Shown: in pieces, positions 1 through 64,000 of the stretch | How the letters are laid out: every line of letters starts with the position of its first letter | How positions within the stretch are numbered: the stretch's first letter is position 1 | From: Syntrophobotulus glycolicus DSM 8271 | GTDB lineage: Bacteria; Bacillota; Desulfitobacteriia; Desulfitobacteriales; Syntrophobotulaceae | Direction: 5' to 3' | DNA length: 64,000 nucleotides | NCBI RefSeq assembly: GCF_000190635.1 | Contig: NC_015172.1 | Span: 2,170,001-2,234,000 of the forward strand | Made by a program: the position numbers and the translations under genes | The notes under the pieces: generated by a model | What the model was told of the DNA's origin: nothing | The model's input: only the letters and a program-made list of their open reading frames with translations | The model's database searches: none

Positions 1-796
1 GAAGGGTTTCCAGAGAATTGCACACTCCGGGATTCTGGGTCTTGGAGTTAAAGACGATTTCCACCGCCTGCTCCAGATTGGCTTTGTGGTGAACAAAAGC
101 ATGGCAGAGACCGGTTCCCGTTTCGATCACCGGTATTCTGGAGTTCTCAAGGACACTTTGGATCAACCCCGCCCCGCCCCGGGGAATAATGACATCGATA
201 AATTTGTTCATTTGCATCAGCTGCAGGACATATTCTCTGTCCGTTAAGGTGACCAGCTGAATACTGCCTTCAGGCATGCCGGCTCTGACTGCGGCTTCTT
301 TGATCACTTCGGCCAGAACGATGTTGCTTTGGATCGCTTCCGATCCTCCCCGCAGAATGCAGGCGTTCCCCGATTTTAAGCAGAGTGCGGCAGCATCGAC
401 CGTCACATTGGGGCGGGCCTCATAAATCATGGCAATCACCCCTAAAGGCACTCTTGATTTCTGGATTCGCAGCCCATTGGGCCTGGTCCAGAATTCCCCG
501 CCTCCGACCGGATCAGGAAGATTGACCACTTCCTGAAGAGCATTGCTCATTCCCTCAATCGCTTTTTCCGTCAAAAGCAAACGGTTAACCAAACTGCTGC
601 GCAGCCCTTTTTCCTGTGCCGCTTTAATATCGAGAGCATTGGCCTCCAGTATTCTCTCCTTATGGGCCAGCAAAGCCTCCGCCATCGCGGATAAAGCCTG
701 ATTCTTGGCCTGCGTCCCGGCAAATGCCAGCTTCCGGGCTGCCGCTTTCGCTCTTTCTCCGATCGCGACCAGCCTTTCATCAATCCTGTCCGTCAT
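1..796 (-). CDS. proA: Glutamate-5-semialdehyde dehydrogenase (gamma-glutamyl phosphate reductase), 3' part cut off by window edge
   Basis: ProA reduces gamma-glutamyl phosphate to glutamate semialdehyde with NADPH, the second step of proline synthesis in the cytoplasm. Reading from the ATG at 796, the protein starts MTDRIDERLVAIGERAK, carries the family segment GVIAMIYEARPNVTVDAA, and ends at the window edge just after the catalytic cysteine motif NPGVCNSLETL (Cys near residue 259). About 265 of the usual ~415 residues are present; the C-terminal part lies outside the window. It follows proB with about 70 bases between them and is the last visible gene of a proC-proB-proA cluster. The family assignment is firm; only the end is missing. 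Confidence 0.95.
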   Translation of the reverse strand, partial: MTDRIDERLVAIGERAKAAARKLAFAGTQAKNQALSAMAEALLAHKERILEANALDIKAAQEKGLRSSLVNRLLLTEKAIEGMSNALQEVVNLPDPVGGGEFWTRPNGLRIQKSRVPLGVIAMIYEARPNVTVDAAALCLKSGNACILRGGSEAIQSNIVLAEVIKEAAVRAGMPEGSIQLVTLTDREYVLQLMQMNKFIDVIIPRGGAGLIQSVLENSRIPVIETGTGLCHAFVHHKANLEQAVEIVFNSKTQNPGVCNSLETL

Positions 797-865
797 GGTT
801 ATACCCCTTTCCTCTCTGATCCGTTCTCATCCCTCTGTGCTCTTGTTTCTCCGCAATATCCCATC

Positions 866-1981
866 TCAATCCTCAAAGACGGTCATCTTGTCCCTGTGGA
901 TGACCTCGCGGCCTTTGGTATCCGGAATCAGTCTGGCGATTTCATCAGAATGCAGGCCGATTACCCGGGCGACTTCTTCACTGCTCAGCTCAACGAGGCC
1001 TCTGGCGATTTCTTCTTCCCGCAGGTTGAATACCCTGACCAGATCGTTTCTTTCCCAATAACCGTCAATCTTCGTTATTCCCGGAGCCAGCAGGCTTTTC
1101 CCTCCGTGCAGCAGGGCTTCCTGCGCCCCGTCATCAATCATGATTGTTCCCATGGAGAGACCGGCGTAAGCTATCCAGCGTTTTTTACCGGCAAATTTAT
1201 GCTCACAGGGAGGGAAATATGTACCTCTGGGCAATTCCCCGTTTAAAAACTGATTGACCTCATTCAGGTAAGCGGTGTTCATAAAAAAAACATCTATGCC
1301 AAAACGAGTGGCCATTTCAGCGGCTTTGAGCTTAGTGACCATCCCGCCGGTTCCTGCCATCGAACCCGAGCCTCCCGCAAGATCGAACACCTCCGGGATG
1401 TTTTCTACGGTTTTGATCAGCTCAGCTGTGGGATCTTTCACCGGATTGGCGGTATACAGACCGTCAACATCGGTCAGAAGAATAAGCAAATCGGCATCGA
1501 TCAGACCCGCGACCATTGCCGAGAGCCTGTCATTATCCCCAAAGCACAGCTCTTCAACCACAACCGTATCATTCTCATTGACAATGGGCACTATCCCGTA
1601 TTTGAGCAGTTTTTCTAAGGTATTTTTAGCATTCTTATAATGAGCCGATTCTACCAGGTCGATTCTGGACAGTAAGATCTGGGCGCAGGTTAAACCATAT
1701 TGCTCAAAGAAACAGGAGTATTTTTCTATGAGCACCCCCTGCCCTACTGCCGCCGCGGCCTGCTTTCCCGCCAAATCCTTCGGTTTTTTCCGCAAATTCA
1801 TTTTGGCCAGCCCTGCGGCGACTGCTCCTGAGGTCACCAGTACACATTCCAAACCCTCCTTGACCAGACCGGCGATCGTACCTGCCAATCTCTCCATTAC
1901 AGGGCCATTGACCCCGCCCTGAGGGAAAGTCAGGCTGCTGCTCCCTATTTTAAATACGACTCGTTTGAGAGCCTTATTCAC
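866..1981 (-). CDS. proB: Glutamate 5-kinase
   Basis: ProB phosphorylates glutamate with ATP, the first and feedback-controlled step of proline synthesis. The amino-acid kinase domain starts with RVVFKIGSSSLTF and includes the VNENDTV and FGDNDRLSAMVA segments. The C-terminal ~95 residues look like the usual PUA domain. A longer open frame runs further upstream, but I place the start at the GTG at 1981: it is preceded at good spacing by GGAGG and gives 371 residues, the normal length for the kinase-plus-PUA form. This start overlaps the proC stop codon by eight bases, which suggests translational coupling. Confidence 0.95.
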   Translation of the reverse strand: MNKALKRVVFKIGSSSLTFPQGGVNGPVMERLAGTIAGLVKEGLECVLVTSGAVAAGLAKMNLRKKPKDLAGKQAAAAVGQGVLIEKYSCFFEQYGLTCAQILLSRIDLVESAHYKNAKNTLEKLLKYGIVPIVNENDTVVVEELCFGDNDRLSAMVAGLIDADLLILLTDVDGLYTANPVKDPTAELIKTVENIPEVFDLAGGSGSMAGTGGMVTKLKAAEMATRFGIDVFFMNTAYLNEVNQFLNGELPRGTYFPPCEHKFAGKKRWIAYAGLSMGTIMIDDGAQEALLHGGKSLLAPGITKIDGYWERNDLVRVFNLREEEIARGLVELSSEEVARVIGLHSDEIARLIPDTKGREVIHRDKMTVFED

Positions 1982-2777
1982 TATATTCTTCCTCCATCTC
2001 TTCCGCCCTTTTTTGACAAGCCTGCAGGGCCTGCCAAACGATGCCCTCCAGTCCCGCTTGTTCAAAACTGCAGATTGCGGCAGAGGTGGTTCCATTGGGG
2101 GATGTCACGGCTTTTCTGAGCTCGGCAGGCTCCCGGCCTGTTTGGGCCAGCATTTTCCCGGCTCCGACCAGCGTTTCTACGGCCAGCAGAGTTGCCTGCT
2201 CCTTACTCAACCCCAGCTTTTCCCCGGCCTGGGCCATATATTCCGCCAGCAAATAAAAATAGGCCGGTCCGCTGCCGCTGACTGCGGTGACGGCATTGAT
2301 TTCTTCATCCTTAACCCATAACACCTTTCCCAAGGCGGAAAAAACCTTTTCCGCACTTTTGGCCTGACTCTCGCTGACCTTTTTGCCCCTGGCCAAAGCA
2401 GAAACAGAATGCAGCACGGCAGCGGAGGTATTGGGCATGACCCTGACCACAGCTGTCCCGGGCAGTTTTCTTTCATAGTATTCTAACCCAATCCCGGCCG
2501 CAACCGTAATCAAGAGCTTGCCAGCCAAATCATCCTTGCCCAAAGCGGCCAGCAGCGCCGGAATATCTTTTGGTTTAATTGCCAGGACAATCACATCGGA
2601 ATCACGGATTACCTCAGCCTGAGTGCAGACTTTGGCCTGGTATTGTTCAGCCAATTGCCGCGGTTTTTCCTCAAATAAGTCAAAAAGATTGATGACTGCC
2701 GGGCTCCCGCTCTGCCTTAGTCCTTTCACGATCGAACCGGCCAGGTTGCCGCAGCCGATAAAGCCTAACTTCTCCAC
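1974..2777 (-). CDS. proC: Pyrroline-5-carboxylate reductase
   Basis: ProC reduces pyrroline-5-carboxylate to proline with NAD(P)H, the last step of the pathway. The N-terminus KLGFIGCGNLAGSIVKGL is the Rossmann dinucleotide-binding loop, and the C-terminal dimerisation domain holds the family signature region ETLVGAGKMLAQTG...LRKAVTSPNGTT. Length is 267 residues, as usual. The start codon is GTG at 2777, eight bases after a GGAGG; an ATG a few bases upstream is out of frame. The gene leads proB and proA. A hairpin followed by a T-rich tract lies directly upstream, so the proline genes may be transcribed apart from leuB. Confidence 0.95.
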   Translation of the reverse strand: MEKLGFIGCGNLAGSIVKGLRQSGSPAVINLFDLFEEKPRQLAEQYQAKVCTQAEVIRDSDVIVLAIKPKDIPALLAALGKDDLAGKLLITVAAGIGLEYYERKLPGTAVVRVMPNTSAAVLHSVSALARGKKVSESQAKSAEKVFSALGKVLWVKDEEINAVTAVSGSGPAYFYLLAEYMAQAGEKLGLSKEQATLLAVETLVGAGKMLAQTGREPAELRKAVTSPNGTTSAAICSFEQAGLEGIVWQALQACQKRAEEMEEEYSE

Positions 2778-2789
2778 TGCTCATTCCTC

Positions 2790-2830
2790 CAAATAAAACA
2801 AGCTTCTTCCATCATAAGGACGAAAGAAGC
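2790..2830 (-). terminator. Hairpin with T-rich tail between leuB and proC
   Basis: On the minus strand GCTTCTT pairs with AAGAAGC across a 15-base loop and is followed by TTGTTTTATTT. It sits between the leuB stop and the proC ribosome-binding site. It could end the ilv-leu transcript, or act as a leader attenuator for proC if the promoter lies upstream of it. The stem is only seven pairs, so confidence is moderate. Confidence 0.5.
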
Positions 2831-2900
2831 CTTTCGTAAGATTATTTTAACATAAGCATCCCGCATCTTGAAAGCCTCGAATATTCCAATATCCCTAACT

Positions 2901-3962
2901 TTATCTTAAGGCATCGACGACCGCGTCGCCCATTTGCCTGGTTCCTAAAATCCTGCCGGGATCTCCGCCGAGATCGGCTGTCCGGTACCCCTGATCCAAT
3001 ACCTTCGTTACAGCGTCCTCAATCAGCTGTCCCTCTTTATTCAGGCCAAAGGTCCATTTGAGCATCATCGCCGCGGATAAAATCGTGGCCAGGGGGTTCG
3101 CTTTATTTTGTCCGGCAATATCCGGCGCCGAGCCATGGGCCGGTTCATACAGGCCCTTTTTCCCGCTCATGCTGGCCGAAGCCAGCATCCCGATCGAGCC
3201 GCCGAGCATGGAAGCCAGGTCGGTCAAAATATCGCCGAACATATTCTCGGTGACGATAACGTCAAACTGCTCGGGATAGCGAACCAGCTGCATAGCGGCG
3301 TTGTCCACATACATCTGGCTGACTTCAACCTCAGGATATTGGGGCGCAAGATCAAGGACAATTTCCCGCCAGAACCTGGAGGACTCCAAAACATTGGCTT
3401 TATCAACTGAACAAAGCTTTTTTCTTCTTTGTCCGGCCAGAACAAAAGCGAACTCAACGATTCTTCGGATTTCCTCTTCAGTATAGACAAGCACATCATA
3501 AGCGGCCTTCGGATGCTCCTTGCGGCCTTTTTCCCCGAAATACAAGCCCCCGGTCAGTTCTCTGATCACAACCATATCCACATTTCTGACAATCTCTTCT
3601 TTCAGGGCTGATGAAGAGATCAGGGAAGGCATCATTTTAATCGGCCGGATATTGGCATAAAGCTCCAGCTCCTTGCGCAGGGCCAGAAGCCCGCCCAATT
3701 CCGGTCTTTCCTGCGCGGGCAGGGTATCCCACTTGGGACCGCCGATTGCTCCGAGCAATACCGCATCCGCTTCTTTGCATGCGGCTAAAGTATCCTCCGG
3801 AAGAGCCTTGCCTCTGGCATCGATCGCCGCTCCCCCAATCAGATATTCCTGGAACTGGAATTGTTCCCCGCTGTTTTTCAACACAGCATCCAGGACCTTA
3901 AGTGCTTCCGGTATAATTTCCTGACCGATTCCATCACCAGGCAATACAGCTATTTTAGGCAT
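2901..3962 (-). CDS. leuB: 3-isopropylmalate dehydrogenase
   Basis: LeuB oxidatively decarboxylates 3-isopropylmalate with NAD+ in leucine synthesis. The 353-residue protein begins [15 protein letters not shown], has the substrate-binding segment RELTGGLYFG and the metal/NAD motif YEPAHGSAPDIAGQNKANP. All are standard for the isocitrate/isopropylmalate dehydrogenase family in its LeuB branch. The ATG at 3962 overlaps the leuD stop region by eight bases, so it is translated from the same message as leuC and leuD. Confidence 0.96.
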   Translation of the reverse strand: MPKIAVLPGDGIGQEIIPEALKVLDAVLKNSGEQFQFQEYLIGGAAIDARGKALPEDTLAACKEADAVLLGAIGGPKWDTLPAQERPELGGLLALRKELELYANIRPIKMMPSLISSSALKEEIVRNVDMVVIRELTGGLYFGEKGRKEHPKAAYDVLVYTEEEIRRIVEFAFVLAGQRRKKLCSVDKANVLESSRFWREIVLDLAPQYPEVEVSQMYVDNAAMQLVRYPEQFDVIVTENMFGDILTDLASMLGGSIGMLASASMSGKKGLYEPAHGSAPDIAGQNKANPLATILSAAMMLKWTFGLNKEGQLIEDAVTKVLDQGYRTADLGGDPGRILGTRQMGDAVVDALR

Positions 3963-4443
3963 TTTTCTTCTTCTCCTTTACATAAGGAACAAGTCCCCCG
4001 GCTTTGATCAGCTCCTGCATGAATGGCGGAAACGGTCGGGCCTGAAAGGAAGTACCTTTGGTCATATTCTTAATCGCACCCGTTTCCAGATCAACTTCAA
4101 CCTCATCCCCATGCTCGATTCCGGCAACCGCTTCCGGACATTCCAGAATCGGCATGGCAATATTTAAAGAATTGCGGTAGAAAATCCGGGCAAAGGAATT
4201 GGCAATTACCGCCTTCACTCCTGCCGCCTTGATCGATAAAGGCGCATGTTCCCTGGAGGAACCGCAGCCAAAATTTTTGCCGCCGATAATGATATCTCCG
4301 GTTTTCACTTCCCGGGCAAAATCCGGATCGGCATCCTCCATGCAATGGGCGGCAAGGTATTCAGAATCTGACCTGTTTAAATGCCGTGCCGGTATAATGA
4401 CATCCGTATCAATATCATTGCCAAACTTCCAGGCCTTACCCAT
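3955..4443 (-). CDS. leuD: 3-isopropylmalate dehydratase, small subunit
   Basis: LeuD is the swivelling small subunit that, with LeuC, isomerises 2-isopropylmalate to 3-isopropylmalate. The 162-residue protein has the early motif [18 protein letters not shown] and the signature [15 protein letters not shown] followed by [13 protein letters not shown]. Its length fits the short, archaeal/clostridial-type LeuD. It overlaps leuC upstream and leuB downstream by eight bases each, a tightly coupled leuCDB block. Confidence 0.95.
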
Positions 4444-5710
4444 TTTTCACAACCTCCCTCGGATGGACAATTTCTCCCTTGATGGCAGAAGCAGCCGCTA
4501 CTGCCGGATTGCAAAGGTAAACTTCACTTCCAGGATGCCCCATGCGGCCCACAAAATTACGGTTCGTAGTGGAAAGCGCTTTTTCCCCTTTGGCCAGAAT
4601 ACCCATATGGCCGCCCAGACAAGGGCCGCAGGTAGGGGTACTGACCGCAGCCCCGGCTTCAATCAGGGTTTCAATATAACCCCTGCGCATGGCTTCCAGC
4701 ATGATTTCCTGCGTGCCGGGGAAGACCAGGCATCTGATTTCTGGATGAACGGAATTGCCTTTAAGAATCCTGGCGGCAATCTCCAAATCTTCCAATCGCC
4801 CGTTTGTACAAGACCCGATAACAACCTGATCCATCTTGATTCCGCTGACTTCATCGACCGATTTGGTGTTTTCGGGAAGATGGGGACAGGCAACCTGCAA
4901 GGGAATATCCTTGGTCTGATAATCGAAAACCTGAGCATATTTGGCGTCACTGTCACTGTTATAGATCTTATACGGCCTTTTTGCCCGGCTCGATACATAA
5001 GCCAGAGTGATTTCATCGGGCTCAATCAGTCCGGCCTTGGCTCCGGCTTCTATGGCCATATTGGATATGGTCAGCCTGTTGTCCATCGATAGGGCTTTGA
5101 TCCCCTCTCCGGCAAATTCCATGGCCGAATAGAGCGCCCCGTCCACCCCGATCTGACCGATGATATACAAGATCAGGTCCTTACCGCTTATCCAGGGCTG
5201 ATACTGATTTCCATGAAAAACAAACCTGATGGTTTCCGGTATTTTGAACCAGGCTTCACCGGTCGCCATCCCGGCCGCCAGGTCGGTGCTGCCGACACCT
5301 GTACTGAAGGCCCCAAGAGCACCATAGGTACAGGTATGGGAATCCGCCCCGATAATTAAATCACCGGGCAGGACAACACCCTGTTCAGGCAGGAGACAAT
5401 GTTCAATTCCCACTCTGCCTGATTCCCAGTAATGCGTGATCTCCTGCTCCCGGACAAAATCCCTCATGATTTTGCACTGTTCAGCAGAAGCAATATCTTT
5501 ATTCGGTGTAAAATGGTCCGGGACAAGGACAACTTTATCCCGGTCAAAAACCTGATCGATCCCCAGCTTGCGGAATTCCCTGATCGCCACAGGACCTGTC
5601 ACATCATTCGCCAAAACAATATCCAGCTTGGCATTGATGATTTCTCCGGGTACTACCCTGTCCACACCGGCATGGGCCGCCAGGATCTTTTCGCTAATCG
5701 TCATTCCCAC
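4436..5710 (-). CDS. leuC: 3-isopropylmalate dehydratase, large subunit
   Basis: LeuC carries the [4Fe-4S] cluster of isopropylmalate isomerase. Cluster ligands are visible as the single Cys in VIGSCTNGR and the CxxC pair in [11 protein letters not shown]; substrate-site residues occur in [15 protein letters not shown]. The 424-residue length matches the LeuC/HacA short form that pairs with a ~160-residue LeuD. The likely start is GTG at 5710, eight bases after GGAGGG; an in-frame ATG lies two codons on. The gene follows leuA with about 130 bases between them. Confidence 0.95.
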
Positions 5711-5839
5711 TGGTTATTCCCTCCTCATCATTAATCTCTGCACCTTCAGATATAATATTATCCCACCACTACTTGTTCTGACAAACATTTAGTGATGAGA
5801 TAATCTTTTTCATCCATATCTGGGATCAGGAAAGCTGAG

Positions 5840-7372
5840 CTATCTTTTTTTCACCATGACCCAGCCTTTGCCTAAAGCCCGGTTCACCGCCTGCAGGTAG
5901 GCCTTGACACTCGCTTCAATAATATCGGTGCTGATTCCCCGTCCGGCAACAATATGCTCCCTGAATTTGACGGTGACATTGACCTCTCCCTGGGAATCTT
6001 CCCCGCTGTCAATGGCCTGCAGATTGTAGTGCAAAAGCTCACCGTCAATCCCGACAATTTTGTCAATCGCCTTGTAGGCCGCGGCAACAGGTCCGTCACC
6101 ATAGGCCGCCTTGATCAGCTCTTCCTTTTCTTCGCCGTTTTTATGCTGAAGGCCGATCGTTGCCGTCGGTTTAAGGTTATTCCCTGTCACAACCTGCCAG
6201 TAATCGATCGTCAATTCTTCTTCCAGTTCATGAACATCGGCCAGAGAGAACAGATCAGAGCTTGTGACAACCTTTTTCTTTTCGGCAAGCACCTTAAAGT
6301 CTTCAAATAATTTTTGAAAACGTTCCTCTCCAATATCTATGCCGAGATCGTCCAGGCTCTTGCGCAAAGCATGTCTGCCTGAATGCTTGCCCAGGACTAT
6401 GGTGTTCATATCCAACCCGATCATTTCCGGTGAAATAATCTCATAGGTAGAGCGTTCCTTGAGGACTCCGTCCTGGTGAATACCGGCTTCGTGGGCAAAA
6501 GCGTTTTTTCCGACAATAGATTTATTGTGCTGGACACTCATTCCGCTTAAACGGCTGACCAGGCGGCTGGTTTTGGTGATTTCCCGGGTCACAATTCTCG
6601 ACTGGGCCATGTACTGGTCTTTGCGGGTATACAACGCCATGGCCAATTCTTCCAGAGCGGCATTTCCCGCTCTTTCCCCCAAACCGTTGACCGCACATTC
6701 GATCTGCTGGATTCCGGCCTTCACCGCTGCCAGGGAATTGGCGACAGCCAGTCCCAAATCATTGTGGCAGTGAACACTCACCTTCACTTTTTCGATGCCT
6801 TCGGTTTTCGTCATGATCGCTTTGACAAACTCGGCAAATTCATCCGGCACCGCATAGCCGACTGTATCGGGAATGTTGAGCACAGTCGCCCCCGATTTGA
6901 TGGCCAGAGAAAATACCTGGGCCAGAAAATCCACTTCGCTGCGGGAAGCATCCTCGGCACTGAATTCAACATCACTGACCTTGGACTTGGCCAGCTCTAC
7001 GGCCATTTTCGTATGTTCCAGAACCTGTTCTTTGGTTTTGCGCAGCTTATACTGCATATGAATGGGCGAGGTCGCAATAAATGTGTGAATTCTGGGACTT
7101 TCCGCCTTTTTCAAAGCTTCCCAGGCTCGCTCAATATCCTGAACTTCCGCCCGGGCCAAACCGGCAATCTTCGTATCGCGTACTTTTTCAGCGATTAGGG
7201 ACACTGCTTGGAAATCACCAGGAGATGTGATCGGAAAACCTGCTTCGATGATATCAACACCCAGTTTTTCCAGTTGTCTGGCGATTTGCAGTTTTTCCTC
7301 GACATTGAGAGCTACTCCGGGCGATTGCTCGCCATCCCGTAAAGTAGTATCAAAGAATTCTATCTGTCTCAT
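5840..7372 (-). CDS. leuA: 2-isopropylmalate synthase, full length with regulatory domain
   Basis: LeuA condenses acetyl-CoA with 2-ketoisovalerate, the committed step of leucine synthesis. The TIM-barrel begins [16 protein letters not shown], has the metal-binding HCHNDLG and the [14 protein letters not shown] and HEAGIHQDG motifs. Residues from about 380 to 510 form the C-terminal LeuA dimerisation/allosteric domain that binds leucine in the family. This contrasts with the second, shorter LeuA at 24469-25623. It sits between ilvC and leuC in a branched-chain amino-acid operon. Confidence 0.95.
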
Positions 7373-7440
7373 TCTTTAATCCCCTCTCTTTCCTTGGATC
7401 TCCTCAAATTTTCTGCTGTCTGATTTGATCATCAAGTGAA

Positions 7441-8439
7441 TTACTTGCGTTTTTTCAACCACTTCATCATACCGCGGAGCTCTTCGCCCACTTTTTCGAT
7501 CTGATGCTCTTCATCACGGCGGGCGGTCGCATTAAATACCGGCCGGTTAATCTGGTTTTCCAGGAGCCATCTGTTGGCAAAAGTACCGTCCTGAATTTCA
7601 GTGAGGACTTTTTTCATTTCTTTACGGGTTTCTTCCGTGATGATGCGTCTGCCGATCATCATGTCCCCATATTGGGCCGTATCGGAAATCGAATAACGCA
7701 TCCAGCTGATGCCGCCCTCATACATCAGGTCAACAATCAGCTTCAACTCATGCAGGCATTCGAAATAAGCGCTTTCCGGCTGATATCCGGCTTCAACCAG
7801 GGTATCGAACCCGGCGCGGACCAATTCCGTCACTCCGCCGCAAAGCACAACCTGTTCTCCAAAGAGGTCGGTTTCTGTTTCTTCTTTAAATGTCGTATCC
7901 AATACTCCCGCCCGGGTACAGCCGATCCCTTTGGCATAAGCCAGTCCGATCTGTTTGGCATTGCCCGTGGCATCCTGATGTACGGCGATCAGTCCTGGTA
8001 CGCCCGCCCCTTCGGTGTATGTGCGGCGAACCAAATGTCCCGGACTCTTCGGGGCAACCATGATCACATCCACATCCTTGGGCGGAACAATCTGACCAAA
8101 GTGAATATTGAATCCATGGGAAAAGACCAAAACTTTTCCGGCTTTCACAAATGGCTTGATCTCCTGATTGTACACTTTGCTCTGAAATTCATCAGGTAAA
8201 AGAATTTGAATAATATCCGCTTTTTCAGCCGCTTCAGCTACCGTAGCGACCTTTAGTCCCGCCGCTTCGGCTTCTTTCCACCTGCTGCTATCTTTTCTGA
8301 GACCTACGATAACGTCAAGTCCGGACTCTTTGAGGTTCTGAGACTGAGCATGTCCCTGACTGCCCCATCCCATTACCGCGATCGTCTTTCCTTGAAGAAT
8401 CCCCAGGTCTGCATCCGCATCATAATAAATCTTTGCCAT
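7441..8439 (-). CDS. ilvC: Ketol-acid reductoisomerase
   Basis: IlvC converts acetolactate or acetohydroxybutyrate to the dihydroxy acids with NADPH and Mg2+. The 332-residue class I (short) form has the nucleotide loop [16 protein letters not shown] and the family segments [14 protein letters not shown] and [11 protein letters not shown]. The knotted C-terminal domain carries [11 protein letters not shown]. It follows ilvN and precedes leuA on the same strand. Confidence 0.96.
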
Positions 8440-8487
8440 TGTCTTAAACCTCTCTCTTTTATATAAAATTTTTGAAGATCAAGCACC

Positions 8488-8967
8488 TTAATTTTCAGAA
8501 CGCATGACCGAAATCTTGCCTGTCCGGACAAGCTCCTGAATCCCAAAAGGCCTCAGCGTCTTGATAAAGGCATCTATTTTGTCGATATCCCCGGTCATCT
8601 CAATCATGATGCTGTTTTTTCCCATATCCACAACTCTGCCCCGAAAGACATCGACAAGCTGCAATACCTCCAGCCTTGTCTCTGTCCTGACTTTGACCCT
8701 GATTAAAGCCAATTCCCTCTCCACAACATTTTCATTGCTGAGGTTGGTCACCTTATGCACCACAATCAGCTTATGGAGCTGTTTGGTCACCTGTTCGATC
8801 ACCTGGCCGTCTCCCTCCACCACGATCGTCATTAGGGACAGGGCGGGATTTTCCGTTTGGCTCACAGTCAGACTATAAATATTATACGCTCTCCTGGCGA
8901 AGAGTCCAGAGACCCTGGCCAAAACTCCGGGATTATTTTCCACGAGAACCGCTAACGTATGCAGCAT
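8488..8967 (-). CDS. ilvN: Acetolactate synthase, small (regulatory) subunit
   Basis: The regulatory partner of IlvB confers valine feedback control. The N-terminal ACT domain is clear: TLAVLVENNPGVLARVSGLF followed by a second half reading RELALIRVKV. Length is 159 residues, typical of IlvN/IlvH. The ATG at 8967 is only five bases from the ilvB stop codon, so the two subunits are made from adjacent coupled frames. Confidence 0.95.
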   Translation of the reverse strand: MLHTLAVLVENNPGVLARVSGLFARRAYNIYSLTVSQTENPALSLMTIVVEGDGQVIEQVTKQLHKLIVVHKVTNLSNENVVERELALIRVKVRTETRLEVLQLVDVFRGRVVDMGKNSIMIEMTGDIDKIDAFIKTLRPFGIQELVRTGKISVMRSEN

Positions 8968-8972
8968 GGCCC

Positions 8973-10715
8973 TTACCCTCCCAACACTTCAATAATTGTT
9001 TTTCCGGGAGGGACCATGGGAAGAACCGCCTCATCAGGTGAAATCCGGCAATCAATCAGAACAGGACCGTCTATGGACAGGGCCTCCCGCAAGGCCGGTT
9101 CCACTTCTTCGGGCATTTCAACTTTGAGCGCTTTGATCCCATAGGCCCCGGCAACTTTAATAAAGTCGGGATTGGCATGTAATTGGATCTCACTGAACCT
9201 CTCATTGTAAAACATTTTCTGCCACTGTCTGACCATCCCCAGCACACCATTGTTCATGAGCACGATTTTAATCGGCAGCTTATATTGTACCGCAGTTGCC
9301 AGCTCTTGTATATTCATTTGGAATGATCCGTCTCCGGTAACCAAATAGACCAGTTTATCCGGCATGGCGATCTGCGCCCCGATTGCGGCCGGAAGACCGA
9401 ATCCCATGGTCCCCAAACCCGCGCTCGTGACAAAATGGCGTCCCCTGCTGAATTGATAAAACTGGGCTGCCCACATTTGATGCTGCCCGACATCTGTTGT
9501 CACAATGGCATCTTTTCCGCCTGCCTTGGCCATTGTTTCCAGAATGGTCTGGGGATTAAGGTGTCCGTCCTGTTCATAACAGAGAGGATAATCCCTTTCC
9601 CACCGGCGCAGCTGGTCCCACCATTCCCCGATCTCAGGCTGGGAAACTTTTTTGAGAAGTTCCTCCAGAACCAGACCGGCATCCCCGACGATCGGAATAT
9701 GCGCCTTGACTACCTTACTGATTTCCGCCGGGTCAACATCAATATGAATAACCTTTGCTTTGGAAGCAAAGTGATCGGTCATCCCGCTGGTTACCCTGTC
9801 ATCAAAACGGACCCCGACGGCCAGCAGCAAATCACATTCATGAACCGCAAAATTGGCCGTCACCGTTCCATGCATCCCGACCATACCCAAGTGATTGGGG
9901 TGGTCGGAAGGAACACTGCCAATCCCCATCAGGGTCGTGACAACCGGGAGGCCGGTCTTTTCAACCAGCTCTACAAGAAGCTTGCAGGCACCGGAAGCAA
10001 TCACCCCGCCTCCGGCATATATGACCGGCTTTTTACTTGCCCCCAAGGCTTTGGCCGCTTCACTAATCTGACCGGGATTGCCCTTGGTAAAATATTTGTA
10101 GCTTTTGATCGATACTTGAGGAAAAGGCGTTTCTTCCGCCTCGGCGGCGAAAATGTTCTTCGGAATATCGATCAGGACCGGACCGCGGCGCCCGGTACCG
10201 GCAAGATGAAACGCTTCTTTTACGATGCGCGGAATATCTTTGACCTCTTTCACCAAATAAGAATGCTTGGTGATGGAAAACGTCATCCCGGTAATGTCCA
10301 CTTCCTGAAAGGAATCACTGCCCAGCAAATGGGTCGGCACCTGGCCTGTGATCACCACCAGCGGGATAGAATCCATATAAGCATTGGCGATCCCTGTGAC
10401 CAGATTTGCCGCTCCCGGTCCCGATGTCGCCAGACAGACCCCGACCTTTCCGCTTACCCGGGCATAGGCATCCGCCGCATGAACACAGGTCTGTTCATGC
10501 CTGGGCAAAACATGCCTGACCGGACTGTCTAAGAGCGCATCATAGAGGGTCAACAGCGATCCCCCGGGATAACCGAAAATGACCTCTGCTCCCTCATTTT
10601 TCAATACATCCAGTAATAATTTGGCCCCATTGAGACCGGAAGATTTCACACATTCTTCGTTTTCCCAACAAGTCTCAGCATCTCTCGCAATATAGTTTTC
10701 CTTCCCGGAACTCAT
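8973..10715 (-). CDS. ilvB: Acetolactate synthase, large (catalytic) subunit
   Basis: This ThDP enzyme joins two pyruvates, or pyruvate and 2-ketobutyrate. Visible marks are EVIFGYPGGSLLTLYDAL (PYR domain), the ThDP glutamate in the RHEQTCVHAADAYAR region, and the ThDP/Mg motif starting GDGSFQMN and ending with VLMNN. The 580-residue length includes a short N-terminal extension before the conserved NGAKLLLDVL. The ATG at 10715 follows AGGAGG at seven bases. It lies two bases from the ilvD stop. Confidence 0.95.
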   Translation of the reverse strand: MSSGKENYIARDAETCWENEECVKSSGLNGAKLLLDVLKNEGAEVIFGYPGGSLLTLYDALLDSPVRHVLPRHEQTCVHAADAYARVSGKVGVCLATSGPGAANLVTGIANAYMDSIPLVVITGQVPTHLLGSDSFQEVDITGMTFSITKHSYLVKEVKDIPRIVKEAFHLAGTGRRGPVLIDIPKNIFAAEAEETPFPQVSIKSYKYFTKGNPGQISEAAKALGASKKPVIYAGGGVIASGACKLLVELVEKTGLPVVTTLMGIGSVPSDHPNHLGMVGMHGTVTANFAVHECDLLLAVGVRFDDRVTSGMTDHFASKAKVIHIDVDPAEISKVVKAHIPIVGDAGLVLEELLKKVSQPEIGEWWDQLRRWERDYPLCYEQDGHLNPQTILETMAKAGGKDAIVTTDVGQHQMWAAQFYQFSRGRHFVTSAGLGTMGFGLPAAIGAQIAMPDKLVYLVTGDGSFQMNIQELATAVQYKLPIKIVLMNNGVLGMVRQWQKMFYNERFSEIQLHANPDFIKVAGAYGIKALKVEMPEEVEPALREALSIDGPVLIDCRISPDEAVLPMVPPGKTIIEVLGG

Positions 10716-10717
10716 GT

Positions 10718-12415
10718 CTAATCCTCCTTAGTTGCCCGAAAAGCCGCTCCTTTGTTGGCCGATTGAACGAATTGCGCGTATCGTCCGAGGTACCCTGTTC
10801 TGCCGGCTACTTCAAAAGCCTTTTCCAGCCCTTTGGCCTGATCAAATTGTTGTCTGCGCTTCTCTTTTTCTTCCTCCGGCAAAATCCAATCTATCGTTCT
10901 CTTCTTCAGATCAATCCTTACCAGATCCCCATCCTCAATAAAAGCGATCTCTCCGCCTAAAGCGGCTTCAGGAGCGATATGGCCGATGGAAAGCCCCCTG
11001 CTGCCCCCGGAGAAACGGCCATCCGTCAGCAAAGCGACGGTTTCATCCAGGCCCATTCCGGCCAGAGTGGCCGTCGGACCGAGCATTTCTCTCATCCCCG
11101 GTCCTCCCTTCGGGCCTTCGTACCTGATGATCACCACATCGCCCGCAACGATCCGTCCGGCGCTGATTGCTTCAGAAGCGAGATCTTCACCATCAAAAAC
11201 CTTTGCCCTGCCTTCAAAAACAAAATCTCTCTGTGCCAGCGCACCCACTTTGATGACGGCCCCTTCGGGAGCCAGATCACCAAAGAGGACGCTCAAACCG
11301 CCTTTGGCGGAATACGGTTCGGTCAAAGAACGGATAACCTTAGTATCTCTCACCACAGCGTCTTGAATTCTTTCGGCGAGCGGACCTCCTGAAACCGTTT
11401 TGACTGAACCGTCGATAAGTCCGGCATCCAGCAGGGTTTTCAGGACTGCGCTGATTCCGCCGGCCTCATTCAGATCGACTAAATAATGCCCGTGAAGAGC
11501 CGGACTTAACTTACAAATCTGAGGCGTTTCTTCACTTACCCGGTTTACCAGGTTTAAATCAAATTCAATTTCCCCTTCAAAGGCCACCGCCGGTAAATGA
11601 AGGATGGTGTTGGTCGAGCATCCCAGGGCCATATCTGCCGCGACCCCATTCAAAATGGATTCTTTTGTGACAATATCGCGCGGTCTGATGTTTTGACGCC
11701 AAAGATCAACAACCTGATAACCGGTCTCTTTGGCCAATATCAATCTTTCCGAATATACGGCCGGGATCGTCCCATTGCCCGGCAGGGCCATACCGAGAAC
11801 CTCTGTCAGACAGTTCATCGAGTTGGCCGTAAACATTCCCGCACAGGAACCGCAGGTCGGACAGGCCTTGCTCTCCAGCCCTTTCAGCCATTCTTCGCTT
11901 TCCTGGCCGCTGAGCACTTTGCCTACCCCTTCAAAAACGGAAATCAGGTTAACTTCCTCTCCCCGGAACCGGCCGGGAAGCATCGGTCCGCCGCTGACCA
12001 CAATTGCCGGCAGGTTCAGGCGCATAGCGGCCATCAGCATGCCGGGCACTACCTTGTCACAGCTCGGGATAAACACCAGGGCGTCGAGCCCGTGAGCGCG
12101 GGCCATTATCTCAACAGAATCCGCAATCAGTTCCCGGCTTGCCAGGGAGAAGTGCATCCCCACATGTCCCATGGCAATCCCGTCACAGACGGCGATCGTG
12201 GAAAATTCTAAAGGAGTTCCGCCATTTTCCCTGACCCCGGCCTTAACGGCCTCGGAAATCTGGCGCAAATGCATATGACCAGGCACCAATTCATTAAAGG
12301 AATTCACCACACCGATAAAAGGCTGATTGATTTCACGGTCAGTGAGGCCCAAAGCCCGAAAAAGTGACCTATGGGGGGCTCTGGCCGCACCTTTTTTTAC
12401 GGAATCGCTGTTCAC
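10718..12415 (-). CDS. ilvD: Dihydroxy-acid dehydratase
   Basis: IlvD is the Fe-S dehydratase making the 2-keto acids of valine and isoleucine. Cluster cysteines are seen in [12 protein letters not shown] and [17 protein letters not shown]; the C-terminal domain contains [19 protein letters not shown]. Length is 565 residues. The start is GTG at 12415, seven bases after GGAGG. It follows ilvE by about a dozen bases and shares the promoter proposed upstream of ilvE. Confidence 0.95.
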
Positions 12416-12428
12416 AGGGAGACCTCCT

Positions 12429-13301
12429 CTATTGATAAATCAATTCCCCCACATTTGGGGTAAACTCTCTGAATCTTGTCAAAAGCTTCTGAAAGGCTTC
12501 TCCCGGCTTACCCTCCCCTATTTGTCTGCCGTCAGCCTTGACAACCGGAATCAGCTCGGCTGCCGTACCTGTCAGGAAACATTCATCGGCATTATACAGC
12601 TCATGGAGGGTAAAAGGCTGTTCCAGGGCTGCGATTCCCATTTCTCCGGCCAGATCAAGCACGGTGTCTCTGGTAATCCCTTTGAGTATCCCGACATAGG
12701 TCGGAGGGGTTTTGATTATGCCGTCTTTGACAATAAAGATATTATCCCCCGTTCCTTCACAGACATATCCTTCCTGATTCAGCATAATCGCTTCCATGAC
12801 ACCCGCTCTGTTGCATTCTATCTTAGCCAGAATATTATTCAAATAGTTTAAGGATTTAACCATCGGATTAATCGCATTGGGATTGTTCCGTCTGGTGGAA
12901 ACCGTAATTACTTCCAGGCCGTTTTCATACATGGACTGAGGGAAAAGGGTAATTTGACCGGCAATACAGAAGATTTCACTTCTCCGGCATTTTTGGGGGT
13001 CAAGTCCAAGATCCCCCGTTCCTCTGGAAACAACCAGCCTGATATAGGCATCCTGCAGCTTATTGCGGCGAACCGTTTCGGTGACGATAGCAATCATCTC
13101 TGTTCTGGACACCTCAATTTTTAAAAGAATCGCATTCGCAGATTCATAAAGCCTGTCAATATGCTCTTTCAGCTTGAAGACCCTGCCGTTATAGGCCCGT
13201 ATCCCTTCAAACACGCCATCCCCATAAAGGAACCCGTGGTCAAAAACAGAGATTTTCGCTTGCTCCGCCTCAACAAATTCCCCGTCACAAAAGACGATCA
13301 T
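12429..13301 (-). CDS. ilvE: Branched-chain amino acid aminotransferase (fold type IV PLP enzyme)
   Basis: IlvE transaminates the keto acids to leucine, isoleucine and valine. The fold-IV class signature is present: [18 protein letters not shown] near the N-terminus, the PLP lysine in [12 protein letters not shown], and [13 protein letters not shown]. The open frame extends further upstream, but the ATG at 13301 has AGAGG at suitable distance and gives 290 residues, the family length. D-amino-acid transaminase is a close relative; position as first gene of the ilv-leu operon argues for IlvE. Confidence 0.9.
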
Positions 13302-13348
13302 GATCATTCCTCTCCTTTTTATCCGCATTTCAATTGATAGTAATTTAT

Positions 13349-13390
13349 AAAAAAACAAACCCGGGTAGTTTCAAGGGTGAAACCATCCTC
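13349..13390 (-). terminator. Hairpin plus T-run in the ilvE leader (possible attenuator)
   Basis: On the minus strand GTTTCA-CCCT-TGAAAC forms a perfect six-pair stem that can be extended outwards. It is followed by CCCGGG and then TTTGTTTTTTT. It lies downstream of the proposed ilv promoter and upstream of the ilvE ribosome-binding site, so it would sit in the leader RNA. I see no convincing leader peptide rich in branched-chain codons, so the control mechanism is unknown. Confidence 0.45.
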
Positions 13391-13448
13391 GCGGGTCAAC
13401 CGGCTGGAAATATTTTATTGTGTCACGGCACATCAAACATATATTGTC

Positions 13449-13477
13449 AGTGTATAAGATCCCGTTTTCCCTGTCAA
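13449..13477 (-). promoter_or_regulatory. Sigma-A type promoter for the ilv-leu operon
   Basis: Read on the minus strand: TTGACA (13472-13477), a 17-base spacer, then TACACT (13449-13454). The -35 is a perfect consensus. The predicted transcript would have a leader of about 140 bases before ilvE that includes the hairpin described separately. Confidence 0.6.
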
Positions 13478-13505
13478 GATAAAAATAGCTTTCGAGGATT
13501 TACTC

Positions 13506-13534
13506 TTGCGAAAACTACGGGAACTTGATATAAT
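13506..13534 (+). promoter_or_regulatory. Sigma-A type promoter for hom-thrB
   Basis: TTGCGA at 13506-13511, a 17-base spacer and a perfect TATAAT at 13529-13534, about 75 bases before the hom start. It is divergent from the ilv promoter; the two share a 310-base region. Confidence 0.65.
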
Positions 13535-13610
13535 GTCCACTGTATAAGTACAATTGTATTCCCAGCAAGGATGAACCGAAAATCATTATTCCGGGAGGAG
13601 AAAGCCTTTT

Positions 13611-14915
13611 ATGAAAAAAGTATCTATAGGACTTTTGGGGATGGGAACCGTCGGCAGCGGGGTTGCCGCAATTCTTCGGAACAATTCCCTCGATATCAAT
13701 ACCCGGGCCGCTGCTGAAATAACGATCAAAAAAGCTTTAGTGAGAGATATCGGGAAGAAGCGGCCTGATTTGGAAAATATCCTGCTGACCGATCAGCCTG
13801 ACGAGATCCTCAACGACCCGGAAATTGAGATCGTAGTCGAAGTCATGGGCGGGATCGATCAGTCCCGGGATTATATTTTGCGCGCCTTGAAAAACGGCAA
13901 ACATGTGGTAACCGCCAACAAGGATTTGCTGGCCTTACATGGCCCGGAGCTTTTTGCCACAGCCCAGGAATATCAAAAAGACCTCTATTTCGAAGCAAGC
14001 GTCGCCGGAGGAATCCCCATTATCTCCGCTATCCGTCAATCGCTTACCGCCAACCGGATCACCTCTATTCTGGGGATCATCAATGGAACGACTAACTACA
14101 TTCTTACCGCGATGACCGGACAGGGAAGAAAATTTGAGGATGTTCTGGCCGAAGCTCAAGAACTCGGTTATGCGGAAGCCGACCCCACCTCGGATGTCGA
14201 GGGTTTGGATGCCGCCCGCAAGCTGGCCATCCTTTCCTCTCTGGCCTTCAATTCCCGGATCGGCATCAAAGATGTTTATGTTGAAGGAATCTCCAGGATT
14301 ACACCTGAAGATATTGTTTATGCCGATGAATTAGGCTGTGTGATCAAGCTCCTGGCCATTGCCAAAAACCTTGATGATCAAAGCGGAATTGAACTGCGTG
14401 TCCACCCGGCCCTTCTGCCCAAAAGCCATCCTCTGGCCAATGTCGCGGGAGTATTCAATGCTGTCTATGTGACCGGGGACGCGGTGGGAGAAACCATGTT
14501 TTATGGCAAAGGGGCAGGTTCTCTGCCCACAGGAAGCGCGGTTGTTTCCGATATTATCCAGGTTGTCCGCAACACCAATTTCGGAGCCAATGCCATGCTT
14601 GTACACGATCACTACCGCAATTTCCCGATCAAATCTTCCGCCGATTTTACAACAGGCTTTTACATCAGAATCAAGGTCAAAGACGAACCGAGAGTCTTTG
14701 CCAACATGGCCTTGTTTTTTGCCGAAGCCGGAATAAGCTTTGCCTCCATTATCCAAAAACCCAGGAGCAATCACAACGCGGAAATTGTTCTGGTCACCCA
14801 CCCTTGTAAAGAAAGCCAGTTAAGACAGGCTTTGGCCTCCTTAACCTCCTACAGCAAGCTCGATAAAGTCTACAATGTGATCAGGATGGAAACCGCAAGC
14901 AGTCCGAACGCTTAA
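13611..14915 (+). CDS. hom: Homoserine dehydrogenase
   Basis: Reduces aspartate semialdehyde to homoserine, the branch point to threonine and methionine. The N-terminus SIGLLGMGTVGSGVAAIL is the NAD(P) loop, the motif HVVTANKDLLALHG follows, and the catalytic domain has GIINGTTNYILTAM and YAEADPTSDVEGLDAARK. The last ~80 residues form an ACT domain (FANMALFFAEAGISFASIIQ), pointing to feedback control by an amino acid. Length is 434 residues. GGAGGAG precedes the ATG. thrB follows after 101 bases with no gene in between. Confidence 0.96.
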   Translation: MKKVSIGLLGMGTVGSGVAAILRNNSLDINTRAAAEITIKKALVRDIGKKRPDLENILLTDQPDEILNDPEIEIVVEVMGGIDQSRDYILRALKNGKHVVTANKDLLALHGPELFATAQEYQKDLYFEASVAGGIPIISAIRQSLTANRITSILGIINGTTNYILTAMTGQGRKFEDVLAEAQELGYAEADPTSDVEGLDAARKLAILSSLAFNSRIGIKDVYVEGISRITPEDIVYADELGCVIKLLAIAKNLDDQSGIELRVHPALLPKSHPLANVAGVFNAVYVTGDAVGETMFYGKGAGSLPTGSAVVSDIIQVVRNTNFGANAMLVHDHYRNFPIKSSADFTTGFYIRIKVKDEPRVFANMALFFAEAGISFASIIQKPRSNHNAEIVLVTHPCKESQLRQALASLTSYSKLDKVYNVIRMETASSPNA

Positions 14916-15016
14916 GCGGATCATCCGTCATGAGGGAGTATTTACACAAATCCCAAGATGGTTTACAATTTACTGACTGAACGAAATCAATACGGTGAGA
15001 CTTACGGAGGCGAAAA

Positions 15017-15922
15017 ATGTTTCTAGTTCAAGTGCCGGCTACCTCGGCCAACCTGGGTCCCGGCTTTGACTGTATGGGGCTGGCTGTCCAGCTTTACAAC
15101 CGTTTTACAGTTGAAGAAAGCGATCAATTAAGTTTGATCTTAAAGGGAAGCTATACCGATAATATTCCTGCGGACGAAAATAACCTTCTTTGGCAAACCA
15201 TGCTGAAACTGTGGCAGCTCATTGATTTCCGGCCGCAGCCGGTTAAAATCACTTTGGAGAGCCATGTCCCGCCGGCCCGCGGTCTCGGGAGCAGCTCCAC
15301 AGCCGTGGTCGGCGGCCTGATGATCGCCAATACCCTGGCCGGATCACCTTTTGACAAATTTGCGCTCCTGAAAGTCGCCACAGAAATTGAAGGACATCCC
15401 GACAATGTCACTCCGGCCCTGTATGGAGGGATCACCCTGACTGTGATGACCGAAGATAGCGTCATTCCCCGGGTCCTGGTCAAAAATCCCGGCTTTCGGG
15501 CGGTCGTGATCATCCCTGATATCCTCGTTGAAACTGAGAAAGCCAGAAAAATCCTCCCTGTTGCGGTTCCCCGCCAGGATGCTGTCTATAATTCTTCCCG
15601 GGTCGGCCTTCTGGTCGATGCCTTTATCCACGAGGACTATTCCCTGCTGGGCGTTGCCACTCAGGACAAACTCCACCAGGCGCAGCGGGCCTCTTTGATC
15701 CCCGGCATGACCGCGGCTTTACAATCCGCCGGGAGAGCGGGCGCCTACGGCGCGGCCCTCAGCGGCTCCGGCCCGACTCTGATCGCCTTCTGCCCCCCCG
15801 GTCTTGAGGATCGGGTCGCTTCTTCCATGACAGACGAGCTGGCAGCCAAGGGGCTGAATACCCGGGCCTATTTCCTTGACATCGACCCCGAAGGCGCAAA
15901 GGTCACGGTTCCTTCTGACTGA
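15017..15922 (+). CDS. thrB: Homoserine kinase
   Basis: GHMP-family kinase that phosphorylates homoserine for threonine synthesis. It shows the N-terminal PATSANLGPGFDCMGLAV, the ATP motif PPARGLGSSSTAVVGG and the C-terminal GAYGAALSGSGPTLIAF. Length 301 residues. An AGG-rich site precedes the ATG. No thrC is present in the window. The stop codon lies one base from the stop of the convergent transglycosylase gene, and I see no terminator between them. Confidence 0.95.
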   Translation: MFLVQVPATSANLGPGFDCMGLAVQLYNRFTVEESDQLSLILKGSYTDNIPADENNLLWQTMLKLWQLIDFRPQPVKITLESHVPPARGLGSSSTAVVGGLMIANTLAGSPFDKFALLKVATEIEGHPDNVTPALYGGITLTVMTEDSVIPRVLVKNPGFRAVVIIPDILVETEKARKILPVAVPRQDAVYNSSRVGLLVDAFIHEDYSLLGVATQDKLHQAQRASLIPGMTAALQSAGRAGAYGAALSGSGPTLIAFCPPGLEDRVASSMTDELAAKGLNTRAYFLDIDPEGAKVTVPSD

Positions 15923-15923
15923 C

Positions 15924-16667
15924 CTAATACAATTTTGAATATTCCTGATGATATTTGAGCACTTTCTCCACATATGTTCTGGTTTCCGGAAAAGGAATAT
16001 CCTTGACCGAGTAATTATCCAGCCCGAGACCGGTTGTTTTCAGCCACTCTTTAACCCGACCGCTCCCGGCATTATACGCGGCAAGGGTTAGGACTGTATT
16101 TCCGTCATACTGTTTACTCAAACCGGCCAGATACATACTTCCATATCTGATATTTGTTTCCGGATCTTTTAAATCGATCGCTGCATAATCCTCACCCAGC
16201 TTTTGACTGATTTCCCTTGCCGTGTCCGGCATCAGCTGCATTAAGCCGATGGCCCCTTTATCTGAGGAGGAGAACGGCAAAAAGCTGCTTTCCGCCTTGA
16301 TCACGGAAACAACCAGCAAAGAATCGGTATTGTATTCTATCGCGTACTTATTAATGATCTGCTTGTATGGATAAGGATAAAACAGCTTCGGAATCAGGTT
16401 CGATTGAGCGACCAGGATTGTTAATACGAGGACAAGACCAAGGATGGAAGACTTGGTCTTGTTTTTTAATACTCCCTGAACGACTCCGGCCAAACGGCTT
16501 TTCCTTTTGTATTTGGCTTTGTTTCTTTTCTTTCCGGGATATTTCAACCTTTTCAGGGGTTGAGACGAAAGTCTTTGATAAGATGCTTTTAATGATTTCC
16601 TCACTTTTTCCAACCATCCGCTATTTATTCCGATCAAAATTCTCAAAACTGGTTCACATCCATTCAC
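15924..16667 (-). CDS. Membrane-anchored lytic transglycosylase (Slt-type)
   Basis: Probably cleaves peptidoglycan outside the cell membrane. A basic N-terminal ~70 residues is followed by one hydrophobic segment (about residues 73-95) and then an SLT domain. The domain shows the catalytic Glu in VIKAESSF, then SDKGAIGLMQLMPDTA and LTLAAYNAGSGRVKEWL. The start at the GTG at 16667 is uncertain because the ribosome-binding site is weak. It is the last gene of the polA-mutM-ytaF-coaE run. The family assignment is solid, the physiological role is not known; spore or vegetative wall remodelling are both possible. Confidence 0.85.
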   Translation of the reverse strand: MNGCEPVLRILIGINSGWLEKVRKSLKASYQRLSSQPLKRLKYPGKKRNKAKYKRKSRLAGVVQGVLKNKTKSSILGLVLVLTILVAQSNLIPKLFYPYPYKQIINKYAIEYNTDSLLVVSVIKAESSFLPFSSSDKGAIGLMQLMPDTAREISQKLGEDYAAIDLKDPETNIRYGSMYLAGLSKQYDGNTVLTLAAYNAGSGRVKEWLKTTGLGLDNYSVKDIPFPETRTYVEKVLKYHQEYSKLY

Positions 16668-16730
16668 ATCAATATCGTTTTGGCTCTATTGTCCAAGGCC
16701 TGAATAATATATTGATATGCTTTGCTCTGC

Positions 16731-17321
16731 TCAGTTAGAAAGGTACTCTTTCCAGAATATTTCAAGGTTTTGCTCAGTCTTTTTCCAGTCTTCGATATTT
16801 TCAATGATTCGCGCGGCCTTCTTGATTTTCTCTCCAATCGGGATTTGGGCCTTTATCCTTCTCTCGGCTTCTTCGACAGGGACCTTATCCCGGGATACAA
16901 TTCTTTCCAGCTGAAGCTCTTGGGGGATATACACCACCCAAACCTCATCTGCGTATTTTTCCCAGCCCGCTTCAAACAGCAAAGGCACGTCCAACACGGC
17001 TATCTTATGACCTTTTCTTTCGCTGTCAAGGCAGAACTGAAGCATGTTTTTCAATACCAAAGGATGAATCAGCCTCTCCAGGCGGATTCTATCCTCTTTA
17101 TTTTTAAAGACCAGATCAGCCAGCGCCCTGCGGTCGACGGTATGGTTTTCGATATACTGCCCGCCAAATTCTCCGGCAATCTTTTGGGTAAATTCTTTGC
17201 TTAACAAGATCTCATGAACCGCCCGGTCGGCATCAAAGACAGGGACTCCTTTACCCGCGAACCACTGGGCAACCGAAGATTTTCCCGTTCCTATTCCACC
17301 GGTCAGTCCTATTTTTAACAT
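16731..17321 (-). CDS. coaE: Dephospho-CoA kinase
   Basis: Last step of coenzyme A synthesis. It has the P-loop GLTGGIGTGKSSVAQWF at the N-terminus, then FDADRAVHEILL and the VLDVPLLFEAGWE segment typical of CoaE. Length 196 residues. AAGGAG lies seven bases before the ATG. It directly follows ytaF (12-base gap), the same order as in Bacillus. Confidence 0.95.
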   Translation of the reverse strand: MLKIGLTGGIGTGKSSVAQWFAGKGVPVFDADRAVHEILLSKEFTQKIAGEFGGQYIENHTVDRRALADLVFKNKEDRIRLERLIHPLVLKNMLQFCLDSERKGHKIAVLDVPLLFEAGWEKYADEVWVVYIPQELQLERIVSRDKVPVEEAERRIKAQIPIGEKIKKAARIIENIEDWKKTEQNLEIFWKEYLSN

Positions 17322-17332
17322 TATTCGTCTCC

Positions 17333-18019
17333 TTAAAACATCTTTATTGATCCGACCAGAATCAGTAACACTCCCGGCAGGAATTTCGCCCGTTCCAATA
17401 ATTTCGAGGACAGTTTTCCCACCAGGGAATGCCCGGTCCTGATCATGATAAACTGCGTAAGCGCAACCAAAACAATCGAATACGCCGGTATTCCGGCCAT
17501 AGACGCGGCGATTCCCGAAGAAAAGGCGTCTAAAGACAGCGCCAGTCCCAGCAGAAAGCTTTCCAGGATACCGATCGTCCCGGAATTATCGATATCGGCT
17601 GCCGATGGTGTCTTGAGGATCTGAATAACCAAACCGAATATACTGAGGTTCAGTCTGAACAGTTGCCGGGTTTCCTCATCTTCGACCCTTGCGCTGTAAG
17701 AAGCGAACACCGGGACAGCTTCCTCTTTTGCCTTCTCCTTGTTCAGCGCATCATTTTTTGTCGGGGATAAGGCCTTTATCAGCTGAAAACAGCCGATCAT
17801 GATCAGGACCGCGGCACCCAATACCTTGGGAGAGACCATATCCAGATAAGGGATGAGCAGGTATCCGAAAAACATCGATATCCCCATGGTCGCCACCGTA
17901 CAAAGACCGATGATACACATACTGCGAAACGGAATCCTTATGTTCTTTAGGCCGTAGGCCATCCCTACTCCAAATCCATCCAGACTTAAAGCAAAAGCGA
18001 CAAGTAATGTCACTCCCAT
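17333..18019 (-). CDS. ytaF: Sporulation membrane protein YtaF (MntP-like)
   Basis: Multi-pass membrane protein of the YtaF/MntP family. Two homologous hydrophobic halves are visible, with paired motifs FALSLDGFGVGMAYG near the N-terminus and LALSLDAFSSGIAASMAG in the second half, separated by a hydrophilic loop. In MntP such Asp-containing helices carry Mn2+; the substrate of YtaF is not established. The location between mutM and coaE is the classic context for ytaF in spore formers, here with an ABC-F gene inserted. Confidence 0.88.
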   Translation of the reverse strand: MGVTLLVAFALSLDGFGVGMAYGLKNIRIPFRSMCIIGLCTVATMGISMFFGYLLIPYLDMVSPKVLGAAVLIMIGCFQLIKALSPTKNDALNKEKAKEEAVPVFASYSARVEDEETRQLFRLNLSIFGLVIQILKTPSAADIDNSGTIGILESFLLGLALSLDAFSSGIAASMAGIPAYSIVLVALTQFIMIRTGHSLVGKLSSKLLERAKFLPGVLLILVGSIKMF

Positions 18020-18070
18020 ATCGTTATCCCTCCAATTATCTTTTCAGAGATAATATATGGGTTGACAAAA

Positions 18071-19951
18071 TTAATGGTGAACCTGTTCTGAGATTTCCAG
18101 CCAGTACTCCATTAACTTGTCCAGCTCAGCCTTGGTCTGATCATGCTCTTCCTGAAGGGTGATGATTTCCCGGTAATCCGTTTCTACCCCCTCCATTTTT
18201 CCCTCAATTTCCTGGAGTTTTTTTTCATGCTCGCTGATTTTCGATTCCAGCTGCTTCAGCTTGTTGTCTTTTCTCTTTTGCTCCCTGGCTTCTTCCCGGT
18301 AATTCCGGGCAGAGAAAACGTCCTTCTCCTGCGCCAGGGCGGCCTGCTGATCTTTTTCCTGTTCGCTCCATTGGGCATAAGCCTGCCTGAAGCTCAAATA
18401 GTCCCCCCTGTGGAGTCTTATCCCCTCCGGGGTAAGCAATGCCACTTCATTGATTATCCGGTTCAGAAAATAACGGTCATGGGAAACGACCAGAACAGTG
18501 CCCTCATACTCAATCAAAGCCTCTTCCAGCATTTCTCTGGTCTCAGCATCCAAATGGTTGGTTGGTTCATCCAGCAGCAGAAGGTTGCCGTTGGCCAGCA
18601 GGAGCTTGCATAAAGCCAGACGGCTTTTTTCCCCGCCGCTTAAGACTTTTACCTGTTTAAAAACATCGTCTCCTCTGAAACCGTACCTGCCCAGCAAGGC
18701 TCTGATTGCCGGGTCTTCCATTTTGCACACGTCCCTGATTTCTTCGATGATTGTCGCCTTCCTGCTGAAATCTTCATGTTCCTGGGCGTAATAACTGACC
18801 TTGACATTTGCTCCAAGCCTGATCCGGCCTTCATGATTTATTTTCCCCAGGATTGCTTTGAGCAGAGAGGTTTTCCCTACTCCATTTTTGCCTAAGAGGG
18901 CCACCTTTTGACCGCGGCGCAGATCTATGGCGGCATTTTGGAAGATCCTTTTGTTGTTGTACGTCACTGCTAAATCCTCTATTGCCAATACCCTGTCCCC
19001 GCTGCGCGCTGTCTCTCCAAAGCTGATCGATACCTGTGACGCCGCTCCGGCCGTTTTGACCGCGGAGGCAGTTAATTTTTGCAGCTGTATTTCCCGGCCA
19101 TGGGCCTGCTTTGCTTTGACTCCGGCCTTGTAACGGCGGACATATTCTTCCAGAGAACGGATTTTCTTGGCTGTTTTCTCCGCTTCCCGGTCCCCTGAGA
19201 TCTCTTCAATTTTGCGTTGAAGCTCAAATTCGGAATAGTTGCCTTTATATGACGTTAGTTTCCCTTCTTTGACAAAGAAGACCGTATCAAGGATTTTATC
19301 CAGAAAAAAACGGTCATGGGAAACAATCAGAACCGCTCCCTCATAATCCCCCAAAAACCCTTCCAGCCATTCCAAAGCATCCAGGTCAAGGTGATTGGTC
19401 GGCTCGTCCAAGATCAGGAGGTCCGGTTTTCTGAGAAGAATCCTGCCCAGTCTCAGTCGTGTCTTTTGCCCGCCGCTTAACGTGAAAAGCAGTTTGTCTT
19501 TCTCCTTTTCCAGTCCCAGGCCGGCCAATATCCGGCGTATTTGGGCTTCCAAAGCATAGCCTCCCGCGTTTTCAAAGCGGGACATCACTGTGCTGTATTG
19601 TTCCAGAATTTGTTCTTCCGCCTCCTGGGCCATCCTGATTTCCAGGAACCTCATCTTTTCTCTCAATTCAATGATATCTTTTCTTTCCGCCAGCATGGAA
19701 TCAAAAACCGTCCCTTCCTCTAAGCCGAAGATCACGGCCTGAGGAAGATAACCGATTGAAGCTGTACAGAATATTTCTCCCCGTGAACAGGGAATTTCCT
19801 GAACAAGAGCCCTGAGCAAAGTTGTTTTTCCCGCTCCGTTGGCCCCGATCAGCCCTGCTTTTTGTCCCGCCTCTATGCGGAACGAAATATTGTGCAGAAT
19901 GGTTTCACCTGCTGCATCGATATTCACACCATTGCACACTAAGATGCTCAT
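18071..19951 (-). CDS. ABC-F family ATPase (ribosome-associated)
   Basis: Soluble tandem ABC ATPase with no membrane segments. First Walker A is GLIGANGAGKTTLLRAL with signature LSGGQKTRLRLGRILLRKP; second is LLGKNGVGKTSLLKAI with LSGGEKSRLALCKLL. Both Walker B motifs end in LLLDEPTNHLD-type sequences. The ~80-residue inter-domain linker and a C-terminal Lys/Glu-rich coiled coil (about residues 540-620) are typical of ABC-F. Family members act on the ribosomal E site to relieve stalls or protect from antibiotics; which applies here cannot be read from sequence. It overlaps no neighbour and follows mutM by 21 bases. Confidence 0.9.
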   Translation of the reverse strand: MSILVCNGVNIDAAGETILHNISFRIEAGQKAGLIGANGAGKTTLLRALVQEIPCSRGEIFCTASIGYLPQAVIFGLEEGTVFDSMLAERKDIIELREKMRFLEIRMAQEAEEQILEQYSTVMSRFENAGGYALEAQIRRILAGLGLEKEKDKLLFTLSGGQKTRLRLGRILLRKPDLLILDEPTNHLDLDALEWLEGFLGDYEGAVLIVSHDRFFLDKILDTVFFVKEGKLTSYKGNYSEFELQRKIEEISGDREAEKTAKKIRSLEEYVRRYKAGVKAKQAHGREIQLQKLTASAVKTAGAASQVSISFGETARSGDRVLAIEDLAVTYNNKRIFQNAAIDLRRGQKVALLGKNGVGKTSLLKAILGKINHEGRIRLGANVKVSYYAQEHEDFSRKATIIEEIRDVCKMEDPAIRALLGRYGFRGDDVFKQVKVLSGGEKSRLALCKLLLANGNLLLLDEPTNHLDAETREMLEEALIEYEGTVLVVSHDRYFLNRIINEVALLTPEGIRLHRGDYLSFRQAYAQWSEQEKDQQAALAQEKDVFSARNYREEAREQKRKDNKLKQLESKISEHEKKLQEIEGKMEGVETDYREIITLQEEHDQTKAELDKLMEYWLEISEQVHH

Positions 19952-19972
19952 AAACCTTCCGAACTCCTCCGT

Positions 19973-20794
19973 CTATATTTGACACACCGGACAAAACACG
20001 GTTGTCCGGCCTGCTGTTTTCGTTTTCCCAAGAACAGAACCGCAAACTTTGCAATTCTGACCGGCCCGCCCATAAACATAAAGATTTTCCTGAAACAGGC
20101 CTTTGTTGCCGTCCCCATCCCGATAATCGCGAAATGATGTCCCCCCGGCCTCGATTCCTGCTTTGAGCGCTCCTTGAATCGCATCGTACAATAAAATCAC
20201 TTCCGAAATTTTAAGCGATGCTGTCCTTCGCTCCGGCCTGATTCCAGCCATAAACAAGGCCTCATCAGCGTAAATATTGCCGATCCCGGCCACCGTCTCC
20301 TGATCAAGCAAAGCCGATTTAATGGTGCTTTTTTTGCCGGAAAGCCTTTGGCCGAAAACTTCTATAGAAAAGCGCTCATCAAACGGTTCCGGTCCAAGTT
20401 TGGCAATTGCCGGCACCTTACCCAGTAAAGCGGTTTCCACCAGTTGGATTCGTCCGAACTTCCTCATATCCGAATGATGGATTTGCCCGTTCTCCAGATA
20501 GAAGACAGCATGAGTGTGCTTTTCAGGCTCATGTTCCCCCTGATAGTAGATCAGTTTGCCGGTCATGCGGAAATGCAGGATCAGAGTCACGCTGCCCGCA
20601 AGGTGAATAAACAAATATTTTCCCCTGCGGCCGAGGCTTTCCACCTTTTTTCCAATCAGCAAGTCATTGGGGTCAAGGTCGGTGGCATTGACAAAAACGT
20701 CCGGCCAGAAGAGTTTAAATTCTTTGATTTCCTGACCAATAATATTTTTGGCTAGTGAAAGCCTGATATTTTCTACTTCAGGTAATTCCGGCAT
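19973..20794 (-). CDS. mutM: Formamidopyrimidine-DNA glycosylase
   Basis: Removes oxidised purines, mainly 8-oxoguanine. The mature N-terminus PELPEVENIRLSL contains the catalytic Pro and Glu. The helix-two-turn-helix segment reads QETVAGIGNIYADEALF. The C-terminal zinc finger has four Cys, CKVCGSVLGK followed by CPVCQI. Length 273 residues. It lies directly downstream of polA, an operon linkage common in Firmicutes and sensible for base-excision repair. Confidence 0.96.
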   Translation of the reverse strand: MPELPEVENIRLSLAKNIIGQEIKEFKLFWPDVFVNATDLDPNDLLIGKKVESLGRRGKYLFIHLAGSVTLILHFRMTGKLIYYQGEHEPEKHTHAVFYLENGQIHHSDMRKFGRIQLVETALLGKVPAIAKLGPEPFDERFSIEVFGQRLSGKKSTIKSALLDQETVAGIGNIYADEALFMAGIRPERRTASLKISEVILLYDAIQGALKAGIEAGGTSFRDYRDGDGNKGLFQENLYVYGRAGQNCKVCGSVLGKTKTAGRTTVFCPVCQI

Positions 20795-20820
20795 ATTTTA
20801 ACCCCTTCCTCTTTTACCCC

Positions 20821-20890
20821 TTTTCCCGCTGATTAAAGCCCGCTCAACCCTTTTCCCGCTGATTAAAGCCCGCTCAATCCTTTTCCCGCT
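20821..20890. repeat. Short tandem repeat, 30-bp unit, about 2.3 copies
   Basis: Two near-perfect 30-base units (20821-20850 and 20851-20880, differing by one base) plus the first ten bases of a third. Each begins TTTTCCCGCTGATTAAAGCC. The array lies between mutM and polA and its last partial unit runs up to the polA stop codon. It is probably a slippage product; no function is evident. Confidence 0.8.
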
Positions 20891-23607
20891 CAGATATGGT
20901 ATTTTCCCATATCACACCAGTTCACCCCTGTCTTACAGTCCACCTGCAAAGGAACCGTCAGCAAAAGAGCGCTTTCCATTTCCGTTTTCACGATTTGGGC
21001 CACCTCAGGCAAGGCCCTGGCTGAGACCTCCAGCAGCAATTCGTCATGAACCTGAAGCAGCAAATTTGCTTCCAACCCTTTCATTGCTTCGTCAACCCTG
21101 ATCATTGCCAGTTTCATAATATCGGCAGCCGTGCCCTGGATCGGACTGTTCATGGCAATTCTCTGTCCGAACTGTCTGACTGTCCGGTTCTGGTGGTTCA
21201 ACTCGGGAGTCTGGCGCAGCCTGTTGAGAAGTGTTCTTGTTTCTCCTGTTTCCATGGCATTCACCACAGAATCATTCAAATATTTCTTGACACCGCTGTA
21301 CCTCTGAAAATATCTTTCTATATAAAATTTAGCCTCTTTCCTGGGGATACGGATGTCACGAGCCAGGCCGAAGTCAGTCAGTCCGTACATCAATCCGAAA
21401 TTGACGGCCTTGGCTTTACGGCGCATGTCGGGAGTGACCTGCTCCAGGGGAACACCAAATACCTCCGAAGCTGTTCTGGCGTGCACATCCTCTCCTGTCT
21501 GGAAAGACTGACAAAGGATCGGGTCCTGAGAATAATGGGCAAGCACCCTGAGCTCGATCTGGGAATAGTCTGCCGAAAACAGCTCCCAGCCTCCTCTCGA
21601 AGGAACAAATACCTTGCGCAGCTTCCTCCCCTCTTCCATCCTGATGGGGATATTCTGCAAATTCGGCTCTGTGCTGGATAATCTTCCGGTCGCCGTGACC
21701 ATCTGCTGAAATGTGGTATGGACTTTGCCGTCCCGGAGCTGGCCAAGCAATCCTTTCACATAAGTCGAATTCAGCTTTACCAGATGTCTGAATTCCAATA
21801 TTTTTTCAACGATACAGTGTTGACCCGCCAATTCCTCCAAGGTTTCGGCATCCGTTGAATAGCCTGTTTTTATTTTTTTGAGAGGCGGAAGCTCCAGCTG
21901 CTCAAAAAGAACCTTACCCAGCTGCTGAGGGGAATTAATATTAAAACTGACTCCGGCAATCTGATAAATGTCCTCCTCAATGACTGCGATTTTCTTTTCC
22001 AGTTCAAACCCGATTTGCTCCAGCATCTCTCTGTCTACAGATATTCCCTGTCGTTCCATTTCCGCTAAAACAATACTTAATGGTTCCTCCAGCTCATGAA
22101 GCAGGGAGGATAAGCCCAGCTCCTCAAGCTTTTTCCGGCTGTTTTCAAACTCGTGGGCCAGAAGGCCGGCTTCCCTGGCCGCAGAGAAAAAAAGTTCGTC
22201 TGCCTGACCGCTTAACAATTCAGCCGCCTGATAGGATGATCTGGTCGGATTCATCAAATAAGCGGCCAGACTAAGATCATATTTGAGGCCGTCCAGACGG
22301 ACCCCCTCATTGGCCAGAGCAGAGTACAGTGTTTTATGATCAGCCATAATCTTGAATACCCGCGGTGAGCCAAGAAGCTCATGCCACTTCGCCAGCACAT
22401 TTTTATCTATTTGGGTTCTGTCTAAGGAATAGGTATTTCTCTGGTCGCAGATCCCCATTTCGTTCCAGACAGAGAGATGGGCAGCTTCCCCTTCCAGCCT
22501 GTAGCTGATCACCAGCTCCGTTTTTTCCGTCATCCAGCTGCTGATCTGTTCCAGCCAGCCGCCGGGATCAAGAATCCGTTCCTCATAAGACGGCCCTGCT
22601 TGACTGTCCCGGTTATCCTCCTGATTATCCTGACTGTCCTGATTGTTTTTGTTGTTCCGGTTGTTTTTCCCGTTTTCGTTGTCCCGCCTGTCTTGACTTT
22701 TGGCCGGTCCCCGCGAACGAGCCGGCCCCTCTTGATCTTGATCCAGAGTCTGCTCAAACAGCCTGCAGATCATACTCAGACTGTACTGGTGCAGAAGCCC
22801 CAGCGTTTTTTCGCTGTCCGGCTTGGTGCGGACAAAATCCCCGATTTGAAAATCTATCGGCACCTGATCAATCATTGTTGCCAGCTTCTTGCTCAACAAG
22901 GCCTGTTCAGGATATTCCTTCAATAATGCTTTAAGCTTGTTGCCCGGCACCGCATCAACATTTTCCAGCACCTGCTCCAAACTGCCGAAACTCCAAAGCA
23001 GTTTCAAAGCGGTTTTTTCGCCTATGCCCGGAATACCGGGGATATTATCCGAAGGGTCGCCCATCAGACCCTTTAAATCAATGATCTGTTCCGGTTTCAG
23101 CTGGTATTTTTCAAACAGCTTGTCCTTGTTATAACACTCAACCGTAGAAATTCCCTTGATCGTCATCTCAACTGTGGTTTGATCGGAAACGAGCTGAAAG
23201 GCATCCTTATCCCCGGTGATGACGATAATTTCCATCCCCTCCGCCTCTGCCCTTCTGGTCACCGTGGCAATCAGGTCATCCGCTTCATAGCCCTCACTTT
23301 CCAGAACCGGCACGGACATCGCGCCGAGAATTTCTTTAAGATAGGCAAATTGAGGCTTGAGAGTCTCGGGGGTTTCCTTACGCTGAGCCTTATATTGATC
23401 ATACATTTCAATTCTTTTGGTTGCCTTTGTTTTATCAAAAGCAACGACCCAGCAATCCGGTTTTTTTTCTTTCTGAATACGTAAAAGCATGGCTAAAAAT
23501 CCGTGGACGGCATTTGTCGGCAGTCCTTCAGCCGAAGTCAGCGGCGGCAAAGCGTAAAAAGCCCTGTTGAGCAAACTGTTGCCATCCATGATCACTAAAC
23601 GAGCCAT
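20890..23607 (-). CDS. polA: DNA polymerase I
   Basis: Repair and Okazaki-fragment polymerase, 905 residues. The N-terminal ~290 residues are the 5'-3' exonuclease (MDGNSLLNRAFYAL, ITGDKDAFQLV, GLMGDPSDNIPGIPGIGEKTA). A linker rich in Asn, Asp and Gln follows (about 300-345). The middle domain lacks the DxE of an active 3'-5' proofreading site (it reads LVISYRLEG there), as in Bacillus and Thermus enzymes. The polymerase domain has motif A SADYSQIELRVLAHYS, motif B KAVNFGLMYG and motif C QVHDELLLEV. Start ATG at 23607 with AAAGGAG. Confidence 0.96.
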   Translation of the reverse strand: MARLVIMDGNSLLNRAFYALPPLTSAEGLPTNAVHGFLAMLLRIQKEKKPDCWVVAFDKTKATKRIEMYDQYKAQRKETPETLKPQFAYLKEILGAMSVPVLESEGYEADDLIATVTRRAEAEGMEIIVITGDKDAFQLVSDQTTVEMTIKGISTVECYNKDKLFEKYQLKPEQIIDLKGLMGDPSDNIPGIPGIGEKTALKLLWSFGSLEQVLENVDAVPGNKLKALLKEYPEQALLSKKLATMIDQVPIDFQIGDFVRTKPDSEKTLGLLHQYSLSMICRLFEQTLDQDQEGPARSRGPAKSQDRRDNENGKNNRNNKNNQDSQDNQEDNRDSQAGPSYEERILDPGGWLEQISSWMTEKTELVISYRLEGEAAHLSVWNEMGICDQRNTYSLDRTQIDKNVLAKWHELLGSPRVFKIMADHKTLYSALANEGVRLDGLKYDLSLAAYLMNPTRSSYQAAELLSGQADELFFSAAREAGLLAHEFENSRKKLEELGLSSLLHELEEPLSIVLAEMERQGISVDREMLEQIGFELEKKIAVIEEDIYQIAGVSFNINSPQQLGKVLFEQLELPPLKKIKTGYSTDAETLEELAGQHCIVEKILEFRHLVKLNSTYVKGLLGQLRDGKVHTTFQQMVTATGRLSSTEPNLQNIPIRMEEGRKLRKVFVPSRGGWELFSADYSQIELRVLAHYSQDPILCQSFQTGEDVHARTASEVFGVPLEQVTPDMRRKAKAVNFGLMYGLTDFGLARDIRIPRKEAKFYIERYFQRYSGVKKYLNDSVVNAMETGETRTLLNRLRQTPELNHQNRTVRQFGQRIAMNSPIQGTAADIMKLAMIRVDEAMKGLEANLLLQVHDELLLEVSARALPEVAQIVKTEMESALLLTVPLQVDCKTGVNWCDMGKYHI

Positions 23608-23644
23608 TAATAGACTCCTTTCTCCGATACCTTGATCTTAATCT

Positions 23645-23673
23645 ATCATAACCTTTCTTTGCTTTTGAAACAA
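23645..23673 (-). promoter_or_regulatory. Promoter for the polA operon
   Basis: On the minus strand TTGTTT (23668-23673), 17-base spacer, TATGAT (23645-23650), about 40 bases before the polA start. Confidence 0.5.
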
Positions 23674-24122
23674 CCTTGGGCACTGGAAATACCATAACTT
23701 ACCCAAAGCAAACGGGAATGAAAAAAACGATTTCATGAATAATATAAATAACAGATTGCTTAGACAAAGAATAAACGATGAGGCGGAGAATAAAATGATT
23801 AAAGCAAAACGGCGGTCTAAATCCCAATTCCATTCCAATTACGATCAATTCAGAATACATCTGCTGATTGGAAAAGACCATATCAGTGTCAGTGAAACCC
23901 TCTTAAGGCAGCCCTCCGACCAGCTATAAAGTTGAAAAGCAGCAAACATTTATCGGAAAATTAGATGTGATCAATTCTTTATTCAAATCCTTCACCCCTA
24001 TTATTTTGCTAATGACAATTTTATTTAAATTCTCCAAAAGCATACAATAATCCTTTTAGGATCAGAAAAGCCGATTTGGACCGGGATTGTTCCAGCACAC
24101 AAAAAATAATCTTTGCAAAGAA
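23674..24122. other. Gene-free stretch between polA promoter and T-box promoter
   Basis: About 450 bases, AT-rich. One 64-codon plus-strand frame (23735-23929) has no ribosome-binding site and no recognisable features. I see no RNA gene or mobile element here. Confidence 0.5.
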
Positions 24123-24151
24123 TTGACAAAGCGTTTATCACTTGATAAGAT
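24123..24151 (+). promoter_or_regulatory. Promoter for T-box-leuA transcript
   Basis: Perfect TTGACA at 24123-24128, 17-base spacer, TAAGAT at 24146-24151. Transcription would start just before the T-box leader. Confidence 0.7.
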
Positions 24152-24157
24152 AAAAAA

Positions 24158-24442
24158 AAATAGTTCAAAATGACTGTGATAGGGAATATTAAGCTGACCG
24201 GCAGGTTCAGAGAGCTGTTGTTTGGTGCGAAGCAGCCGAAGCCAAAGCCCAACTCCCCCTTGAGTCGCCGGCTGAACAGTTTAAGTAGGTTGGACGGAAA
24301 CTTCCACCGTTACAAGGAAGGGAATATCGGATCACAGATCCCGTATTCTGTTTGAGTGAACGGAATGAACCCCGTTAACATGAGTGGTACCGCGAAGGAA
24401 TAATAGCCCTTACGTCTCATACGAGATGTAAGGGCTTTTTTA
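24158..24442 (+). promoter_or_regulatory. T-box riboswitch leader, leucine-type specifier
   Basis: The leader has the stem I distal-loop region (AGAGAGCTG...TTGGTGCGAAGCAGC) and the conserved AGTAGG...ACGG...CCGTTA segment. The T-box itself, AGTGGTACCGCG, is at 24383-24394, followed by a strong terminator hairpin. The likely specifier codon is CTC (24253-24255), just before CCCCTTGAGT, which fits tRNA-Leu and the leuA gene downstream. Uncharged tRNA-Leu should pair with the T-box and prevent termination, switching on the second LeuA during leucine starvation. The element is firm; the exact codon register is my reading. Confidence 0.9.
24405..24442 (+). terminator. T-box intrinsic terminator
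   Basis: AGCCCTTACGTCTC pairs with GAGATGTAAGGGCT (14-base arms, one G-T pair) across a tetraloop, followed by a T-run. It lies directly downstream of the T-box sequence, with which its 5' arm region would compete in the antiterminator. Confidence 0.9.
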
Positions 24443-24468
24443 TTTTTATTTTTAAGGAGGTCCAAACG

Positions 24469-25623
24469 ATGAAAAAGCTCTATTTTTTTGATACAACGTT
24501 AAGGGATGGTGAACAGTCTCTAGGAATAACGTTAAATGTCCGGCAAAAATTACAAATCGCCGAACAGCTCGTGCGCCTTGGCGTCGATATCATCGAGGCG
24601 GGCTTCCCTGTCTCTTCACCGGGAGACTATGAAGCGGTCAAAGAAATCAGCAAAAATATCAAAGGAGCGGTGATCTGTGGTTTGACCCGCTGTGTCCAAG
24701 CGGACATTGATCTTTGCGCGGAGGCCCTCAAATATGCTGAAAATCCCCGGATTCATACCGGGATAGCTGTATCTGATCTTCACATGGAGAAAAAACTGCA
24801 TCTGAAGCCTGAGGAAGTGATTGATTTGGCCTGTGCCTGTGTCAAACACGCCAAAACGTATTGTCATGATGTGGAATTTTATGCTGAAGACGCGTTCAGA
24901 AGTGACCGTAACTTTTTGGCCAGGATCCTTCAGGAAGTCATTAAGGCCGGGGCGACCGTCATCAATATCCCGGATACAGTAGGCTATGCCACCCCCTGGG
25001 AATTCGGGGAACTGATCTCATTTGTCAAAAACACTGTGGAAAATATCGATCAGGCCATCATCAGCATTCATTGCCACAATGATCTCGGTATGGCCACGGC
25101 CAATTCCATGGCCGGCCTGTTTGCCGGTGCAACTCAGATTGAAGGAACCATCAACGGGATTGGCGAACGGGCGGGCAACACGTCTTTGGAAGAAGTGATC
25201 ATGGCCCTGCACTCCAAGAAAAAAGAATATCCCTTTGCCCTCAATATCCACACCAGGGAGATTACCGCGACAAGCAGTCTGGTTTCCCGGATAACCGGCA
25301 TTCCCATTCCCTATCATAAGCCGATTGTGGGCCCCAATGCCTTTAAACATGCCTCCGGGATTCATCAGGACGGGATTCTGAAAGAAAGGGAAACCTATGA
25401 AATTATTGATCCGGCCACTATTGGCGCCAGCCAGAATCAGATCATTCTCACCGCCAGATCGGGCAAGCACGCTTTAAGGCACAAGCTTTTTGAACTGGGC
25501 TACAGACCGGAATCAAATCAGCTGGACCGGCTTTATGGGGACTTCATCCAGATAGCCGATCAGAAAAACGAAATCTTTGATCAGGACCTCCATACGCTGA
25601 TGAACTCCCACCCCGGTCATTAA
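24469..25623 (+). CDS. leuA: Second 2-isopropylmalate synthase, short form lacking the allosteric domain
   Basis: A DRE-TIM metallolyase, 384 residues. Same catalytic motifs as the operon Leu[51 protein letters not shown] and HASGIHQDGILKERETYE. The frame ends shortly after the catalytic accessory region, so the C-terminal leucine-binding domain is absent; feedback insensitivity is expected. AAGGAGG precedes the ATG. Control instead appears to be through the leucine T-box upstream. Homocitrate or Re-citrate synthase are relatives, but the T-box specifier and close match to LeuA favour isopropylmalate synthase. Confidence 0.85.
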   Translation: MKKLYFFDTTLRDGEQSLGITLNVRQKLQIAEQLVRLGVDIIEAGFPVSSPGDYEAVKEISKNIKGAVICGLTRCVQADIDLCAEALKYAENPRIHTGIAVSDLHMEKKLHLKPEEVIDLACACVKHAKTYCHDVEFYAEDAFRSDRNFLARILQEVIKAGATVINIPDTVGYATPWEFGELISFVKNTVENIDQAIISIHCHNDLGMATANSMAGLFAGATQIEGTINGIGERAGNTSLEEVIMALHSKKKEYPFALNIHTREITATSSLVSRITGIPIPYHKPIVGPNAFKHASGIHQDGILKERETYEIIDPATIGASQNQIILTARSGKHALRHKLFELGYRPESNQLDRLYGDFIQIADQKNEIFDQDLHTLMNSHPGH

Positions 25624-25690
25624 TCACTCGTTCATCACCTTTGTCCATCTTCTTTCAGATCCGGATGTCAAACAGGCTTTGATTTTGCCT

Positions 25691-26323
25691 TCATTGATCT
25701 GCCGCCACGGCTTTCAGGATCGTTTCTTTCAATTGACAAACCATCTGCCCGTTGAAGATTTCCCCGATTCCTTTTTGAAAAAGGCTGTCTTCTTTTTGGG
25801 GAATATCAACATCAAAAGCTACCGTTTCCTGGAATTGTTCATTGGAGATTTCCCAGCAGTGGTTGCGGATAAAATATCTGACTTGTTCATAATTGGCATA
25901 AGGAATGGTCAGGCCGTAAACCAGATGCGGAGTAAGCTTCTCTATGCAAGCATGTTCAATCGCCATTCTGGCCGTCCCGCCATAGGCTCTGGACAACCCG
26001 CCTGTACCGAGCAGGACTCCGCCGAAGTACCTGACAACAACAATCTGAACATCCCACAGTTTTTTATGCTGCAACACATCAAGGACCGGCCGTCCTCCCG
26101 TCCCCTGCGGTTCACCGTCATCTGATGATTTTTCCAGTTTCCCCCTGTTCAGGCGGTAAGCATAGACATAATGCCGGGCATTAGGGTATTCCTTTTTGAC
26201 ATCGAGGAGCCGGGCCGCTGTTTCGCCTGAGTCTGCGGCGGGGACAGCAACAGCAATAAACCTGGATTTGTCGATAACCTGCTCTGCTGATGACGGCTTG
26301 CTGATGGTAATAAGCTCTTCCAT
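25691..26323 (-). CDS. yigZ: YigZ/IMPACT family protein
   Basis: The 210-residue protein has the UPF0029/IMPACT N-terminal domain (KSRFIAVAVPAADSGETA, ARHYVYAYRL, SDDGEPQGTGGRPVLDVL, VRYFGGVLLGTGGLSRAYG). A C-terminal DUF1949-type ferredoxin-like domain follows. The eukaryotic IMPACT relative binds GCN1; the bacterial role is not settled. It is convergent with the second leuA and downstream of the thioesterase gene. Confidence 0.9.
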   Translation of the reverse strand: MEELITISKPSSAEQVIDKSRFIAVAVPAADSGETAARLLDVKKEYPNARHYVYAYRLNRGKLEKSSDDGEPQGTGGRPVLDVLQHKKLWDVQIVVVRYFGGVLLGTGGLSRAYGGTARMAIEHACIEKLTPHLVYGLTIPYANYEQVRYFIRNHCWEISNEQFQETVAFDVDIPQKEDSLFQKGIGEIFNGQMVCQLKETILKAVAADQ

Positions 26324-26411
26324 TTTCCTTTATCCTTATCTCCTGACCGGCATTTGAATTCCCCTGAGCTATTGCTCCGGGTTACGTTCCTTGATTTCCT
26401 TGAACTCCTGA

Positions 26412-26789
26412 TCAGGATAGTTTTGCATAGGCTTTCTCCAGAAACTTTTCGGCATTGATGATGAACCTTTCATGCTCTCCCTCACCGATTTTTTCTTTTT
26501 CATCATAAGCCTCAATTTTGAAAGACAGCTTGCGGCCCTCAATCCCGGTGATTTCGGCAACTGCCCACACCTTCATCCCCACGGGAGTCGCCGCCAGATG
26601 CTTAATCTCCAGATAGGTGCCGACACTGGTCTGACCTTCCGGCAAATCAAGGGCTCTGGTCGCCGCGTTCTCCATGATGGCCACCATAATCGGGGTGGCC
26701 AAAACGTCGAGAGTCCCGCTGCCCAATGTTTTTGCCGTCACTTTTTCTGTCACCACTGTTTCCGACTTTCCCTTGGCACCGATTTCCAT
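26412..26789 (-). CDS. Hot-dog thioesterase, FlK (fluoroacetyl-CoA thioesterase)-like
   Basis: Small hot-dog fold protein, 125 residues. The start ATG at 26789 follows GAGG at nine bases; an upstream in-frame extension rich in Lys and Arg is unlikely to be translated. Motifs: SGTLDVLATPIMVAIMENAA, GQTSVGTYLEIKHLAATPVG and HERFIINAEKF. The Thr, Glu and His positions resemble those of FlK, an acyl-CoA thioesterase that detoxifies fluoroacetyl-CoA. In anaerobes close homologues are widespread and the substrate is unknown. Confidence 0.75.
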   Translation of the reverse strand: MEIGAKGKSETVVTEKVTAKTLGSGTLDVLATPIMVAIMENAATRALDLPEGQTSVGTYLEIKHLAATPVGMKVWAVAEITGIEGRKLSFKIEAYDEKEKIGEGEHERFIINAEKFLEKAYAKLS

Positions 26790-26920
26790 ATTGATCAGCC
26801 TCTTTCTCAAAAACTTTTTTCTCTCTTTTTCTTGTTCCGGGCAAAAAAAGAATTCCCGCTTTGTCTTCTTCTCCAATTCCGGCCTGATGCCCTTGCGCCC
26901 CTCACCGGAAACCTTTCCGT

Positions 26921-27883
26921 CTAAATCGGAAATAAAATTCCGGCCATGTATATGGCCGAGGTCAGCGTAATGGCGCCGAATATCGTGGATACCATGACTT
27001 GCTGCGAGGAGAAATTTTCATAGTTGTTGCATTCGATGGCAATCAAAGCTGTGTTTACCGCCGTCGGCACGGAATAGGAAATAAATATGGTCTGAGCGAC
27101 AACCCCGGAAAAACCGAACAGTTTTATGCCGGCCAGTGCCAGCAAAGGGCCGATAATGAGCCGGGTAAACACGGCGATATTGACATCAATATTTCTAAAA
27201 TCAAATTCTGTTTGCGAAAGCTGAACCCCTAAGGTGAATAAGGCCATTGGCACAAGGCCGTCTTTGATGTATTCAAGCGTTGGCCATAACGGAGTTGCTG
27301 TGATATCAACCATAAAATATTTCAGTACGATCGCCAGCAAAATCGCATAGATTGACGGCATCGTTAAAATCTGGTCAACAGACTCCTTCCAATCCTTCTT
27401 GGCTTTCCCCGCATTGTAGAAACCAATGGTATTCATGGTGATATTCATAAAGGTCAAAATAATGACCTGAGCGGTCAGCGCCTGGTTCAAGTAAGGGGTT
27501 TCTCCATCAATGACATAAGGGGCATGACTGAAAATAAGGGTGATCAGGGATATTCCTATATTCCCGGCATTGTTAAACATAATCGAATTTTTGAACGCAC
27601 TGGTCATCCCGATATCATATTTCCGGATTTTAGCGATTACTCTGGCCAGTAAATCATTGGCGATCATGTAGGCCAGCCCGAAAAATAAGATTTTCAGAAG
27701 GGTTACGGATAAGCTGGCCGTATAGAGATTAAAAAAGATAAAACACGGAATAAATAAGTAGAAATTAAATTTACTGAGTGTAAATAGATTCAGGCTGAAT
27801 CTTTTGCTTAACAAAAACCCCAATCCGACCATGATAAAAACAGGTAAAATATTATTCCCCAGGATGTATAGAAAAATAGACAT
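26921..27883 (-). CDS. AEC (auxin efflux carrier) family permease
   Basis: Integral membrane protein of 320 residues with about ten hydrophobic helices in two halves. The N-terminal half has MVGLGFLLSKRFSLNL and FNNAGNIGISLITLIF; the second half ALFTLGVQLSQTEFDF and the C-terminal SYSVPTAVNTALIAIE. Bacterial AEC members export or import organic acids such as malate or lactate; the substrate here is unknown. I place the start at the ATG at 27883, six bases after AAGGAG, rather than nine codons upstream. Confidence 0.85.
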   Translation of the reverse strand: MSIFLYILGNNILPVFIMVGLGFLLSKRFSLNLFTLSKFNFYLFIPCFIFFNLYTASLSVTLLKILFFGLAYMIANDLLARVIAKIRKYDIGMTSAFKNSIMFNNAGNIGISLITLIFSHAPYVIDGETPYLNQALTAQVIILTFMNITMNTIGFYNAGKAKKDWKESVDQILTMPSIYAILLAIVLKYFMVDITATPLWPTLEYIKDGLVPMALFTLGVQLSQTEFDFRNIDVNIAVFTRLIIGPLLALAGIKLFGFSGVVAQTIFISYSVPTAVNTALIAIECNNYENFSSQQVMVSTIFGAITLTSAIYMAGILFPI

Positions 27884-28057
27884 TTTGACTCCTTCATACC
27901 GTTTCCTCATCAGCCGAGCTTATTCTGCTTCTTATTTTACCAAGCGATTGCCTCTCTGTCTTTATTTTTCGGACAATTTATCACTGAAAATCCGGGATCC
28001 CTTATCCCTAAGGTTTCTTCTTCTTCAGAATTGTGGCCCACCACTCCACCGCGGCAT

Positions 28058-28084
28058 ATAAAAAGAGGTGCCTGCAGACACCCC
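28058..28084 (-). terminator. Intrinsic terminator after the CBS-domain gene
   Basis: On the minus strand GGGGTGTC-TGCA-GGCACCTC forms an eight-pair stem followed by TTTTTAT, 35 bases beyond the stop of the CBS gene. Confidence 0.7.
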
Positions 28085-28118
28085 ATGATCATTTTAAGGA
28101 AAAGAATCTATTTGGATT

Positions 28119-28538
28119 TTAATGGGTGATTCCCCTGGCTATCCCACTCATGGCATCCGCCTGGTCCGTATTCAGGTGCTCAATGGCCAGGTCGCCCAAA
28201 GTGATGATTCCGACCAGTTTTCCACTTTTCAGCACCGGCAGCCTTTTGACCTGGTATTCTGCCATCAGATCGGCGGCCTGGCTGATGGAGTCCTTTTCTT
28301 CAATACAAATAGGGTCTAAGGTCATCACCTGCCTGGCCAGGGTTTTCTGCAGGTCTTTTTTTTCGGAAACCGCTCTGACAATGATATCCCGGTCCGTAAT
28401 AATGCCTAATAGTCTGTCTCCTTCACAGACTGGGACAGCCCCGATATCCTGCTCTTTCATGATTTTGGCAATATCAGACAAGCTGGAATTTTGGTCTGCT
28501 GAAAATATTCTTGCAGACATGATCTCACTCACACTCAT
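28119..28538 (-). CDS. Two-CBS-domain protein
   Basis: A 139-residue protein of two tandem CBS motifs: SEIMSARIFSADQNSSLSDI with GDRLLGIITDRDIIVRAV, then ARQVMTLDPICIEEKDSISQ with SGKLVGIITLGDLA. CBS pairs bind adenine nucleotides and usually regulate partner proteins; there is no fused effector here. The start at 28538 has GGAGGT seven bases upstream. It is divergent from amt, but a functional link is only suggested by position. Confidence 0.85.
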   Translation of the reverse strand: MSVSEIMSARIFSADQNSSLSDIAKIMKEQDIGAVPVCEGDRLLGIITDRDIIVRAVSEKKDLQKTLARQVMTLDPICIEEKDSISQAADLMAEYQVKRLPVLKSGKLVGIITLGDLAIEHLNTDQADAMSGIARGITH

Positions 28539-28672
28539 TTTTACTACCTCCACAGAAAATATGATTTAACGATATTCTTTACTGAAATGAAACAAATATG
28601 TACATCTCTTCGATTGGCCTTCCAGAAAAATGAAACGGACCGTTTGCCCGGAAATCTGCCTAAAATTTTTAT

Positions 28673-28788
28673 ATGTATACAGTATTCAATGTTGTTTGAT
28701 TAAGGAAATTATTTCTGAAAACCCCTAATTCTAGCGGATATTTTTGTGCTTGCTTTTCATTTTTCTAATCTTTATAATGTATACAGTA
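28673..28788. repeat. 12-bp direct repeat ATGTATACAGTA, two copies
   Basis: ATGTATACAGTA occurs at 28673-28684 and again at 28777-28788, 104 bases apart. The core TGTATACA is palindromic. The second copy overlaps the last bases of the proposed amt -10 element, as an operator might. Confidence 0.55.
28750..28778 (+). promoter_or_regulatory. Promoter for amt
   Basis: TTGCTT at 28750-28755, 17-base spacer, perfect TATAAT at 28773-28778. It gives a leader of about 105 bases before amt. Confidence 0.6.
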
Positions 28789-28799
28789 ATTTTTTTGGC

Positions 28800-28860
28800 A
28801 AAGAAGCCTGATCAAACTTATGCAAATTTTGCATAGGTTTTGTCAGGCTTCTTTATTTTA
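28800..28860 (+). terminator. Long two-tier hairpin in the amt leader (terminator or attenuator)
   Basis: AAAGAAGCCTGA (28800-28811) pairs perfectly with TCAGGCTTCTTT (28843-28854). An inner stem TATGCAA/TTGCATA sits inside, and TATTTTAT follows. Because it lies between the amt promoter and the amt start, it could cause conditional premature termination. Confidence 0.6.
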
Positions 28861-28890
28861 TAAAAATCGTCATAACTTAGGAGGAGAAAA

Positions 28891-30156
28891 ATGAATACTG
28901 GCGACATTGCTTTTATGTCCGTATGTACCGCATTAGTGTTTCTGATGATCCCCGGCCTGGCCTTTTTTTACGGAGGCCTGGTCAAGAAGCGCCATGTCCT
29001 TTCCATCATGATTCAGAGTATCGCCGCAATCGGAATTATCACTATTTTATGGGTAGGTATCGGTTATTCTTTAGCTTTTGGACCGGATGTCGGCCACTTT
29101 ATCGGCAATCTCGATTTTGCCGGTTTGAACAATGTCGGTCTGGAGCCAAAAAGCGAAGGGGCTACGATCCCCCACTTGTTATTTGTTCTCTTCCAGCTGA
29201 TGTTTGCCATCATTACCCCGGCCATTATTACGGGCTCAACAGCTGAGCGCCTGCGTTTCCCGGCCTATGTGCTATTCATCGCCTTGTGGAGTATCCTGGT
29301 TTATGCTCCGCTGGCCCACTGGGTCTGGGGCGGGGGCTGGCTGGCCGACCTGCATATTCTGGATTTTGCCGGAGGTATGGTTGTCCATATCAGCTCAGGT
29401 TTTTCCGGTCTGATTGCCGCCCTGGTCATCGGCAAACGCTTAAACAGGGAAAACGACCCGCCTATTCCCCACAATATGCCATATGTCCTGCTTGGGACAG
29501 GCCTTCTTTGGTTCGGCTGGTTTGGGTTTAACGGCGGAAGTGAATTGGCGGCTGACGGGATATCCGTTTTGGCCATGACAACTACACATATTTCTGCCTG
29601 CGCGGGCTTGCTGGGATGGATGCTGATCGAAAAACTCCATCACGGCAGACCTACTGTTCTCGGCGCGCTCTCCGGAGCAGTTGCCGGGCTGGGGGCGATT
29701 ACTCCGGCCTGTGCCTTTGTTACCCCTCTTGCGGCGATTGTCATCGGCTTGGTTTCCACCGGCTTATGCTATATTGGGGTAGCCTATCTCAAAGAAAAAC
29801 TCGGTTACGACGATTCCCTGGATGCTTTTGGAATCCATGGTATAGGCGGTACCTGGGGGACTCTGGCTACCGGAATATTCTGTACGACACTCGTCAATCC
29901 CAATGGCGCCGACGGTTTGCTCTACGGCTCTTCCGCCCAGCTGCTCGTTCAGTTTCTGGGCGTTCTTGCAACCTACGCGTATTGCGGCCTGGCAACCTTT
30001 GTGATTTTAAAAGTAGTAGGGCTGGTCACCCCGCTTGCCGCTTCCCATGAGGAGCAGGATTCCGGACTGGATATTACCCAGCATGGGGAAAGCGCCTACA
30101 CTGATTTGGATGGAAGAACTTCTGTGGCTGATCCGGGCTGGAATATCTTTAACTAA
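28891..30156 (+). CDS. amt: Ammonium transporter
   Basis: Amt/MEP/Rh family channel, 421 residues, about eleven membrane helices. The N-terminus MIPGLAFFYGGLVKKRHVLS is the family signature region. The two pore histidines are seen in MVVHISSGFSGLIAAL and FGIHGIGGTWGTLATGIF. AGGAGGAG precedes the ATG. The C-terminal tail, which usually contacts GlnK, is present (LAASHEEQDSGLDITQHGE). No glnK/glnB gene is adjacent, which is unusual for amt, so its PII partner must be elsewhere. Confidence 0.96.
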   Translation: MNTGDIAFMSVCTALVFLMIPGLAFFYGGLVKKRHVLSIMIQSIAAIGIITILWVGIGYSLAFGPDVGHFIGNLDFAGLNNVGLEPKSEGATIPHLLFVLFQLMFAIITPAIITGSTAERLRFPAYVLFIALWSILVYAPLAHWVWGGGWLADLHILDFAGGMVVHISSGFSGLIAALVIGKRLNRENDPPIPHNMPYVLLGTGLLWFGWFGFNGGSELAADGISVLAMTTTHISACAGLLGWMLIEKLHHGRPTVLGALSGAVAGLGAITPACAFVTPLAAIVIGLVSTGLCYIGVAYLKEKLGYDDSLDAFGIHGIGGTWGTLATGIFCTTLVNPNGADGLLYGSSAQLLVQFLGVLATYAYCGLATFVILKVVGLVTPLAASHEEQDSGLDITQHGESAYTDLDGRTSVADPGWNIFN

Positions 30157-30202
30157 CAGCGGGAACTGCTCAAATCCAGGAAAATACTCTACCATAAACC
30201 AC

Positions 30203-30245
30203 GGGCTGCCGCCTGAACGGATTACTCTGTTCTCTGCGGCAGCCC
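30203..30245. repeat. Inverted repeat between convergent amt and phoH
   Basis: GGGCTGCCGC (30203-30212) and GCGGCAGCCC (30236-30245) form a perfect 10-pair stem with a 23-base loop between two convergent genes. No T-run follows, so it may slow transcription or protect mRNA ends rather than act as a classic terminator. Confidence 0.6.
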
Positions 30246-30280
30246 CTGATGATTAATGCAATCCCTCTCTGTCCAGCCGC

Positions 30281-31666
30281 TCAGAAAGTGGTCATTCTCA
30301 CCGCACTGTCAAAGGCCAGCCGGCTGCGCTCACATTCATCATCATTTAATGTGATCTGACAGCAGTAAGGGCTTCCTTTCATCCGTTCGGAGGCAAAGCT
30401 CAGCCCATTTGTCCGGCTGTCCAGATAGGGATGATCAATTTGATCCGGATCTCCTGTTAAAATAATTTTTGTGCCCTTTCCGGCGCGGGTAACGATTCCT
30501 TTGATCTGTTTCGGAGTGAGATTCTGGGCTTCATCGATCATGACCCAGTTTTTCTGGATAGACCTGCCCCGAATATAAGTAATGGCTTCGGTCGTAATAA
30601 TGTTGCGCTGGAAAAGCTCGTCTATTTTATCTCTAAGTTCTTTTTCGTTCTTATATCGTTCCTCTTCATCATGGTCAACAAGAATTTCCAGATTATCAAT
30701 TGCCGCCCGCATAAAAGGCGCCAGCTTTTCTGTTTCACTGCCCGGCAGATAACCGATATCATCGTCAAATTTGACATTGGGGCGGCAAATCAGGATTTTA
30801 CGATAAGCCCGGTCCTTCTGGTTCATGATTTTATGCAGACCGATAGCCAGAGAAAACAGGGTTTTTGCCGTCCCGGCCGCGCCTTTTATGATCACTAGAG
30901 GGATCTCTTCAGAACTCATCATCAATGCTTCCTGCATAAAACGCTGTCCTACATTGCGCGGTCTGATCCCGTACGGACGCTCGTCCGCATATTTCAAAGG
31001 AGAAACCTGCCGGCCGTCAAATCTGCCCAGTGCCGTCTGTTTACTGCTCTCAACATTAACCAGAGTGACAAACTCATTCATCACCAGCTGAACATCTTCC
31101 TTTTTTCCCGATGCTTCATTAATGATAAAAAGATGCTTAGGGTTTAAGCATTCTTTTTGATAAAAATCATCCATTTTTTTATGTGTTGTATAAACTATGG
31201 TTCTGCCCCTGTACTGGGAATCAGGCATAACAACCTGTTCATTCTGAAAATCCTGAACCGTCAAACCGATGATATCCCCTTTTATCCGGACAAAGATATC
31301 CTTCGTCACCAGGATAGCCTTTTCATTTCTTTTATTGAGGCCTTTGCAGACCTTTAAGATCCTGTTATCCGCCTTTGCCGGGGACCACCCTGCGGGAAGT
31401 TCAATATCATGGAAATTAAGCTCGATGCGCAAAAGCCCCCCTCCCGGCAGTTCAATCCCTTTTGTTAAGTCGCCTTTTTCTCTTAACAGATCAATGATTC
31501 GGGCTGTTTGCCGGGCATTTGCCCCGTTTTCCGAAGATTCTTTCTTGAACCGGTCAAGTTCTTCCAAAACCACCTCAGGAATAATCACATGATTGTCTCC
31601 AAACGCGAAAATAGCCTGAGGTGATTGCAAAAGCACATTCGTATCAATAATGTAGCTTTTTTTCAC
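30281..31666 (-). CDS. phoH: PhoH-family ATPase with N-terminal PIN domain
   Basis: A 461-residue PhoH2-type protein. The N-terminal PIN nuclease fold has the acidic residues of YIIDTNVLLQSP and VLEELDRFK and a later Asp in VTKDIFVRIKGD. The C-terminal PhoH ATPase/helicase-like domain has Walker A IKGAAGTAKTLFSLA and Walker B NWVMIDEAQNLTPKQIK. PIN-PhoH proteins characterised so far unwind and cleave RNA; the cellular role is not clear. It follows menG on the same strand with a ~140-base gap. Confidence 0.9.
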   Translation of the reverse strand: MKKSYIIDTNVLLQSPQAIFAFGDNHVIIPEVVLEELDRFKKESSENGANARQTARIIDLLREKGDLTKGIELPGGGLLRIELNFHDIELPAGWSPAKADNRILKVCKGLNKRNEKAILVTKDIFVRIKGDIIGLTVQDFQNEQVVMPDSQYRGRTIVYTTHKKMDDFYQKECLNPKHLFIINEASGKKEDVQLVMNEFVTLVNVESSKQTALGRFDGRQVSPLKYADERPYGIRPRNVGQRFMQEALMMSSEEIPLVIIKGAAGTAKTLFSLAIGLHKIMNQKDRAYRKILICRPNVKFDDDIGYLPGSETEKLAPFMRAAIDNLEILVDHDEEERYKNEKELRDKIDELFQRNIITTEAITYIRGRSIQKNWVMIDEAQNLTPKQIKGIVTRAGKGTKIILTGDPDQIDHPYLDSRTNGLSFASERMKGSPYCCQITLNDDECERSRLAFDSAVRMTTF

Positions 31667-31807
31667 AGACTTGCCCCCTTGTTCGTTCTTTAAGCAACAG
31701 TATTGACCACGATCATCAAATTCCTGTTACAGCAAGGTAAAGCCCCTGTTACTTTTTAACTTTTCTTTTCCTGCGCCAGAAAAAGCCCTGGGCTTCAGCA
31801 GGATTGG

Positions 31808-32524
31808 TTAAGGCTTCTGTCCATATACAATCGCCACAGCACCACCCATTAAATTTTTATAGCCGGTATTGGTCAGTCCGCATTCACAAAATATCGCCGC
31901 TAATTGCTGCTGTGACTCAAATTCGCAGGCGGAGCTGTAGAGGTACTCGTATTCCTTTGCCTTTCCTGCCCATAATTTGCCCATCAAAGGAACCAGCTTA
32001 CGGAAAAGCAGCCAATAAACCTGCTTAAAGACCGGCATCTCAGGCTTCCCCATATCTATTGAGACCACCATCGAGCCAGACTTGATTACACGGGCCATTT
32101 CCCGGACAACCCGGCGAAGCTCAGGCACATTCCTCAGGCCCCAGCCGACTGTTACCCCATCAAAAGTCCCCTGCTCAAAGGGCAACTTCATCGCATCGCC
32201 CTGAATGAGGTCTACACGGTCCCGATAAGGGTATTCCAACAAGTTTTCCCGGGCCTTCTCCAGCATCTGCTCAGAAAAATCCAAGCCTGTCACCCGCCCG
32301 GAAGGTCCGACACGTTTTCCGATTTCCATCACCATTTTGCCCGTTCCACAGCAAAGATCAAGAATGTTCAAGCCCGGTCCGGCCTTGACTGTTTGTACAG
32401 TTTTGCGCCGCCAGGAACGATCCATCCCCATGCTCATCAAGGAATTCATCAGATCATATCTGGAGGCAATGGAATTAAAGGTATCCTGAACATACTGAGA
32501 TTTATTTTTTTGTCCATACTCCAT
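31808..32524 (-). CDS. menG: Demethylmenaquinone methyltransferase
   Basis: SAM-dependent methyltransferase (MenG/UbiE) making menaquinone from demethylmenaquinone. Motifs: VQDTFNSIASRYDLMNSLMS near the N-terminus, the SAM loop ILDLCCGTGKM, and FDGVTVGWGLRNVPELRRVVREM. Length 238 residues from the ATG at 32524. A further 13 codons upstream begin with TTG within a TATAATG that looks more like a promoter. It implies a menaquinone pool, the expected partner of the NrfD-type hydrogenase subunits in this window. Confidence 0.92.
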   Translation of the reverse strand: MEYGQKNKSQYVQDTFNSIASRYDLMNSLMSMGMDRSWRRKTVQTVKAGPGLNILDLCCGTGKMVMEIGKRVGPSGRVTGLDFSEQMLEKARENLLEYPYRDRVDLIQGDAMKLPFEQGTFDGVTVGWGLRNVPELRRVVREMARVIKSGSMVVSIDMGKPEMPVFKQVYWLLFRKLVPLMGKLWAGKAKEYEYLYSSACEFESQQQLAAIFCECGLTNTGYKNLMGGAVAIVYGQKP

Positions 32525-32704
32525 TTTTAGTATTTCCTTTATTTGTTTATCCTCATTATACAATAATCCTGCTGATAATAAAAAGCCAACTTATTTTTTC
32601 GTTTATTTTAAACGAGAATTCCGTCGATCTTATATTTTTTTATACCATTTTTTAGAATTTAATAGTATAATGATTATTATTATCTTTTAGGGAGATTAAA
32701 ACTA

Positions 32705-32977
32705 ATGTGTGAAATTAAGAATCTTACTGAACTGTTAGTCAGAAAAGCTCTCGATGAATATATGGAACATAATGAACTGCCCTGCAAGTGCGAAAAGTGC
32801 CGTGCCGATATCATCACTTATGCGTTGAATCGCTTGCCGCCGAAATATTTCAGTACCCGCAGGGGGGAGATCATCAAGAATGCGGAATCTCAGCTCTTAT
32901 ATGATAAAACAAGAATCTTGACTGAACTTGTTGCCGGAATAACACTAGTTGCCGCCAACCCTGCTCATGAAAGATAA
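32705..32977 (+). CDS. ComFB family (late competence) small protein
   Basis: A 90-residue protein with the ComFB signature: ELLVRKALDEYMEHN, the Cys-containing CKCEKCRADIITYALNRL and LPPKYFSTRRGE. The two or three closely spaced Cys suggest metal or redox sensitivity, but no function is established for the family. The ATG follows GGGAG. A TATAAT at 32666-32671 probably belongs to its promoter, with a poor -35. A strong terminator follows the gene. Confidence 0.85.
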   Translation: MCEIKNLTELLVRKALDEYMEHNELPCKCEKCRADIITYALNRLPPKYFSTRRGEIIKNAESQLLYDKTRILTELVAGITLVAANPAHER

Positions 32978-33029
32978 TATGATTTTGGCAATGTTGAGGA
33001 AAGAAGATTTGTGTTTTGCACAAGCACAG

Positions 33030-33080
33030 GAGAACTGCTTTTGGCCTAAAGCTGAAAAGCAGTTCTCTCTCTATTTATTC
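33030..33080 (+). terminator. Intrinsic terminator after the ComFB-like gene
   Basis: GAGAACTGCTTTT pairs with AAAAGCAGTTCTC (13 perfect pairs, 12-base loop), followed by TCTCTATTTATT. Confidence 0.8.
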
Positions 33081-33093
33081 TGAAAATTAAACT

Positions 33094-33122
33094 TTGGTAA
33101 TTTTACTTTTTTAGGATAAAAT
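33094..33122 (+). promoter_or_regulatory. Promoter for the Ski2-like helicase
   Basis: TTGGTA at 33094-33099, 17-base spacer, TAAAAT at 33117-33122. Confidence 0.5.
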
Positions 33123-33177
33123 AGTAACTGAGAGATTTTTCCGGGATTCTGTTTCAAGGACAATTATGGAGGATAAT

Positions 33178-35427
33178 ATGCGCCAATACAAAGGTCTGCA
33201 GCTTGATCAATTTCAAATCGATGCTTTAACTGCCATCAACAATCATTTATCTGTCATCGTTTCGGCCCCGACCGGTACGGGGAAAACCCTTATTGCCGAT
33301 TATCTCGTGGAAAAATCCCTGAATGAAAATAAGAGAATTGTCTATACAGCCCCGATCAAAGCCTTGAGCAATCAGAAGTTCAAGGACTTTTCCAGCCAAT
33401 TTGGCCCTGAAAAGGTTGGTATCCTGACCGGGGATATTGTCATCAACCCCGAAGCAGGCCTATTGATTATGACCACAGAAATTTTCCGCAACCAGGTCAT
33501 CACGGAAGACCCTGAGCTCAATGATGTTTCCTACGTTATTTTTGATGAGATTCATTGGCTCAATGACGAGGACCGCGGCACAGTCTGGGAAGAATCCATC
33601 ATCCTGACACCTATGCACATCAAGATTCTCGGTTTGAGCGCCACAATCGCCAATGCCGCGGAATTGACCCAATGGATTGAATCAATCAGGGGGGAAGAAG
33701 TATTTCTGGTTGAAGAGCAAAAGCGAATTGTCCCTCTGGCCTATTATTATTACACGAAAGATACCGGATCAGTGACCTATGAACAATTAATTGAATTTTA
33801 TACCTCAAAAATCCGTTCCGGCAGCAATCAGGACGGAATTTCTCTTTTTCAGCCCACCTCTCACCTTGATTTAATCGAGAACATTAAAAATGGCTACCTG
33901 CCGGCTTTATATTTTGTTTTCAGCCGCAAACAGTGTGCGGAAAAAGCTCATGAACTGGCCAATACAAATCATTTCTTAACACCTCTTCAGAGTTCCAAAG
34001 TGAAGGATTTTTTCCTCGAGCAATTCGGACCCGAAGAAGGCTGGTCTTCCTCAACCAGAAGACTCTTCCGGGTCTGCCGGAAAGGAATTGGCTATCACCA
34101 TGCCGGCCTGCTTCCGGCCCAAAAATCAATTGTCGAGGATTTATTTTTGCAAAAATACATTTATGTTCTTTACTGTACCGAAACCTTCAGTGTCGGCATC
34201 AACTACCCTGTCAAAGCAGTCTGTTTTGATTCCCTGAGAAAATTTGACGGCAGGGATTTTCGGGAGCTTAAAAATCATGAATTTTTTCAAATGTCCGGGC
34301 GGGCGGGCAGGCGGGGTATCGATGAAAAAGGTTATTCCTTCGCTGTTGTCGACCTGAATTATCTGTATAAAAATACCCTGCCCAAATTTAATATCAATAA
34401 ACTGGAACCGCTGTCCAGCCAGTTTAAGCTTTCCTACAACACTGTTCTCAATCTGATGGCTACACTCAATCTGGAACAGATAGAGGTTTTTTTCAAAAAA
34501 AGCTTTGCTTCTTATTCTCATCATGTTATATCAGAACGTATTGACCGGCGTATCAGGGAATTGGATCAGGAACATGCGGCCATTCGTTCCCTTTCCTGCC
34601 ACAACTTAAGCTCTTACCGCTGCCCGGCCAATTATTATCCGAAGCTTAAGGAGTTGGAACGGCTGCGCAAATCATACAACAGGCTTGAGCCCAGAAGAAA
34701 GAACAAAATATACGGCAGGGAGATGCTGCGCAAAATTAAAAAATGGGAGAAAGTCCTCCACTCTTCCCCCAAAAAATGTTCTCTGAAAAAACAGGAAAAT
34801 TGCAAATCCCTGTCTTCCAGATGGCGGGAAATTAAAACGATGAAAAATGATCTTCAGGCTCAATTGTCCGTATTGGCCGATCACAATACTTTCTTAAATG
34901 AATTCTTATATAAAAAAAATCAGCTGGCCCAATTAAAATACATTGAGGGTGATCTTATTCTGCCCCGCGGCGAATTTGCCCGTCATATTTATGTCCAGGA
35001 ATTACTGGTCACAGAATTGATTTTTTCCGGGTATCCGGAAACTCTGGACGATGATGAACTCAATGCTTTGATCTCCTGTATTGATTATGAAAATAAAAAG
35101 AATGATTTCTTTATCAAAAATGACTCTTTAGATTTTTCCGCTGTTAAAGAAATGATAGAGTATCTCCAGTCCATTTGCGGTACGGAAGCGGTTCGTTTTG
35201 AATCTCGTGTCGCCGGAATCACCTATGCCTGGAGCAAAGGGGCTGAATTCAGCCAGATCCATCATTTGTGCAATTTAGATGAAGGAGACATTATCGCTGT
35301 TTATCGCCGTACAATCGATCTCCTGCGGCAGATCAAAGAAGCTTCAACTGATCCGCTTTTCCAAAAAAGAATTTCCGGCTGTATGAAAAAACTGGATCGG
35401 GACGAGGCTTCCATCCTTGAGCTTTGA
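33178..35427 (+). CDS. Ski2/Mtr4-like DExH superfamily 2 helicase
   Basis: About 749 residues. Motifs in order: Q-like LDQFQIDAL, Walker A SAPTGTGKT, Ia YTAPIKALSNQK, motif II VIFDEIHWLND, III LSATIANAAEL, then in the second RecA domain FSVGINYPVKAV and motif VI QMSGRAGRRGIDEKG. The rest is helical, with a Lys/Arg-rich stretch near residues 490-560. Homologues are known from eukaryotic RNA exosome cofactors and as HelY-type proteins in bacteria. The start at 33178 has GGAGG five bases upstream; another ATG four codons earlier is possible. The substrate is unknown, RNA is most likely. Confidence 0.85.
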   Translation: MRQYKGLQLDQFQIDALTAINNHLSVIVSAPTGTGKTLIADYLVEKSLNENKRIVYTAPIKALSNQKFKDFSSQFGPEKVGILTGDIVINPEAGLLIMTTEIFRNQVITEDPELNDVSYVIFDEIHWLNDEDRGTVWEESIILTPMHIKILGLSATIANAAELTQWIESIRGEEVFLVEEQKRIVPLAYYYYTKDTGSVTYEQLIEFYTSKIRSGSNQDGISLFQPTSHLDLIENIKNGYLPALYFVFSRKQCAEKAHELANTNHFLTPLQSSKVKDFFLEQFGPEEGWSSSTRRLFRVCRKGIGYHHAGLLPAQKSIVEDLFLQKYIYVLYCTETFSVGINYPVKAVCFDSLRKFDGRDFRELKNHEFFQMSGRAGRRGIDEKGYSFAVVDLNYLYKNTLPKFNINKLEPLSSQFKLSYNTVLNLMATLNLEQIEVFFKKSFASYSHHVISERIDRRIRELDQEHAAIRSLSCHNLSSYRCPANYYPKLKELERLRKSYNRLEPRRKNKIYGREMLRKIKKWEKVLHSSPKKCSLKKQENCKSLSSRWREIKTMKNDLQAQLSVLADHNTFLNEFLYKKNQLAQLKYIEGDLILPRGEFARHIYVQELLVTELIFSGYPETLDDDELNALISCIDYENKKNDFFIKNDSLDFSAVKEMIEYLQSICGTEAVRFESRVAGITYAWSKGAEFSQIHHLCNLDEGDIIAVYRRTIDLLRQIKEASTDPLFQKRISGCMKKLDRDEASILEL

Positions 35428-35464
35428 GTCATCCTTTAAATTATTGCCCTGGGCTTGCAGGGAA

Positions 35465-35600
35465 ATCGAGTAGGAGGCTACTTCATTAATTGAGTAGACC
35501 GACCTCACTCTACGATACGTACTGATCTGTATACGGCGCGGTTCAACCGCATAAGTGCAATTTCCATTGAGACTCGTATTGCGCAGAGAAATCATAATAT
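35465..35600 (-). mobile_element. Probable 3' remnant of a group II intron
   Basis: Read on the minus strand, the segment contains GCGGTTGAACCGC, CCGTATACAGATCAGTACG and GTGAGGTCGG, then a stem CTACT/AGTAG and the ending CCTCCTACTCGAT. This order and ending resemble, from memory, the last domains and 3' end of bacterial group II introns. No reverse transcriptase frame is present; just upstream on that strand is a short broken frame (LYVKEPKSGKTVG...) ending in stops. I therefore read it as decayed. A structure search would be needed to confirm. Confidence 0.4.
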
Positions 35601-35716
35601 CCTGCTCGTGCTAGTCTCTTTCGTTGTTAATAGCTGTGCTGAGAATTGGGCTTCCGACTGTTTTGCCGCTCTTTGGCTCTTTGACGTACAGTTATTCAGC
35701 TGAAAAAAGAAGATGT

Positions 35717-36673
35717 CTATTCAACATTTAAAGTAAATCTATAAGAACTATCAAGCGGCCTATATTCAGTTTTATCTGCATCAAAGGGATCTTTAATTAC
35801 CCAACCCATTATTTCATATTCTCCTTCTTGCTGCGGTGCATTTATGTTCACGATACCTCGAACCAACTCACCATTTTCAACTTCACATAAGATGTAATCC
35901 TGATTATTAATATTAGACTGCTCCAATCCAATAGTAATAATAACGGCTACTTCCTCACAATCTTCATAACCGCCGACTTGATACTGTAAAGAAAATTTTT
36001 CACCTGCTGGTAGCTTTAATTCTCTACCTGGCATCGTTCTCTTATATTCTCTGGTGTCAGTATTCAACAGTAGTCCAGCCGCTTGATACCCTGTGACGGT
36101 TTCTGTCTTTTCGATATTATACTCTGATTGTGCCATAGCATTATCTCTTCCAAAAGATAGCATGTGATCAATTGCGATAGAATAATTATTTGACATTTCA
36201 AAGTTAACTTCATTTGTTAATACATCAGTTCCTGCAGTGAGTATTGCCAACAATGAATGATTATAATTTGTGTCAATAGGCTCAGCTAATTGAAACGTAA
36301 AATCACGTCCGAAATTTTCAGGAGCATCTATGAAAAACGTATTATACTCTGTACCGTCAATCTTTATTGGTACTTGCCTACAATCTATGAAAACCTGTAC
36401 TGAAAACTGTCGCTGCTGACCTCCGTTTTCAACTCTAAAAAGCATATCATCATTATATTCTTGTAATTCTATGATGCCTTTTCGTTCTAGATTTTTTGAC
36501 TTAGCAGTATATAAGTCAAAGTAGTATCCTCGAGTATTCTCGCTCACTAAATGTTGTACTCCATCATTTTCTTCGCGTATTCTAGAATTATTGCATCCCG
36601 TTAAGGCAATTATTTGCATTAAAACAATTATAAGAATACAGAATTGATAAATTCTTTTTTTTTGTGTGTTCAT
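35717..36673 (-). CDS. Putative lipoprotein of unknown function
   Basis: A 318-residue protein starting at the ATG at 36673 (GGAGG about ten bases upstream). The N-terminus is basic then hydrophobic and ends in a lipobox, IIALTGC, so it should be exported and lipid-anchored on the outer face of the membrane. The mature part shows no motif I recognise; it looks beta-rich, with conserved-looking stretches such as FSVQVFIDCRQVPIKIDGTEY. It is AT-rich in codon use, unlike the helicase gene before it. It is transcribed divergently from the BlaI/BlaR1-type pair and could be its target. Function unknown. Confidence 0.75.
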   Translation of the reverse strand: MNTQKKRIYQFCILIIVLMQIIALTGCNNSRIREENDGVQHLVSENTRGYYFDLYTAKSKNLERKGIIELQEYNDDMLFRVENGGQQRQFSVQVFIDCRQVPIKIDGTEYNTFFIDAPENFGRDFTFQLAEPIDTNYNHSLLAILTAGTDVLTNEVNFEMSNNYSIAIDHMLSFGRDNAMAQSEYNIEKTETVTGYQAAGLLLNTDTREYKRTMPGRELKLPAGEKFSLQYQVGGYEDCEEVAVIITIGLEQSNINNQDYILCEVENGELVRGIVNINAPQQEGEYEIMGWVIKDPFDADKTEYRPLDSSYRFTLNVE

Positions 36674-36733
36674 AAATATTGCCCCTCCCAAACGACTTTT
36701 GATTTCACATTATTGTAAAAATGTAAAATCAAT

Positions 36734-36774
36734 GCGTATAACAAAGTCGAAGTGTATTCAACTTTGCTATACGC
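36734..36774. repeat. Inverted repeat upstream of the lipoprotein gene
   Basis: GCGTATAACAAAGT (36734-36747) and ACTTTGCTATACGC (36761-36774) pair in 13 of 14 positions with a 13-base loop. It lies 60-100 bases upstream of the lipoprotein start, in leader or promoter position. No T-run follows. Confidence 0.6.
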
Positions 36775-36863
36775 TGTATTGTAAGCAGTTCCTGCTTTCC
36801 TTTTTATAAACATAACACGCCCTTTCTCGTACAATTATTTTACGGTATTTTCACCACTAACTA

Positions 36864-36878
36864 TGTAATATAATTACA
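36864..36878. promoter_or_regulatory. Palindrome TGTAATATAATTACA, candidate BlaI-type operator
   Basis: A perfect 15-base inverted repeat (TGTAAT-ATA-ATTACA) midway in the divergent region between the lipoprotein and blaI-like genes. BlaI/MecI operators are short TACA/TGTA dyads, so this is a natural candidate, though the arrangement of the two half-sites is not the textbook one. Confidence 0.45.
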
Positions 36879-36954
36879 ACGTCATTAAATCATTCAATTA
36901 TATATTTGTCAAGTAATAATAAAACATTCAATTAAAATGATTGCAGGTCTATTA

Positions 36955-36983
36955 TTGATATGTTTAATTTTTTTGTATAAAAT
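36955..36983 (+). promoter_or_regulatory. Promoter for the BlaI/BlaR1-type operon
   Basis: TTGATA at 36955-36960, 17-base spacer, TAAAAT at 36978-36983, about 30 bases before the ATG of the regulator. Confidence 0.55.
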
Positions 36984-37013
36984 AAACTCATCTAGATAAA
37001 GGGAGAATTATAA

Positions 37014-37430
37014 ATGTCAAAGCAAAAAAACAACTCAAGATTAACCGAAAGAGAAATGGATATACTGAATATTTTGTGGTCATCGGACAAACCTCTGGTC
37101 GCTTCCGATATTGCTAAGATGGGTAATTCATTAAGTATCAATACCGTACAGGCCGTATTAAGAAATTTGTTGAGTAAAAAGCTGGTTGGGATTGCAGATA
37201 TTGTTTACAGTGGCACAGTTCTTTCACGTAGTTATCAAGCAACTGTAAGTTCAAGGGAATACACTATGCGGCAACTTATCAACCAGTTTCAAAATTTAAA
37301 TGAAAGTGTTTCAATGCCTAGCATTATATCAACTCTGTTGGAGTACGAAAAAAACGAAGAATCTGTTATTGAGGAATTAGAGAAAATGCTGAAAGAACGC
37401 AAAGAGAAAATTAAAAGAAAAGGACAGTGA
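37014..37430 (+). CDS. BlaI/MecI/CopY family repressor
   Basis: A 138-residue winged-helix regulator. The N-terminal DNA-binding domain reads LTEREMDILNILWSSDKPLV, NTVQAVLRNLLSKKLV and YQATVSSREYTM, which are typical BlaI positions; the C-terminal ~50 residues form the dimerisation part, ending in a Lys-rich tail. In the family, a partner BlaR1 protease leads to cleavage of the repressor upon signal. Its stop overlaps the start of the BlaR1-like gene (GTGA), so the two are translationally coupled. Confidence 0.9.
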   Translation: MSKQKNNSRLTEREMDILNILWSSDKPLVASDIAKMGNSLSINTVQAVLRNLLSKKLVGIADIVYSGTVLSRSYQATVSSREYTMRQLINQFQNLNESVSMPSIISTLLEYEKNEESVIEELEKMLKERKEKIKRKGQ

Positions 37431-38629
37431 TCCATTTGGAGTTTTCTTTCACCTCTTTTTTTACCATGATATTATTCAGTAACGTTATTATTATCATTAT
37501 ATGGTTATTCTTAAAAAAGAATAAGAATGTTGATCCTATTGAAATTAACTTTGCTCTTTTTTTAATAGCAATCGTAATTATACGCCTATTCGTTCCAATT
37601 GAACTTGATATAGCAAATACTGTGGATTGTACATTTTTGCTACCTGATATGGTTTCCTTCATGAATTTTCGTTTGGTACCCATTAGCAACAGTTATTTGT
37701 ATGTCTATCATATTTTATATACTGTTATGATGACAGGTACTTTAATAGGATTTATAAGAAGCCTTATTATTTTTCAGAAATTTAAAAGCTCAATATGTCA
37801 ATTACCAGCAGAGATGCATAGCAGAATACAGCCTATTCTACAGAAAGTTTTAAAAAAGTATTCTAAGCCTGGCCACTTTACTATTATGCTATCATCTACA
37901 ATTACAACTCCACTTATATTTGGCCTGAAAAAGCCAACCATTGTTTTACCTGACTTAGACTTTTCTGATGATGAATTGTTTCATGTTTTTAGTCATGAAG
38001 TTAGACACTATTACAATCATGACCTTTTAGTTAAATTCGTTATGGAATCATTGTGTTTACTGTATTGGTGGAATCCGCTCGTTTTATTACTTAAAAAACA
38101 GGTATCTAGGGCACTTGAATTACATACGGATATCATGACTACTAAATCAATGAGTGAATTAGAACGCATCAACTATATGGAATGTCTTCTAAAAACAGCT
38201 AACTACCGAAGAAAAATAAGACAAGGCAATTTAATGTCAACACTCAATAGTGATGGTTGTACTCTAAAACAGCGTTATCATATTGTCATGGATTGTAGAA
38301 ATTCGAAACCTACAAACAAAAATATGAAAAGTATATTTTTAGCAGGAACGCTTGTATTAACATTAACAATCTTTTCATTCTCCTTTGTGTTTAAACCATA
38401 CTATTTTTTACCAGAAAACGAAGCGACAGTTTTAGTTGAATTGACAGCGGAAAACGCCTACTTGATAAAAAATGATGAAAATAACTTCGATTTACATTTA
38501 AATGGTGAATATTTTTCCACCATAAATGAGATTAAGGAATCCTATTCAAATTTACCAGTTTATGAAAATTTTAGCGAGGTGCAAAAAAATGAAGGTAATT
38601 ATGAAAACCCTATTCGCATTTCTCAATAA
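37427..38629 (+). CDS. BlaR1/MecR1-type M56 membrane metallopeptidase
   Basis: A 400-residue membrane protein starting with GTG in a GTGA overlap. Three N-terminal hydrophobic segments are followed by a cytoplasmic zinc protease domain. The zinc motif HEVRH is at about residue 190, with LLYWWNPLVLLL and the third-ligand region SRALELHTDIM after it. A fourth membrane helix (about 300-325) leads to a short outer tail of ~75 residues. True BlaR1 carries a penicillin-binding sensor there; it is absent, so the signal is not read by a beta-lactam domain and is unknown. Confidence 0.88.
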   Translation: MIHLEFSFTSFFTMILFSNVIIIIIWLFLKKNKNVDPIEINFALFLIAIVIIRLFVPIELDIANTVDCTFLLPDMVSFMNFRLVPISNSYLYVYHILYTVMMTGTLIGFIRSLIIFQKFKSSICQLPAEMHSRIQPILQKVLKKYSKPGHFTIMLSSTITTPLIFGLKKPTIVLPDLDFSDDELFHVFSHEVRHYYNHDLLVKFVMESLCLLYWWNPLVLLLKKQVSRALELHTDIMTTKSMSELERINYMECLLKTANYRRKIRQGNLMSTLNSDGCTLKQRYHIVMDCRNSKPTNKNMKSIFLAGTLVLTLTIFSFSFVFKPYYFLPENEATVLVELTAENAYLIKNDENNFDLHLNGEYFSTINEIKESYSNLPVYENFSEVQKNEGNYENPIRISQ

Positions 38630-38730
38630 CTAACTCTAATACTTTTAGCATGATAAGAGAAGGAGAAATGCAGGATTTATATCCTGTTTTCTCTATATCC
38701 TCTCTTTTATATATCTCTTTCGCCCAATAG

Positions 38731-38759
38731 AAAAGACGCCTCACCTGATGTGAGACGCC
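38731..38759 (-). terminator. Intrinsic terminator of hydrogenase operon 1
   Basis: On the minus strand GGCGTCTCAC-ATCAG-GTGAGGCGTC forms a 10-pair stem (two G-T pairs) followed by TTTTC. On the plus strand the stem has mismatches, so it is oriented for the hydrogenase transcript. Confidence 0.7.
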
Positions 38760-38841
38760 TTGGGTAGACTGTGTTTTGTTACCGCCGCTTGCTTTTTTCT
38801 CAGCTTTTCGCAGATTCATTCTGCTTTTCTAATTATTTTTC

Positions 38842-40023
38842 TTATTTGTAGAAAGCGTATCTGCCGTCTTCAGTCATAATTCCTACCGTAGGTTCATCAC
38901 CTCTGTGACTGAAAACACTGAAGTTTTCTGACAGGAACAGGAACGCCAGGCAGCCGATAGATATCAGTCCCAAGCATACGATGACTTCGATCCAGGACGG
39001 GAAATACGCGCTGCCATATTGTCCGAAGTATTCGCTTACTCCGGTAAATACCATGTTGAAGCGGTTTAGAACTACACCTCCGACCGTTAGCAGGCCGAAG
39101 ATCGTTTGTCCTTTGCTGGTTCCCGCTGATTTACTGAAGGCAATGAAGATCGGGATCAATACGCCGGCTCCTAATTCAATTAAGAACATGATGCTGGCAT
39201 AATCAAACGCGAATACTCTGCCCAGATTTCCCGCTATCGCCAAATCAACGATCTTCATCCCCAGGTACAGAACCATCAGTGCACCCGCGATCCGGATCAA
39301 TCCTTTTAAAACGGATGGATCGACATCATAGTTGAACGCTTTTCCACAAAGTCTGATCACTACCGCCATCATAGCCGGGCCTACAAACAAGGAGGTCACC
39401 AGGAAAAACGGAGCGATTAACTGTGATGACCAGAGGGGATCAAGTTTGCCAAGCATCAGGTAATACAGTCCGCCCAGCGAAGATTGGTGCAAAGTCGGCA
39501 ACGTGACTCCAATAACTAATAATACCGGCAAAGCCGCTTTAAAATATTTATGATAACCTTTAAAAACCTTCTCTGTCGCCACTTCACAGAATTCTAATAC
39601 CTGCACTATCGCGTAGATCGTGATACAAACTAAGACTTCGAACAGGACACTCTCATGACCCCAGGATACGAAGGGTGTCCAGAAGTTGAACCATTGTCCG
39701 ATATCAACAAACAGCCCAAGGATACCGGTAATATATGCGATCAAAGATATGAGCATCCCTATTCTGGCTACCGGGAAAAATTGGTCTCTGCGCAGTATGA
39801 ATACCATGAATGCCATGGTAAATCCGCTGCCGCCTAAGGCAATTCCTGTGAAAACAACAAATTTCCAGAGCCCCCATGTCCATTGGTCGTTTTGGTTGGT
39901 TGCAACACCCAGACCCCAGATCAAACGCACCAGAATCATGAGTATCCCTAATACAGCCAAGGCCGCAAATACAAGCCTCATTGGGGTTATTGTAAAACTC
40001 CATCTCTTACGAGCCGTTTCCAT
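38842..40023 (-). CDS. Hydrogenase membrane subunit, NrfD/HybB-like (copy 1)
   Basis: A 393-residue integral membrane protein with about ten hydrophobic helices (for example LVFAALAVLGILMILVRLI and FTGIALGGSGFTMAFMVFI). NrfD/PsrC/HybB proteins pass electrons between an external Fe-S subunit and membrane quinone. Here it should link the [FeFe]-hydrogenase to menaquinone. The protein is identical to the copy at 42780-43961. It follows the Fe-S subunit gene by 26 bases, with GGAGGG before its ATG. Confidence 0.88.
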   Translation of the reverse strand: METARKRWSFTITPMRLVFAALAVLGILMILVRLIWGLGVATNQNDQWTWGLWKFVVFTGIALGGSGFTMAFMVFILRRDQFFPVARIGMLISLIAYITGILGLFVDIGQWFNFWTPFVSWGHESVLFEVLVCITIYAIVQVLEFCEVATEKVFKGYHKYFKAALPVLLVIGVTLPTLHQSSLGGLYYLMLGKLDPLWSSQLIAPFFLVTSLFVGPAMMAVVIRLCGKAFNYDVDPSVLKGLIRIAGALMVLYLGMKIVDLAIAGNLGRVFAFDYASIMFLIELGAGVLIPIFIAFSKSAGTSKGQTIFGLLTVGGVVLNRFNMVFTGVSEYFGQYGSAYFPSWIEVIVCLGLISIGCLAFLFLSENFSVFSHRGDEPTVGIMTEDGRYAFYK

Positions 40024-40049
40024 TCTTTTCCCTCCTTACGTTCTTATCA

Positions 40050-40856
40050 TTATCCCAGGTGATCTTTACCTTTATTATTGTATACGTACAGTCCGGCCAG
40101 AATCGCTGCCCAGCTCAAACCGACAATCGGGGTCATCTTCATGTAACCCGCGGTATAAGACGGCATCGGTTTGGTTGTCACATTCGTATTGAATCTCATC
40201 TGTTCAAACGGCACATCAGAGATATACAGCCACTGGGTTCCCCCTGCTTCTTTTTCTCCAAACACTCTGTCCACATAACCGTTTTCTTTAATTCTCTTTT
40301 TCGCTTCGGCCAAAAGTTCTTCTCTTTCGCCAAAGATTATCGCTCCCGTGGGACATACTGATGCACAAGCTGGAGCTTCGTTATTGGCCACCCTGGTCGG
40401 ACACATCTGACACTTTTTTACACCAGGTATTGCTTTTTTCCATTCATACGTCAGAACGTCGAACGGACAGGCCATCATACAATAGCGGCAGCCGACACAG
40501 AGGCTCTGGTCATAAATAACCGGGCCCTGCGGAAGCTTCTGAAACGCTTTGGAGAAACATGCTGAGGCACAGACCGGTTCCTCACAGTGCATACATTGTG
40601 TTTTTACAAACCTCCAGGCCGGAGATCCGTCCTTTTCTAAGTCATAATGGTTGATTGCCGTCCACTCTTCCGGCCAAAGGCCTTTATTGGGTTCCTTCGC
40701 TCTATCTATCGCTGTCTTGGTCTTTTCCTCTGCCGTCCATTCCAGCTCGTTCCACAACTTACAGGCTACTGAACAGCTCTCACATCCTATGCACTTCGGT
40801 ATATCTACCAATACTCCATAACTCTTGCTGTTTTCTGTTTTTACTTCACTGCTCAT
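40050..40856 (-). CDS. Hydrogenase Fe-S electron-transfer subunit, HybA/FdnH-like (copy 1)
   Basis: A 268-residue ferredoxin-type protein with four [4Fe-4S] motifs: CIGCESCSVAC, CMHCEEPVCASAC, CVGCRYCMMACPF and CQMCP...CASVCP. A C-terminal hydrophobic helix (about residues 240-258, VGLSWAAILAGLYVY) can anchor it. It lacks its own Tat signal, so it may be carried across the membrane together with the Tat-signal-bearing catalytic subunit, as is known for other hydrogenases. The protein is identical to the one at 43988-44794. Confidence 0.9.
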   Translation of the reverse strand: MSSEVKTENSKSYGVLVDIPKCIGCESCSVACKLWNELEWTAEEKTKTAIDRAKEPNKGLWPEEWTAINHYDLEKDGSPAWRFVKTQCMHCEEPVCASACFSKAFQKLPQGPVIYDQSLCVGCRYCMMACPFDVLTYEWKKAIPGVKKCQMCPTRVANNEAPACASVCPTGAIIFGEREELLAEAKKRIKENGYVDRVFGEKEAGGTQWLYISDVPFEQMRFNTNVTTKPMPSYTAGYMKMTPIVGLSWAAILAGLYVYNNKGKDHLG

Positions 40857-40878
40857 TCCTCTTCACCTCCCGGGCATT

Positions 40879-42444
40879 TTAATACTCTGATGGTTTTTTC
40901 GCAGTTAAAAGATGATCCTTCGGTACATAATGAGTATGCAGAAGCAGTTCCGCCTCTTCACTTAACGGCTGTCCTAAAAATTCAGTATAAATCTTTTTAA
41001 TTTCCGGATTTTCATGACTTAAACGAATTCTCATGCTCTTATCGATTTTATAGACAGCTTCGATTCTTTTCTCTCTGACCCTATCCTGAGGAGGCACCGA
41101 GGATCTTGGCTGTCCACCGCCGCTGATACAACCGCCGGGACATGCCATAACCTCAACCAAACGCCAGGGCGCCTGACCGGCATTGATCATATCACAAATT
41201 TTTCTGGCATTGTTTAACCCTTGAGCAACGGCTATTTTCTCCTCACCAATACCGGGGATTTCCAAAGTCGCCTCCTTGATGCCCTGCAAGCCATGGACGG
41301 GCTGCAAATCAAGCACTACAGCCGGAGGCTGCTCACCGGTAGCCAGGAAGTAAGCTGTTCTGACAGCCGCTTCGATAACTCCGCCGCTATTGGCAAAAAT
41401 ATAACCGGCACCGGAAGCTTCACCGACCAGATTGTCAAAATCGCTGTCTTGAAGCTTCGCCAGATCGATCTTCTTCATTTTAAGCATCTCTGAAAATTCT
41501 CTGGTGGTCAGGACCACATCAATATCCCGCATACCGGGTTTGTTGTGATATTTTGCGGCGCTGTTCAATTCTTCACGAGTACATTCATACTTTTTAGCGG
41601 CACATGGCATAACCGCCACTGAGACGATTTTACTGGGATCAATACCCTTCTTTTCGGCGAAATAGGTTTTAATCATGGCCCCCATCATCGCCTGAGGGGA
41701 TTTAGATGTCGAATATTTCGGAATCATTTCCGGATAGTAATATTCCATAAATTTTACCCATGCCGGGCAGCAGGTCGTAAACATTGTATAAGGGGCAGTG
41801 GGATCCTTCAATCTATGGACATGCTCCGAAGCTTCTTCCATAATCGTCAGGTCGGCAGCCCAGTTCGTATCCGCAACATAGTCAAACCCGATTTCTCTCA
41901 AAGCCGCGACCATTTTCCCTTCGACATTGGTTCCGATCGGGAATCCGTAATCATCACCAATCGCAACTCTGATCGCCGGCGCAGTCTGGGCAATCACAAT
42001 TTTATCCGGGTCGGCGAGGGCCTCCCAGACTTTTTGGGTATCATCGACTTCAGTGATGGCCGCAGTCGGGCACCAGTGGGTACATTGTCCGCAATTCACA
42101 CATATTGTTTCATTTTTAATCGGCAGCTTGTAATATCCGTATACCGTCTGAACATTTTGACATACCTCGATACATTGCCCGCAAAGGATACATTTCTGGT
42201 CATCCCGGGTAATTGACGGATTTTTAGGATCAATTGATATTCTTCCTTTAACCTGAGTGGGAAAATCACCCCGATTATCGTACTGAGTCGGCAGCCAGCC
42301 ATCTCCTCCTGCCGCCTTTTCAGGCGTAAGCGGTTTACCGCAGCCGGCAAGTCCTAAAACAGCTCCTGTCACACTCAATCCTCCGGCAAATTTCAAAAAG
42401 GAACGCCTGGATAATGTAATTCCTTTTTTAACTTTTTCTGCCAT
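40879..42444 (-). CDS. [FeFe]-hydrogenase catalytic subunit 1, Tat-exported
   Basis: A 521-residue hydrogenase. The N-terminus has a Tat motif SRRSFLKFAGG followed by a hydrophobic stretch ending LGLAGC, a lipobox-like site. Two [4Fe-4S] motifs follow (CILCGQCIEVCQ; CVNCGQCTHWCP). H-cluster motifs are L1 TTCCPAWVKF, L2 MPCAAKKYE and L3 VMACPGGCISGGGQP; L1 has Thr where TSCCP is usual. The C-terminus holds the small-subunit-like domain (RLSHENPEIKKIYTEFL). The start at 42444 has AAGGAGG. It heads the operon with the Fe-S and membrane subunits. Confidence 0.93.
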   Translation of the reverse strand: MAEKVKKGITLSRRSFLKFAGGLSVTGAVLGLAGCGKPLTPEKAAGGDGWLPTQYDNRGDFPTQVKGRISIDPKNPSITRDDQKCILCGQCIEVCQNVQTVYGYYKLPIKNETICVNCGQCTHWCPTAAITEVDDTQKVWEALADPDKIVIAQTAPAIRVAIGDDYGFPIGTNVEGKMVAALREIGFDYVADTNWAADLTIMEEASEHVHRLKDPTAPYTMFTTCCPAWVKFMEYYYPEMIPKYSTSKSPQAMMGAMIKTYFAEKKGIDPSKIVSVAVMPCAAKKYECTREELNSAAKYHNKPGMRDIDVVLTTREFSEMLKMKKIDLAKLQDSDFDNLVGEASGAGYIFANSGGVIEAAVRTAYFLATGEQPPAVVLDLQPVHGLQGIKEATLEIPGIGEEKIAVAQGLNNARKICDMINAGQAPWRLVEVMACPGGCISGGGQPRSSVPPQDRVREKRIEAVYKIDKSMRIRLSHENPEIKKIYTEFLGQPLSEEAELLLHTHYVPKDHLLTAKKPSEY

Positions 42445-42690
42445 ATCTTTACCTCCTTGCTTTAAGAATTTTTAAAATTTTATTATTTTGTACTTATTAT
42501 AATTTATTTTTATTTTGTTTACCAGATGAATTTATCGTTAATTTATAATTTCTGCTGCCAAAAACAGCAACACATGGAATCCAGCCTTTATTCTCTTCTT
42601 TGTTTCCTTTCTTTACGGTCTATTTTAAGACAAAAAATCTTAAAAACCCGTAACAATTGTTACTTATTCAAAATATTCTCTTCGGGAGCA
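42445..42690. promoter_or_regulatory. Control region of hydrogenase operon 1
   Basis: AT-rich and gene-free. It holds a 23-base inverted repeat, TTTTAAGA-N7-TCTTAAAA (42623-42645), and five bases on, a perfect 14-base palindrome GTAACAATTGTTAC (42650-42663). A TATAAT reading toward the catalytic gene lies in the AT-rich part nearer the gene, with a poor -35. The palindromes are candidate operators for an unknown regulator. Confidence 0.5.
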
Positions 42691-42734
42691 ATAAAAAAAA
42701 GCAACCACCCTAATCCATGAATAGAGCAGCTGCC
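42691..42734 (-). terminator. Intrinsic terminator of hydrogenase operon 2
   Basis: On the minus strand GGCAGCTGCTCTA pairs with TAGGGTGGTTGCT (with several G-T pairs) and is followed by a run of eight T. It separates the two hydrogenase operons. Confidence 0.75.
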
Positions 42735-42779
42735 TTTTCTCAGCTTTTCGCAGATTCATTCTGCTTCTAATTATTTTTC

Positions 42780-43961
42780 TTATTTGTAGAAAGCATATCT
42801 GCCGTCTTCAGTCATAATTCCTACCGTAGGCTCATCACCTCTGTGACTGAAAACACTGAAGTTTTCTGACAGGAACAGGAACGCCAGGCAGCCGATAGAT
42901 ATCAGTCCCAAGCATACGATGACTTCGATCCAGGACGGGAAATACGCGCTGCCATATTGTCCGAAGTATTCGCTTACTCCGGTAAATACCATGTTGAAGC
43001 GGTTTAGAACTACACCTCCGACCGTTAGCAGGCCGAAGATCGTTTGTCCTTTGCTGGTTCCCGCTGATTTACTGAAGGCAATGAAGATCGGGATCAATAC
43101 GCCGGCTCCTAATTCAATTAAGAACATGATGCTGGCATAATCAAACGCGAATACTCTGCCCAGATTTCCCGCTATCGCCAAATCAACGATCTTCATCCCC
43201 AGGTACAGAACCATCAGTGCACCCGCGATCCGGATCAATCCTTTTAAAACGGATGGATCGACATCATAGTTGAACGCTTTTCCACAAAGTCTGATCACTA
43301 CCGCCATCATAGCCGGGCCTACAAACAAGGAGGTCACCAGGAAAAACGGAGCGATTAACTGTGATGACCAGAGGGGATCAAGTTTGCCAAGCATCAGGTA
43401 ATACAGTCCGCCCAGCGAAGATTGGTGCAAAGTCGGCAACGTGACTCCAATAACTAATAATACCGGCAAAGCCGCTTTAAAATATTTATGATAACCTTTA
43501 AAAACCTTCTCTGTCGCCACTTCACAGAATTCTAATACCTGCACTATCGCGTAGATCGTGATACAAACTAAGACTTCGAACAGGACACTCTCATGACCCC
43601 AGGATACGAAGGGTGTCCAGAAGTTGAACCATTGTCCGATATCAACAAACAGCCCAAGGATACCGGTAATATATGCGATCAAAGATATGAGCATCCCTAT
43701 TCTGGCTACCGGGAAAAATTGGTCTCTGCGCAGTATGAATACCATGAATGCCATGGTAAATCCGCTGCCGCCTAAGGCAATTCCTGTGAAAACAACAAAT
43801 TTCCAGAGCCCCCATGTCCATTGGTCGTTTTGGTTGGTTGCAACACCCAGACCCCAGATCAAACGCACCAGAATCATGAGTATCCCTAATACAGCCAAGG
43901 CCGCAAATACAAGCCTCATTGGGGTTATTGTAAAACTCCATCTCTTACGAGCCGTTTCCAT
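42780..43961 (-). CDS. Hydrogenase membrane subunit, NrfD/HybB-like (copy 2)
   Basis: Protein identical to the 393-residue product of 38842-40023; the gene differs by two synonymous bases near its end. It is the third gene of hydrogenase operon 2 and should connect that enzyme to the quinone pool. The stop is followed by a 13-pair terminator that is unlike the one after copy 1. Confidence 0.88.
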   Translation of the reverse strand: METARKRWSFTITPMRLVFAALAVLGILMILVRLIWGLGVATNQNDQWTWGLWKFVVFTGIALGGSGFTMAFMVFILRRDQFFPVARIGMLISLIAYITGILGLFVDIGQWFNFWTPFVSWGHESVLFEVLVCITIYAIVQVLEFCEVATEKVFKGYHKYFKAALPVLLVIGVTLPTLHQSSLGGLYYLMLGKLDPLWSSQLIAPFFLVTSLFVGPAMMAVVIRLCGKAFNYDVDPSVLKGLIRIAGALMVLYLGMKIVDLAIAGNLGRVFAFDYASIMFLIELGAGVLIPIFIAFSKSAGTSKGQTIFGLLTVGGVVLNRFNMVFTGVSEYFGQYGSAYFPSWIEVIVCLGLISIGCLAFLFLSENFSVFSHRGDEPTVGIMTEDGRYAFYK

Positions 43962-43987
43962 TCTTTTCCCTCCTTACGTTCTTATCA

Positions 43988-44794
43988 TTATCCCAGGTGA
44001 TCTTTACCTTTATTATTGTATACGTACAGTCCGGCCAGAATCGCTGCCCAGCTCAAACCGACAATCGGGGTCATCTTCATGTAACCCGCGGTATAAGACG
44101 GCATCGGTTTGGTTGTCACATTCGTATTGAATCTCATCTGTTCAAACGGCACATCAGAGATATACAGCCACTGGGTTCCCCCTGCTTCTTTTTCTCCAAA
44201 CACTCTGTCCACATAACCGTTTTCTTTAATTCTCTTTTTCGCTTCGGCCAAAAGTTCTTCTCTTTCGCCAAAGATTATCGCTCCCGTGGGACATACTGAT
44301 GCACAAGCTGGAGCTTCGTTATTGGCCACCCTGGTCGGACACATCTGACACTTTTTTACACCAGGTATTGCTTTTTTCCATTCATACGTCAGAACGTCGA
44401 ACGGACAGGCCATCATACAATAGCGGCAGCCGACACAGAGGCTCTGGTCATAAATAACCGGGCCCTGCGGAAGCTTCTGAAACGCTTTGGAGAAACATGC
44501 TGAGGCACAGACCGGTTCCTCACAGTGCATACATTGTGTTTTTACAAACCTCCAGGCCGGAGATCCGTCCTTTTCTAAGTCATAATGGTTGATTGCCGTC
44601 CACTCTTCCGGCCAAAGGCCTTTATTGGGTTCCTTCGCTCTATCTATCGCTGTCTTGGTCTTTTCCTCTGCCGTCCATTCCAGCTCGTTCCACAACTTAC
44701 AGGCTACTGAACAGCTCTCACATCCTATGCACTTCGGTATATCTACCAATACTCCATAACTCTTGCTGTTTTCTGTTTTTACTTCACTGCTCAT
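43988..44794 (-). CDS. Hydrogenase Fe-S electron-transfer subunit, HybA/FdnH-like (copy 2)
   Basis: Identical to the 268-residue product of 40050-40856, with the same four [4Fe-4S] motifs and C-terminal helix. It pairs here with a different catalytic subunit (44814-46391). That one unchanged protein serves two divergent hydrogenases implies that the docking surfaces of both catalytic subunits are conserved, or that the copies are held identical by gene conversion. Confidence 0.9.
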   Translation of the reverse strand: MSSEVKTENSKSYGVLVDIPKCIGCESCSVACKLWNELEWTAEEKTKTAIDRAKEPNKGLWPEEWTAINHYDLEKDGSPAWRFVKTQCMHCEEPVCASACFSKAFQKLPQGPVIYDQSLCVGCRYCMMACPFDVLTYEWKKAIPGVKKCQMCPTRVANNEAPACASVCPTGAIIFGEREELLAEAKKRIKENGYVDRVFGEKEAGGTQWLYISDVPFEQMRFNTNVTTKPMPSYTAGYMKMTPIVGLSWAAILAGLYVYNNKGKDHLG

Positions 44795-44813
44795 TCCTCT
44801 TCACCTCCTGAAC

Positions 44814-46391
44814 TTAGGATAATTTACTTCCTGATTTTTGGGGAGTAAACGTATTTGCTCTGGATTCGTATTCTGTATGCAGTATTTCTTCTGCCAAATG
44901 GCTCATTGGTGCATGCAGGTAATCTTTATAGATCTGAGTAATTTCTGTATTTTCATGACTGTTACGCACTTTAGCGTTCTTATCCAGTGTATAGAGAGAA
45001 TTGGAACGCTGGGTACGGATCGTATCACTCGGGGGAGCAGCAGCTCTTGGCTGCCCGCCGCCATATTGGCAGCCGCCCGGACATGCCATGACTTCAATAA
45101 AGGCCCAGGAAGCATTCCCTGCCTTAACCTGATCCATAACTTTACGCGCATTAGCCAAACCTGAGATAACGGCAACCTTCACATCACCGAGACCGGGAAT
45201 ATTGACAGAAGCTTCCTTTACACCAGTCAAGCCTCTAACCGGGGTCAAATTCCACAAAGCCGCAGGCGGAGCCTGTTTCGTGACAAGATAGTACACGGAG
45301 CGGATCGCTGCTTCCATAACTCCGCCGGTTGCACCGAAGATTACACCGGCACCCGTTCCTTCACCCATGAGTTTGTCATACTTTTCATCTTGAAGGGAAG
45401 CAAAATCTATGCCTTTTTTCTTGATCATTTTGGCCAGCTCTTTGGTCGTCAGGACAACATCTACATCCGCCGTAGCTTTGCTATCCTTAAACTCTTTGTC
45501 TGCCGAGGAAAATTCTGAACGCTGAGCCTCGAATTTTTTTGCGGTACAAGGCATGATGGAGACAGAAAAAATCTTTTCCGGATCAATCTTTTGTGTTTTG
45601 GCAAAATAAGTTTTGATCAACGCTCCCGCCATTTGCTGAGGTGATTTTGCTGATGATAAATTTGGAATAAGATCGGGATAAAAATATTCAACAAATTTCA
45701 CCCAACCCGGGCAGCATGATGTGAGCTGAGGAGTAGGTTTATTCAGTTCGCCCGTCACACGTTTTACTAATTCAGTGCCTTCTTCCATGATGGTCAGGTC
45801 GGCTGTGAAGGTTGTGTCAAAAATCGTATCAAATCCTAATTTTCTCAGAGCTGCAACTTGTTTTCCTTCAACATTTGTTCCAATCGGCATCCCAAATTCT
45901 TCACCCAGACCAACTCTTGTTGCGGGCGCGGTTTGAACAACCACAGTGATTTCCGGGTCTTCGATTGCCTGCAGCACCTTATCGATTTCGTCTTTTTCAG
46001 TGATCGCTCCTGATGGACACCAATGTGTACATTGTCCGCAGTTCACACAAACGATCTCATCTTTAATCGGAAGCTCATAGTTTCCATAGACTGTTTGAAC
46101 ATTTTGACATACTTCAATACATTGTCCACAAAGAATACATTTTTGATCATCTCTGACAATCGAAGGATTTGCGGGATCAATAGAAACCCGACCACGAACA
46201 TTGGTTGGCCAGTTTCCTGGTGCATTGTACTGTGACGGCATCCAACCATTTCCGCCGACGGCTTCTTCTGCCGTTAACGCTTTACCGCATCCAGCCAGAT
46301 TCAGCGAGACACCGACCAAACTTGCTCCCCCAACAAGCTTGAGGAAAGAACGTCTGGACAATTTTTTAGCTCGCCCTGCTTTACTTGCCAT
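44814..46391 (-). CDS. [FeFe]-hydrogenase catalytic subunit 2, Tat-exported
   Basis: A 525-residue paralogue of the enzyme at 40879-42444. It has Tat motif SRRSFLKLVGG and lipobox-like LNLAGC, two [4Fe-4S] motifs (CILCGQCIEVCQ; CVNCGQCTHWCP), and H-cluster motifs L1 TSCCPGWVKF (canonical), L2 MPCTAKKFE and L3 VMACPGGCQYGGGQP. The C-terminal small-subunit-like domain reads RNSHENTEITQIYKDYL. The middle of the protein differs clearly from subunit 1. AAGGAGG precedes the ATG. Upstream lies a gene-free region of about 1 kb with several palindromes. Confidence 0.94.
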   Translation of the reverse strand: MASKAGRAKKLSRRSFLKLVGGASLVGVSLNLAGCGKALTAEEAVGGNGWMPSQYNAPGNWPTNVRGRVSIDPANPSIVRDDQKCILCGQCIEVCQNVQTVYGNYELPIKDEIVCVNCGQCTHWCPSGAITEKDEIDKVLQAIEDPEITVVVQTAPATRVGLGEEFGMPIGTNVEGKQVAALRKLGFDTIFDTTFTADLTIMEEGTELVKRVTGELNKPTPQLTSCCPGWVKFVEYFYPDLIPNLSSAKSPQQMAGALIKTYFAKTQKIDPEKIFSVSIMPCTAKKFEAQRSEFSSADKEFKDSKATADVDVVLTTKELAKMIKKKGIDFASLQDEKYDKLMGEGTGAGVIFGATGGVMEAAIRSVYYLVTKQAPPAALWNLTPVRGLTGVKEASVNIPGLGDVKVAVISGLANARKVMDQVKAGNASWAFIEVMACPGGCQYGGGQPRAAAPPSDTIRTQRSNSLYTLDKNAKVRNSHENTEITQIYKDYLHAPMSHLAEEILHTEYESRANTFTPQKSGSKLS

Positions 46392-46418
46392 GAATTTACC
46401 TCCTTTTTTTATGAGACT

Positions 46419-46456
46419 CTCTTAGTATAAATCATAAGCTAAGAGTTTGTATTATA
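46419..46456 (-). promoter_or_regulatory. -10 element and 5' hairpin of hydrogenase operon 2
   Basis: TATAAT on the minus strand (46451-46456) has no good -35 (ACAGTG at 17 bases), as expected of an activated promoter. CTCTTAG (46419-46425) and CTAAGAG (46439-46445) would form a hairpin at the very start of the mRNA. Confidence 0.45.
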
Positions 46457-46539
46457 TTCTATCGTGGAGCATTCACTGTTTTGAAGGAAAAGCCGTGACT
46501 ACTCACACGTGATAGATAAATAAAACCATTCGGGCGTCA

Positions 46540-46575
46540 ATGGTCAGACCATCGACATGTTAAATGGTCTGACCA
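46540..46575. promoter_or_regulatory. Twin palindromic operator TGGTCNGACCA
   Basis: TGGTCAGACCA (46541-46551, extended by one pair to 13 bases) and TGGTCTGACCA (46565-46575) are perfect dyads with centres 24 bases apart. That is a little over two helical turns. They lie about 90-125 bases upstream of the proposed transcription start of hydrogenase operon 2. The TGGTC/GACCA form resembles sites of GntR-family (FadR/LldR-like) regulators, several of which sense small hydroxy- or keto-acids. Confidence 0.6.
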
Positions 46576-46576
46576 G

Positions 46577-47370
46577 ATTTAAACAAAAACAACTCCTTTA
46601 GTTACTTTATTCACTAAAACAACCAATCATTTCCTGATTATTCACTTATTTTTAATGCTATTATATTTGATAATTCGACATTTAAAGCATAAAAGATGTA
46701 CAGTTTAGAGTTTAGAGTAATTGCAAATGATAAATTTCTTATATTTATGTCACCTATATGACATTATACCAGAATTTTTAGTCAATGCTAGAGATAAATT
46801 TCAAAAATTTAATCTTGTCTTAATATTTTTTTAATCATATTAAGGTTCTGAATAATACAATTGTCGAAATATCTTTTCTTCCATAAATAAAAAAGCGGAG
46901 CCTTTTCGGCTCCATAGTCCAGACTGTTTGAACGTTGTTCAATAACATCTGTTTTCTTTTTTTGAGATTGATGCCAAGCATAATTTCTTATTTTAACCAC
47001 TATCTGAACCGTAGAACATACCCTTCCTGCAGCCAAATCTTTCATCCTGCTTATGTAGTAAGACAATGATTAAAGTATGATTTTAACCTGGCAACCTCCA
47101 ATCAATCTCTACCCGATAACAAGAACTTCCTTATTATTTGCGGCTCGCCGCATTCGTGACAACTCATTGTCTCAGCTATAAAGAGGAAGTAATTGTTTCT
47201 TACCAATATATTCTTCGTTTATAAAACTTATCCTTTGAAGAATCATATCTTTTTTTCAAAGAATATGCTCTAAACAAAACTAATTTTGTTTGATTTTAGA
47301 CTCCTTTTAGCGGGCCTGCTTCAACCCAATGATATCTCATGCCGTATGCCTTACCAGGCAAATTTCTCTC
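46577..47370. other. Gene-free region between the malic enzyme and hydrogenase operon 2
   Basis: About 800 AT-rich bases. It holds the dyad ATGTCA-N6-TGACAT at 46747-46764, a minus-strand terminator at 46885-46913, and nothing I can call as a protein. An 85-codon minus-strand frame (46809-47066) runs through the terminator and lacks a clear ribosome-binding site. The isolated terminator leaves room for a small RNA transcribed on the minus strand from around 47100-47200. Confidence 0.5.
46885..46913 (-). terminator. Isolated intrinsic terminator
   Basis: On the minus strand GGAGCC-GAAAA-GGCTCC followed by GCTTTTTTATTT. It is about 500 bases downstream of the malic enzyme gene, which has its own candidate terminator, so it may end a separate short transcript. 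Confidence 0.7.
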
Positions 47371-47414
47371 CAAATATAAGAAGCGGCAAATATTTTATGA
47401 AAAGATTCGCCGCT
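47371..47414 (-). terminator. Hairpin after the malic enzyme gene
   Basis: On the minus strand AGCGGC and GCCGCT flank a partly paired AT-rich inner stem (AATCTTTT/AAAATATT), followed by TCTTATATTTG. Likely end of the CoA-ligase-malic enzyme operon. Confidence 0.55.
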
Positions 47415-47452
47415 CCAAAGTTAAGTATTCAATTTAATGAAGAAAAGACAAC

Positions 47453-48718
47453 TTAGAACTTATTCTTGTATTGGTTAGCCATTCTTTTCTTGAGATTTTC
47501 AGCAATACTAGCTGGATCGATTGGATTTCTTGCGATTCCTGAATCAATAGCAGCTTGAGCAGTAGCCGCAGCGACTGCAGGAGCAACTTCAGGATTAAAT
47601 GAGCTGGGAATAATATAATTCGCATTCAGTTCTTCCGGTTTTACACAATCAGCAATTGCTTTAGCAGCAGCAACTTTCATGGCGTCATTGATATCGGTCG
47701 CTCTGACATCAATCGCACCGCGGAAAATACCGGGGAATGCCAATACATTATTTACCTGATTTTGAACATCTGAACGTCCAGTAGCAATAACAGCCGCACC
47801 AGCGTCAAGAGCTCTTTGGATCGGCCAAATTTCAGGGATTGGATTAGCTTGAGCAAATATAATTGGATTAGGAGCCATGCTCTTAATCATTTCTTCATCA
47901 AGCATTTCCGGAGCAGAAATACCGATAAATACATCTGCGCCTTTAATTGCTTCTTTAAGATCGCCTTTAACCAAGTTGACATTGGTTCTTTCAGCAATTT
48001 CGTCTTTATATTTGTTCATCCCTTCGGCACGACCTTTGTAGATAGCACCTTTCGTATCACACATGATTACATTTTTCAGACCCATATGCATGAGCAGCTT
48101 AATAATGGCGATACCGGCAGCTCCCGCACCATTAGCAACAACTTTGACATCTTCAATTTTCTTGCCGACAACTTTCAACGCATTGAAAAGTCCGGCAAGG
48201 GTTACAACTGCAGTTCCATGTTGGTCATCATGGAAGATCGCGCCTTTAAACTTACCGTTAGCTTTTAATGTATCTTCAATAACAAAGCACTCCGGAGCTT
48301 TGATATCTTCGAGATTCACACCGCCAAAGCTTGGAGCGATTAATTCAACAAGTTCAACAATTTTAGCTGTATCAGTGGTGTCAACACAGATCGGATAAGC
48401 ATCTACATCACCGAAAGCTTTGAAGAGAAGCGCTTTACCTTCCATAACAGGCATAGCGGCAGCTGCACCAAGATTACCGAGACCAAGAATAGCTGTACCG
48501 TTGGATACGACACACACCGCATTGGCATGGTTCGTATATACATCAAGGTTATCTAAATCAGCGGCAATTTCTTTTACCGGTTCAGCAACACCAGGTGAAT
48601 AAGCAAGAGTAAGATCATCTTTGTCTTTTGCAGGACAGGTAACTCTCACTTCGATTTTACCAGGACCAATTTTGTGAAATTCAAGTGCTTCGTCCCGCAG
48701 ATTTTTAATACGTGACAT
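47453..48718 (-). CDS. Malic enzyme (oxaloacetate-decarboxylating, NAD(P)-dependent)
   Basis: Oxidatively decarboxylates malate to pyruvate and CO2. The short bacterial form, 421 residues: N-terminal GKIEVRVTCPAKDKDDLTLA and AYSPGVAEPVKEIA, metal/substrate region FHDDQHGTAVVTLAG, Rossmann loop VVANGAGAAGIAIIKLL and FAQANPIPEIWP (FALANP in most relatives). It is the last gene of the operon that makes malate from malyl-CoA, so it would deliver pyruvate and reducing equivalents. Codons are more AT-ending than in the ilv genes, perhaps reflecting high expression. NAD versus NADP preference cannot be read reliably. Confidence 0.93.
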   Translation of the reverse strand: MSRIKNLRDEALEFHKIGPGKIEVRVTCPAKDKDDLTLAYSPGVAEPVKEIAADLDNLDVYTNHANAVCVVSNGTAILGLGNLGAAAAMPVMEGKALLFKAFGDVDAYPICVDTTDTAKIVELVELIAPSFGGVNLEDIKAPECFVIEDTLKANGKFKGAIFHDDQHGTAVVTLAGLFNALKVVGKKIEDVKVVANGAGAAGIAIIKLLMHMGLKNVIMCDTKGAIYKGRAEGMNKYKDEIAERTNVNLVKGDLKEAIKGADVFIGISAPEMLDEEMIKSMAPNPIIFAQANPIPEIWPIQRALDAGAAVIATGRSDVQNQVNNVLAFPGIFRGAIDVRATDINDAMKVAAAKAIADCVKPEELNANYIIPSSFNPEVAPAVAAATAQAAIDSGIARNPIDPASIAENLKKRMANQYKNKF

Positions 48719-48853
48719 GATTTATCTTCCTTTCATCTTTCATTTATTTTTTTAACAACAGTAAATATTATGAACGATATTCCTTGTTATTATGAGTATC
48801 ATCAAGATACAACATATACCTTGTTAAAAAACGAACATGCATAGAGAAGTTCC

Positions 48854-48916
48854 AGGCCCCCTCAACAGAGGTGGCCTTGGATACTCTTCAAGCCATCTCT
48901 GCGAGATGGCTTGAAG
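48854..48916. repeat. Two hairpins between aldolase and malic enzyme genes
   Basis: AGGCCCCCTC/GAGGTGGCCT (48854-48877, nine of ten pairs) and a perfect 14-pair stem CTTCAAGCCATCTC/GAGATGGCTTGAAG with a 3-base loop (48886-48916). No T-run follows either on the gene strand, so they look like RNA-processing or stabilising stems within the operon rather than terminators. Confidence 0.7.
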
Positions 48917-48924
48917 TATTGAAT

Positions 48925-49824
48925 TTAGCCCTTTTTCTGAGCTTCTTTTGCCTGAATTTCATTGTAGGCGGAAAGAATGTCGCGAGCATTATCATAAACA
49001 GGTGTATCAACCATTTTACCATTGAGGGTAACGGCTGCTTTACCTTTGGCGATTCCTTCTTCTTCAAACACTTTAACAACTGCTTTTGCCCACTCAACAT
49101 CAGCAGGATCGGGAGCATACAAACGGTTTGAAGGTTCAACCTGGCTAGGATGAATGATCATACGGCCTTCATAACCCATTTGTCTGCCGGTTGCAACATT
49201 CGCTTCAAACGCAGGAACATTCTGGAAAGAAACGAATGGAGCATCAACAGCGACGATACCAGCTGTGCGGCAAGCAACACCAACTTTGAAACGTCCATAT
49301 AACTGTTCCTCTGCTGCGTCTGTGATTTTAACTCTCATATCACGGCAGTAGTCAACAGCACCAAAGATCGCTGCAACATTGCGTTTGCTGGCTAAACAGC
49401 ATTCTTCGGCATTAGCAATACCTTTAGCTGTTTCAAGAAGCATGGAAATTTTCACTGTACCAACGGGAATGCCGCGGCGTTGTTCCAATTCTTCGAGTTT
49501 CCATTCCAAACGTTTAACGTCATCAGCAGAACCGGTTTTGGCAAGTGTAACACCGTCAAGACCAGGAATTACAACTGCTTCAAGGTCGTCATTTGTTAAA
49601 AGAGTTTCCCAGTTGTTGATACGAACCCATACTTGAGCACCGTTTACTGCTAAAGTTCCGCCTTTGATGGTATCTGCAATCATCACACGGGTTGCTTCTT
49701 TTTCAGCTGGTGGAATAGAATCTTCCAGATCCAGTGTGTAAACATCTGCAGGAATGCTTGGAGCTTTTTCGATAAATCTAGGATTGTTTCCAGGAACATA
49801 GAAAATAGATCTCAAAACAGCCAT
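48925..49824 (-). CDS. Malyl-CoA lyase-type aldolase (HpcH/HpaI, citrate lyase beta family)
   Basis: A 299-residue TIM-barrel lyase. Family motifs: LRSIFYVPGNNPRFIEKA, TLDLEDSIPPAEK, VWVRIN, ISMLLETAKGIANAEE and FGAVDYCRDMR. Relatives cleave or form malyl-CoA, citramalyl-CoA or citryl-ACP. No citrate lyase alpha or gamma gene is nearby, while malate-CoA ligase-like genes and malic enzyme are, so malyl-CoA formation from glyoxylate and acetyl-CoA is the best reading. The ATG at 49824 has AGGAGG upstream. Confidence 0.85.
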   Translation of the reverse strand: MAVLRSIFYVPGNNPRFIEKAPSIPADVYTLDLEDSIPPAEKEATRVMIADTIKGGTLAVNGAQVWVRINNWETLLTNDDLEAVVIPGLDGVTLAKTGSADDVKRLEWKLEELEQRRGIPVGTVKISMLLETAKGIANAEECCLASKRNVAAIFGAVDYCRDMRVKITDAAEEQLYGRFKVGVACRTAGIVAVDAPFVSFQNVPAFEANVATGRQMGYEGRMIIHPSQVEPSNRLYAPDPADVEWAKAVVKVFEEEGIAKGKAAVTLNGKMVDTPVYDNARDILSAYNEIQAKEAQKKG

Positions 49825-49918
49825 TCTAGAAAGCGCCTCCTTCGATTTGCCCTTTATATTTTAGCTTATCAGCCATAGAGCCTAACTTATTTTATCCATT
49901 CTTGTTTGCTAAAATAAT

Positions 49919-50812
49919 TTATTTAAGCTTTTGTTTCAGGATTTTAGGAATATCGGTTGGTGTGTCTGCCACAAAACCGCCTGCAGCTGTAACCGCTTCC
50001 ATTTTGCTTTTTGCAGAACCACGACCACGTTCAACGATGTTAGAAGCATGTGAAAAACGCTGGCCTTCCGGAGCCCAGGCACCGGCAACATAAATAACAA
50101 AAGGCTTTGTAAATTTGCCTGCGGCAATTACTTCAGCACATTCTTCTTCTTGCGAACCACCGATTTCAGCATATACGGCAACACCTTCGGTCTGCGGATC
50201 GGCCTCAAATAATGGGAGCAGGTCTGCCATGGAAGTACCAAGAACCGGTTCTGTACCGGTATGCACAACTGTGCTGACTCCAAAACCGCCTTCTCTCAAT
50301 ACCCAAGGAATGGTTCCGGACTGACCGCCACTGCGGGAGAACACACCAATGTTTCCACTCTGGAAGAACTTGTTGGCCCAGTCAACATTACCGCCAAGCC
50401 AGCCAACTACAGCTTCTCCAGGAGTAATGATCCCGATAGAACCAGGTCCGACCAGACGGGCGCCTTTTTGTTTGACATAAGCAACCATTTCCATGATGTC
50501 ATGAACAGGGGTGCCTTCTACGCAAGGAATAACGTTTTTAACACCGGCGTCAACTGCTTCGAAAACAGCGGTTTTCAGCCCTGAACCAGGAACGAAAACT
50601 ACGCTGAAGTCAATCTCGCCCTGATCTCTAACAATTTCTTTTACCGTGTTATAAACAGGAATTCCATGAACTTCTTCACCTTTTTTACCAGGGCTGGTAC
50701 CACCGATTACTTTTGTTCCGTAATCTTTCATGTACTTTGTTCTAACTGAACCTTCGCGGCCAGTAATACCCTGAATTATTACTTTAGTATTCTTATTGAT
50801 TAAAATGCCCAT
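49919..50812 (-). CDS. ADP-forming CoA ligase alpha subunit (malate-CoA ligase / succinyl-CoA synthetase type)
   Basis: A 297-residue SucD/MtkB-like subunit. The CoA-binding Rossmann domain begins KVIIQGITGREGSVRTKYM and GGTSPGKKGEEVHGIPVY. The phospho-histidine is in EGQRFSHASNI, where succinyl-CoA synthetase has RMGHAGAI; the His is kept while the surroundings differ. The neighbouring malyl-CoA lyase-type gene suggests malate as substrate, working in the direction malyl-CoA to malate plus ATP in a glyoxylate fermenter. A succinate enzyme cannot be excluded from sequence alone. Confidence 0.87.
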   Translation of the reverse strand: MGILINKNTKVIIQGITGREGSVRTKYMKDYGTKVIGGTSPGKKGEEVHGIPVYNTVKEIVRDQGEIDFSVVFVPGSGLKTAVFEAVDAGVKNVIPCVEGTPVHDIMEMVAYVKQKGARLVGPGSIGIITPGEAVVGWLGGNVDWANKFFQSGNIGVFSRSGGQSGTIPWVLREGGFGVSTVVHTGTEPVLGTSMADLLPLFEADPQTEGVAVYAEIGGSQEEECAEVIAAGKFTKPFVIYVAGAWAPEGQRFSHASNIVERGRGSAKSKMEAVTAAGGFVADTPTDIPKILKQKLK

Positions 50813-50844
50813 ACTAATTCCCTCATTTTAATTTTTCAATTATA

Positions 50845-51135
50845 TCAGGCTAAACCTCTTTTAGCGAGATATTCAGGAAGTCCGTCAACCTCAATATCGA
50901 TGCTGATTGCTTTATTGCCGTCAAACTGACAGGCAATTTCGCAAGCGAGACATTCTGTGCCGAGGCGAAGCACTTCACTTTCGGTCAAATGCGCAACAGA
51001 AGGTTTGCCGTCTTTAATCACAAGTATTCCTCTGGCAAACTTTTTGCATGCTTCCGCACAAGCTTTTGATTGACAAGCATCACATTTGCTTGCGTCAACA
51101 CTAACGGTAATACTTTTTTCTTTAATTTCAAGCAT
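50845..51135 (-). CDS. Small Fe-S protein between the two CoA-ligase genes
   Basis: A 96-residue protein with Cys clusters CDACQSKACAEAC (CxxCx4Cx3C, about residues 18-30) and ECLACEIACQF (CxxCx3C, about 63-70). The first could hold one [4Fe-4S] cluster; the second has three Cys and could hold a cluster with another ligand, or a [3Fe-4S]. It is not a standard 2[4Fe-4S] ferredoxin, where the fourth Cys is usually followed by Pro. Its place between ligase beta (8-base gap) and alpha (32-base gap) suggests co-production and perhaps a complex. I do not know a characterised homologue in this setting. Role unknown. Confidence 0.85.
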   Translation of the reverse strand: MLEIKEKSITVSVDASKCDACQSKACAEACKKFARGILVIKDGKPSVAHLTESEVLRLGTECLACEIACQFDGNKAISIDIEVDGLPEYLAKRGLA

Positions 51136-51143
51136 GTTTACAC

Positions 51144-52418
51144 CTACTTTCCCTGAGCTTCTTTTTCAGCTCTGTAGTCTTTGCTTAGAGCTAAAAGTCT
51201 TTCGCCAATAAATTTCGTATCGGTAACATGCTCTTTCCCGTAAACCTCTACTCTCTTGCCGGGGCCGTCCGGAGTGATCAGATCAGCTAAGCCTTTACGC
51301 AGGATTTCAAGAGATTCGTCTTCTCTGTTTCCGCACAACAGGAGAACACAAGGAAGACCAGGTTTCTTGGGAAGCTCTTCTCTCAATACTTTAACCATTG
51401 CATTGGCATGATGCCATTGCTCCTGGTTAGCCATCATGAATCCACCAAGTACATAGCCGTCAATGTTTGGCTGAGAAAGAACACATTTTGCAACCCTGTA
51501 AATTTTAGAACCAACAGGATTACCGCTGGTATCAGCAAAGTTAGCAGGTTTGAGACCTACTTGGTTTAATGCGTCTAAGCCCATCATGGCAGATCCGCCA
51601 CCGATTGGATGATAACCAATATATCCAGGGCTTACTTCATCATAACCCATATTCATCAAGAAACCGGTACCTCTGGCATCAGTTTCTTCAATACTCCAGC
51701 CGATAATATCAAGCTCAGTTGGTTCACCGGGAAGGTCACGGGCAATTTTAATGCCGAACTCCGGATGACGGCCAACAGCACTGTTGTCAATTTCCATTTT
51801 GCAGTCAGCACAAATCAGATCACCTTTACCGGTCATGATAAAAGGATTAATCTCTAATGTCTGGCAATCATATTTTTTAAAGGTCTGACTAAGCCTAGTG
51901 AAAAATGACGCGAATTTAGTGAGATCCTTAGCCTGTATTCCTGCTTTTACCGCAAGATCAATCGCATCATACGTCTGCAGACCTTTGATCGGATCAACAT
52001 TCACTTTGATGAGCAATTCTTCCGGAACACTTTCAATGTCCATACCGCCTTCGGTACTGAACATGACCATTGGTGATCTTGCTTCTCTGGAGTTGTTAAT
52101 CACAAAGGAGCAATAAAATTCTTTTTTAATATCTAATTTTTCTTCGATCAGGACTTGTCTGATTGGAAGTCCTTTAATTGTTTTAGCAAGAATTTCTGCT
52201 GCTGCTGCTTCAGCTTCTTCAGGTGTATTGACTAATTTAACAATTCCTGCTTTACCACGTCCGCCCGCTTGAATCTGGCCCTTAACCGCAACTGGACCAC
52301 CTATCCATTCAGCTACTTCTTTAGCTTCCTGAGGAGTTGATGCCGGACGTCCTTTTGGTACTGGCATGCCTGCTTTTGCAAGCCATGACTTACCTTGATA
52401 CTCTAAAAATCTGGCCAT
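51144..52418 (-). CDS. ADP-forming CoA ligase beta subunit (malate-CoA ligase / succinyl-CoA synthetase type)
   Basis: A 424-residue ATP-grasp subunit (SucC/MtkA-like). N-terminal ARFLEYQGKSWLAKAGMPVP, then VKGQIQAGGRGKAGIVKLV, EINPFIM with following LICADCKMEIDNSA, and the C-terminal flavodoxin-like part with GYIGYHPIGGGSAMMGLDAL. It is somewhat longer than the usual ~390. First gene of a five-gene operon. AAGGG lies seven bases before the ATG. Substrate inference as for the alpha subunit. Confidence 0.87.
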   Translation of the reverse strand: MARFLEYQGKSWLAKAGMPVPKGRPASTPQEAKEVAEWIGGPVAVKGQIQAGGRGKAGIVKLVNTPEEAEAAAAEILAKTIKGLPIRQVLIEEKLDIKKEFYCSFVINNSREARSPMVMFSTEGGMDIESVPEELLIKVNVDPIKGLQTYDAIDLAVKAGIQAKDLTKFASFFTRLSQTFKKYDCQTLEINPFIMTGKGDLICADCKMEIDNSAVGRHPEFGIKIARDLPGEPTELDIIGWSIEETDARGTGFLMNMGYDEVSPGYIGYHPIGGGSAMMGLDALNQVGLKPANFADTSGNPVGSKIYRVAKCVLSQPNIDGYVLGGFMMANQEQWHHANAMVKVLREELPKKPGLPCVLLLCGNREDESLEILRKGLADLITPDGPGKRVEVYGKEHVTDTKFIGERLLALSKDYRAEKEAQGK

Positions 52419-52662
52419 AGTTTATCCCTTCCATGAAAGATTTTTTGTACACTGAAACAAATGTGACAAAGACCTTTATTAAGAGTTTGTCCCCCCCTTC
52501 TTTCCTCTTAAACTATTCTATTTTAAAATACATTAAATTGGAAACACCTAACTTAAAACAAACCTCATTTGTATCAATATATAAGACAAAGTTTCGTTAT
52601 TATTATTATACTTTTTTGCCCATTAGTCAATAATAATATCCCTTAAGACATCAATCCATATT
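52419..52662. promoter_or_regulatory. Control region of the CoA-ligase/malyl-CoA lyase operon
   Basis: AT-rich. The minus strand has TTGACT and, nearby, TATAAT (52606-52611), but their spacing is short. AATAAT at a 17-base spacer is an alternative -10. An imperfect 18-base dyad reading TTTGTTTCAGTGTACAAA on the gene strand lies at 52444-52461, close to the start codon. A second pair of TTTGT/ACAAA half-sites lies at about 52569-52591. Confidence 0.45.
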
Positions 52663-53109
52663 TTAGGGCAGAATATTACTCTCAATCGCTTTTCTGGCTA
52701 AAAAATCACAACGGTTATTATAAAAATTATCTGAGTGGCCTTTCACTTTTATCCACTCCAGTTCATGCTTATTCACGACTTGCAGAAGCCTTTTCCACAA
52801 ATCCTGATTAGCGACCGGCTTTTTCGCGGTGTTCAACCAGCCGTTTTTCTGCCACTTTTCCAGCCAATTCTGCCTGAAGGCATTAATCACATAAGCACTG
52901 TCAGAAAAAAGCCTCACCGCACAGGGCTCGCTCAGACGCTCCAAAGCCTCAATTACTGCCGTAAGTTCCATGACTTGATTTGTGCTGTCTCTGGAAAAGC
53001 CGCTGATTTCTTTAATGGTCTCACCATATTTTAAAACAGCGGCCCAGCCCCCGGGTCCAGGATTACCTGAGCATGCTCCATCGGTATAGATATCAACAGT
53101 CTTTTTCAT
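52663..53109 (-). CDS. rnhA: Ribonuclease HI
   Basis: Degrades RNA in RNA-DNA hybrids. Active-site acids are visible in VDIYTDGACSGNPGPGGWA (Asp), MELTAVIEAL (Glu), LFSDSAYVINAF (Asp) and FYNNRCDFLARKA (Asp); WIKVKGHSDN matches the family. 148 residues from the ATG at 53109, which follows GGGAG at five bases; the frame continues upstream without a better start. Confidence 0.94.
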   Translation of the reverse strand: MKKTVDIYTDGACSGNPGPGGWAAVLKYGETIKEISGFSRDSTNQVMELTAVIEALERLSEPCAVRLFSDSAYVINAFRQNWLEKWQKNGWLNTAKKPVANQDLWKRLLQVVNKHELEWIKVKGHSDNFYNNRCDFLARKAIESNILP

Positions 53110-53171
53110 CAATTCTCCCAAACAGCTGAACTTAAAAGGATTATACCAAGCCATCTATAATACCGGCCTGT

Positions 53172-53630
53172 TTATAATACCGGCATCACCATAGCGTTTT
53201 CATCACAGTTCGGAAATTTTACGCAATTAATGCATTCTTTCCAGACCTTATGGGGCAGGTTTTCTTTGTCAACCAGCCGAAAGCCCATGTGTTTAAAAAA
53301 ATCAACCTGATAAGTCAGCGCAAATACTTTCGGACAACCTAAATCTTTTGCTTCCTCATACAAAAGCTCGACCAGTGTTCCTCCGATCCCCTTGCCTAAA
53401 AAATCTTCCCGAACGGCAAGTGCCCTGATTTCACATAAATCTCCCCATAACACATGAAGGGAACCCGTCCCGATTGTCACCCCGTCATCCTGAGCTACGA
53501 TAAATTCCCTTATTCCTTCGTACAGCGTATTTCTGGTTCTCGGCAACATCAAACCTTTTTCCGCATAAACATTGATCAGATTAAGTATATCTTCAGCATC
53601 AGCCAATTTCGCTTTGCGGTATGTAATCAT
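53172..53630 (-). CDS. argA: GNAT acetyltransferase, ArgA-like N-acetylglutamate synthase
   Basis: A 152-residue GNAT protein. The acetyl-CoA loop reads VREDFLGKGIGGTLVELL; other marks are YRKAKLADAEDILNLINVYA at the N-terminus and FALTYQVDFFKHMGFRLVDKENLP near the end. This pattern and length fit the short ArgA-type N-acetylglutamate synthases of Firmicutes (first step of arginine synthesis). No other arg gene is in the window, so the symbol is moderately supported. Confidence 0.75.
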   Translation of the reverse strand: MITYRKAKLADAEDILNLINVYAEKGLMLPRTRNTLYEGIREFIVAQDDGVTIGTGSLHVLWGDLCEIRALAVREDFLGKGIGGTLVELLYEEAKDLGCPKVFALTYQVDFFKHMGFRLVDKENLPHKVWKECINCVKFPNCDENAMVMPVL

Positions 53631-53774
53631 TTGTTTTCTATTCTCTCCAGTATGCGGGCAACCCTTTTTTACCTCGAAACGATTCTAAATCCAGTAAGCT
53701 GCCTTTACTAAGTTTATCTTACTATGTCCTTAAGAATAAAGCAATGTCATTCAATGATTTTCCTTTTATTCTTC

Positions 53775-54974
53775 TCATTCTTTTAGCTGTCTTAACCCCT
53801 CATCTCGCCAGTGATCAGGAAGAAAAATGACCGGAAAATCCTGCATATCTTTAAGCCATTGGCTGCATAATCCGATTTCTTCTTTATATTCGGACAAACA
53901 TAACAGAAAAATTTTTCCATTCCATTGAATATTCACCTCCGGCTTGTTTTCTTCTCTCCCCATATGATTACAGCAAAGGACAGCATTTATGATCAGAGCG
54001 CAGACTATTTTAAACATCGGTTTTTCAATAACCGGGATAATGATATTAATCTCATTTTCATTTTTTTGAAAGAAATAGAGGTTATACGGATCAAATAGCT
54101 TGACCTCCCGTTCTTTAAACGTCCATGGACATGCTGTCCATTTCCCGAACTGACTCTTGATCGCCTCTTTATCATAGATCAGCTGGAGGGCCAATTTATC
54201 TTTGGCCTCTAAGCCGTTGGTCATCTCCATGTTTTCCAATAAATCAATCATCCCATCAACAGCCTGGCAAAACTCCTCATTGATCTTCCCCGCACTATCT
54301 ATCCACCCGGTTTTTTGAAATTTCAAGACAATGTCCTTATTTCTCGTCCATCTGACCTTCGTTGCCAATTCGATTCTATTCTCTCTCATTTTTATTTCTG
54401 CAATCTCCAGATTGCCCCAGCAAAACAGAATTTGTTTTTTCTTGAATACTGTTCTGACCCTTCTCTGGATTAAGCTTTCAAAGTATTGTTTAATGATGAG
54501 TAAATTCCGGCGGTCAACCGGGTTAATTTGTTTTTCCCACTTGTTCCAGCCGCTTTCAAATTTCTCTAATGTGAATTTACTGGACAGAGTGCTGTAATTC
54601 CGAACCAAATAGAGGCTTGGCGTAAGCTTTTTCCTCCAATAGACCGCTTTCGCTATGATTGAACCGCCTAATTGCGAAATCGCCTTGAAAAAGACCGCGT
54701 TAAAATCCGGGGCGACAAAATAAATGAGTGTACGAACCCCATTTCCGATCCTGCTCCCAAAAAGCACTCCCGCAAGTAAAAAGTCTTCCTCCTTATAATC
54801 TTTTTGAGCGGCAATGATCCCTATCCTTAAATTCATCCCCCCCGCTTGCAGGTAACAATATTGGGACGGCAAATGCCATTTTCTTCTTTTTTCTTCCGAG
54901 AAAATATTCCATTCTGATGCTGCGAAGACTTCAGGATTTTGTTCACATAACAATTTCCAGTTTACTTCATCCAC
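53775..54974 (-). CDS. Conserved-looking protein of unknown function
   Basis: A 399-residue soluble protein, no signal peptide or clear membrane span, that I do not recognise. It is rich in Trp and Lys, with stretches such as FLLAGVLFGSRIGNGVRTLIYF, VRWTRNKDIVLKFQKTGWID and a cysteine pair in INAVLCCNHMG. It is transcribed alone between argA-like and phoU genes, with no clear promoter. Function unknown. Confidence 0.7.
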   Translation of the reverse strand: MDEVNWKLLCEQNPEVFAASEWNIFSEEKRRKWHLPSQYCYLQAGGMNLRIGIIAAQKDYKEEDFLLAGVLFGSRIGNGVRTLIYFVAPDFNAVFFKAISQLGGSIIAKAVYWRKKLTPSLYLVRNYSTLSSKFTLEKFESGWNKWEKQINPVDRRNLLIIKQYFESLIQRRVRTVFKKKQILFCWGNLEIAEIKMRENRIELATKVRWTRNKDIVLKFQKTGWIDSAGKINEEFCQAVDGMIDLLENMEMTNGLEAKDKLALQLIYDKEAIKSQFGKWTACPWTFKEREVKLFDPYNLYFFQKNENEINIIIPVIEKPMFKIVCALIINAVLCCNHMGREENKPEVNIQWNGKIFLLCLSEYKEEIGLCSQWLKDMQDFPVIFLPDHWRDEGLRQLKE

Positions 54975-55056
54975 TAATCGCTTCCTCCCTGCATTATCTT
55001 TTTGTTAAATAATTACGCCCCCGGAGCGCCAGAAATACCATCCTGGAATTTTAGAC

Positions 55057-55108
55057 AAAAAAATAACTTTTACAGTGAGGCTTCGCTCCTTCACCGCAAA
55101 AGTTATTT
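55057..55108 (-). terminator. Strong intrinsic terminator after phoU
   Basis: On the minus strand AAATAACTTTT...GTGAAGG pairs with CCTCAC...AAAAGTTATTT across a short loop, then TTTT. The long stem is AT-rich at the base and GC-rich near the loop. Confidence 0.8.
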
Positions 55109-55156
55109 ATCCATTCATCTTTATTTGCTCATACTTTGGTCACAAAACACACCGGA

Positions 55157-55813
55157 TTAATCCTTGTTCAAATCTTCTCTGATTCCCAGTTCCATATAGA
55201 TGACTTCTTCTCCGATGTTGGTGCAATAGTCTCCTATTCTCTCAACGTAGCGGGCGACCAGGAGAAGCTGCACTGCCTGCGGAACAGTTTTGGGGTTTTT
55301 CTCCATGATCTCGAGAACCTCAACAAAAATTTTCTTATAGTAATGATCCACTTCATGATCCATTTCGGCCAGTTTTCTTGCCGCATCCACATCGATATTG
55401 ATATAGGCGCCTATGGAGTGATGGATCATCTTAATCACGATTTCCACCATCTTAGGCAGATCGATCAAAGGCTTTATGATCGGCACATCACCAATACGAA
55501 TCGAAACTTTAGCGATATCTACGGCAAGATCGCCCATTCTTTCCAGAGATAAAATGAGTTTATAAGCAGCCACGATTGTCCGGAGATCTGAAGCAAAAGG
55601 CTGCTGGGTTGCAACAAGATGAGTACACAGCTGCTCAATTTCATGTTCAAGATTGTTGATTAGTTCATCATTTGCAATCACCTTTTTGGCGATTTCAATA
55701 TTTTTTTCCTTAAGGCTTTGCATCGCCATTTCAATCGATTTCTCAACCATCTTGCCCATGTTGATGATTTTTTTTCGAAGTTCTGTCAATTGTCCTTCAA
55801 ATTTTGTTCTCAT
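55157..55813 (-). CDS. phoU: Phosphate signalling protein PhoU
   Basis: A 218-residue all-helical protein made of two PhoU repeats, beginning FEGQLTELRKKIINMGKMVEKSI. Metal-binding Glu/Asp motifs appear as LERMGDLAVDIAKVSI in the first repeat and YVERIGDYCTNIGEEVIYM in the second. PhoU normally links the Pst transporter to phosphate control. No pst genes are adjacent here; the gene stands alone with its own terminator. Confidence 0.93.
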   Translation of the reverse strand: MRTKFEGQLTELRKKIINMGKMVEKSIEMAMQSLKEKNIEIAKKVIANDELINNLEHEIEQLCTHLVATQQPFASDLRTIVAAYKLILSLERMGDLAVDIAKVSIRIGDVPIIKPLIDLPKMVEIVIKMIHHSIGAYINIDVDAARKLAEMDHEVDHYYKKIFVEVLEIMEKNPKTVPQAVQLLLVARYVERIGDYCTNIGEEVIYMELGIREDLNKD

Positions 55814-55846
55814 TTCATCCTCCGTCAGTATGCTTATTGGGACGAA

Positions 55847-56542
55847 TTATATAAAATAGTGGATGATTAGCCCATCTTCAGTATTCAGCCAGCGGGCAAT
55901 ACATTTCTGTCTCACAAATGGCGCTTCATTTTCAATAAGATGATCGCTGCAAAGAGCTTTTTCCAATCTACAATGTTCACAAACAGCGGTTCTGTTGTGT
56001 ACGGTCTGATAACAGCGTTCCCCCAATTTGATCCCTTGATCCTGAGCCAAGGCATTGGCCGCCACGACGAGCCTGTAATCGGTAATGATGAAAGCCGGAC
56101 TTTCAATGAGGTCTAAAAATCTGACGAAACAGCCAATATATTTTTGCACCCTTAAATCCATTTCGACTTTTCTGAATTTTGTATTTTTTATTTTATACAT
56201 ATTCAAACAGTATATCAAACCGTTTATATTTTGAAAATCAACAAATTTCATGCCATATTCATATGTGGTGCCCTTTTTTATTTTTCTAATAACCCGGGCG
56301 CATACATTAAAATTTTGGTTTTCAAATTCAAAATTAATATTTAAGATAATCACATCTATCGGCAAATTGTAGGTCATCCGAATCCGCAGTCCGCTGCCGC
56401 TCAGATTAAGCAAAGTAACAGGAATTATTTTATTAACCTCAATTCTCCTGCTGTTCACAGCATAAATTTTTGCCGAAGCGGGAATTGCCTGAAATAAATC
56501 CACACGAAAATATTGTCTTTTTTCTTTATTTTCTAGCATTTC
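55847..56542 (-). CDS. PilZ domain protein with C-terminal Cys-containing PAS-like domain
   Basis: 231 residues from the ATG at 56542. The N-terminal PilZ domain has the cyclic-di-GMP motif KRQYFRVDL and LNLSGSGLRI, plus a later YEYGMKFVDF. The C-terminal ~95 residues resemble a PAS domain (ESPAFIITDYRLVVAANALA) followed by GERCYQTVHNRTAVCEHCRLEKAL, a CxxC-containing form seen in redox or metal-sensing PAS proteins. It could thus combine cyclic-di-GMP and a second signal. No output domain is present. The open frame extends upstream, but the chosen ATG has AGGGG at nine bases. Confidence 0.8.
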   Translation of the reverse strand, partial: EMLENKEKRQYFRVDLFQAIPASAKIYAVNSRRIEVNKIIPVTLLNLSGSGLRIRMTYNLPIDVIILNINFEFENQNFNVCARVIRKIKKGTTYEYGMKFVDFQNINGLIYCLNMYKIKNTKFRKVEMDLRVQKYIGCFVRFLDLIESPAFIITDYRLVVAANALAQDQGIKLGERCYQTVHNRTAVCEHCRLEKALCSDHLIENEAPFVRQKCIARWLNTEDGLIIHYFI

Positions 56543-56561
56543 AATTGTCCCCTTTGAACAA

Positions 56562-56589
56562 AAACAACTATTGTTTAGTCTGATCAGAC
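56562..56589. promoter_or_regulatory. Adjacent palindromes upstream of the PilZ-PAS gene
   Basis: AAACAA-CTA-TTGTTT (56562-56576) and GTCTGATCAGAC (56578-56589) are both perfect dyads, one base apart, 20-47 bases upstream of the start codon. Candidate operators. Confidence 0.5.
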
Positions 56590-56700
56590 AAACCGTATTA
56601 ATTTTTTTGGACATGTTATTACAGTTTTGTTTGTTATTTGAGTAATTATATGCGGAATTCTCTAGATAATCAATCGTTATTCAAATAAAAATAAATCTTG

Positions 56701-56706
56701 TATAAT
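56701..56706 (+). promoter_or_regulatory. -10 element upstream of the HD gene
   Basis: TATAAT 30 bases before the ATG; no convincing -35 is visible. Confidence 0.4.
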
Positions 56707-56735
56707 CAAATAGAGTGAACTAAGGATGGTGGCTT

Positions 56736-57230
56736 ATGTTTTATCGGGTTATCCAATTGTATAAAGCGGTTTTTCCAAAAATCACCCCAAAAGAAAAAGC
56801 CTTTGTGGAAGAAATCCTTTCTCCCTCCCAAACAAACCTTTTTTATCAGCAATCCCCTGTTGAACAACGTCATGCTTTGGATGTTGCCGGTGATCTGCCT
56901 GCCCAGGGGCTTTCGGAAGATGAGTTCCACACATTGATGACAGCCGCTCTTTTGCATGATTGCGGCAAATCACTGTTTCACCTGTATCTTTGGCAAAGAG
57001 TATTTATTGTATTGTTTTTCCACCTGCCATTCTCCCTGCAAGAACGGATTTGCTTGAAAAAAAATTTATTGACAAAAACGATCAGGATTCATAAAAGACA
57101 CCCTATATGGGGGAGCTTTCTTGCCCGCAAGACAGGAGCAACCCCTGAGGTTCAGCATCTAATCAAACATCATCATAAACCGAAATCAAACCTCGGTCTG
57201 TTACTTTATCATGCCGATAACCGAAACTAG
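56736..57230 (+). CDS. HD-domain protein
   Basis: A 164-residue protein with an HD metal-dependent phosphohydrolase core: EQRHALDVAG, ALLHDCGKSLF (the HD pair), HPIWGSFLAR and IKHHHKPKSNLGLLLYHADN. A hydrophobic stretch (VFIVLFFHLPF) lies in the middle. Relatives act on nucleotides or cyclic dinucleotides; the substrate here is unknown. It is divergent from the PilZ protein, and the pairing suggests, without proving, a link to cyclic-di-GMP signalling. Confidence 0.8.
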   Translation: MFYRVIQLYKAVFPKITPKEKAFVEEILSPSQTNLFYQQSPVEQRHALDVAGDLPAQGLSEDEFHTLMTAALLHDCGKSLFHLYLWQRVFIVLFFHLPFSLQERICLKKNLLTKTIRIHKRHPIWGSFLARKTGATPEVQHLIKHHHKPKSNLGLLLYHADNRN

Positions 57231-57265
57231 GCGATAAAAGGATCGATCAACTCAACAGAAGCGCA

Positions 57266-57315
57266 CAAAGAAGCTGTTGCAGGAACATTTTAGTCCGCTG
57301 CAACAGCCTCTTTAT
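57266..57315. terminator. Bidirectional hairpin between HD gene and acs
   Basis: GCTGTTGCAG (57273-57282) and CTGCAACAGC (57298-57307) pair perfectly, flanked by AAAGAA and CTCTTT so the stem extends. It lies between convergent genes. Confidence 0.7.
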
Positions 57316-57326
57316 GGGAATGTATC

Positions 57327-59288
57327 TCAAGCTTCGTTTTTACTGGATACCAGGATATTCTTCATCACCTCTTCCAGATTGAACCCGTCATCAAGAGTTG
57401 TCGTATCTCCGATCATTCTGCCTTCGGCAATATCTCTGAGAATCCTTCTGATGATTTTGCCGCTTCTTGTTTTGGGCAATTCTTTCGTGAGGTAAATATC
57501 TTCGGGTCTGGCTATCGCCCCGATTCGAAGAACAATGTGTTTCTTCAATTCTTCCGCCAGCTCCACCAAGTCCGAATCTGGGCATACACCTTCTCTGAGG
57601 GTCACAAAAGCGACAATTGCCTGCCCTTTAATTTCATGATTCTTTCCTATACAAGCAGCTTCCGCCACGACCGGATGTTCAATCAGAATATTTTCCACCT
57701 CGGCTGTACCGATCCTATGCCCTGAGACATTGATGACATCATCGACACGGCCCAGTACCCAAAAATACCCGTCTTCATCATATTTCGCACCGTCTCCGGC
57801 ATAATAAACACCCGGTATCGTATTCCAGTAAGTTTGTTTGAATCTTTCATGATCATTATAAATGGTCCTCAGCATTGAAGGCCAAGGCTCAGTGATGACA
57901 ATAAAGCCTTTTTCTCCCGGAGCAACAGGCTGTCCGCTCTTATCAACAATTTCAGCTTTAATCCCCGGAAAAGGAGCTACACACGATCCAGGTTTCAGAT
58001 TGGTGCCGGGAAGCGGGCTGATCATAATCATTCCGGTTTCAGTCTGCCACCAGGTATCCATGATCGGGCACCTGCCGCCGCCAATATTTTTATGGAACCA
58101 GTTCCATGCTTCGGGGTTGATTGGCTCCCCTACCGTTCCGAGGATTCTCAGGCTTGAAAGGTCCCATTTTTCCAGATAGGATACTCCCCACTTCATGAAT
58201 GTCCTGATTGCGGTCGGTGCGGTGTACAGAATGGTCACACCATGCTTCTGGACAATTTCCCAGTATCTGTCCTTTGACGGATAGTCCGGAGCCCCCTCAT
58301 ACATGACAATCGTAGCCCCGTTGAGAAGCGGACCATAAACAAGATAACTGTGACCTGTAATCCAGCCTACATCAGCGGTACACCAGTAAACATCATCTTG
58401 CTTCATGTTAAACACATATTCCAGGGTTGTTGAAGCCCCTGTCAGATAGCCGCCGGTCGTATGAACGATCCCTTTAGGTTTGCCGGTTGAACCGCTGGTA
58501 TAGAGAACAAACAGCATATCCTCAGAATCCATGATTTCAGGCGGACAGTCTTCACCGGCCTCCTCCATTGCCTCATGATACCAGATATCCCGGCCGCCAA
58601 TGATTTCAATATCAATATTGGCGCGTTTAACGATAAATACCTTTTCAACACTGTCTGCTTCCTTCAAGGCCGCACAAACATTTTCCTTTACACGCAGGAG
58701 GTTTCCTCTGCGATAAGCGCCATCACAGGTAATAAGGAATCTTGATTTTGTGTCATTGATCCTCTCTCTCAATGCTTCCGGACTGAAGCCGCCGAAAACA
58801 ACATTATGCGGCGCTCCCAGTCTTGCGCAAGCCAGCATTGCGATGATGGCTTCCGGAATCATGGGCATATAGATTGTGACAATCTCACCCTTATGGACAC
58901 CGCGCGACTTGAGAACATTGGCAAATTTGTTTACTTCGGCATGCAGCTCTTTGTATGTGTAAACCTTATGGTCTCCTTTTTCCCCCTCAAAAATCAAAGC
59001 CGGCTTATTCTTTTTCCAGCTGTCTAAATGGCGATCAAGACAGTTATAGGAAGCATTTAACTTTCCATTGACAAACCATCTGGCATCAGGGTAACTCCAT
59101 TCAAGAACCTGATCCCATTTTTGGAACCAGCTTAACGTTGAAGCCCTTTCCTGCCAAAATTCAAGTCTTCCTTCCGCTTCCTCAGTTCTGCTTCTGAGAT
59201 GATCATTGGCCTTTTTGGATTGAAAGCTATTTGCTATATTTGTTATTTTTTGTTTGTATTCATTTCTTTCTTGTTCTGTCAAAGCCAT
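57327..59288 (-). CDS. acs: Acetyl-CoA synthetase (AMP-forming)
   Basis: Activates acetate with ATP and CoA. 653 residues, full family length, starting at the ATG at 59288 (GGAGGG seven bases upstream). Motifs: [16 protein letters not shown], the phosphate loop [31 protein letters not shown], the adenine-binding [12 protein letters not shown] and the acyl-adenylate Lys in [14 protein letters not shown]. It would let the cell bring acetate into acetyl-CoA, the acceptor needed to prime the malyl-CoA route. Upstream is a 18-base dyad whose sequence is shared with the CoA-ligase operon. Confidence 0.95.
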
Positions 59289-59703
59289 TTTTCTTCCCTC
59301 CATCTAAAATCAATACTTTAGCACCTTTTGTTTCGCATATTAAAACTTCGTTTCATATTATGCTGAAAATTAACCAGATACCCATCTTTATCGCTATTCT
59401 CTATAGCCATTTTTATTTTCTTTAGATTATTTGCTTAGGGCTTCTCTATTACTTACTAAAAACCGCAAACTTTGTTTCATATAACAAAACGCAGTTTCTC
59501 ATTTTTAATAAAAAAATTTTTATTAGTTCTGATTTAAACTCCTAAGTCGATTTAAGGTCCTTATTTCTGTTCTAACAGGTTTGTTTCTTTTCATCAAAGC
59601 AACCCTCCTACCATCAGCGTTTTACTATAAGAAACAGTGTTTCATCACCTTTAGACTATAGTATATGATCAGAAAGGAAAAAGCAATATGTTTTTGATGA
59701 AAA
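59289..59703. promoter_or_regulatory. acs upstream region with TTTGTTTC repeats
   Basis: AT-rich, gene-free. TTTGTTTCATATAACAAA lies at 59471-59488, with inverted ends TTTGTT/AACAAA. TTTGTTTCGCATAT is at 59327 and CGTTTCATAT at about 59349; GTTTCAT recurs near 59639. These look like several half-sites for one regulator. I could not fix a promoter. Confidence 0.5.
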
Positions 59704-59949
59704 TTATGATTTTCTTAAGTAATTTTTTATCTCTAAAACTGCCCCTTGTTTGTGACAGACGTTTTTCCCGGTCAAGAGATTTTTTTGCGTTTTCCTTCCC
59801 AGCTTATGCATTAAATTGTCCTTTTCTTTCTCAACCTGTTCTAAGAGATCCATCAGGACCCTTCTGCTTAATCTCAAATGATCAAGCTGCTTTTCCAGCT
59901 CCAGAACCCTTTTTTTGAGGCTTATTGTCTCTTGGTTTATTGTATTCAT
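59704..59949 (-). CDS. Small coiled-coil protein
   Basis: 81 residues. The first ~50 are a clear coiled coil (ISLKKRVLELEKQLDHLRLS, DLLEQVEKEKDNLMHKL) followed by a basic tail. The ATG has GGGAG six bases upstream and lies 26 bases after the aminotransferase stop, so it is probably the end of that operon. I do not recognise a function. Confidence 0.65.
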   Translation of the reverse strand: MNTINQETISLKKRVLELEKQLDHLRLSRRVLMDLLEQVEKEKDNLMHKLGRKTQKNLLTGKNVCHKQGAVLEIKNYLRKS

Positions 59950-59975
59950 TTTCTGCTCCCAAATATAGATATATT

Positions 59976-61175
59976 TTATTCATATTCTATACCTGAAGCA
60001 TCTTTTTTAATCCTCTTATTTAAAAAATCCCGGACAATTTCAACCGCCTTCTCAATCTCCTTTTCTTCTTGCACCAGGCCAATTCGCACATATCCTTCAC
60101 CGTGTTTGCCAAAAGCCGCTCCCGGAATAAGCATAACACCGGCCTTAGCCAGGTCTTTGGAAAAAGAAAAAGAATCCTGCTGTGTCGGAACAGGAGCCCA
60201 GATATACATTGATGCTTGGGAAACCGGCATCTTCCATCCCGCCTGAGCACAGCCTGCTATCCATATATCTCTTCTTTTCTTATACACTTCCCGGTTTCGT
60301 TTTGCCGCCTCATCACAAATTCCCGATAATGCTGCCGCACCGGCGGATAATACGGGCCTGAATATCCCATAGTCAATATTGGATTTCACTGTTTCCAAAG
60401 CTTTGATGATCTCTGCATTGCCCACAATAAAGCCGAGTCTTGCTCCGGCCATATTATAGGTCTTGGACAAAGAATGGAATTCCACTCCTACCCCTTTGGC
60501 CCCCTCGGCCTGTAAGAAACTCGGGGGCTTGGGCTCTTCAAAATACAGCTCAGAGTATGCGGCATCATGGCAAACAATAATATTATTTTTTTTGGCAAAA
60601 GCAACAACCTCCTGAAAAAAATCCAGAGGTGCCGTTGCTGCCGTTGGATTATTCGGATAGTTCAGCATCATCATTTTAGCTTTTTGCGCAGTATGTCCAT
60701 CGATCGATGATAAATCCGGCAAATAATGATTTTCTTCTTTCAGAGGCATGGGTGCTTTAATTCCCTCAACAAGAGCCAGCCCATCTGAATAAATCGGATA
60801 CCCGGGGTCCGGAACCAGCACATAGTCGCCCTTATCCACAAAAGCCCAAAATATATGGGAAAGCCCATCTTGGGAGCCCATCAGGGGCAGAACCTCACTT
60901 TGAGGGTCCAATTCAACATCAAAACGCCTTTTATACCAATCTGCACAAGCTTGCCGGATTTGTTCCGTGCCTCTGGTTAATGTATAGTCATAAGCTTTTG
61001 AATCCAGAGCACAATCGCTGATTATTCTTTTAATCTTTTCCGGCGGCGCCATGTCCGGGGTCCCAATACTGAGATCGATTAATGCCGTACCTTCCCGAAA
61101 AATTTCTTCCTTCAATTCTTTCAGACGGGAATAGATTGATTGTTCAAATCCTTGAATTCTATGGGCAATGTTCAT
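59976..61175 (-). CDS. Class I/II aminotransferase, LL-diaminopimelate aminotransferase-like
   Basis: PLP enzyme, 399 residues. Marks: IDLSIGTPDMAPPEKI, LMGSQDGLSHIFWAF, VPDPGYPIYSDGLAL, MMLNYPNNPTAATAPL, CHDAAYSELYFE and the PLP-Lys site HSLSKTYNMAGARLGF. Overall it resembles the DapL/MalY-AlaC type; the true amino-acid substrate cannot be fixed from sequence. It follows the PHP gene by 15 bases. Confidence 0.85.
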   Translation of the reverse strand: MNIAHRIQGFEQSIYSRLKELKEEIFREGTALIDLSIGTPDMAPPEKIKRIISDCALDSKAYDYTLTRGTEQIRQACADWYKRRFDVELDPQSEVLPLMGSQDGLSHIFWAFVDKGDYVLVPDPGYPIYSDGLALVEGIKAPMPLKEENHYLPDLSSIDGHTAQKAKMMMLNYPNNPTAATAPLDFFQEVVAFAKKNNIIVCHDAAYSELYFEEPKPPSFLQAEGAKGVGVEFHSLSKTYNMAGARLGFIVGNAEIIKALETVKSNIDYGIFRPVLSAGAAALSGICDEAAKRNREVYKKRRDIWIAGCAQAGWKMPVSQASMYIWAPVPTQQDSFSFSKDLAKAGVMLIPGAAFGKHGEGYVRIGLVQEEKEIEKAVEIVRDFLNKRIKKDASGIEYE

Positions 61176-61190
61176 TCTATTACTCCAATC

Positions 61191-62045
61191 TCAGCAGATT
61201 TGGCGATTAAACAACTCTTTTAATCCGGCAACCGTGATTTTATCCACTCCCCAGTCGCCAATACCGATTCCCGGTTTAATGCTTTCCCCGTGAAAATCTG
61301 ATCCCCCGGTAATCACCAGTCCCATTTTGGCTGCCAATCCTGTATATTTTTCTATACTCTCTTCATGATGTTCAGGATGATAGACCTCAATCCCTTGAAG
61401 TCCCGCATCTTTCCAGCGGCTTATTTCCCAAAAAAGACCTTGCGCTCCGGGATGGGCCAGTACAGCCACCCCTTTTGCCTTTCTGATCATCGCAATGGCT
61501 TCTTCGGGTTTCAGCTTGTATCTCGGCACATAGGCTTGCGTTCCTATCCCCAAATAATTGCTGAAGGCATCTTTTACATTCCGGGCATAACCCCGGTCAA
61601 CCAATACTTGAGCTACATGAGGCCTGCCGATAGATACTCCCTTTCCTTTACTCTCCACTTCTTCAATGCTAATGTCCAGGCCCAATCCCCTGAGCTTCTC
61701 CACAATTTTATTGATTCTCTCCTTGCGTTTGTCTCTGATCACAGCAAGCTTATGATTGAATTCCCGGGATTCGGGATCAATCCCATAGCCGAGAATATGA
61801 ACTTCCCTGCCACACCAATCTGTATTAATCTCAATGCCCGGAATAAAATCTATGTTGTATTGCAGAGCTGCTTTCTTCCCTTCGGCAAAGCCCTGAATCG
61901 TGTCATGGTCTGTAATCGCAAGGGCGCTTAAGCCTTTTTGGGCCGCGATCCTCACAACCTCCGCCGGATCCATCAAGCCGTCGGACATGTTTGTATGGCA
62001 ATGCAGATCAGCTTCAATGTTCATTTTCATCTTTCTATTTGCCAT
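61191..62045 (-). CDS. PHP-domain phosphoesterase (TrpH/YciV-like)
   Basis: A 284-residue metal-dependent phosphoesterase. The metal-binding motifs are ADLHCHTNMSDG, AITDHDTIQGFAEG, IPGIEINTDW, GVAVLAHPGAQ and GSDFHGESIKPG. Relatives act as 3',5'-nucleotide bisphosphate phosphatases or 5'-3' RNases. It lies in an apparent operon: dipeptidase, PHP, aminotransferase, coiled-coil protein. Confidence 0.88.
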   Translation of the reverse strand: MANRKMKMNIEADLHCHTNMSDGLMDPAEVVRIAAQKGLSALAITDHDTIQGFAEGKKAALQYNIDFIPGIEINTDWCGREVHILGYGIDPESREFNHKLAVIRDKRKERINKIVEKLRGLGLDISIEEVESKGKGVSIGRPHVAQVLVDRGYARNVKDAFSNYLGIGTQAYVPRYKLKPEEAIAMIRKAKGVAVLAHPGAQGLFWEISRWKDAGLQGIEVYHPEHHEESIEKYTGLAAKMGLVITGGSDFHGESIKPGIGIGDWGVDKITVAGLKELFNRQIC

Positions 62046-62081
62046 CCTTTTTGCCCTTTCAGCGTAAATTAGAATATGAAG

Positions 62082-63035
62082 CTATTTTAGCACATCATTC
62101 AGCACTCTTTCAAAATTCTCATAGCATATTTTCTGGATTTCTTCTTCACTAAAACCAGCTTTATCTAATTCTTCCAGCAATGCCGGATACTTTGCGGCCG
62201 ATTCCAAACCCCGGGGTGTTTCCTCAATTCCATCAAAATCCGATCCCAGTCCAATAGTCTCAATACCCGCGATTTCCGCAATATGGCAGATATGTTCAAC
62301 CAAATCCGGGATTGACGCTTTGCCGTTCATTTTTACAAAATCAGGGCAAAAATTTATTCCGGTCAGACCTTTTCTGTCTCTTAGCGCCCGTAACTGGTGA
62401 TCCGTGAGATTTCGGGGATGAGCGCATACGGAATACGCATTGGAATGTGAAGCGATAAACGGCTGATCGGAAATTTCCAGCACATGCCAAAAACAAGGTT
62501 CACTGAGATGGGAAACGTCGATTAACATTCCCAAGGCATTCATTTTCTTTATGACTTCTTTCCCGAAATTGGACAACCTGCCACAGCTCTCCCTTTCTCC
62601 TACTCCGTCACCTATGGCGTTGCGCTGATTCCAGGTCAATCCCAGGCTGCGGACTCCAAGGCGAAAAATAATATCCAGCATCCACAGATCTTCCCCCAGA
62701 ATTTCTCCGCCTTCTACACTTAACAATAATCCTATTTTATCCTCCTGGCCCAGTTTGGCCAGATCTTCTTTATCCTTGACCAGACAAACATCATTTTTGT
62801 TGCGGTCAACAAAGGCAAGGGCTGCTTCGATCAGCTCTAGACCCCTGTGCCGCGCCAGAAATGGCTTGTATTCACTTTCGATATAAGCGGCAAAAAACTG
62901 CAGAGCAATATCTCCTTTGCGGGCCCTGACGAGGTCCCAGTGCCCTGTCAAAGTTTCCTCCACAAGACTCCTTTCCCCTGAAACCAACTGGCCAAGACTG
63001 TCACAATGACCGTCAATAATCCGGAATTTCCCCAT
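62082..63035 (-). CDS. Membrane dipeptidase-family (M19) peptidase
   Basis: 317 residues, renal-dipeptidase-like zinc enzyme. Zinc ligands are seen in RIIDGHCDSLGQL, the LSVEGGEILG Glu, FIASHSNAYSVCAHPRNLTDHQ and ETIGLGSDFDGIEETP. The start at 63035 follows GGAGG at five bases; an upstream extension of 13 codons is less likely. No signal peptide, so probably cytoplasmic. Substrate dipeptides unknown. Confidence 0.9.
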   Translation of the reverse strand: MGKFRIIDGHCDSLGQLVSGERSLVEETLTGHWDLVRARKGDIALQFFAAYIESEYKPFLARHRGLELIEAALAFVDRNKNDVCLVKDKEDLAKLGQEDKIGLLLSVEGGEILGEDLWMLDIIFRLGVRSLGLTWNQRNAIGDGVGERESCGRLSNFGKEVIKKMNALGMLIDVSHLSEPCFWHVLEISDQPFIASHSNAYSVCAHPRNLTDHQLRALRDRKGLTGINFCPDFVKMNGKASIPDLVEHICHIAEIAGIETIGLGSDFDGIEETPRGLESAAKYPALLEELDKAGFSEEEIQKICYENFERVLNDVLK

Positions 63036-63074
63036 AAGTACCTCCATGACCGTCAAATTAATATTCTTCATCAA

Positions 63075-63116
63075 GTATAAAAAACCACCTGCCCAAAGGC
63101 AGGTGGTTTTTTATAC
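63075..63116. terminator. Bidirectional intrinsic terminator
   Basis: AAAAAACCACCTGCC-CAAA-GGCAGGTGGTTTTTT, a perfect stem with A-run and T-run arms. On the minus strand it ends the spoVS transcript. Confidence 0.9.
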
Positions 63117-63120
63117 TCAT

Positions 63121-63381
63121 TTATCTCGGCTCAACAATTAGTTTAATCGCTGTCCGTTCTTCCTCTTCAATCTGGATATCAGTAAAAGCCGGTATACAAA
63201 CCAGATCAACTCCACTGGGAGCAACAAATCCTCGGGCAATCGCAACTGCTTTAACTGCCTGATTAAGCGCACCTGCCCCAATAGCCTGTAATTCGGCCCC
63301 GCCCTTTTCTCGAATGACCCCAGCCAACGCTCCTGCCACAGAATTTGGACTTGATTTTGCTGAGACTTTTAAGACATCCAT
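63121..63381 (-). CDS. spoVS: Stage V sporulation protein S
   Basis: 86-residue Alba-superfamily protein needed for spore coat and core dehydration in Bacillus. The sequence VLKVSAKSSPNSVAGALAGV, ELQAIGAGALNQAVKAVAIA and IPAFTDIQIEEEERTAIKL is nearly invariant across spore formers. GGAGG precedes the ATG. A sigma-H-like promoter lies upstream and the ymdB-like gene precedes it, the usual ymdB-spoVS order. Confidence 0.97.
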   Translation of the reverse strand: MDVLKVSAKSSPNSVAGALAGVIREKGGAELQAIGAGALNQAVKAVAIARGFVAPSGVDLVCIPAFTDIQIEEEERTAIKLIVEPR

Positions 63382-63432
63382 TCAAAATACCTCCTATTAA
63401 CCGTTTACATGTATTTCCACTTCATGTTATAC

Positions 63433-63461
63433 ATATTCGTGATATAGAAAAAAAATCCTTT
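63433..63461 (-). promoter_or_regulatory. Sigma-H-type promoter for spoVS
   Basis: On the minus strand AAAGGATTT (63453-63461), a 12-base spacer, ACGAATAT (63433-63440). This matches the sigma-H consensus RNAGGAWWW-N11/12-RNGAATWW at every defined position; Bacillus subtilis spoVS is known to be sigma-H dependent. Confidence 0.7.
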
Positions 63462-63515
63462 TTATCCAATAAGAGTTTTTTGAATTTTTTTCAATTAATT
63501 CTATTAATTAGTTTT

Positions 63516-64000
63516 TTAATATCTTTGAAGAGGGAGTATCTTTTTCGCTTTACCTGTTTGAGAATCAATTTCTAAAAAGACGCCATTGATTTGGACAGCT
63601 CCGTCTGCCACATCAAATCTGGCCGGCATTTGAGTTAGAAAATTATTGATTATGATTTCTTTTTTGACTCCTAAAACCGAATTCCGCGGGCCGGTCATCC
63701 CCGCATCCGTGATATAGCCTGTTCCATTGTCCAATATTCTGGCATCGGCTGTCTGGATATGCGTATGTGTTCCCAATACCGCACTGACTTTTCCATCAAG
63801 GAACCATCCCATGGCGACTTTTTCCGATGTGGCTTCTGCATGAAAGTCAACTAAAATAATCGGGGTTTCTTCCCTGATTTTATTGACTAAAGAAATGATC
63901 ATGGTAAATGGATTTTCCAGCGGGGTCATAAAAACCCGCCCGGCAAGATTAATGACCCCAATTTTAATCTTATTTTTAGAACACACCAAAAAACCCTTTC
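63516..64000 (-). CDS. ymdB: YmdB-family metallophosphoesterase, 5' part cut off by window edge
   Basis: The visible C-terminal ~160 residues match the YmdB/TIGR00282 family: IGVINLAGRVFMTPLENPF, PIILVDFHAEATSEKVAMGW, AVLGTHTHIQTADARIL and YITDAGMTGPRNSVLG. The frame stays open to position 64000, so the N-terminal ~100 residues with the first metal site lie outside. YmdB cleaves 2',3'-cyclic nucleotides and influences biofilm and sporulation choices in Bacillus. spoVS follows. Confidence 0.93.
   Translation of the reverse strand, partial: KGFLVCSKNKIKIGVINLAGRVFMTPLENPFTMIISLVNKIREETPIILVDFHAEATSEKVAMGWFLDGKVSAVLGTHTHIQTADARILDNGTGYITDAGMTGPRNSVLGVKKEIIINNFLTQMPARFDVADGAVQINGVFLEIDSQTGKAKKILPLQRY

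Follow-up and report, generated by a model that had tools for sequence, protein, structure and literature searches.

The closest described relatives of the locus analysed here are the HybA-HybB base of Escherichia coli hydrogenase-2, the menaquinone-linked QrcCD proteins, ActC of alternative complex III, and the hydA-FeS-nrfD operon of Desulfosporosinus and other Desulfitobacteriales. Asp58 is among the quinone-site residues of HybB (PMC8076601), and its equivalent in QrcD, D70, is essential for menaquinone reduction (PMC13059093). According to the account of Lubek et al. (2019) given in PMC13059093, the HybB D58A substitution in E. coli abolishes H2-driven menaquinone reduction, while H2 evolution from glycerol is kept. 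Syntrophs have to move electrons from menaquinol uphill to H2, and how they do so has long been asked; one organism in which this has been studied is Syntrophobotulus glycolicus, which is reported to contain menaquinones and to be without cytochromes (PMC3156405). As cited in PMC3156405, Friedrich and Schink (1993) described the oxidation of glycolate to glyoxylate as coupled to a membrane system in which reversed electron transport driven by the proton motive force (pmf) leads to H2, and measured pmf-driven H2 formation in membrane vesicles of this organism; the same system, again as cited there (Friedrich and Schink), alternatively reduces glyoxylate with H2 and conserves energy.

Here, we present an analysis of two hydrogenase operons of S. 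glycolicus DSM 8271 that lie in a window of 64,000 nucleotides (NC_015172.1, positions 2,170,001-2,234,000) of the finished genome, a single contig of 3,406,739 bp. On the minus strand, the gene order from 5' to 3' is hydA2, FeS, nrfD, hydA1, FeS, nrfD; the genes for an iron-sulfur (FeS) protein and an NrfD-type membrane subunit form a module that is present twice, as a direct repeat of ~2,075 bp with an offset of 3,938 bp.

Organisation of the two operons

The features of the locus, in window positions, are as follows.

38733..38761, minus strand: terminator-like hairpin, downstream of repeat copy 1 only
38796..40870, minus strand: repeat copy 1, from the FeS ribosome-binding site into the 3' UTR, 2,075 bp (copy-versus-copy alignment)
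38796..38893, minus strand: sole differing part of the repeat (2 synonymous substitutions and a 2-bp indel), within 98 bp of the nrfD end
38842..40023, minus strand: nrfD copy 1, predicted quinone-reactive membrane subunit of 393 aa, base of the HydA1 operon (Pfam NrfD; AlphaFold model matching ActC)
39826..39870 (copy 1) and 43764-43808 (copy 2), minus strand: NrfD codons 52-66, where V56 stands at the site of the conserved Asp (HybB D58/QrcD D70), with K54 and a one-residue deletion nearby (alignment)
40050..40856, minus strand: FeS subunit copy 1, 268 aa, HmcB/HybA-like (profile matches)
40879..42444, minus strand: hydA1, predicted Tat-exported group A [FeFe] hydrogenase catalytic subunit of a divergent lineage (TIGR02512, trees)
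42445..42779, minus strand: intergenic region ahead of hydA1, with the palindrome GTAACAATTGTTAC at 42650
42736..44808, minus strand: repeat copy 2, 2,073 bp (copy-versus-copy alignment)
42780..43961, minus strand: nrfD copy 2, base of the HydA2 operon
43988..44794, minus strand: FeS subunit copy 2
44814..46391, minus strand: hydA2, predicted Tat-exported group A [FeFe] hydrogenase, orthologue of the HydA of the single Desulfosporosinus operon (TIGR02512, trees)
46540..46575, no strand assigned: two TGGTCNGACCA palindromes, GntR/FadR-type operator-like, upstream of hydA2 and absent upstream of hydA1
47453..52418, minus strand: genes upstream of the hydrogenases that we take, from their families, to encode a malic enzyme, a CitE-type malyl-CoA lyase-like protein and two malate-CoA/succinyl-CoA ligase-like proteins; order conserved in contigs L085 and L152 of relatives

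An earlier note on this DNA had described a repeat of about 2 kb whose copies differ by a 2-base indel and two synonymous changes confined to one end, with widely diverged catalytic genes beside it and one boundary at the FeS ribosome-binding site, and the alignment bears out each of these points. The copies are identical over an uninterrupted 1,977 bp (38894-40870 and 42832-44808) that includes the entire FeS gene; the two substitutions fall in NrfD codons 377 (GAA/GAG) and 389 (TAC/TAT), and the indel lies in the 3' UTR. At the protein level, both FeS and NrfD are identical between the copies, whereas HydA1 and HydA2 are 57% identical to each other. On the FeS side, the repeat ends exactly at the GGAGG of the ribosome-binding site, past which the sequences are unrelated; the other boundary falls within the 3' UTR, and the terminator regions that follow the two copies are unrelated. 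The proximity of membrane [FeFe] hydrogenases to genes of the malyl-CoA/glyoxylate type is also supported.

HydA1 and HydA2 score 468.5 and 501.0 bits, respectively, against TIGR02512 (cut-off 405.95 bits), start with a twin-arginine signal (RRSFLK), and contain all three H-cluster motifs (TSCCP, MPCxxK and ExMxCPGGC), and both are predicted group A [FeFe] hydrogenases. HydA1 has TTCCP in place of TSCCP and MPCA in the second motif, each unique among the 55 sequences compared, and departs from eight near-invariant columns (including the Ser of TSCCP), versus one for HydA2. Based on these departures and the MPCA loop, it is plausible that the two enzymes differ in catalytic behaviour. The FeS protein has no Tat signal and has a C-terminal hydrophobic stretch; its scores against HmcB (NF045715; 279.5 bits) and HybA (NF008134; 201.2 bits) are under the curated cut-offs of 420 and 263. 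NrfD exceeds the cut-off of Pfam PF03916 (47.9 versus 25.8 bits) and is under that of the hydrogenase-2 membrane subunit HybB (NF008133; 210.4 versus 450 bits). Its predicted AlphaFold fold (mean pLDDT 75) finds chains of alternative complex III as top matches (E about 1e-9), with the ActC-type chain 6btm_C as the best PDB match (TM 0.71); no solved structure is related to it by sequence. Judged by these profiles, NrfD is predicted to work like HybB without being HybB. An exported catalytic subunit that carries an FeS passenger and works with a quinone subunit free of haem is a layout in keeping with the reported presence of menaquinones and absence of cytochromes.

The upstream regions of hydA1 and hydA2 differ, which suggests separate control. 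An operator common to both operons was considered and rejected: the TGGTCNGACCA pair precedes hydA2 but not hydA1, and elsewhere in the genome ATGGTCNGACCA matches exactly at a single place, inside an ABC transporter gene.

Genealogy of the catalytic genes and age of the repeat

HydA2 falls in the single-operon clade of the order and is up to 77-78% identical to its orthologue, the single-operon HydA of Desulfosporosinus and relatives. HydA1, which is on a long branch, groups at support 100/99 with two HydA proteins, G018:C69 and G004:C87, that come from one other genus in the family. The possibility that HydA1 is a recent copy of HydA2 was rejected, as was a clade of the two (AU p = 0.00015); import from a distant family was likewise rejected, with matches outside the class reaching at most 58% and the tree joining HydA1 to these same-family proteins. 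The two relatives of HydA1 have a Tat signal and stand alone, with unrelated neighbours on both sides and neither FeS nor nrfD, while their genomes have one FeS-NrfD module each, beside a HydA2-type gene. In both the FeS and the NrfD tree, the S. glycolicus module groups with HydA2-type modules. Taken together, these results argue that the catalytic genes split long ago and that the two modules are young as a pair.

Among 60 relatives, 27 have the module at high score, one per genome (G013 adds one much weaker second match), and two close copies are present only in S. glycolicus; its two-operon arrangement was found in none of the other genomes compared. In a sister genus, contig L085 (same operon as in genome G007) encodes SucD, CitE, malic enzyme, a LutB/LutC-like pair, hydA2, FeS and nrfD, followed by a convergent helicase gene with a counterpart at 33166-35427 in the window. 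At this site in G007/L085, neither HydA1 nor a second module lies between nrfD and the helicase gene; in S. glycolicus, the same interval holds hydA1, the second module and a MecI/BlaR1-like block. Because the site is empty in L085, the arrangement without the insertion is visible in a relative, at genus distance. An orthologue of the sister-genus LutB-type fusion beside hydA2 was sought in S. glycolicus and not found, the best match being 39% over part of the protein.

The 2-kb identity is not due to chance. In simulations, the probability that all three differences lie within 98 bp of either end is 1.4e-4, and that of a span as short as 98 bp anywhere in the repeat is 2.8e-3; for the clustering of the two substitutions, tested over synonymous sites, it is 6e-4. 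End clustering of the differences, which at three are few, is therefore unlikely to be a matter of chance. Divergence is uneven along the repeat, as expected under gene conversion, with all three differences in 98 of 2,075 bp, and this favours a history in S. glycolicus with one or more rounds of homogenisation since the duplication; because the direct repeats are 2 kb long, such events between the copies would be easy. A single recent duplication without later conversion would agree with just three changes in 2 kb, with a synonymous divergence between the modules of about 2 in 440 sites, and with the absence of a second close module in the 60 relatives. However, it has to take the end clustering as chance, with a probability between about 1e-4 and 3e-3 according to the test used, or as the trace of the junction event, and we regard it as possible but not the probable course. 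As for the assembly, a false duplication is unlikely because both copies have unique flanks on both sides and lie in a finished single contig; two loci are well supported, and the exact identity in mid-repeat could partly be an assembly consensus. For this genome, 454 reads were combined with Illumina reads, repeats were resolved with Dupfinisher and the sequence was polished with Illumina data; the stated error rate is below 1 in 100,000 (PMC3156405). That the interior of two true loci was collapsed into one consensus, hiding interior differences, would fit this procedure and the fact that the known differences are all within 98 bp of unique sequence, but is hard to square with the stated error rate. 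Moreover, 454 reads are a few hundred bases long and should reach more than 98 bp into the repeat on either side; no differences are seen, however, in the adjoining stretch or anywhere at the opposite end, making a collapse improbable.

The earlier note offered two histories for the pair, a recent module copy replacing an older partner of HydA1 or conversion keeping the modules equal. The core of both is supported: below two catalytic subunits that are old and different lies a module that was either copied or kept equal. Nothing observed speaks directly for a replacement. As a general property of such operons, concerted evolution was rejected: three genomes from the same phylum and another family (G197, G228 and G278) have two hydA-FeS-nrfD operons each, and their modules are 69-74% alike within a genome versus 76-90% between orthologues, the opposite of what conversion predicts. 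Unlike the S. glycolicus copies, for which the clustering suggests conversion, these are old paralogues that have not been homogenised. Among the papers searched, none was found on hydrogenases of this type or on gene conversion between operons like these. Overwriting of an old HydA1-adjacent module by conversion from the HydA2 operon, with the pair kept equal since, would also leave differences clustered at one repeat end. Nearly all HydA relatives outside the order adjoin a module, so that the ancestor of HydA1 probably once had one, and module loss in the genus with the solitary genes plus replacement in Syntrophobotulus needs equally few events on the tree. However, the nearest kin of HydA1 are without a module, and the other two-operon genomes are not homogenised. 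Because recombination depends on near identity, it is not expected to overwrite a module that is old and strongly diverged; there is also no diverged remnant at either repeat edge. Overall, we consider replacement by conversion improbable. We rate slightly lower still the idea that the second operon is redundant, the repeat being a transient product of tandem amplification and HydA1 having no special role. The 2-kb direct repeats should readily recombine hydA1 out, as this idea would have it; however, HydA1 is an old protein that is still intact, its Tat signal and every H-cluster motif included, and hydA1 has its own upstream region and is still present in the type strain. Because the repeats predict the loss of hydA1 and one module (3,938 bp) in one step, its persistence rather hints at selection.

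An altered NrfD

The altered NrfD, which was absent from the earlier note, is the most unusual feature of the locus. In the NrfD tree, the S. glycolicus branch measures 0.6 changes per site versus 0.06-0.14 in its neighbours, and relative-rate tests give p values of about 1e-6 to 1e-12, whereas FeS and HydA2 are not accelerated in this lineage. From the 109 columns that are invariant in the other 32 relatives, S. glycolicus departs at 19 (the next worst sequence at four), and 11 of these departures lie in residues 49-100 (p = 7e-4), early in the first helix bundle. Aligned to E. coli HybB, V56 stands at D58 and V222 at E228, both otherwise fully conserved charged residues; a new Lys precedes V56 by two residues, next to the one-residue deletion. 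The equivalents of HybB R89, E133, E148, E155, H184, K198, E291 and R329 are kept. At the D58/D70 position, HybB and 15 of 15 relatives have Asp, and S. glycolicus lacks this carboxylate, which is a mark of HybB-like members, some other NrfD-like subfamilies having Tyr there. A frameshift or sequencing error as the source of the odd segment was rejected, the codons being in frame and the changes protein-wide and identical in both copies. Because both copies carry the changes, the remodelling predates the duplication or the last homogenisation. Besides the two identical copies, the genome has no second NrfD of this type. Thus, S. glycolicus has a single HybB-like type of base, altered at a site that has been studied by mutation in both HybB and QrcD.

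Proposed history and comparison with known systems

As the best overall explanation, and one that we hold to be rather probable as a whole, we suggest that the ancestor had a single hydA2-FeS-nrfD operon behind genes of glyoxylate/malyl-CoA metabolism, and that NrfD of this lineage was remodelled before the copies arose or were last made equal, losing the HybB D58/QrcD D70 carboxylate, E228 and others. In the Syntrophobotulus line, the gene for an anciently diverged, Tat-exported HydA1, with its nearest kin standing alone, would have become placed downstream of the hydA2 operon. Behind it a second FeS-nrfD base would have been added by copying, with the breakpoint at the FeS ribosome-binding site, giving the ~2-kb direct repeat around hydA1. 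The copies may be young or may have been re-homogenised by recombination between the repeats, in which case the last ~98 bp would have escaped the latest event. Tat would carry both HydA proteins across the membrane along with the FeS protein, which has no signal of its own; both HydA proteins would dock on one and the same NrfD, and the complex would link H2/H+ outside the membrane to menaquinone. That either HydA can plug into the same base, as the earlier note proposed, would follow from the identical partner proteins. With separate upstream regions, expression and catalytic properties could be changed over one base.

It is a guess, by analogy to one E. coli mutant, that this NrfD base is biased toward H2 formation; if the enzyme serves in H2-dependent glyoxylate reduction, the base must also run in the uptake direction. 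We speculate further, with considerable doubt, that the losses at D58/D70 and in the quinone bundle re-tuned NrfD to menaquinol-oxidising, pmf-driven H2 formation, that two differently biased HydAs are exchanged over the base, serving the syntrophic oxidation of glycolate and the respiration of glyoxylate with H2, and that repeat recombination keeps the bases equal. Because the change is at a mutationally studied site, the question of direction is testable by single-residue swaps, and two catalytic subunits over one base make a natural experiment on whether direction is set by the catalytic subunit or by the membrane base. By itself, the duplication would be only moderately interesting; it gains weight because it comes together with natural variation at a residue whose mechanistic role has been tested, and because reverse electron transport has been measured in this organism.

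Compared with the operon of Desulfosporosinus and other Desulfitobacteriales, the S. glycolicus operons are alike in gene order, Tat signal, H-cluster motifs, HmcB/HybA-like FeS protein and NrfD partner; they differ in having two catalytic genes with identical bases and an NrfD without the otherwise invariant Asp. With E. coli hydrogenase-2, they share an FeS and NrfD-type quinone base beneath an exported hydrogenase; however, the catalytic subunit is of the [FeFe] rather than the [NiFe] type, and D58 and E228 are replaced by Val. The NrfD-like fold is shared with menaquinone-linked QrcCD and with ActC of alternative complex III, whereas the S. glycolicus module has different partners and lacks the carboxylate of QrcD D70.

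Sequences flanking the hydrogenase operons

Palindromes lie ahead of both catalytic genes, and further genes separate the hydrogenases from the helicase gene.

Window 46540-46575: upstream of hydA2, a pair of TGGTCNGACCA palindromes of GntR/FadR type, 24 bp apart
Window 42650-42663: GTAACAATTGTTAC, a perfect palindrome preceding hydA1
Window 35717-38629: between hydrogenases and helicase, a lipoprotein-like ORF and a pair of MecI/BlaR1-like genes

In a genome-wide search, exact ATGGTCNGACCA occurred at only one further site, within an ABC transporter gene; GTAACAATTGTTAC is present once in the whole window. The MecI/BlaR1-like pair and the lipoprotein-like ORF are not found at the corresponding site in the sister genus. 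There, a LutC/LutB-like pair (contig L085, 4378-7105) lies between malic enzyme and hydA2, and its B member is a fusion protein of 715 aa. S. glycolicus lacks an orthologue of this fusion; therefore, its glycolate-oxidising enzyme is probably a different one.

The NrfD subunit

NrfD is fast-evolving, with changes at 19 positions that are invariant elsewhere. We also observed that, within codons 52-66 (window 39826-39870 and 43764-43808), one residue is deleted and a conserved Asp, equivalent to HybB D58, is gone.

Other group A hydrogenases

L148 4460-6019 and L149 7907-9466: group A [FeFe] hydrogenases, Tat-exported and orphaned, with neither an FeS nor an NrfD partner
L155 6028-9511 (genome 2,951,027-2,954,510): a third group A hydrogenase, accompanied by NuoE/NuoF-like genes

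The position of the orphans is conserved across two genomes of one genus, and they may share their genome's single FeS-NrfD module. The L155 enzyme, with its NuoE/NuoF-like genes, is of the NADH-linked trimeric type.

Follow-up and report, generated by a model that had tools for sequence, protein, structure and literature searches.

The genome of Syntrophobotulus glycolicus FlGlyR, a glyoxylate fermenter, is a single contig of 3,406,739 bases, and the window analysed here is a stretch of 64,000 nucleotides of it (NC_015172.1, positions 2,170,001 to 2,234,000). Coordinates are positions in this window unless genome positions are named, and the genes and motifs discussed lie on its minus strand. 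Five genes follow one another on that strand: a SucC-like ATP-grasp ligase beta subunit of 424 aa (51144..52418), a gene for a small Fe-S protein (50845..51135), a SucD-like ligase alpha subunit of 297 aa (49919..50812), an HpcH/HpaI (CitE-like) lyase that is a probable malyl-CoA lyase (48925..49824), and a malic enzyme (47453..48718). The gaps between them are, in order, 8, 32, 94 and 206 bases. The small gene starts with ATG and encodes a ferredoxin-fold protein of 96 aa, proposed here to be a gamma subunit of the ligase. The ORF, its two cysteine motifs (CxxCx4Cx3C and CxxCx3C) and its tight spacing from the two ligase genes had been pointed out in an earlier sequence-only reading of this DNA and are confirmed. 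A Shine-Dalgarno-like AGGTG (51141..51145), seen by direct reading of the sequence, overlaps the stop codon of the beta gene. A 14-bp perfect inverted repeat (48886-48916) lies between the lyase and malic enzyme genes; it has no T run on the operon strand and is a possible processing or attenuation site. The region 40341-46391, on the same strand, holds two similar tandem units, each with an [FeFe]-hydrogenase-type subunit and a multi-cluster Fe-S protein. The hydrogenase-type copy at 44814-46391 has a Tat-like signal, RRSFLKLVGG, and Fer4_7 matches recur in the two units (genome positions 2210341-2210796 / 2212058-2212240 and 2214279-2214734 / 2216005-2216142).

The ORF is a real gene, with homologues at 50-78% identity throughout the order and also in Deltaproteobacteria-type MAGs. 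The first cysteine motif, C18-x2-C21-x4-C26-x3-C30 (51046..51084), is near-invariant in the first set of homologues and invariant in a curated alignment, and the second, C62-x2-C65-x3-C69 (50929..50952), is invariant in both. All seven cysteines were retained in 67 of the 68 first-set sequences, with isolated rows that are incomplete or divergent as the exceptions, and in 50 of 50 rows of the curated alignment. An AlphaFold model made with 50 relatives had a pLDDT of 94, and structural comparison of this model returned ferredoxin domains, with residues 132-227 of CpI hydrogenase as the top match (Z 7.4) and individual Z scores all below 8. The protein fell below the Pfam Fer4 cut-off (best Fer4_7, 21.5 vs 27), and its profile gave no match at E<=1 among PDB sequences. 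The alignment and the model also place a strongly conserved C-terminal helix, GLxEYxxKR (50857..50883), past the ferredoxin core, and this helix could be a docking element. The protein thus resembles bacterial 2[4Fe-4S] ferredoxins in fold and cysteine pairs, but differs from them in having one cysteine fewer, in the added C-terminal helix and in being tied to a ligase locus.

The cysteine count varies within the family. Basal members (L091/L093, L092/L094 and L141) have eight cysteines, in the pattern CxxCx4Cx3C plus CxxCx2Cx3C. In the main clade, which includes the S. glycolicus protein, the first cysteine of motif 2 is replaced by glycine (Gly59, 50959..50961), which leaves seven, and L142, which branches beside the main clade, has aspartate at that position. 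Read from these alignments, the main clade has lost one cysteine of the canonical eight. By the usual ligand rule for ferredoxins, a second cluster in these proteins would then have only three cysteine ligands, so that it would be either a [3Fe-4S] cluster or a [4Fe-4S] cluster with an open iron. In the predicted arrangement, cluster one would be a [4Fe-4S] cluster held by C18, C21, C26 and C69, while C62, C65 and C30 would hold cluster two.

The gene hardly ever occurs apart from a ligase. A single-sequence search found it in 40 of 61 relatives, and these 40 genomes are precisely those that encode an alpha subunit at least 80% identical. Scanning 84,980 species genomes yielded 58 Fe-S loci, including those of Desulfosporosinus, Moorella, Desulfitobacterium-type MAGs and Syntrophus/Deltaproteobacteria MAGs. 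Profile searches detected the gene in 18 of 398 genomes sampled from the same phylum. In the Syntrophaceae-type phylum they gave strong matches in 22 of 395 genomes, and three further genomes gave weak matches only (L128-L130, E about 1e-7). These three loci have no ligase and a different second cysteine motif, and were excluded as another ferredoxin family. Searches of viral contigs and plasmids found no relatives of the protein. When 98 distinct Fe-S sequences from Firmicutes and Syntrophus-type bacteria were examined, 95 had the beta gene directly upstream and the alpha gene directly downstream; two of the remaining three lie at contig ends, and the third (L121) has its alpha gene about 420 bp on. 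The sequence-only reading had suggested that the protein is made with the ligase, and had held that homologues lying mostly away from CoA ligases would speak against a link. The opposite distribution was found, which supports the suggestion. Additionally, none of 10 inspected paralogous SucCD-type loci in relatives (alpha about 36-44% identical) had an Fe-S homologue, and the stretches examined at L032, L056 and L058 contain the ligase trio with neither lyase nor malic enzyme.

Spacing between the beta and Fe-S genes is mostly -4 to 13 nt across the loci, in keeping with the S. glycolicus value. In most Desulfitobacterium and Desulfosporosinus loci beta has a TAG stop, 9 nt after which the Fe-S gene follows in frame, and in five loci (L027, L045, L047, L049 and L053) an extra 121-277 bp is present where the usual spacing is 9 nt. 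The 8-nt spacing in S. glycolicus is out of frame. Mirror-tree correlations were 0.88 for FeS-beta and 0.84 for FeS-alpha, values that are expected of any linked genes and have no evidential weight.

Beta and the Fe-S protein are joined in two genomes. In genome G617 (L141) a single ORF of 522 aa comprises beta (residues 8-413) followed by an eight-cysteine Fe-S domain (433-520), and alpha starts 3 bases after it. The same fused frame, 98% identical, is present in genome G849, so an assembly error is unlikely, although the two genomes are very close relatives and the fusion may therefore be a single event. An apparent FeS-alpha fusion (L127/L143) was rejected because it was a run of N that had been read through. 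That the gene pairs strictly and exclusively with the ligase, is fused to beta in two genomes and at some loci forms a trio with the ligase genes alone suggests a third ligase subunit. We consider it likely that the protein serves a distinct branch of SucCD-type ADP-forming ligases as their dedicated gamma subunit. An extra ligase subunit was among the roles offered by the sequence-only reading, and it is the one that the linkage and the natural fusions favor. The constant middle position, the tight spacing and the ribosome-binding site overlapping the beta stop would also suit a helper in assembly or maturation, one that must be co-translated with the ligase and is absent from the final enzyme. 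Such a helper would be kept permanently attached by fusion to beta, and this explanation is very improbable.

Another role raised by the sequence-only reading was to carry electrons for malic enzyme or for the oxidation of pyruvate. In a broader form, the protein would be a free ferredoxin-like carrier that is co-transcribed with the ligase by chance and serves pyruvate:ferredoxin oxidoreductase, malic enzyme or the oxidation of glycolate. Its position between beta and alpha is constant in any pathway context, however, including loci where the sequence examined has no lyase or malic enzyme, and a free carrier is difficult to reconcile with fusion to beta in two genomes. The ferredoxin fold agrees with a carrier, as do pathway neighbours such as malic enzyme and, in the Syntrophaceae-type L065, glycolate-oxidase-like genes, but the protein has seven cysteines rather than eight. 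Typical ferredoxins are strongly acidic, whereas the median pI of these Fe-S proteins is 6.3. The S. glycolicus genome also already has 53 Fer4_7 matches, several of them in frames of 65-118 aa. The carrier role is thus disfavored and appears improbable.

The ligase subunits themselves support the existence of a separate branch to which a gamma subunit could belong. Both have Pfam matches above cut-off (ATP-grasp for beta, CoA-binding/Ligase_CoA for alpha), with PDB matches to 3ufx and 2yv2. His255 of alpha (50048..50050) is conserved and aligns with the active-site phosphohistidine of SucD, and its catalytic role is presumably that established in succinyl-CoA synthetase (SCS) enzymology. The enzyme is therefore like the succinyl-CoA synthetase SucCD in its beta ATP-grasp and alpha CoA-binding folds and its phosphohistidine motif. 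It is unlike SucCD in the extra Fe-S gene between the subunits, in altered substrate-site loops and in scores under the NCBIfam equivalog cut-offs for both subunits (beta 244 vs 370, alpha 272 vs 336). A DTSGNP loop in beta (51516..51533), in the succinate/citrate site region, is shared by almost all Fe-S-linked ligases (L142 has DTSGDP), whereas Fe-S-less relatives have GGG or GGN. A second beta loop, NQEQWH (51411..51428), is characteristic of the Fe-S-linked ligases, in which it is of the [N/S]QEQ[W/F]H type with a looser variant in L093. Ordinary SucC has GGG and GGI at these two positions. In a midpoint-rooted tree of concatenated beta and alpha, Fe-S-linked and Fe-S-less ligases were split with 100% support. 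The closest solved structure to the C-terminal half of beta is citryl-CoA synthetase 6hxq, and the fused relative L141 passes Pfam Citrate_bind, which are likenesses to citryl-CoA synthetase and ATP-citrate lyase. When the beta-FeS-alpha read-through of L027 was modelled with AlphaFold as a stand-in for the complex, the parts folded but alpha and beta were left unassembled, and comparison with ATP-citrate lyase gave a TM of about 0.36 at 27 A rmsd.

Glyoxylate metabolism via malyl-CoA has been reported in S. glycolicus (PMC8092247) and in Moorella strains (PMC6313629). A search of the S. glycolicus genome returned only one SucD-type alpha (E<=1e-20), and given the reported route, the lyase, ligase and malic enzyme fit a pathway in which acetyl-CoA and glyoxylate form malyl-CoA, which yields malate and ATP and then pyruvate. 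The S. glycolicus ligase is therefore probably a malate-CoA ligase, judging from the lyase, the malic enzyme and the reported physiology. It would share its reaction and an adjoining malyl-CoA lyase with MtkAB, the malate-CoA ligase of serine-cycle methylotrophs, but its beta subunit scores far below the cut-off of the MtkA model NF010647 (176 vs 604). A full beta-FeS-alpha-CitE-like lyase-malic enzyme operon is present in 'Candidatus Dichloromethanomonas elyunquensis' RM (L021:4717-9692), with lyase and malic enzyme 76% and 82% identical to those of S. glycolicus. In a Syntrophaceae MAG (L065:8137-12229), genes that read as glycolate-oxidase-like follow the ligase trio and lyase, and this gene order suggests a putative glycolate-to-malyl-CoA operon.

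More distant members have other neighbours. L094 adjoins a methylaspartate ammonia-lyase, fumarase-type hydratase subunits and a citryl-CoA-lyase-like protein, and L141 has a hydratase and a lyase of the same types. L093 is next to a pair that reads as 3-isopropylmalate-dehydratase-like and an HMG-CoA-lyase-like protein, and L142 is next to a CitE-like lyase. These neighbours suggest that 2-hydroxydicarboxylates may be activated and then cleaved. Such contexts bear on the proposal that the open iron of a three-cysteine cluster contacts the 2-hydroxycarboxylate or CoA and aids substrate binding, as in aconitase. Consistent with this proposal, the contexts point to hydroxyacid substrates, the substrate-site loops of beta are clade-specific, and the seven-cysteine pattern is common to 121 scored copies (not deduplicated), with aspartate at the lost position in L142. 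However, the eight-cysteine relatives L094 and L141 occur in comparable contexts, and L095 and L104 have ligases of a separate type, with a citryl-CoA-synthetase-like GGNPPERK loop, beside CitE-like lyases and no Fe-S gene, from which it follows that hydroxyacid-type chemistry itself does not need one. Substrate contact by the cluster is accordingly judged unlikely.

Under the gamma subunit model, catalysis would remain with alpha, through its phosphohistidine, and with beta, through its ATP-grasp fold. Gamma would form a physical complex with them, docking near the C-terminus of beta, the fusion site in the two genomes. The branch would act on 2-hydroxydicarboxylates, and the S. glycolicus enzyme would convert malyl-CoA, ADP and Pi to malate, CoA and ATP, which would be the ATP-forming step of glyoxylate fermentation. 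It is predicted that the CoA ligase here very probably carries an Fe-S cluster. Because the ligase reaction is redox-neutral, the clusters should be structural or regulatory unless they touch the substrate. That they are a structural part of the ligase has a little under an even chance of being correct, and a redox or oxygen switch that gates the ligase is a tentative possibility; a redox switch was also among the roles offered by the sequence-only reading. It is rather doubtful that ATP formation by the ligase is under cellular redox control via the Fe-S subunit or that an open-site cluster touches the substrate, either of which would put an enzyme of substrate-level phosphorylation directly under Fe-S control.

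To our knowledge, textbooks describe ligases of the succinyl-CoA-synthetase type as alphabeta enzymes that lack metal clusters, and we know of no Fe-S subunit described for MtkAB, citryl-CoA synthetase or ATP-citrate lyase. Benzylsuccinate synthase and 4-hydroxyphenylacetate decarboxylase each have a small cluster protein on a catalytic subunit of another kind, but these enzyme classes are unrelated to the ligase and are a parallel only in how they work. No description of an Fe-S subunit for such a ligase was found in the open-access literature, though work in subscription journals could exist. The pathway and the ligase fold were already known, and the Fe-S subunit is new as far as the open-access literature shows. 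If the model is correct, the annotation would need correcting wherever the small gene is labelled a stand-alone ferredoxin, and expression of these ligases without that gene, or in air, may fail. An obligate Fe-S subunit would give a central class of energy-conserving enzymes an additional cofactor, and would suggest that ATP formation is under direct redox control in anaerobes that live at the energetic limit.
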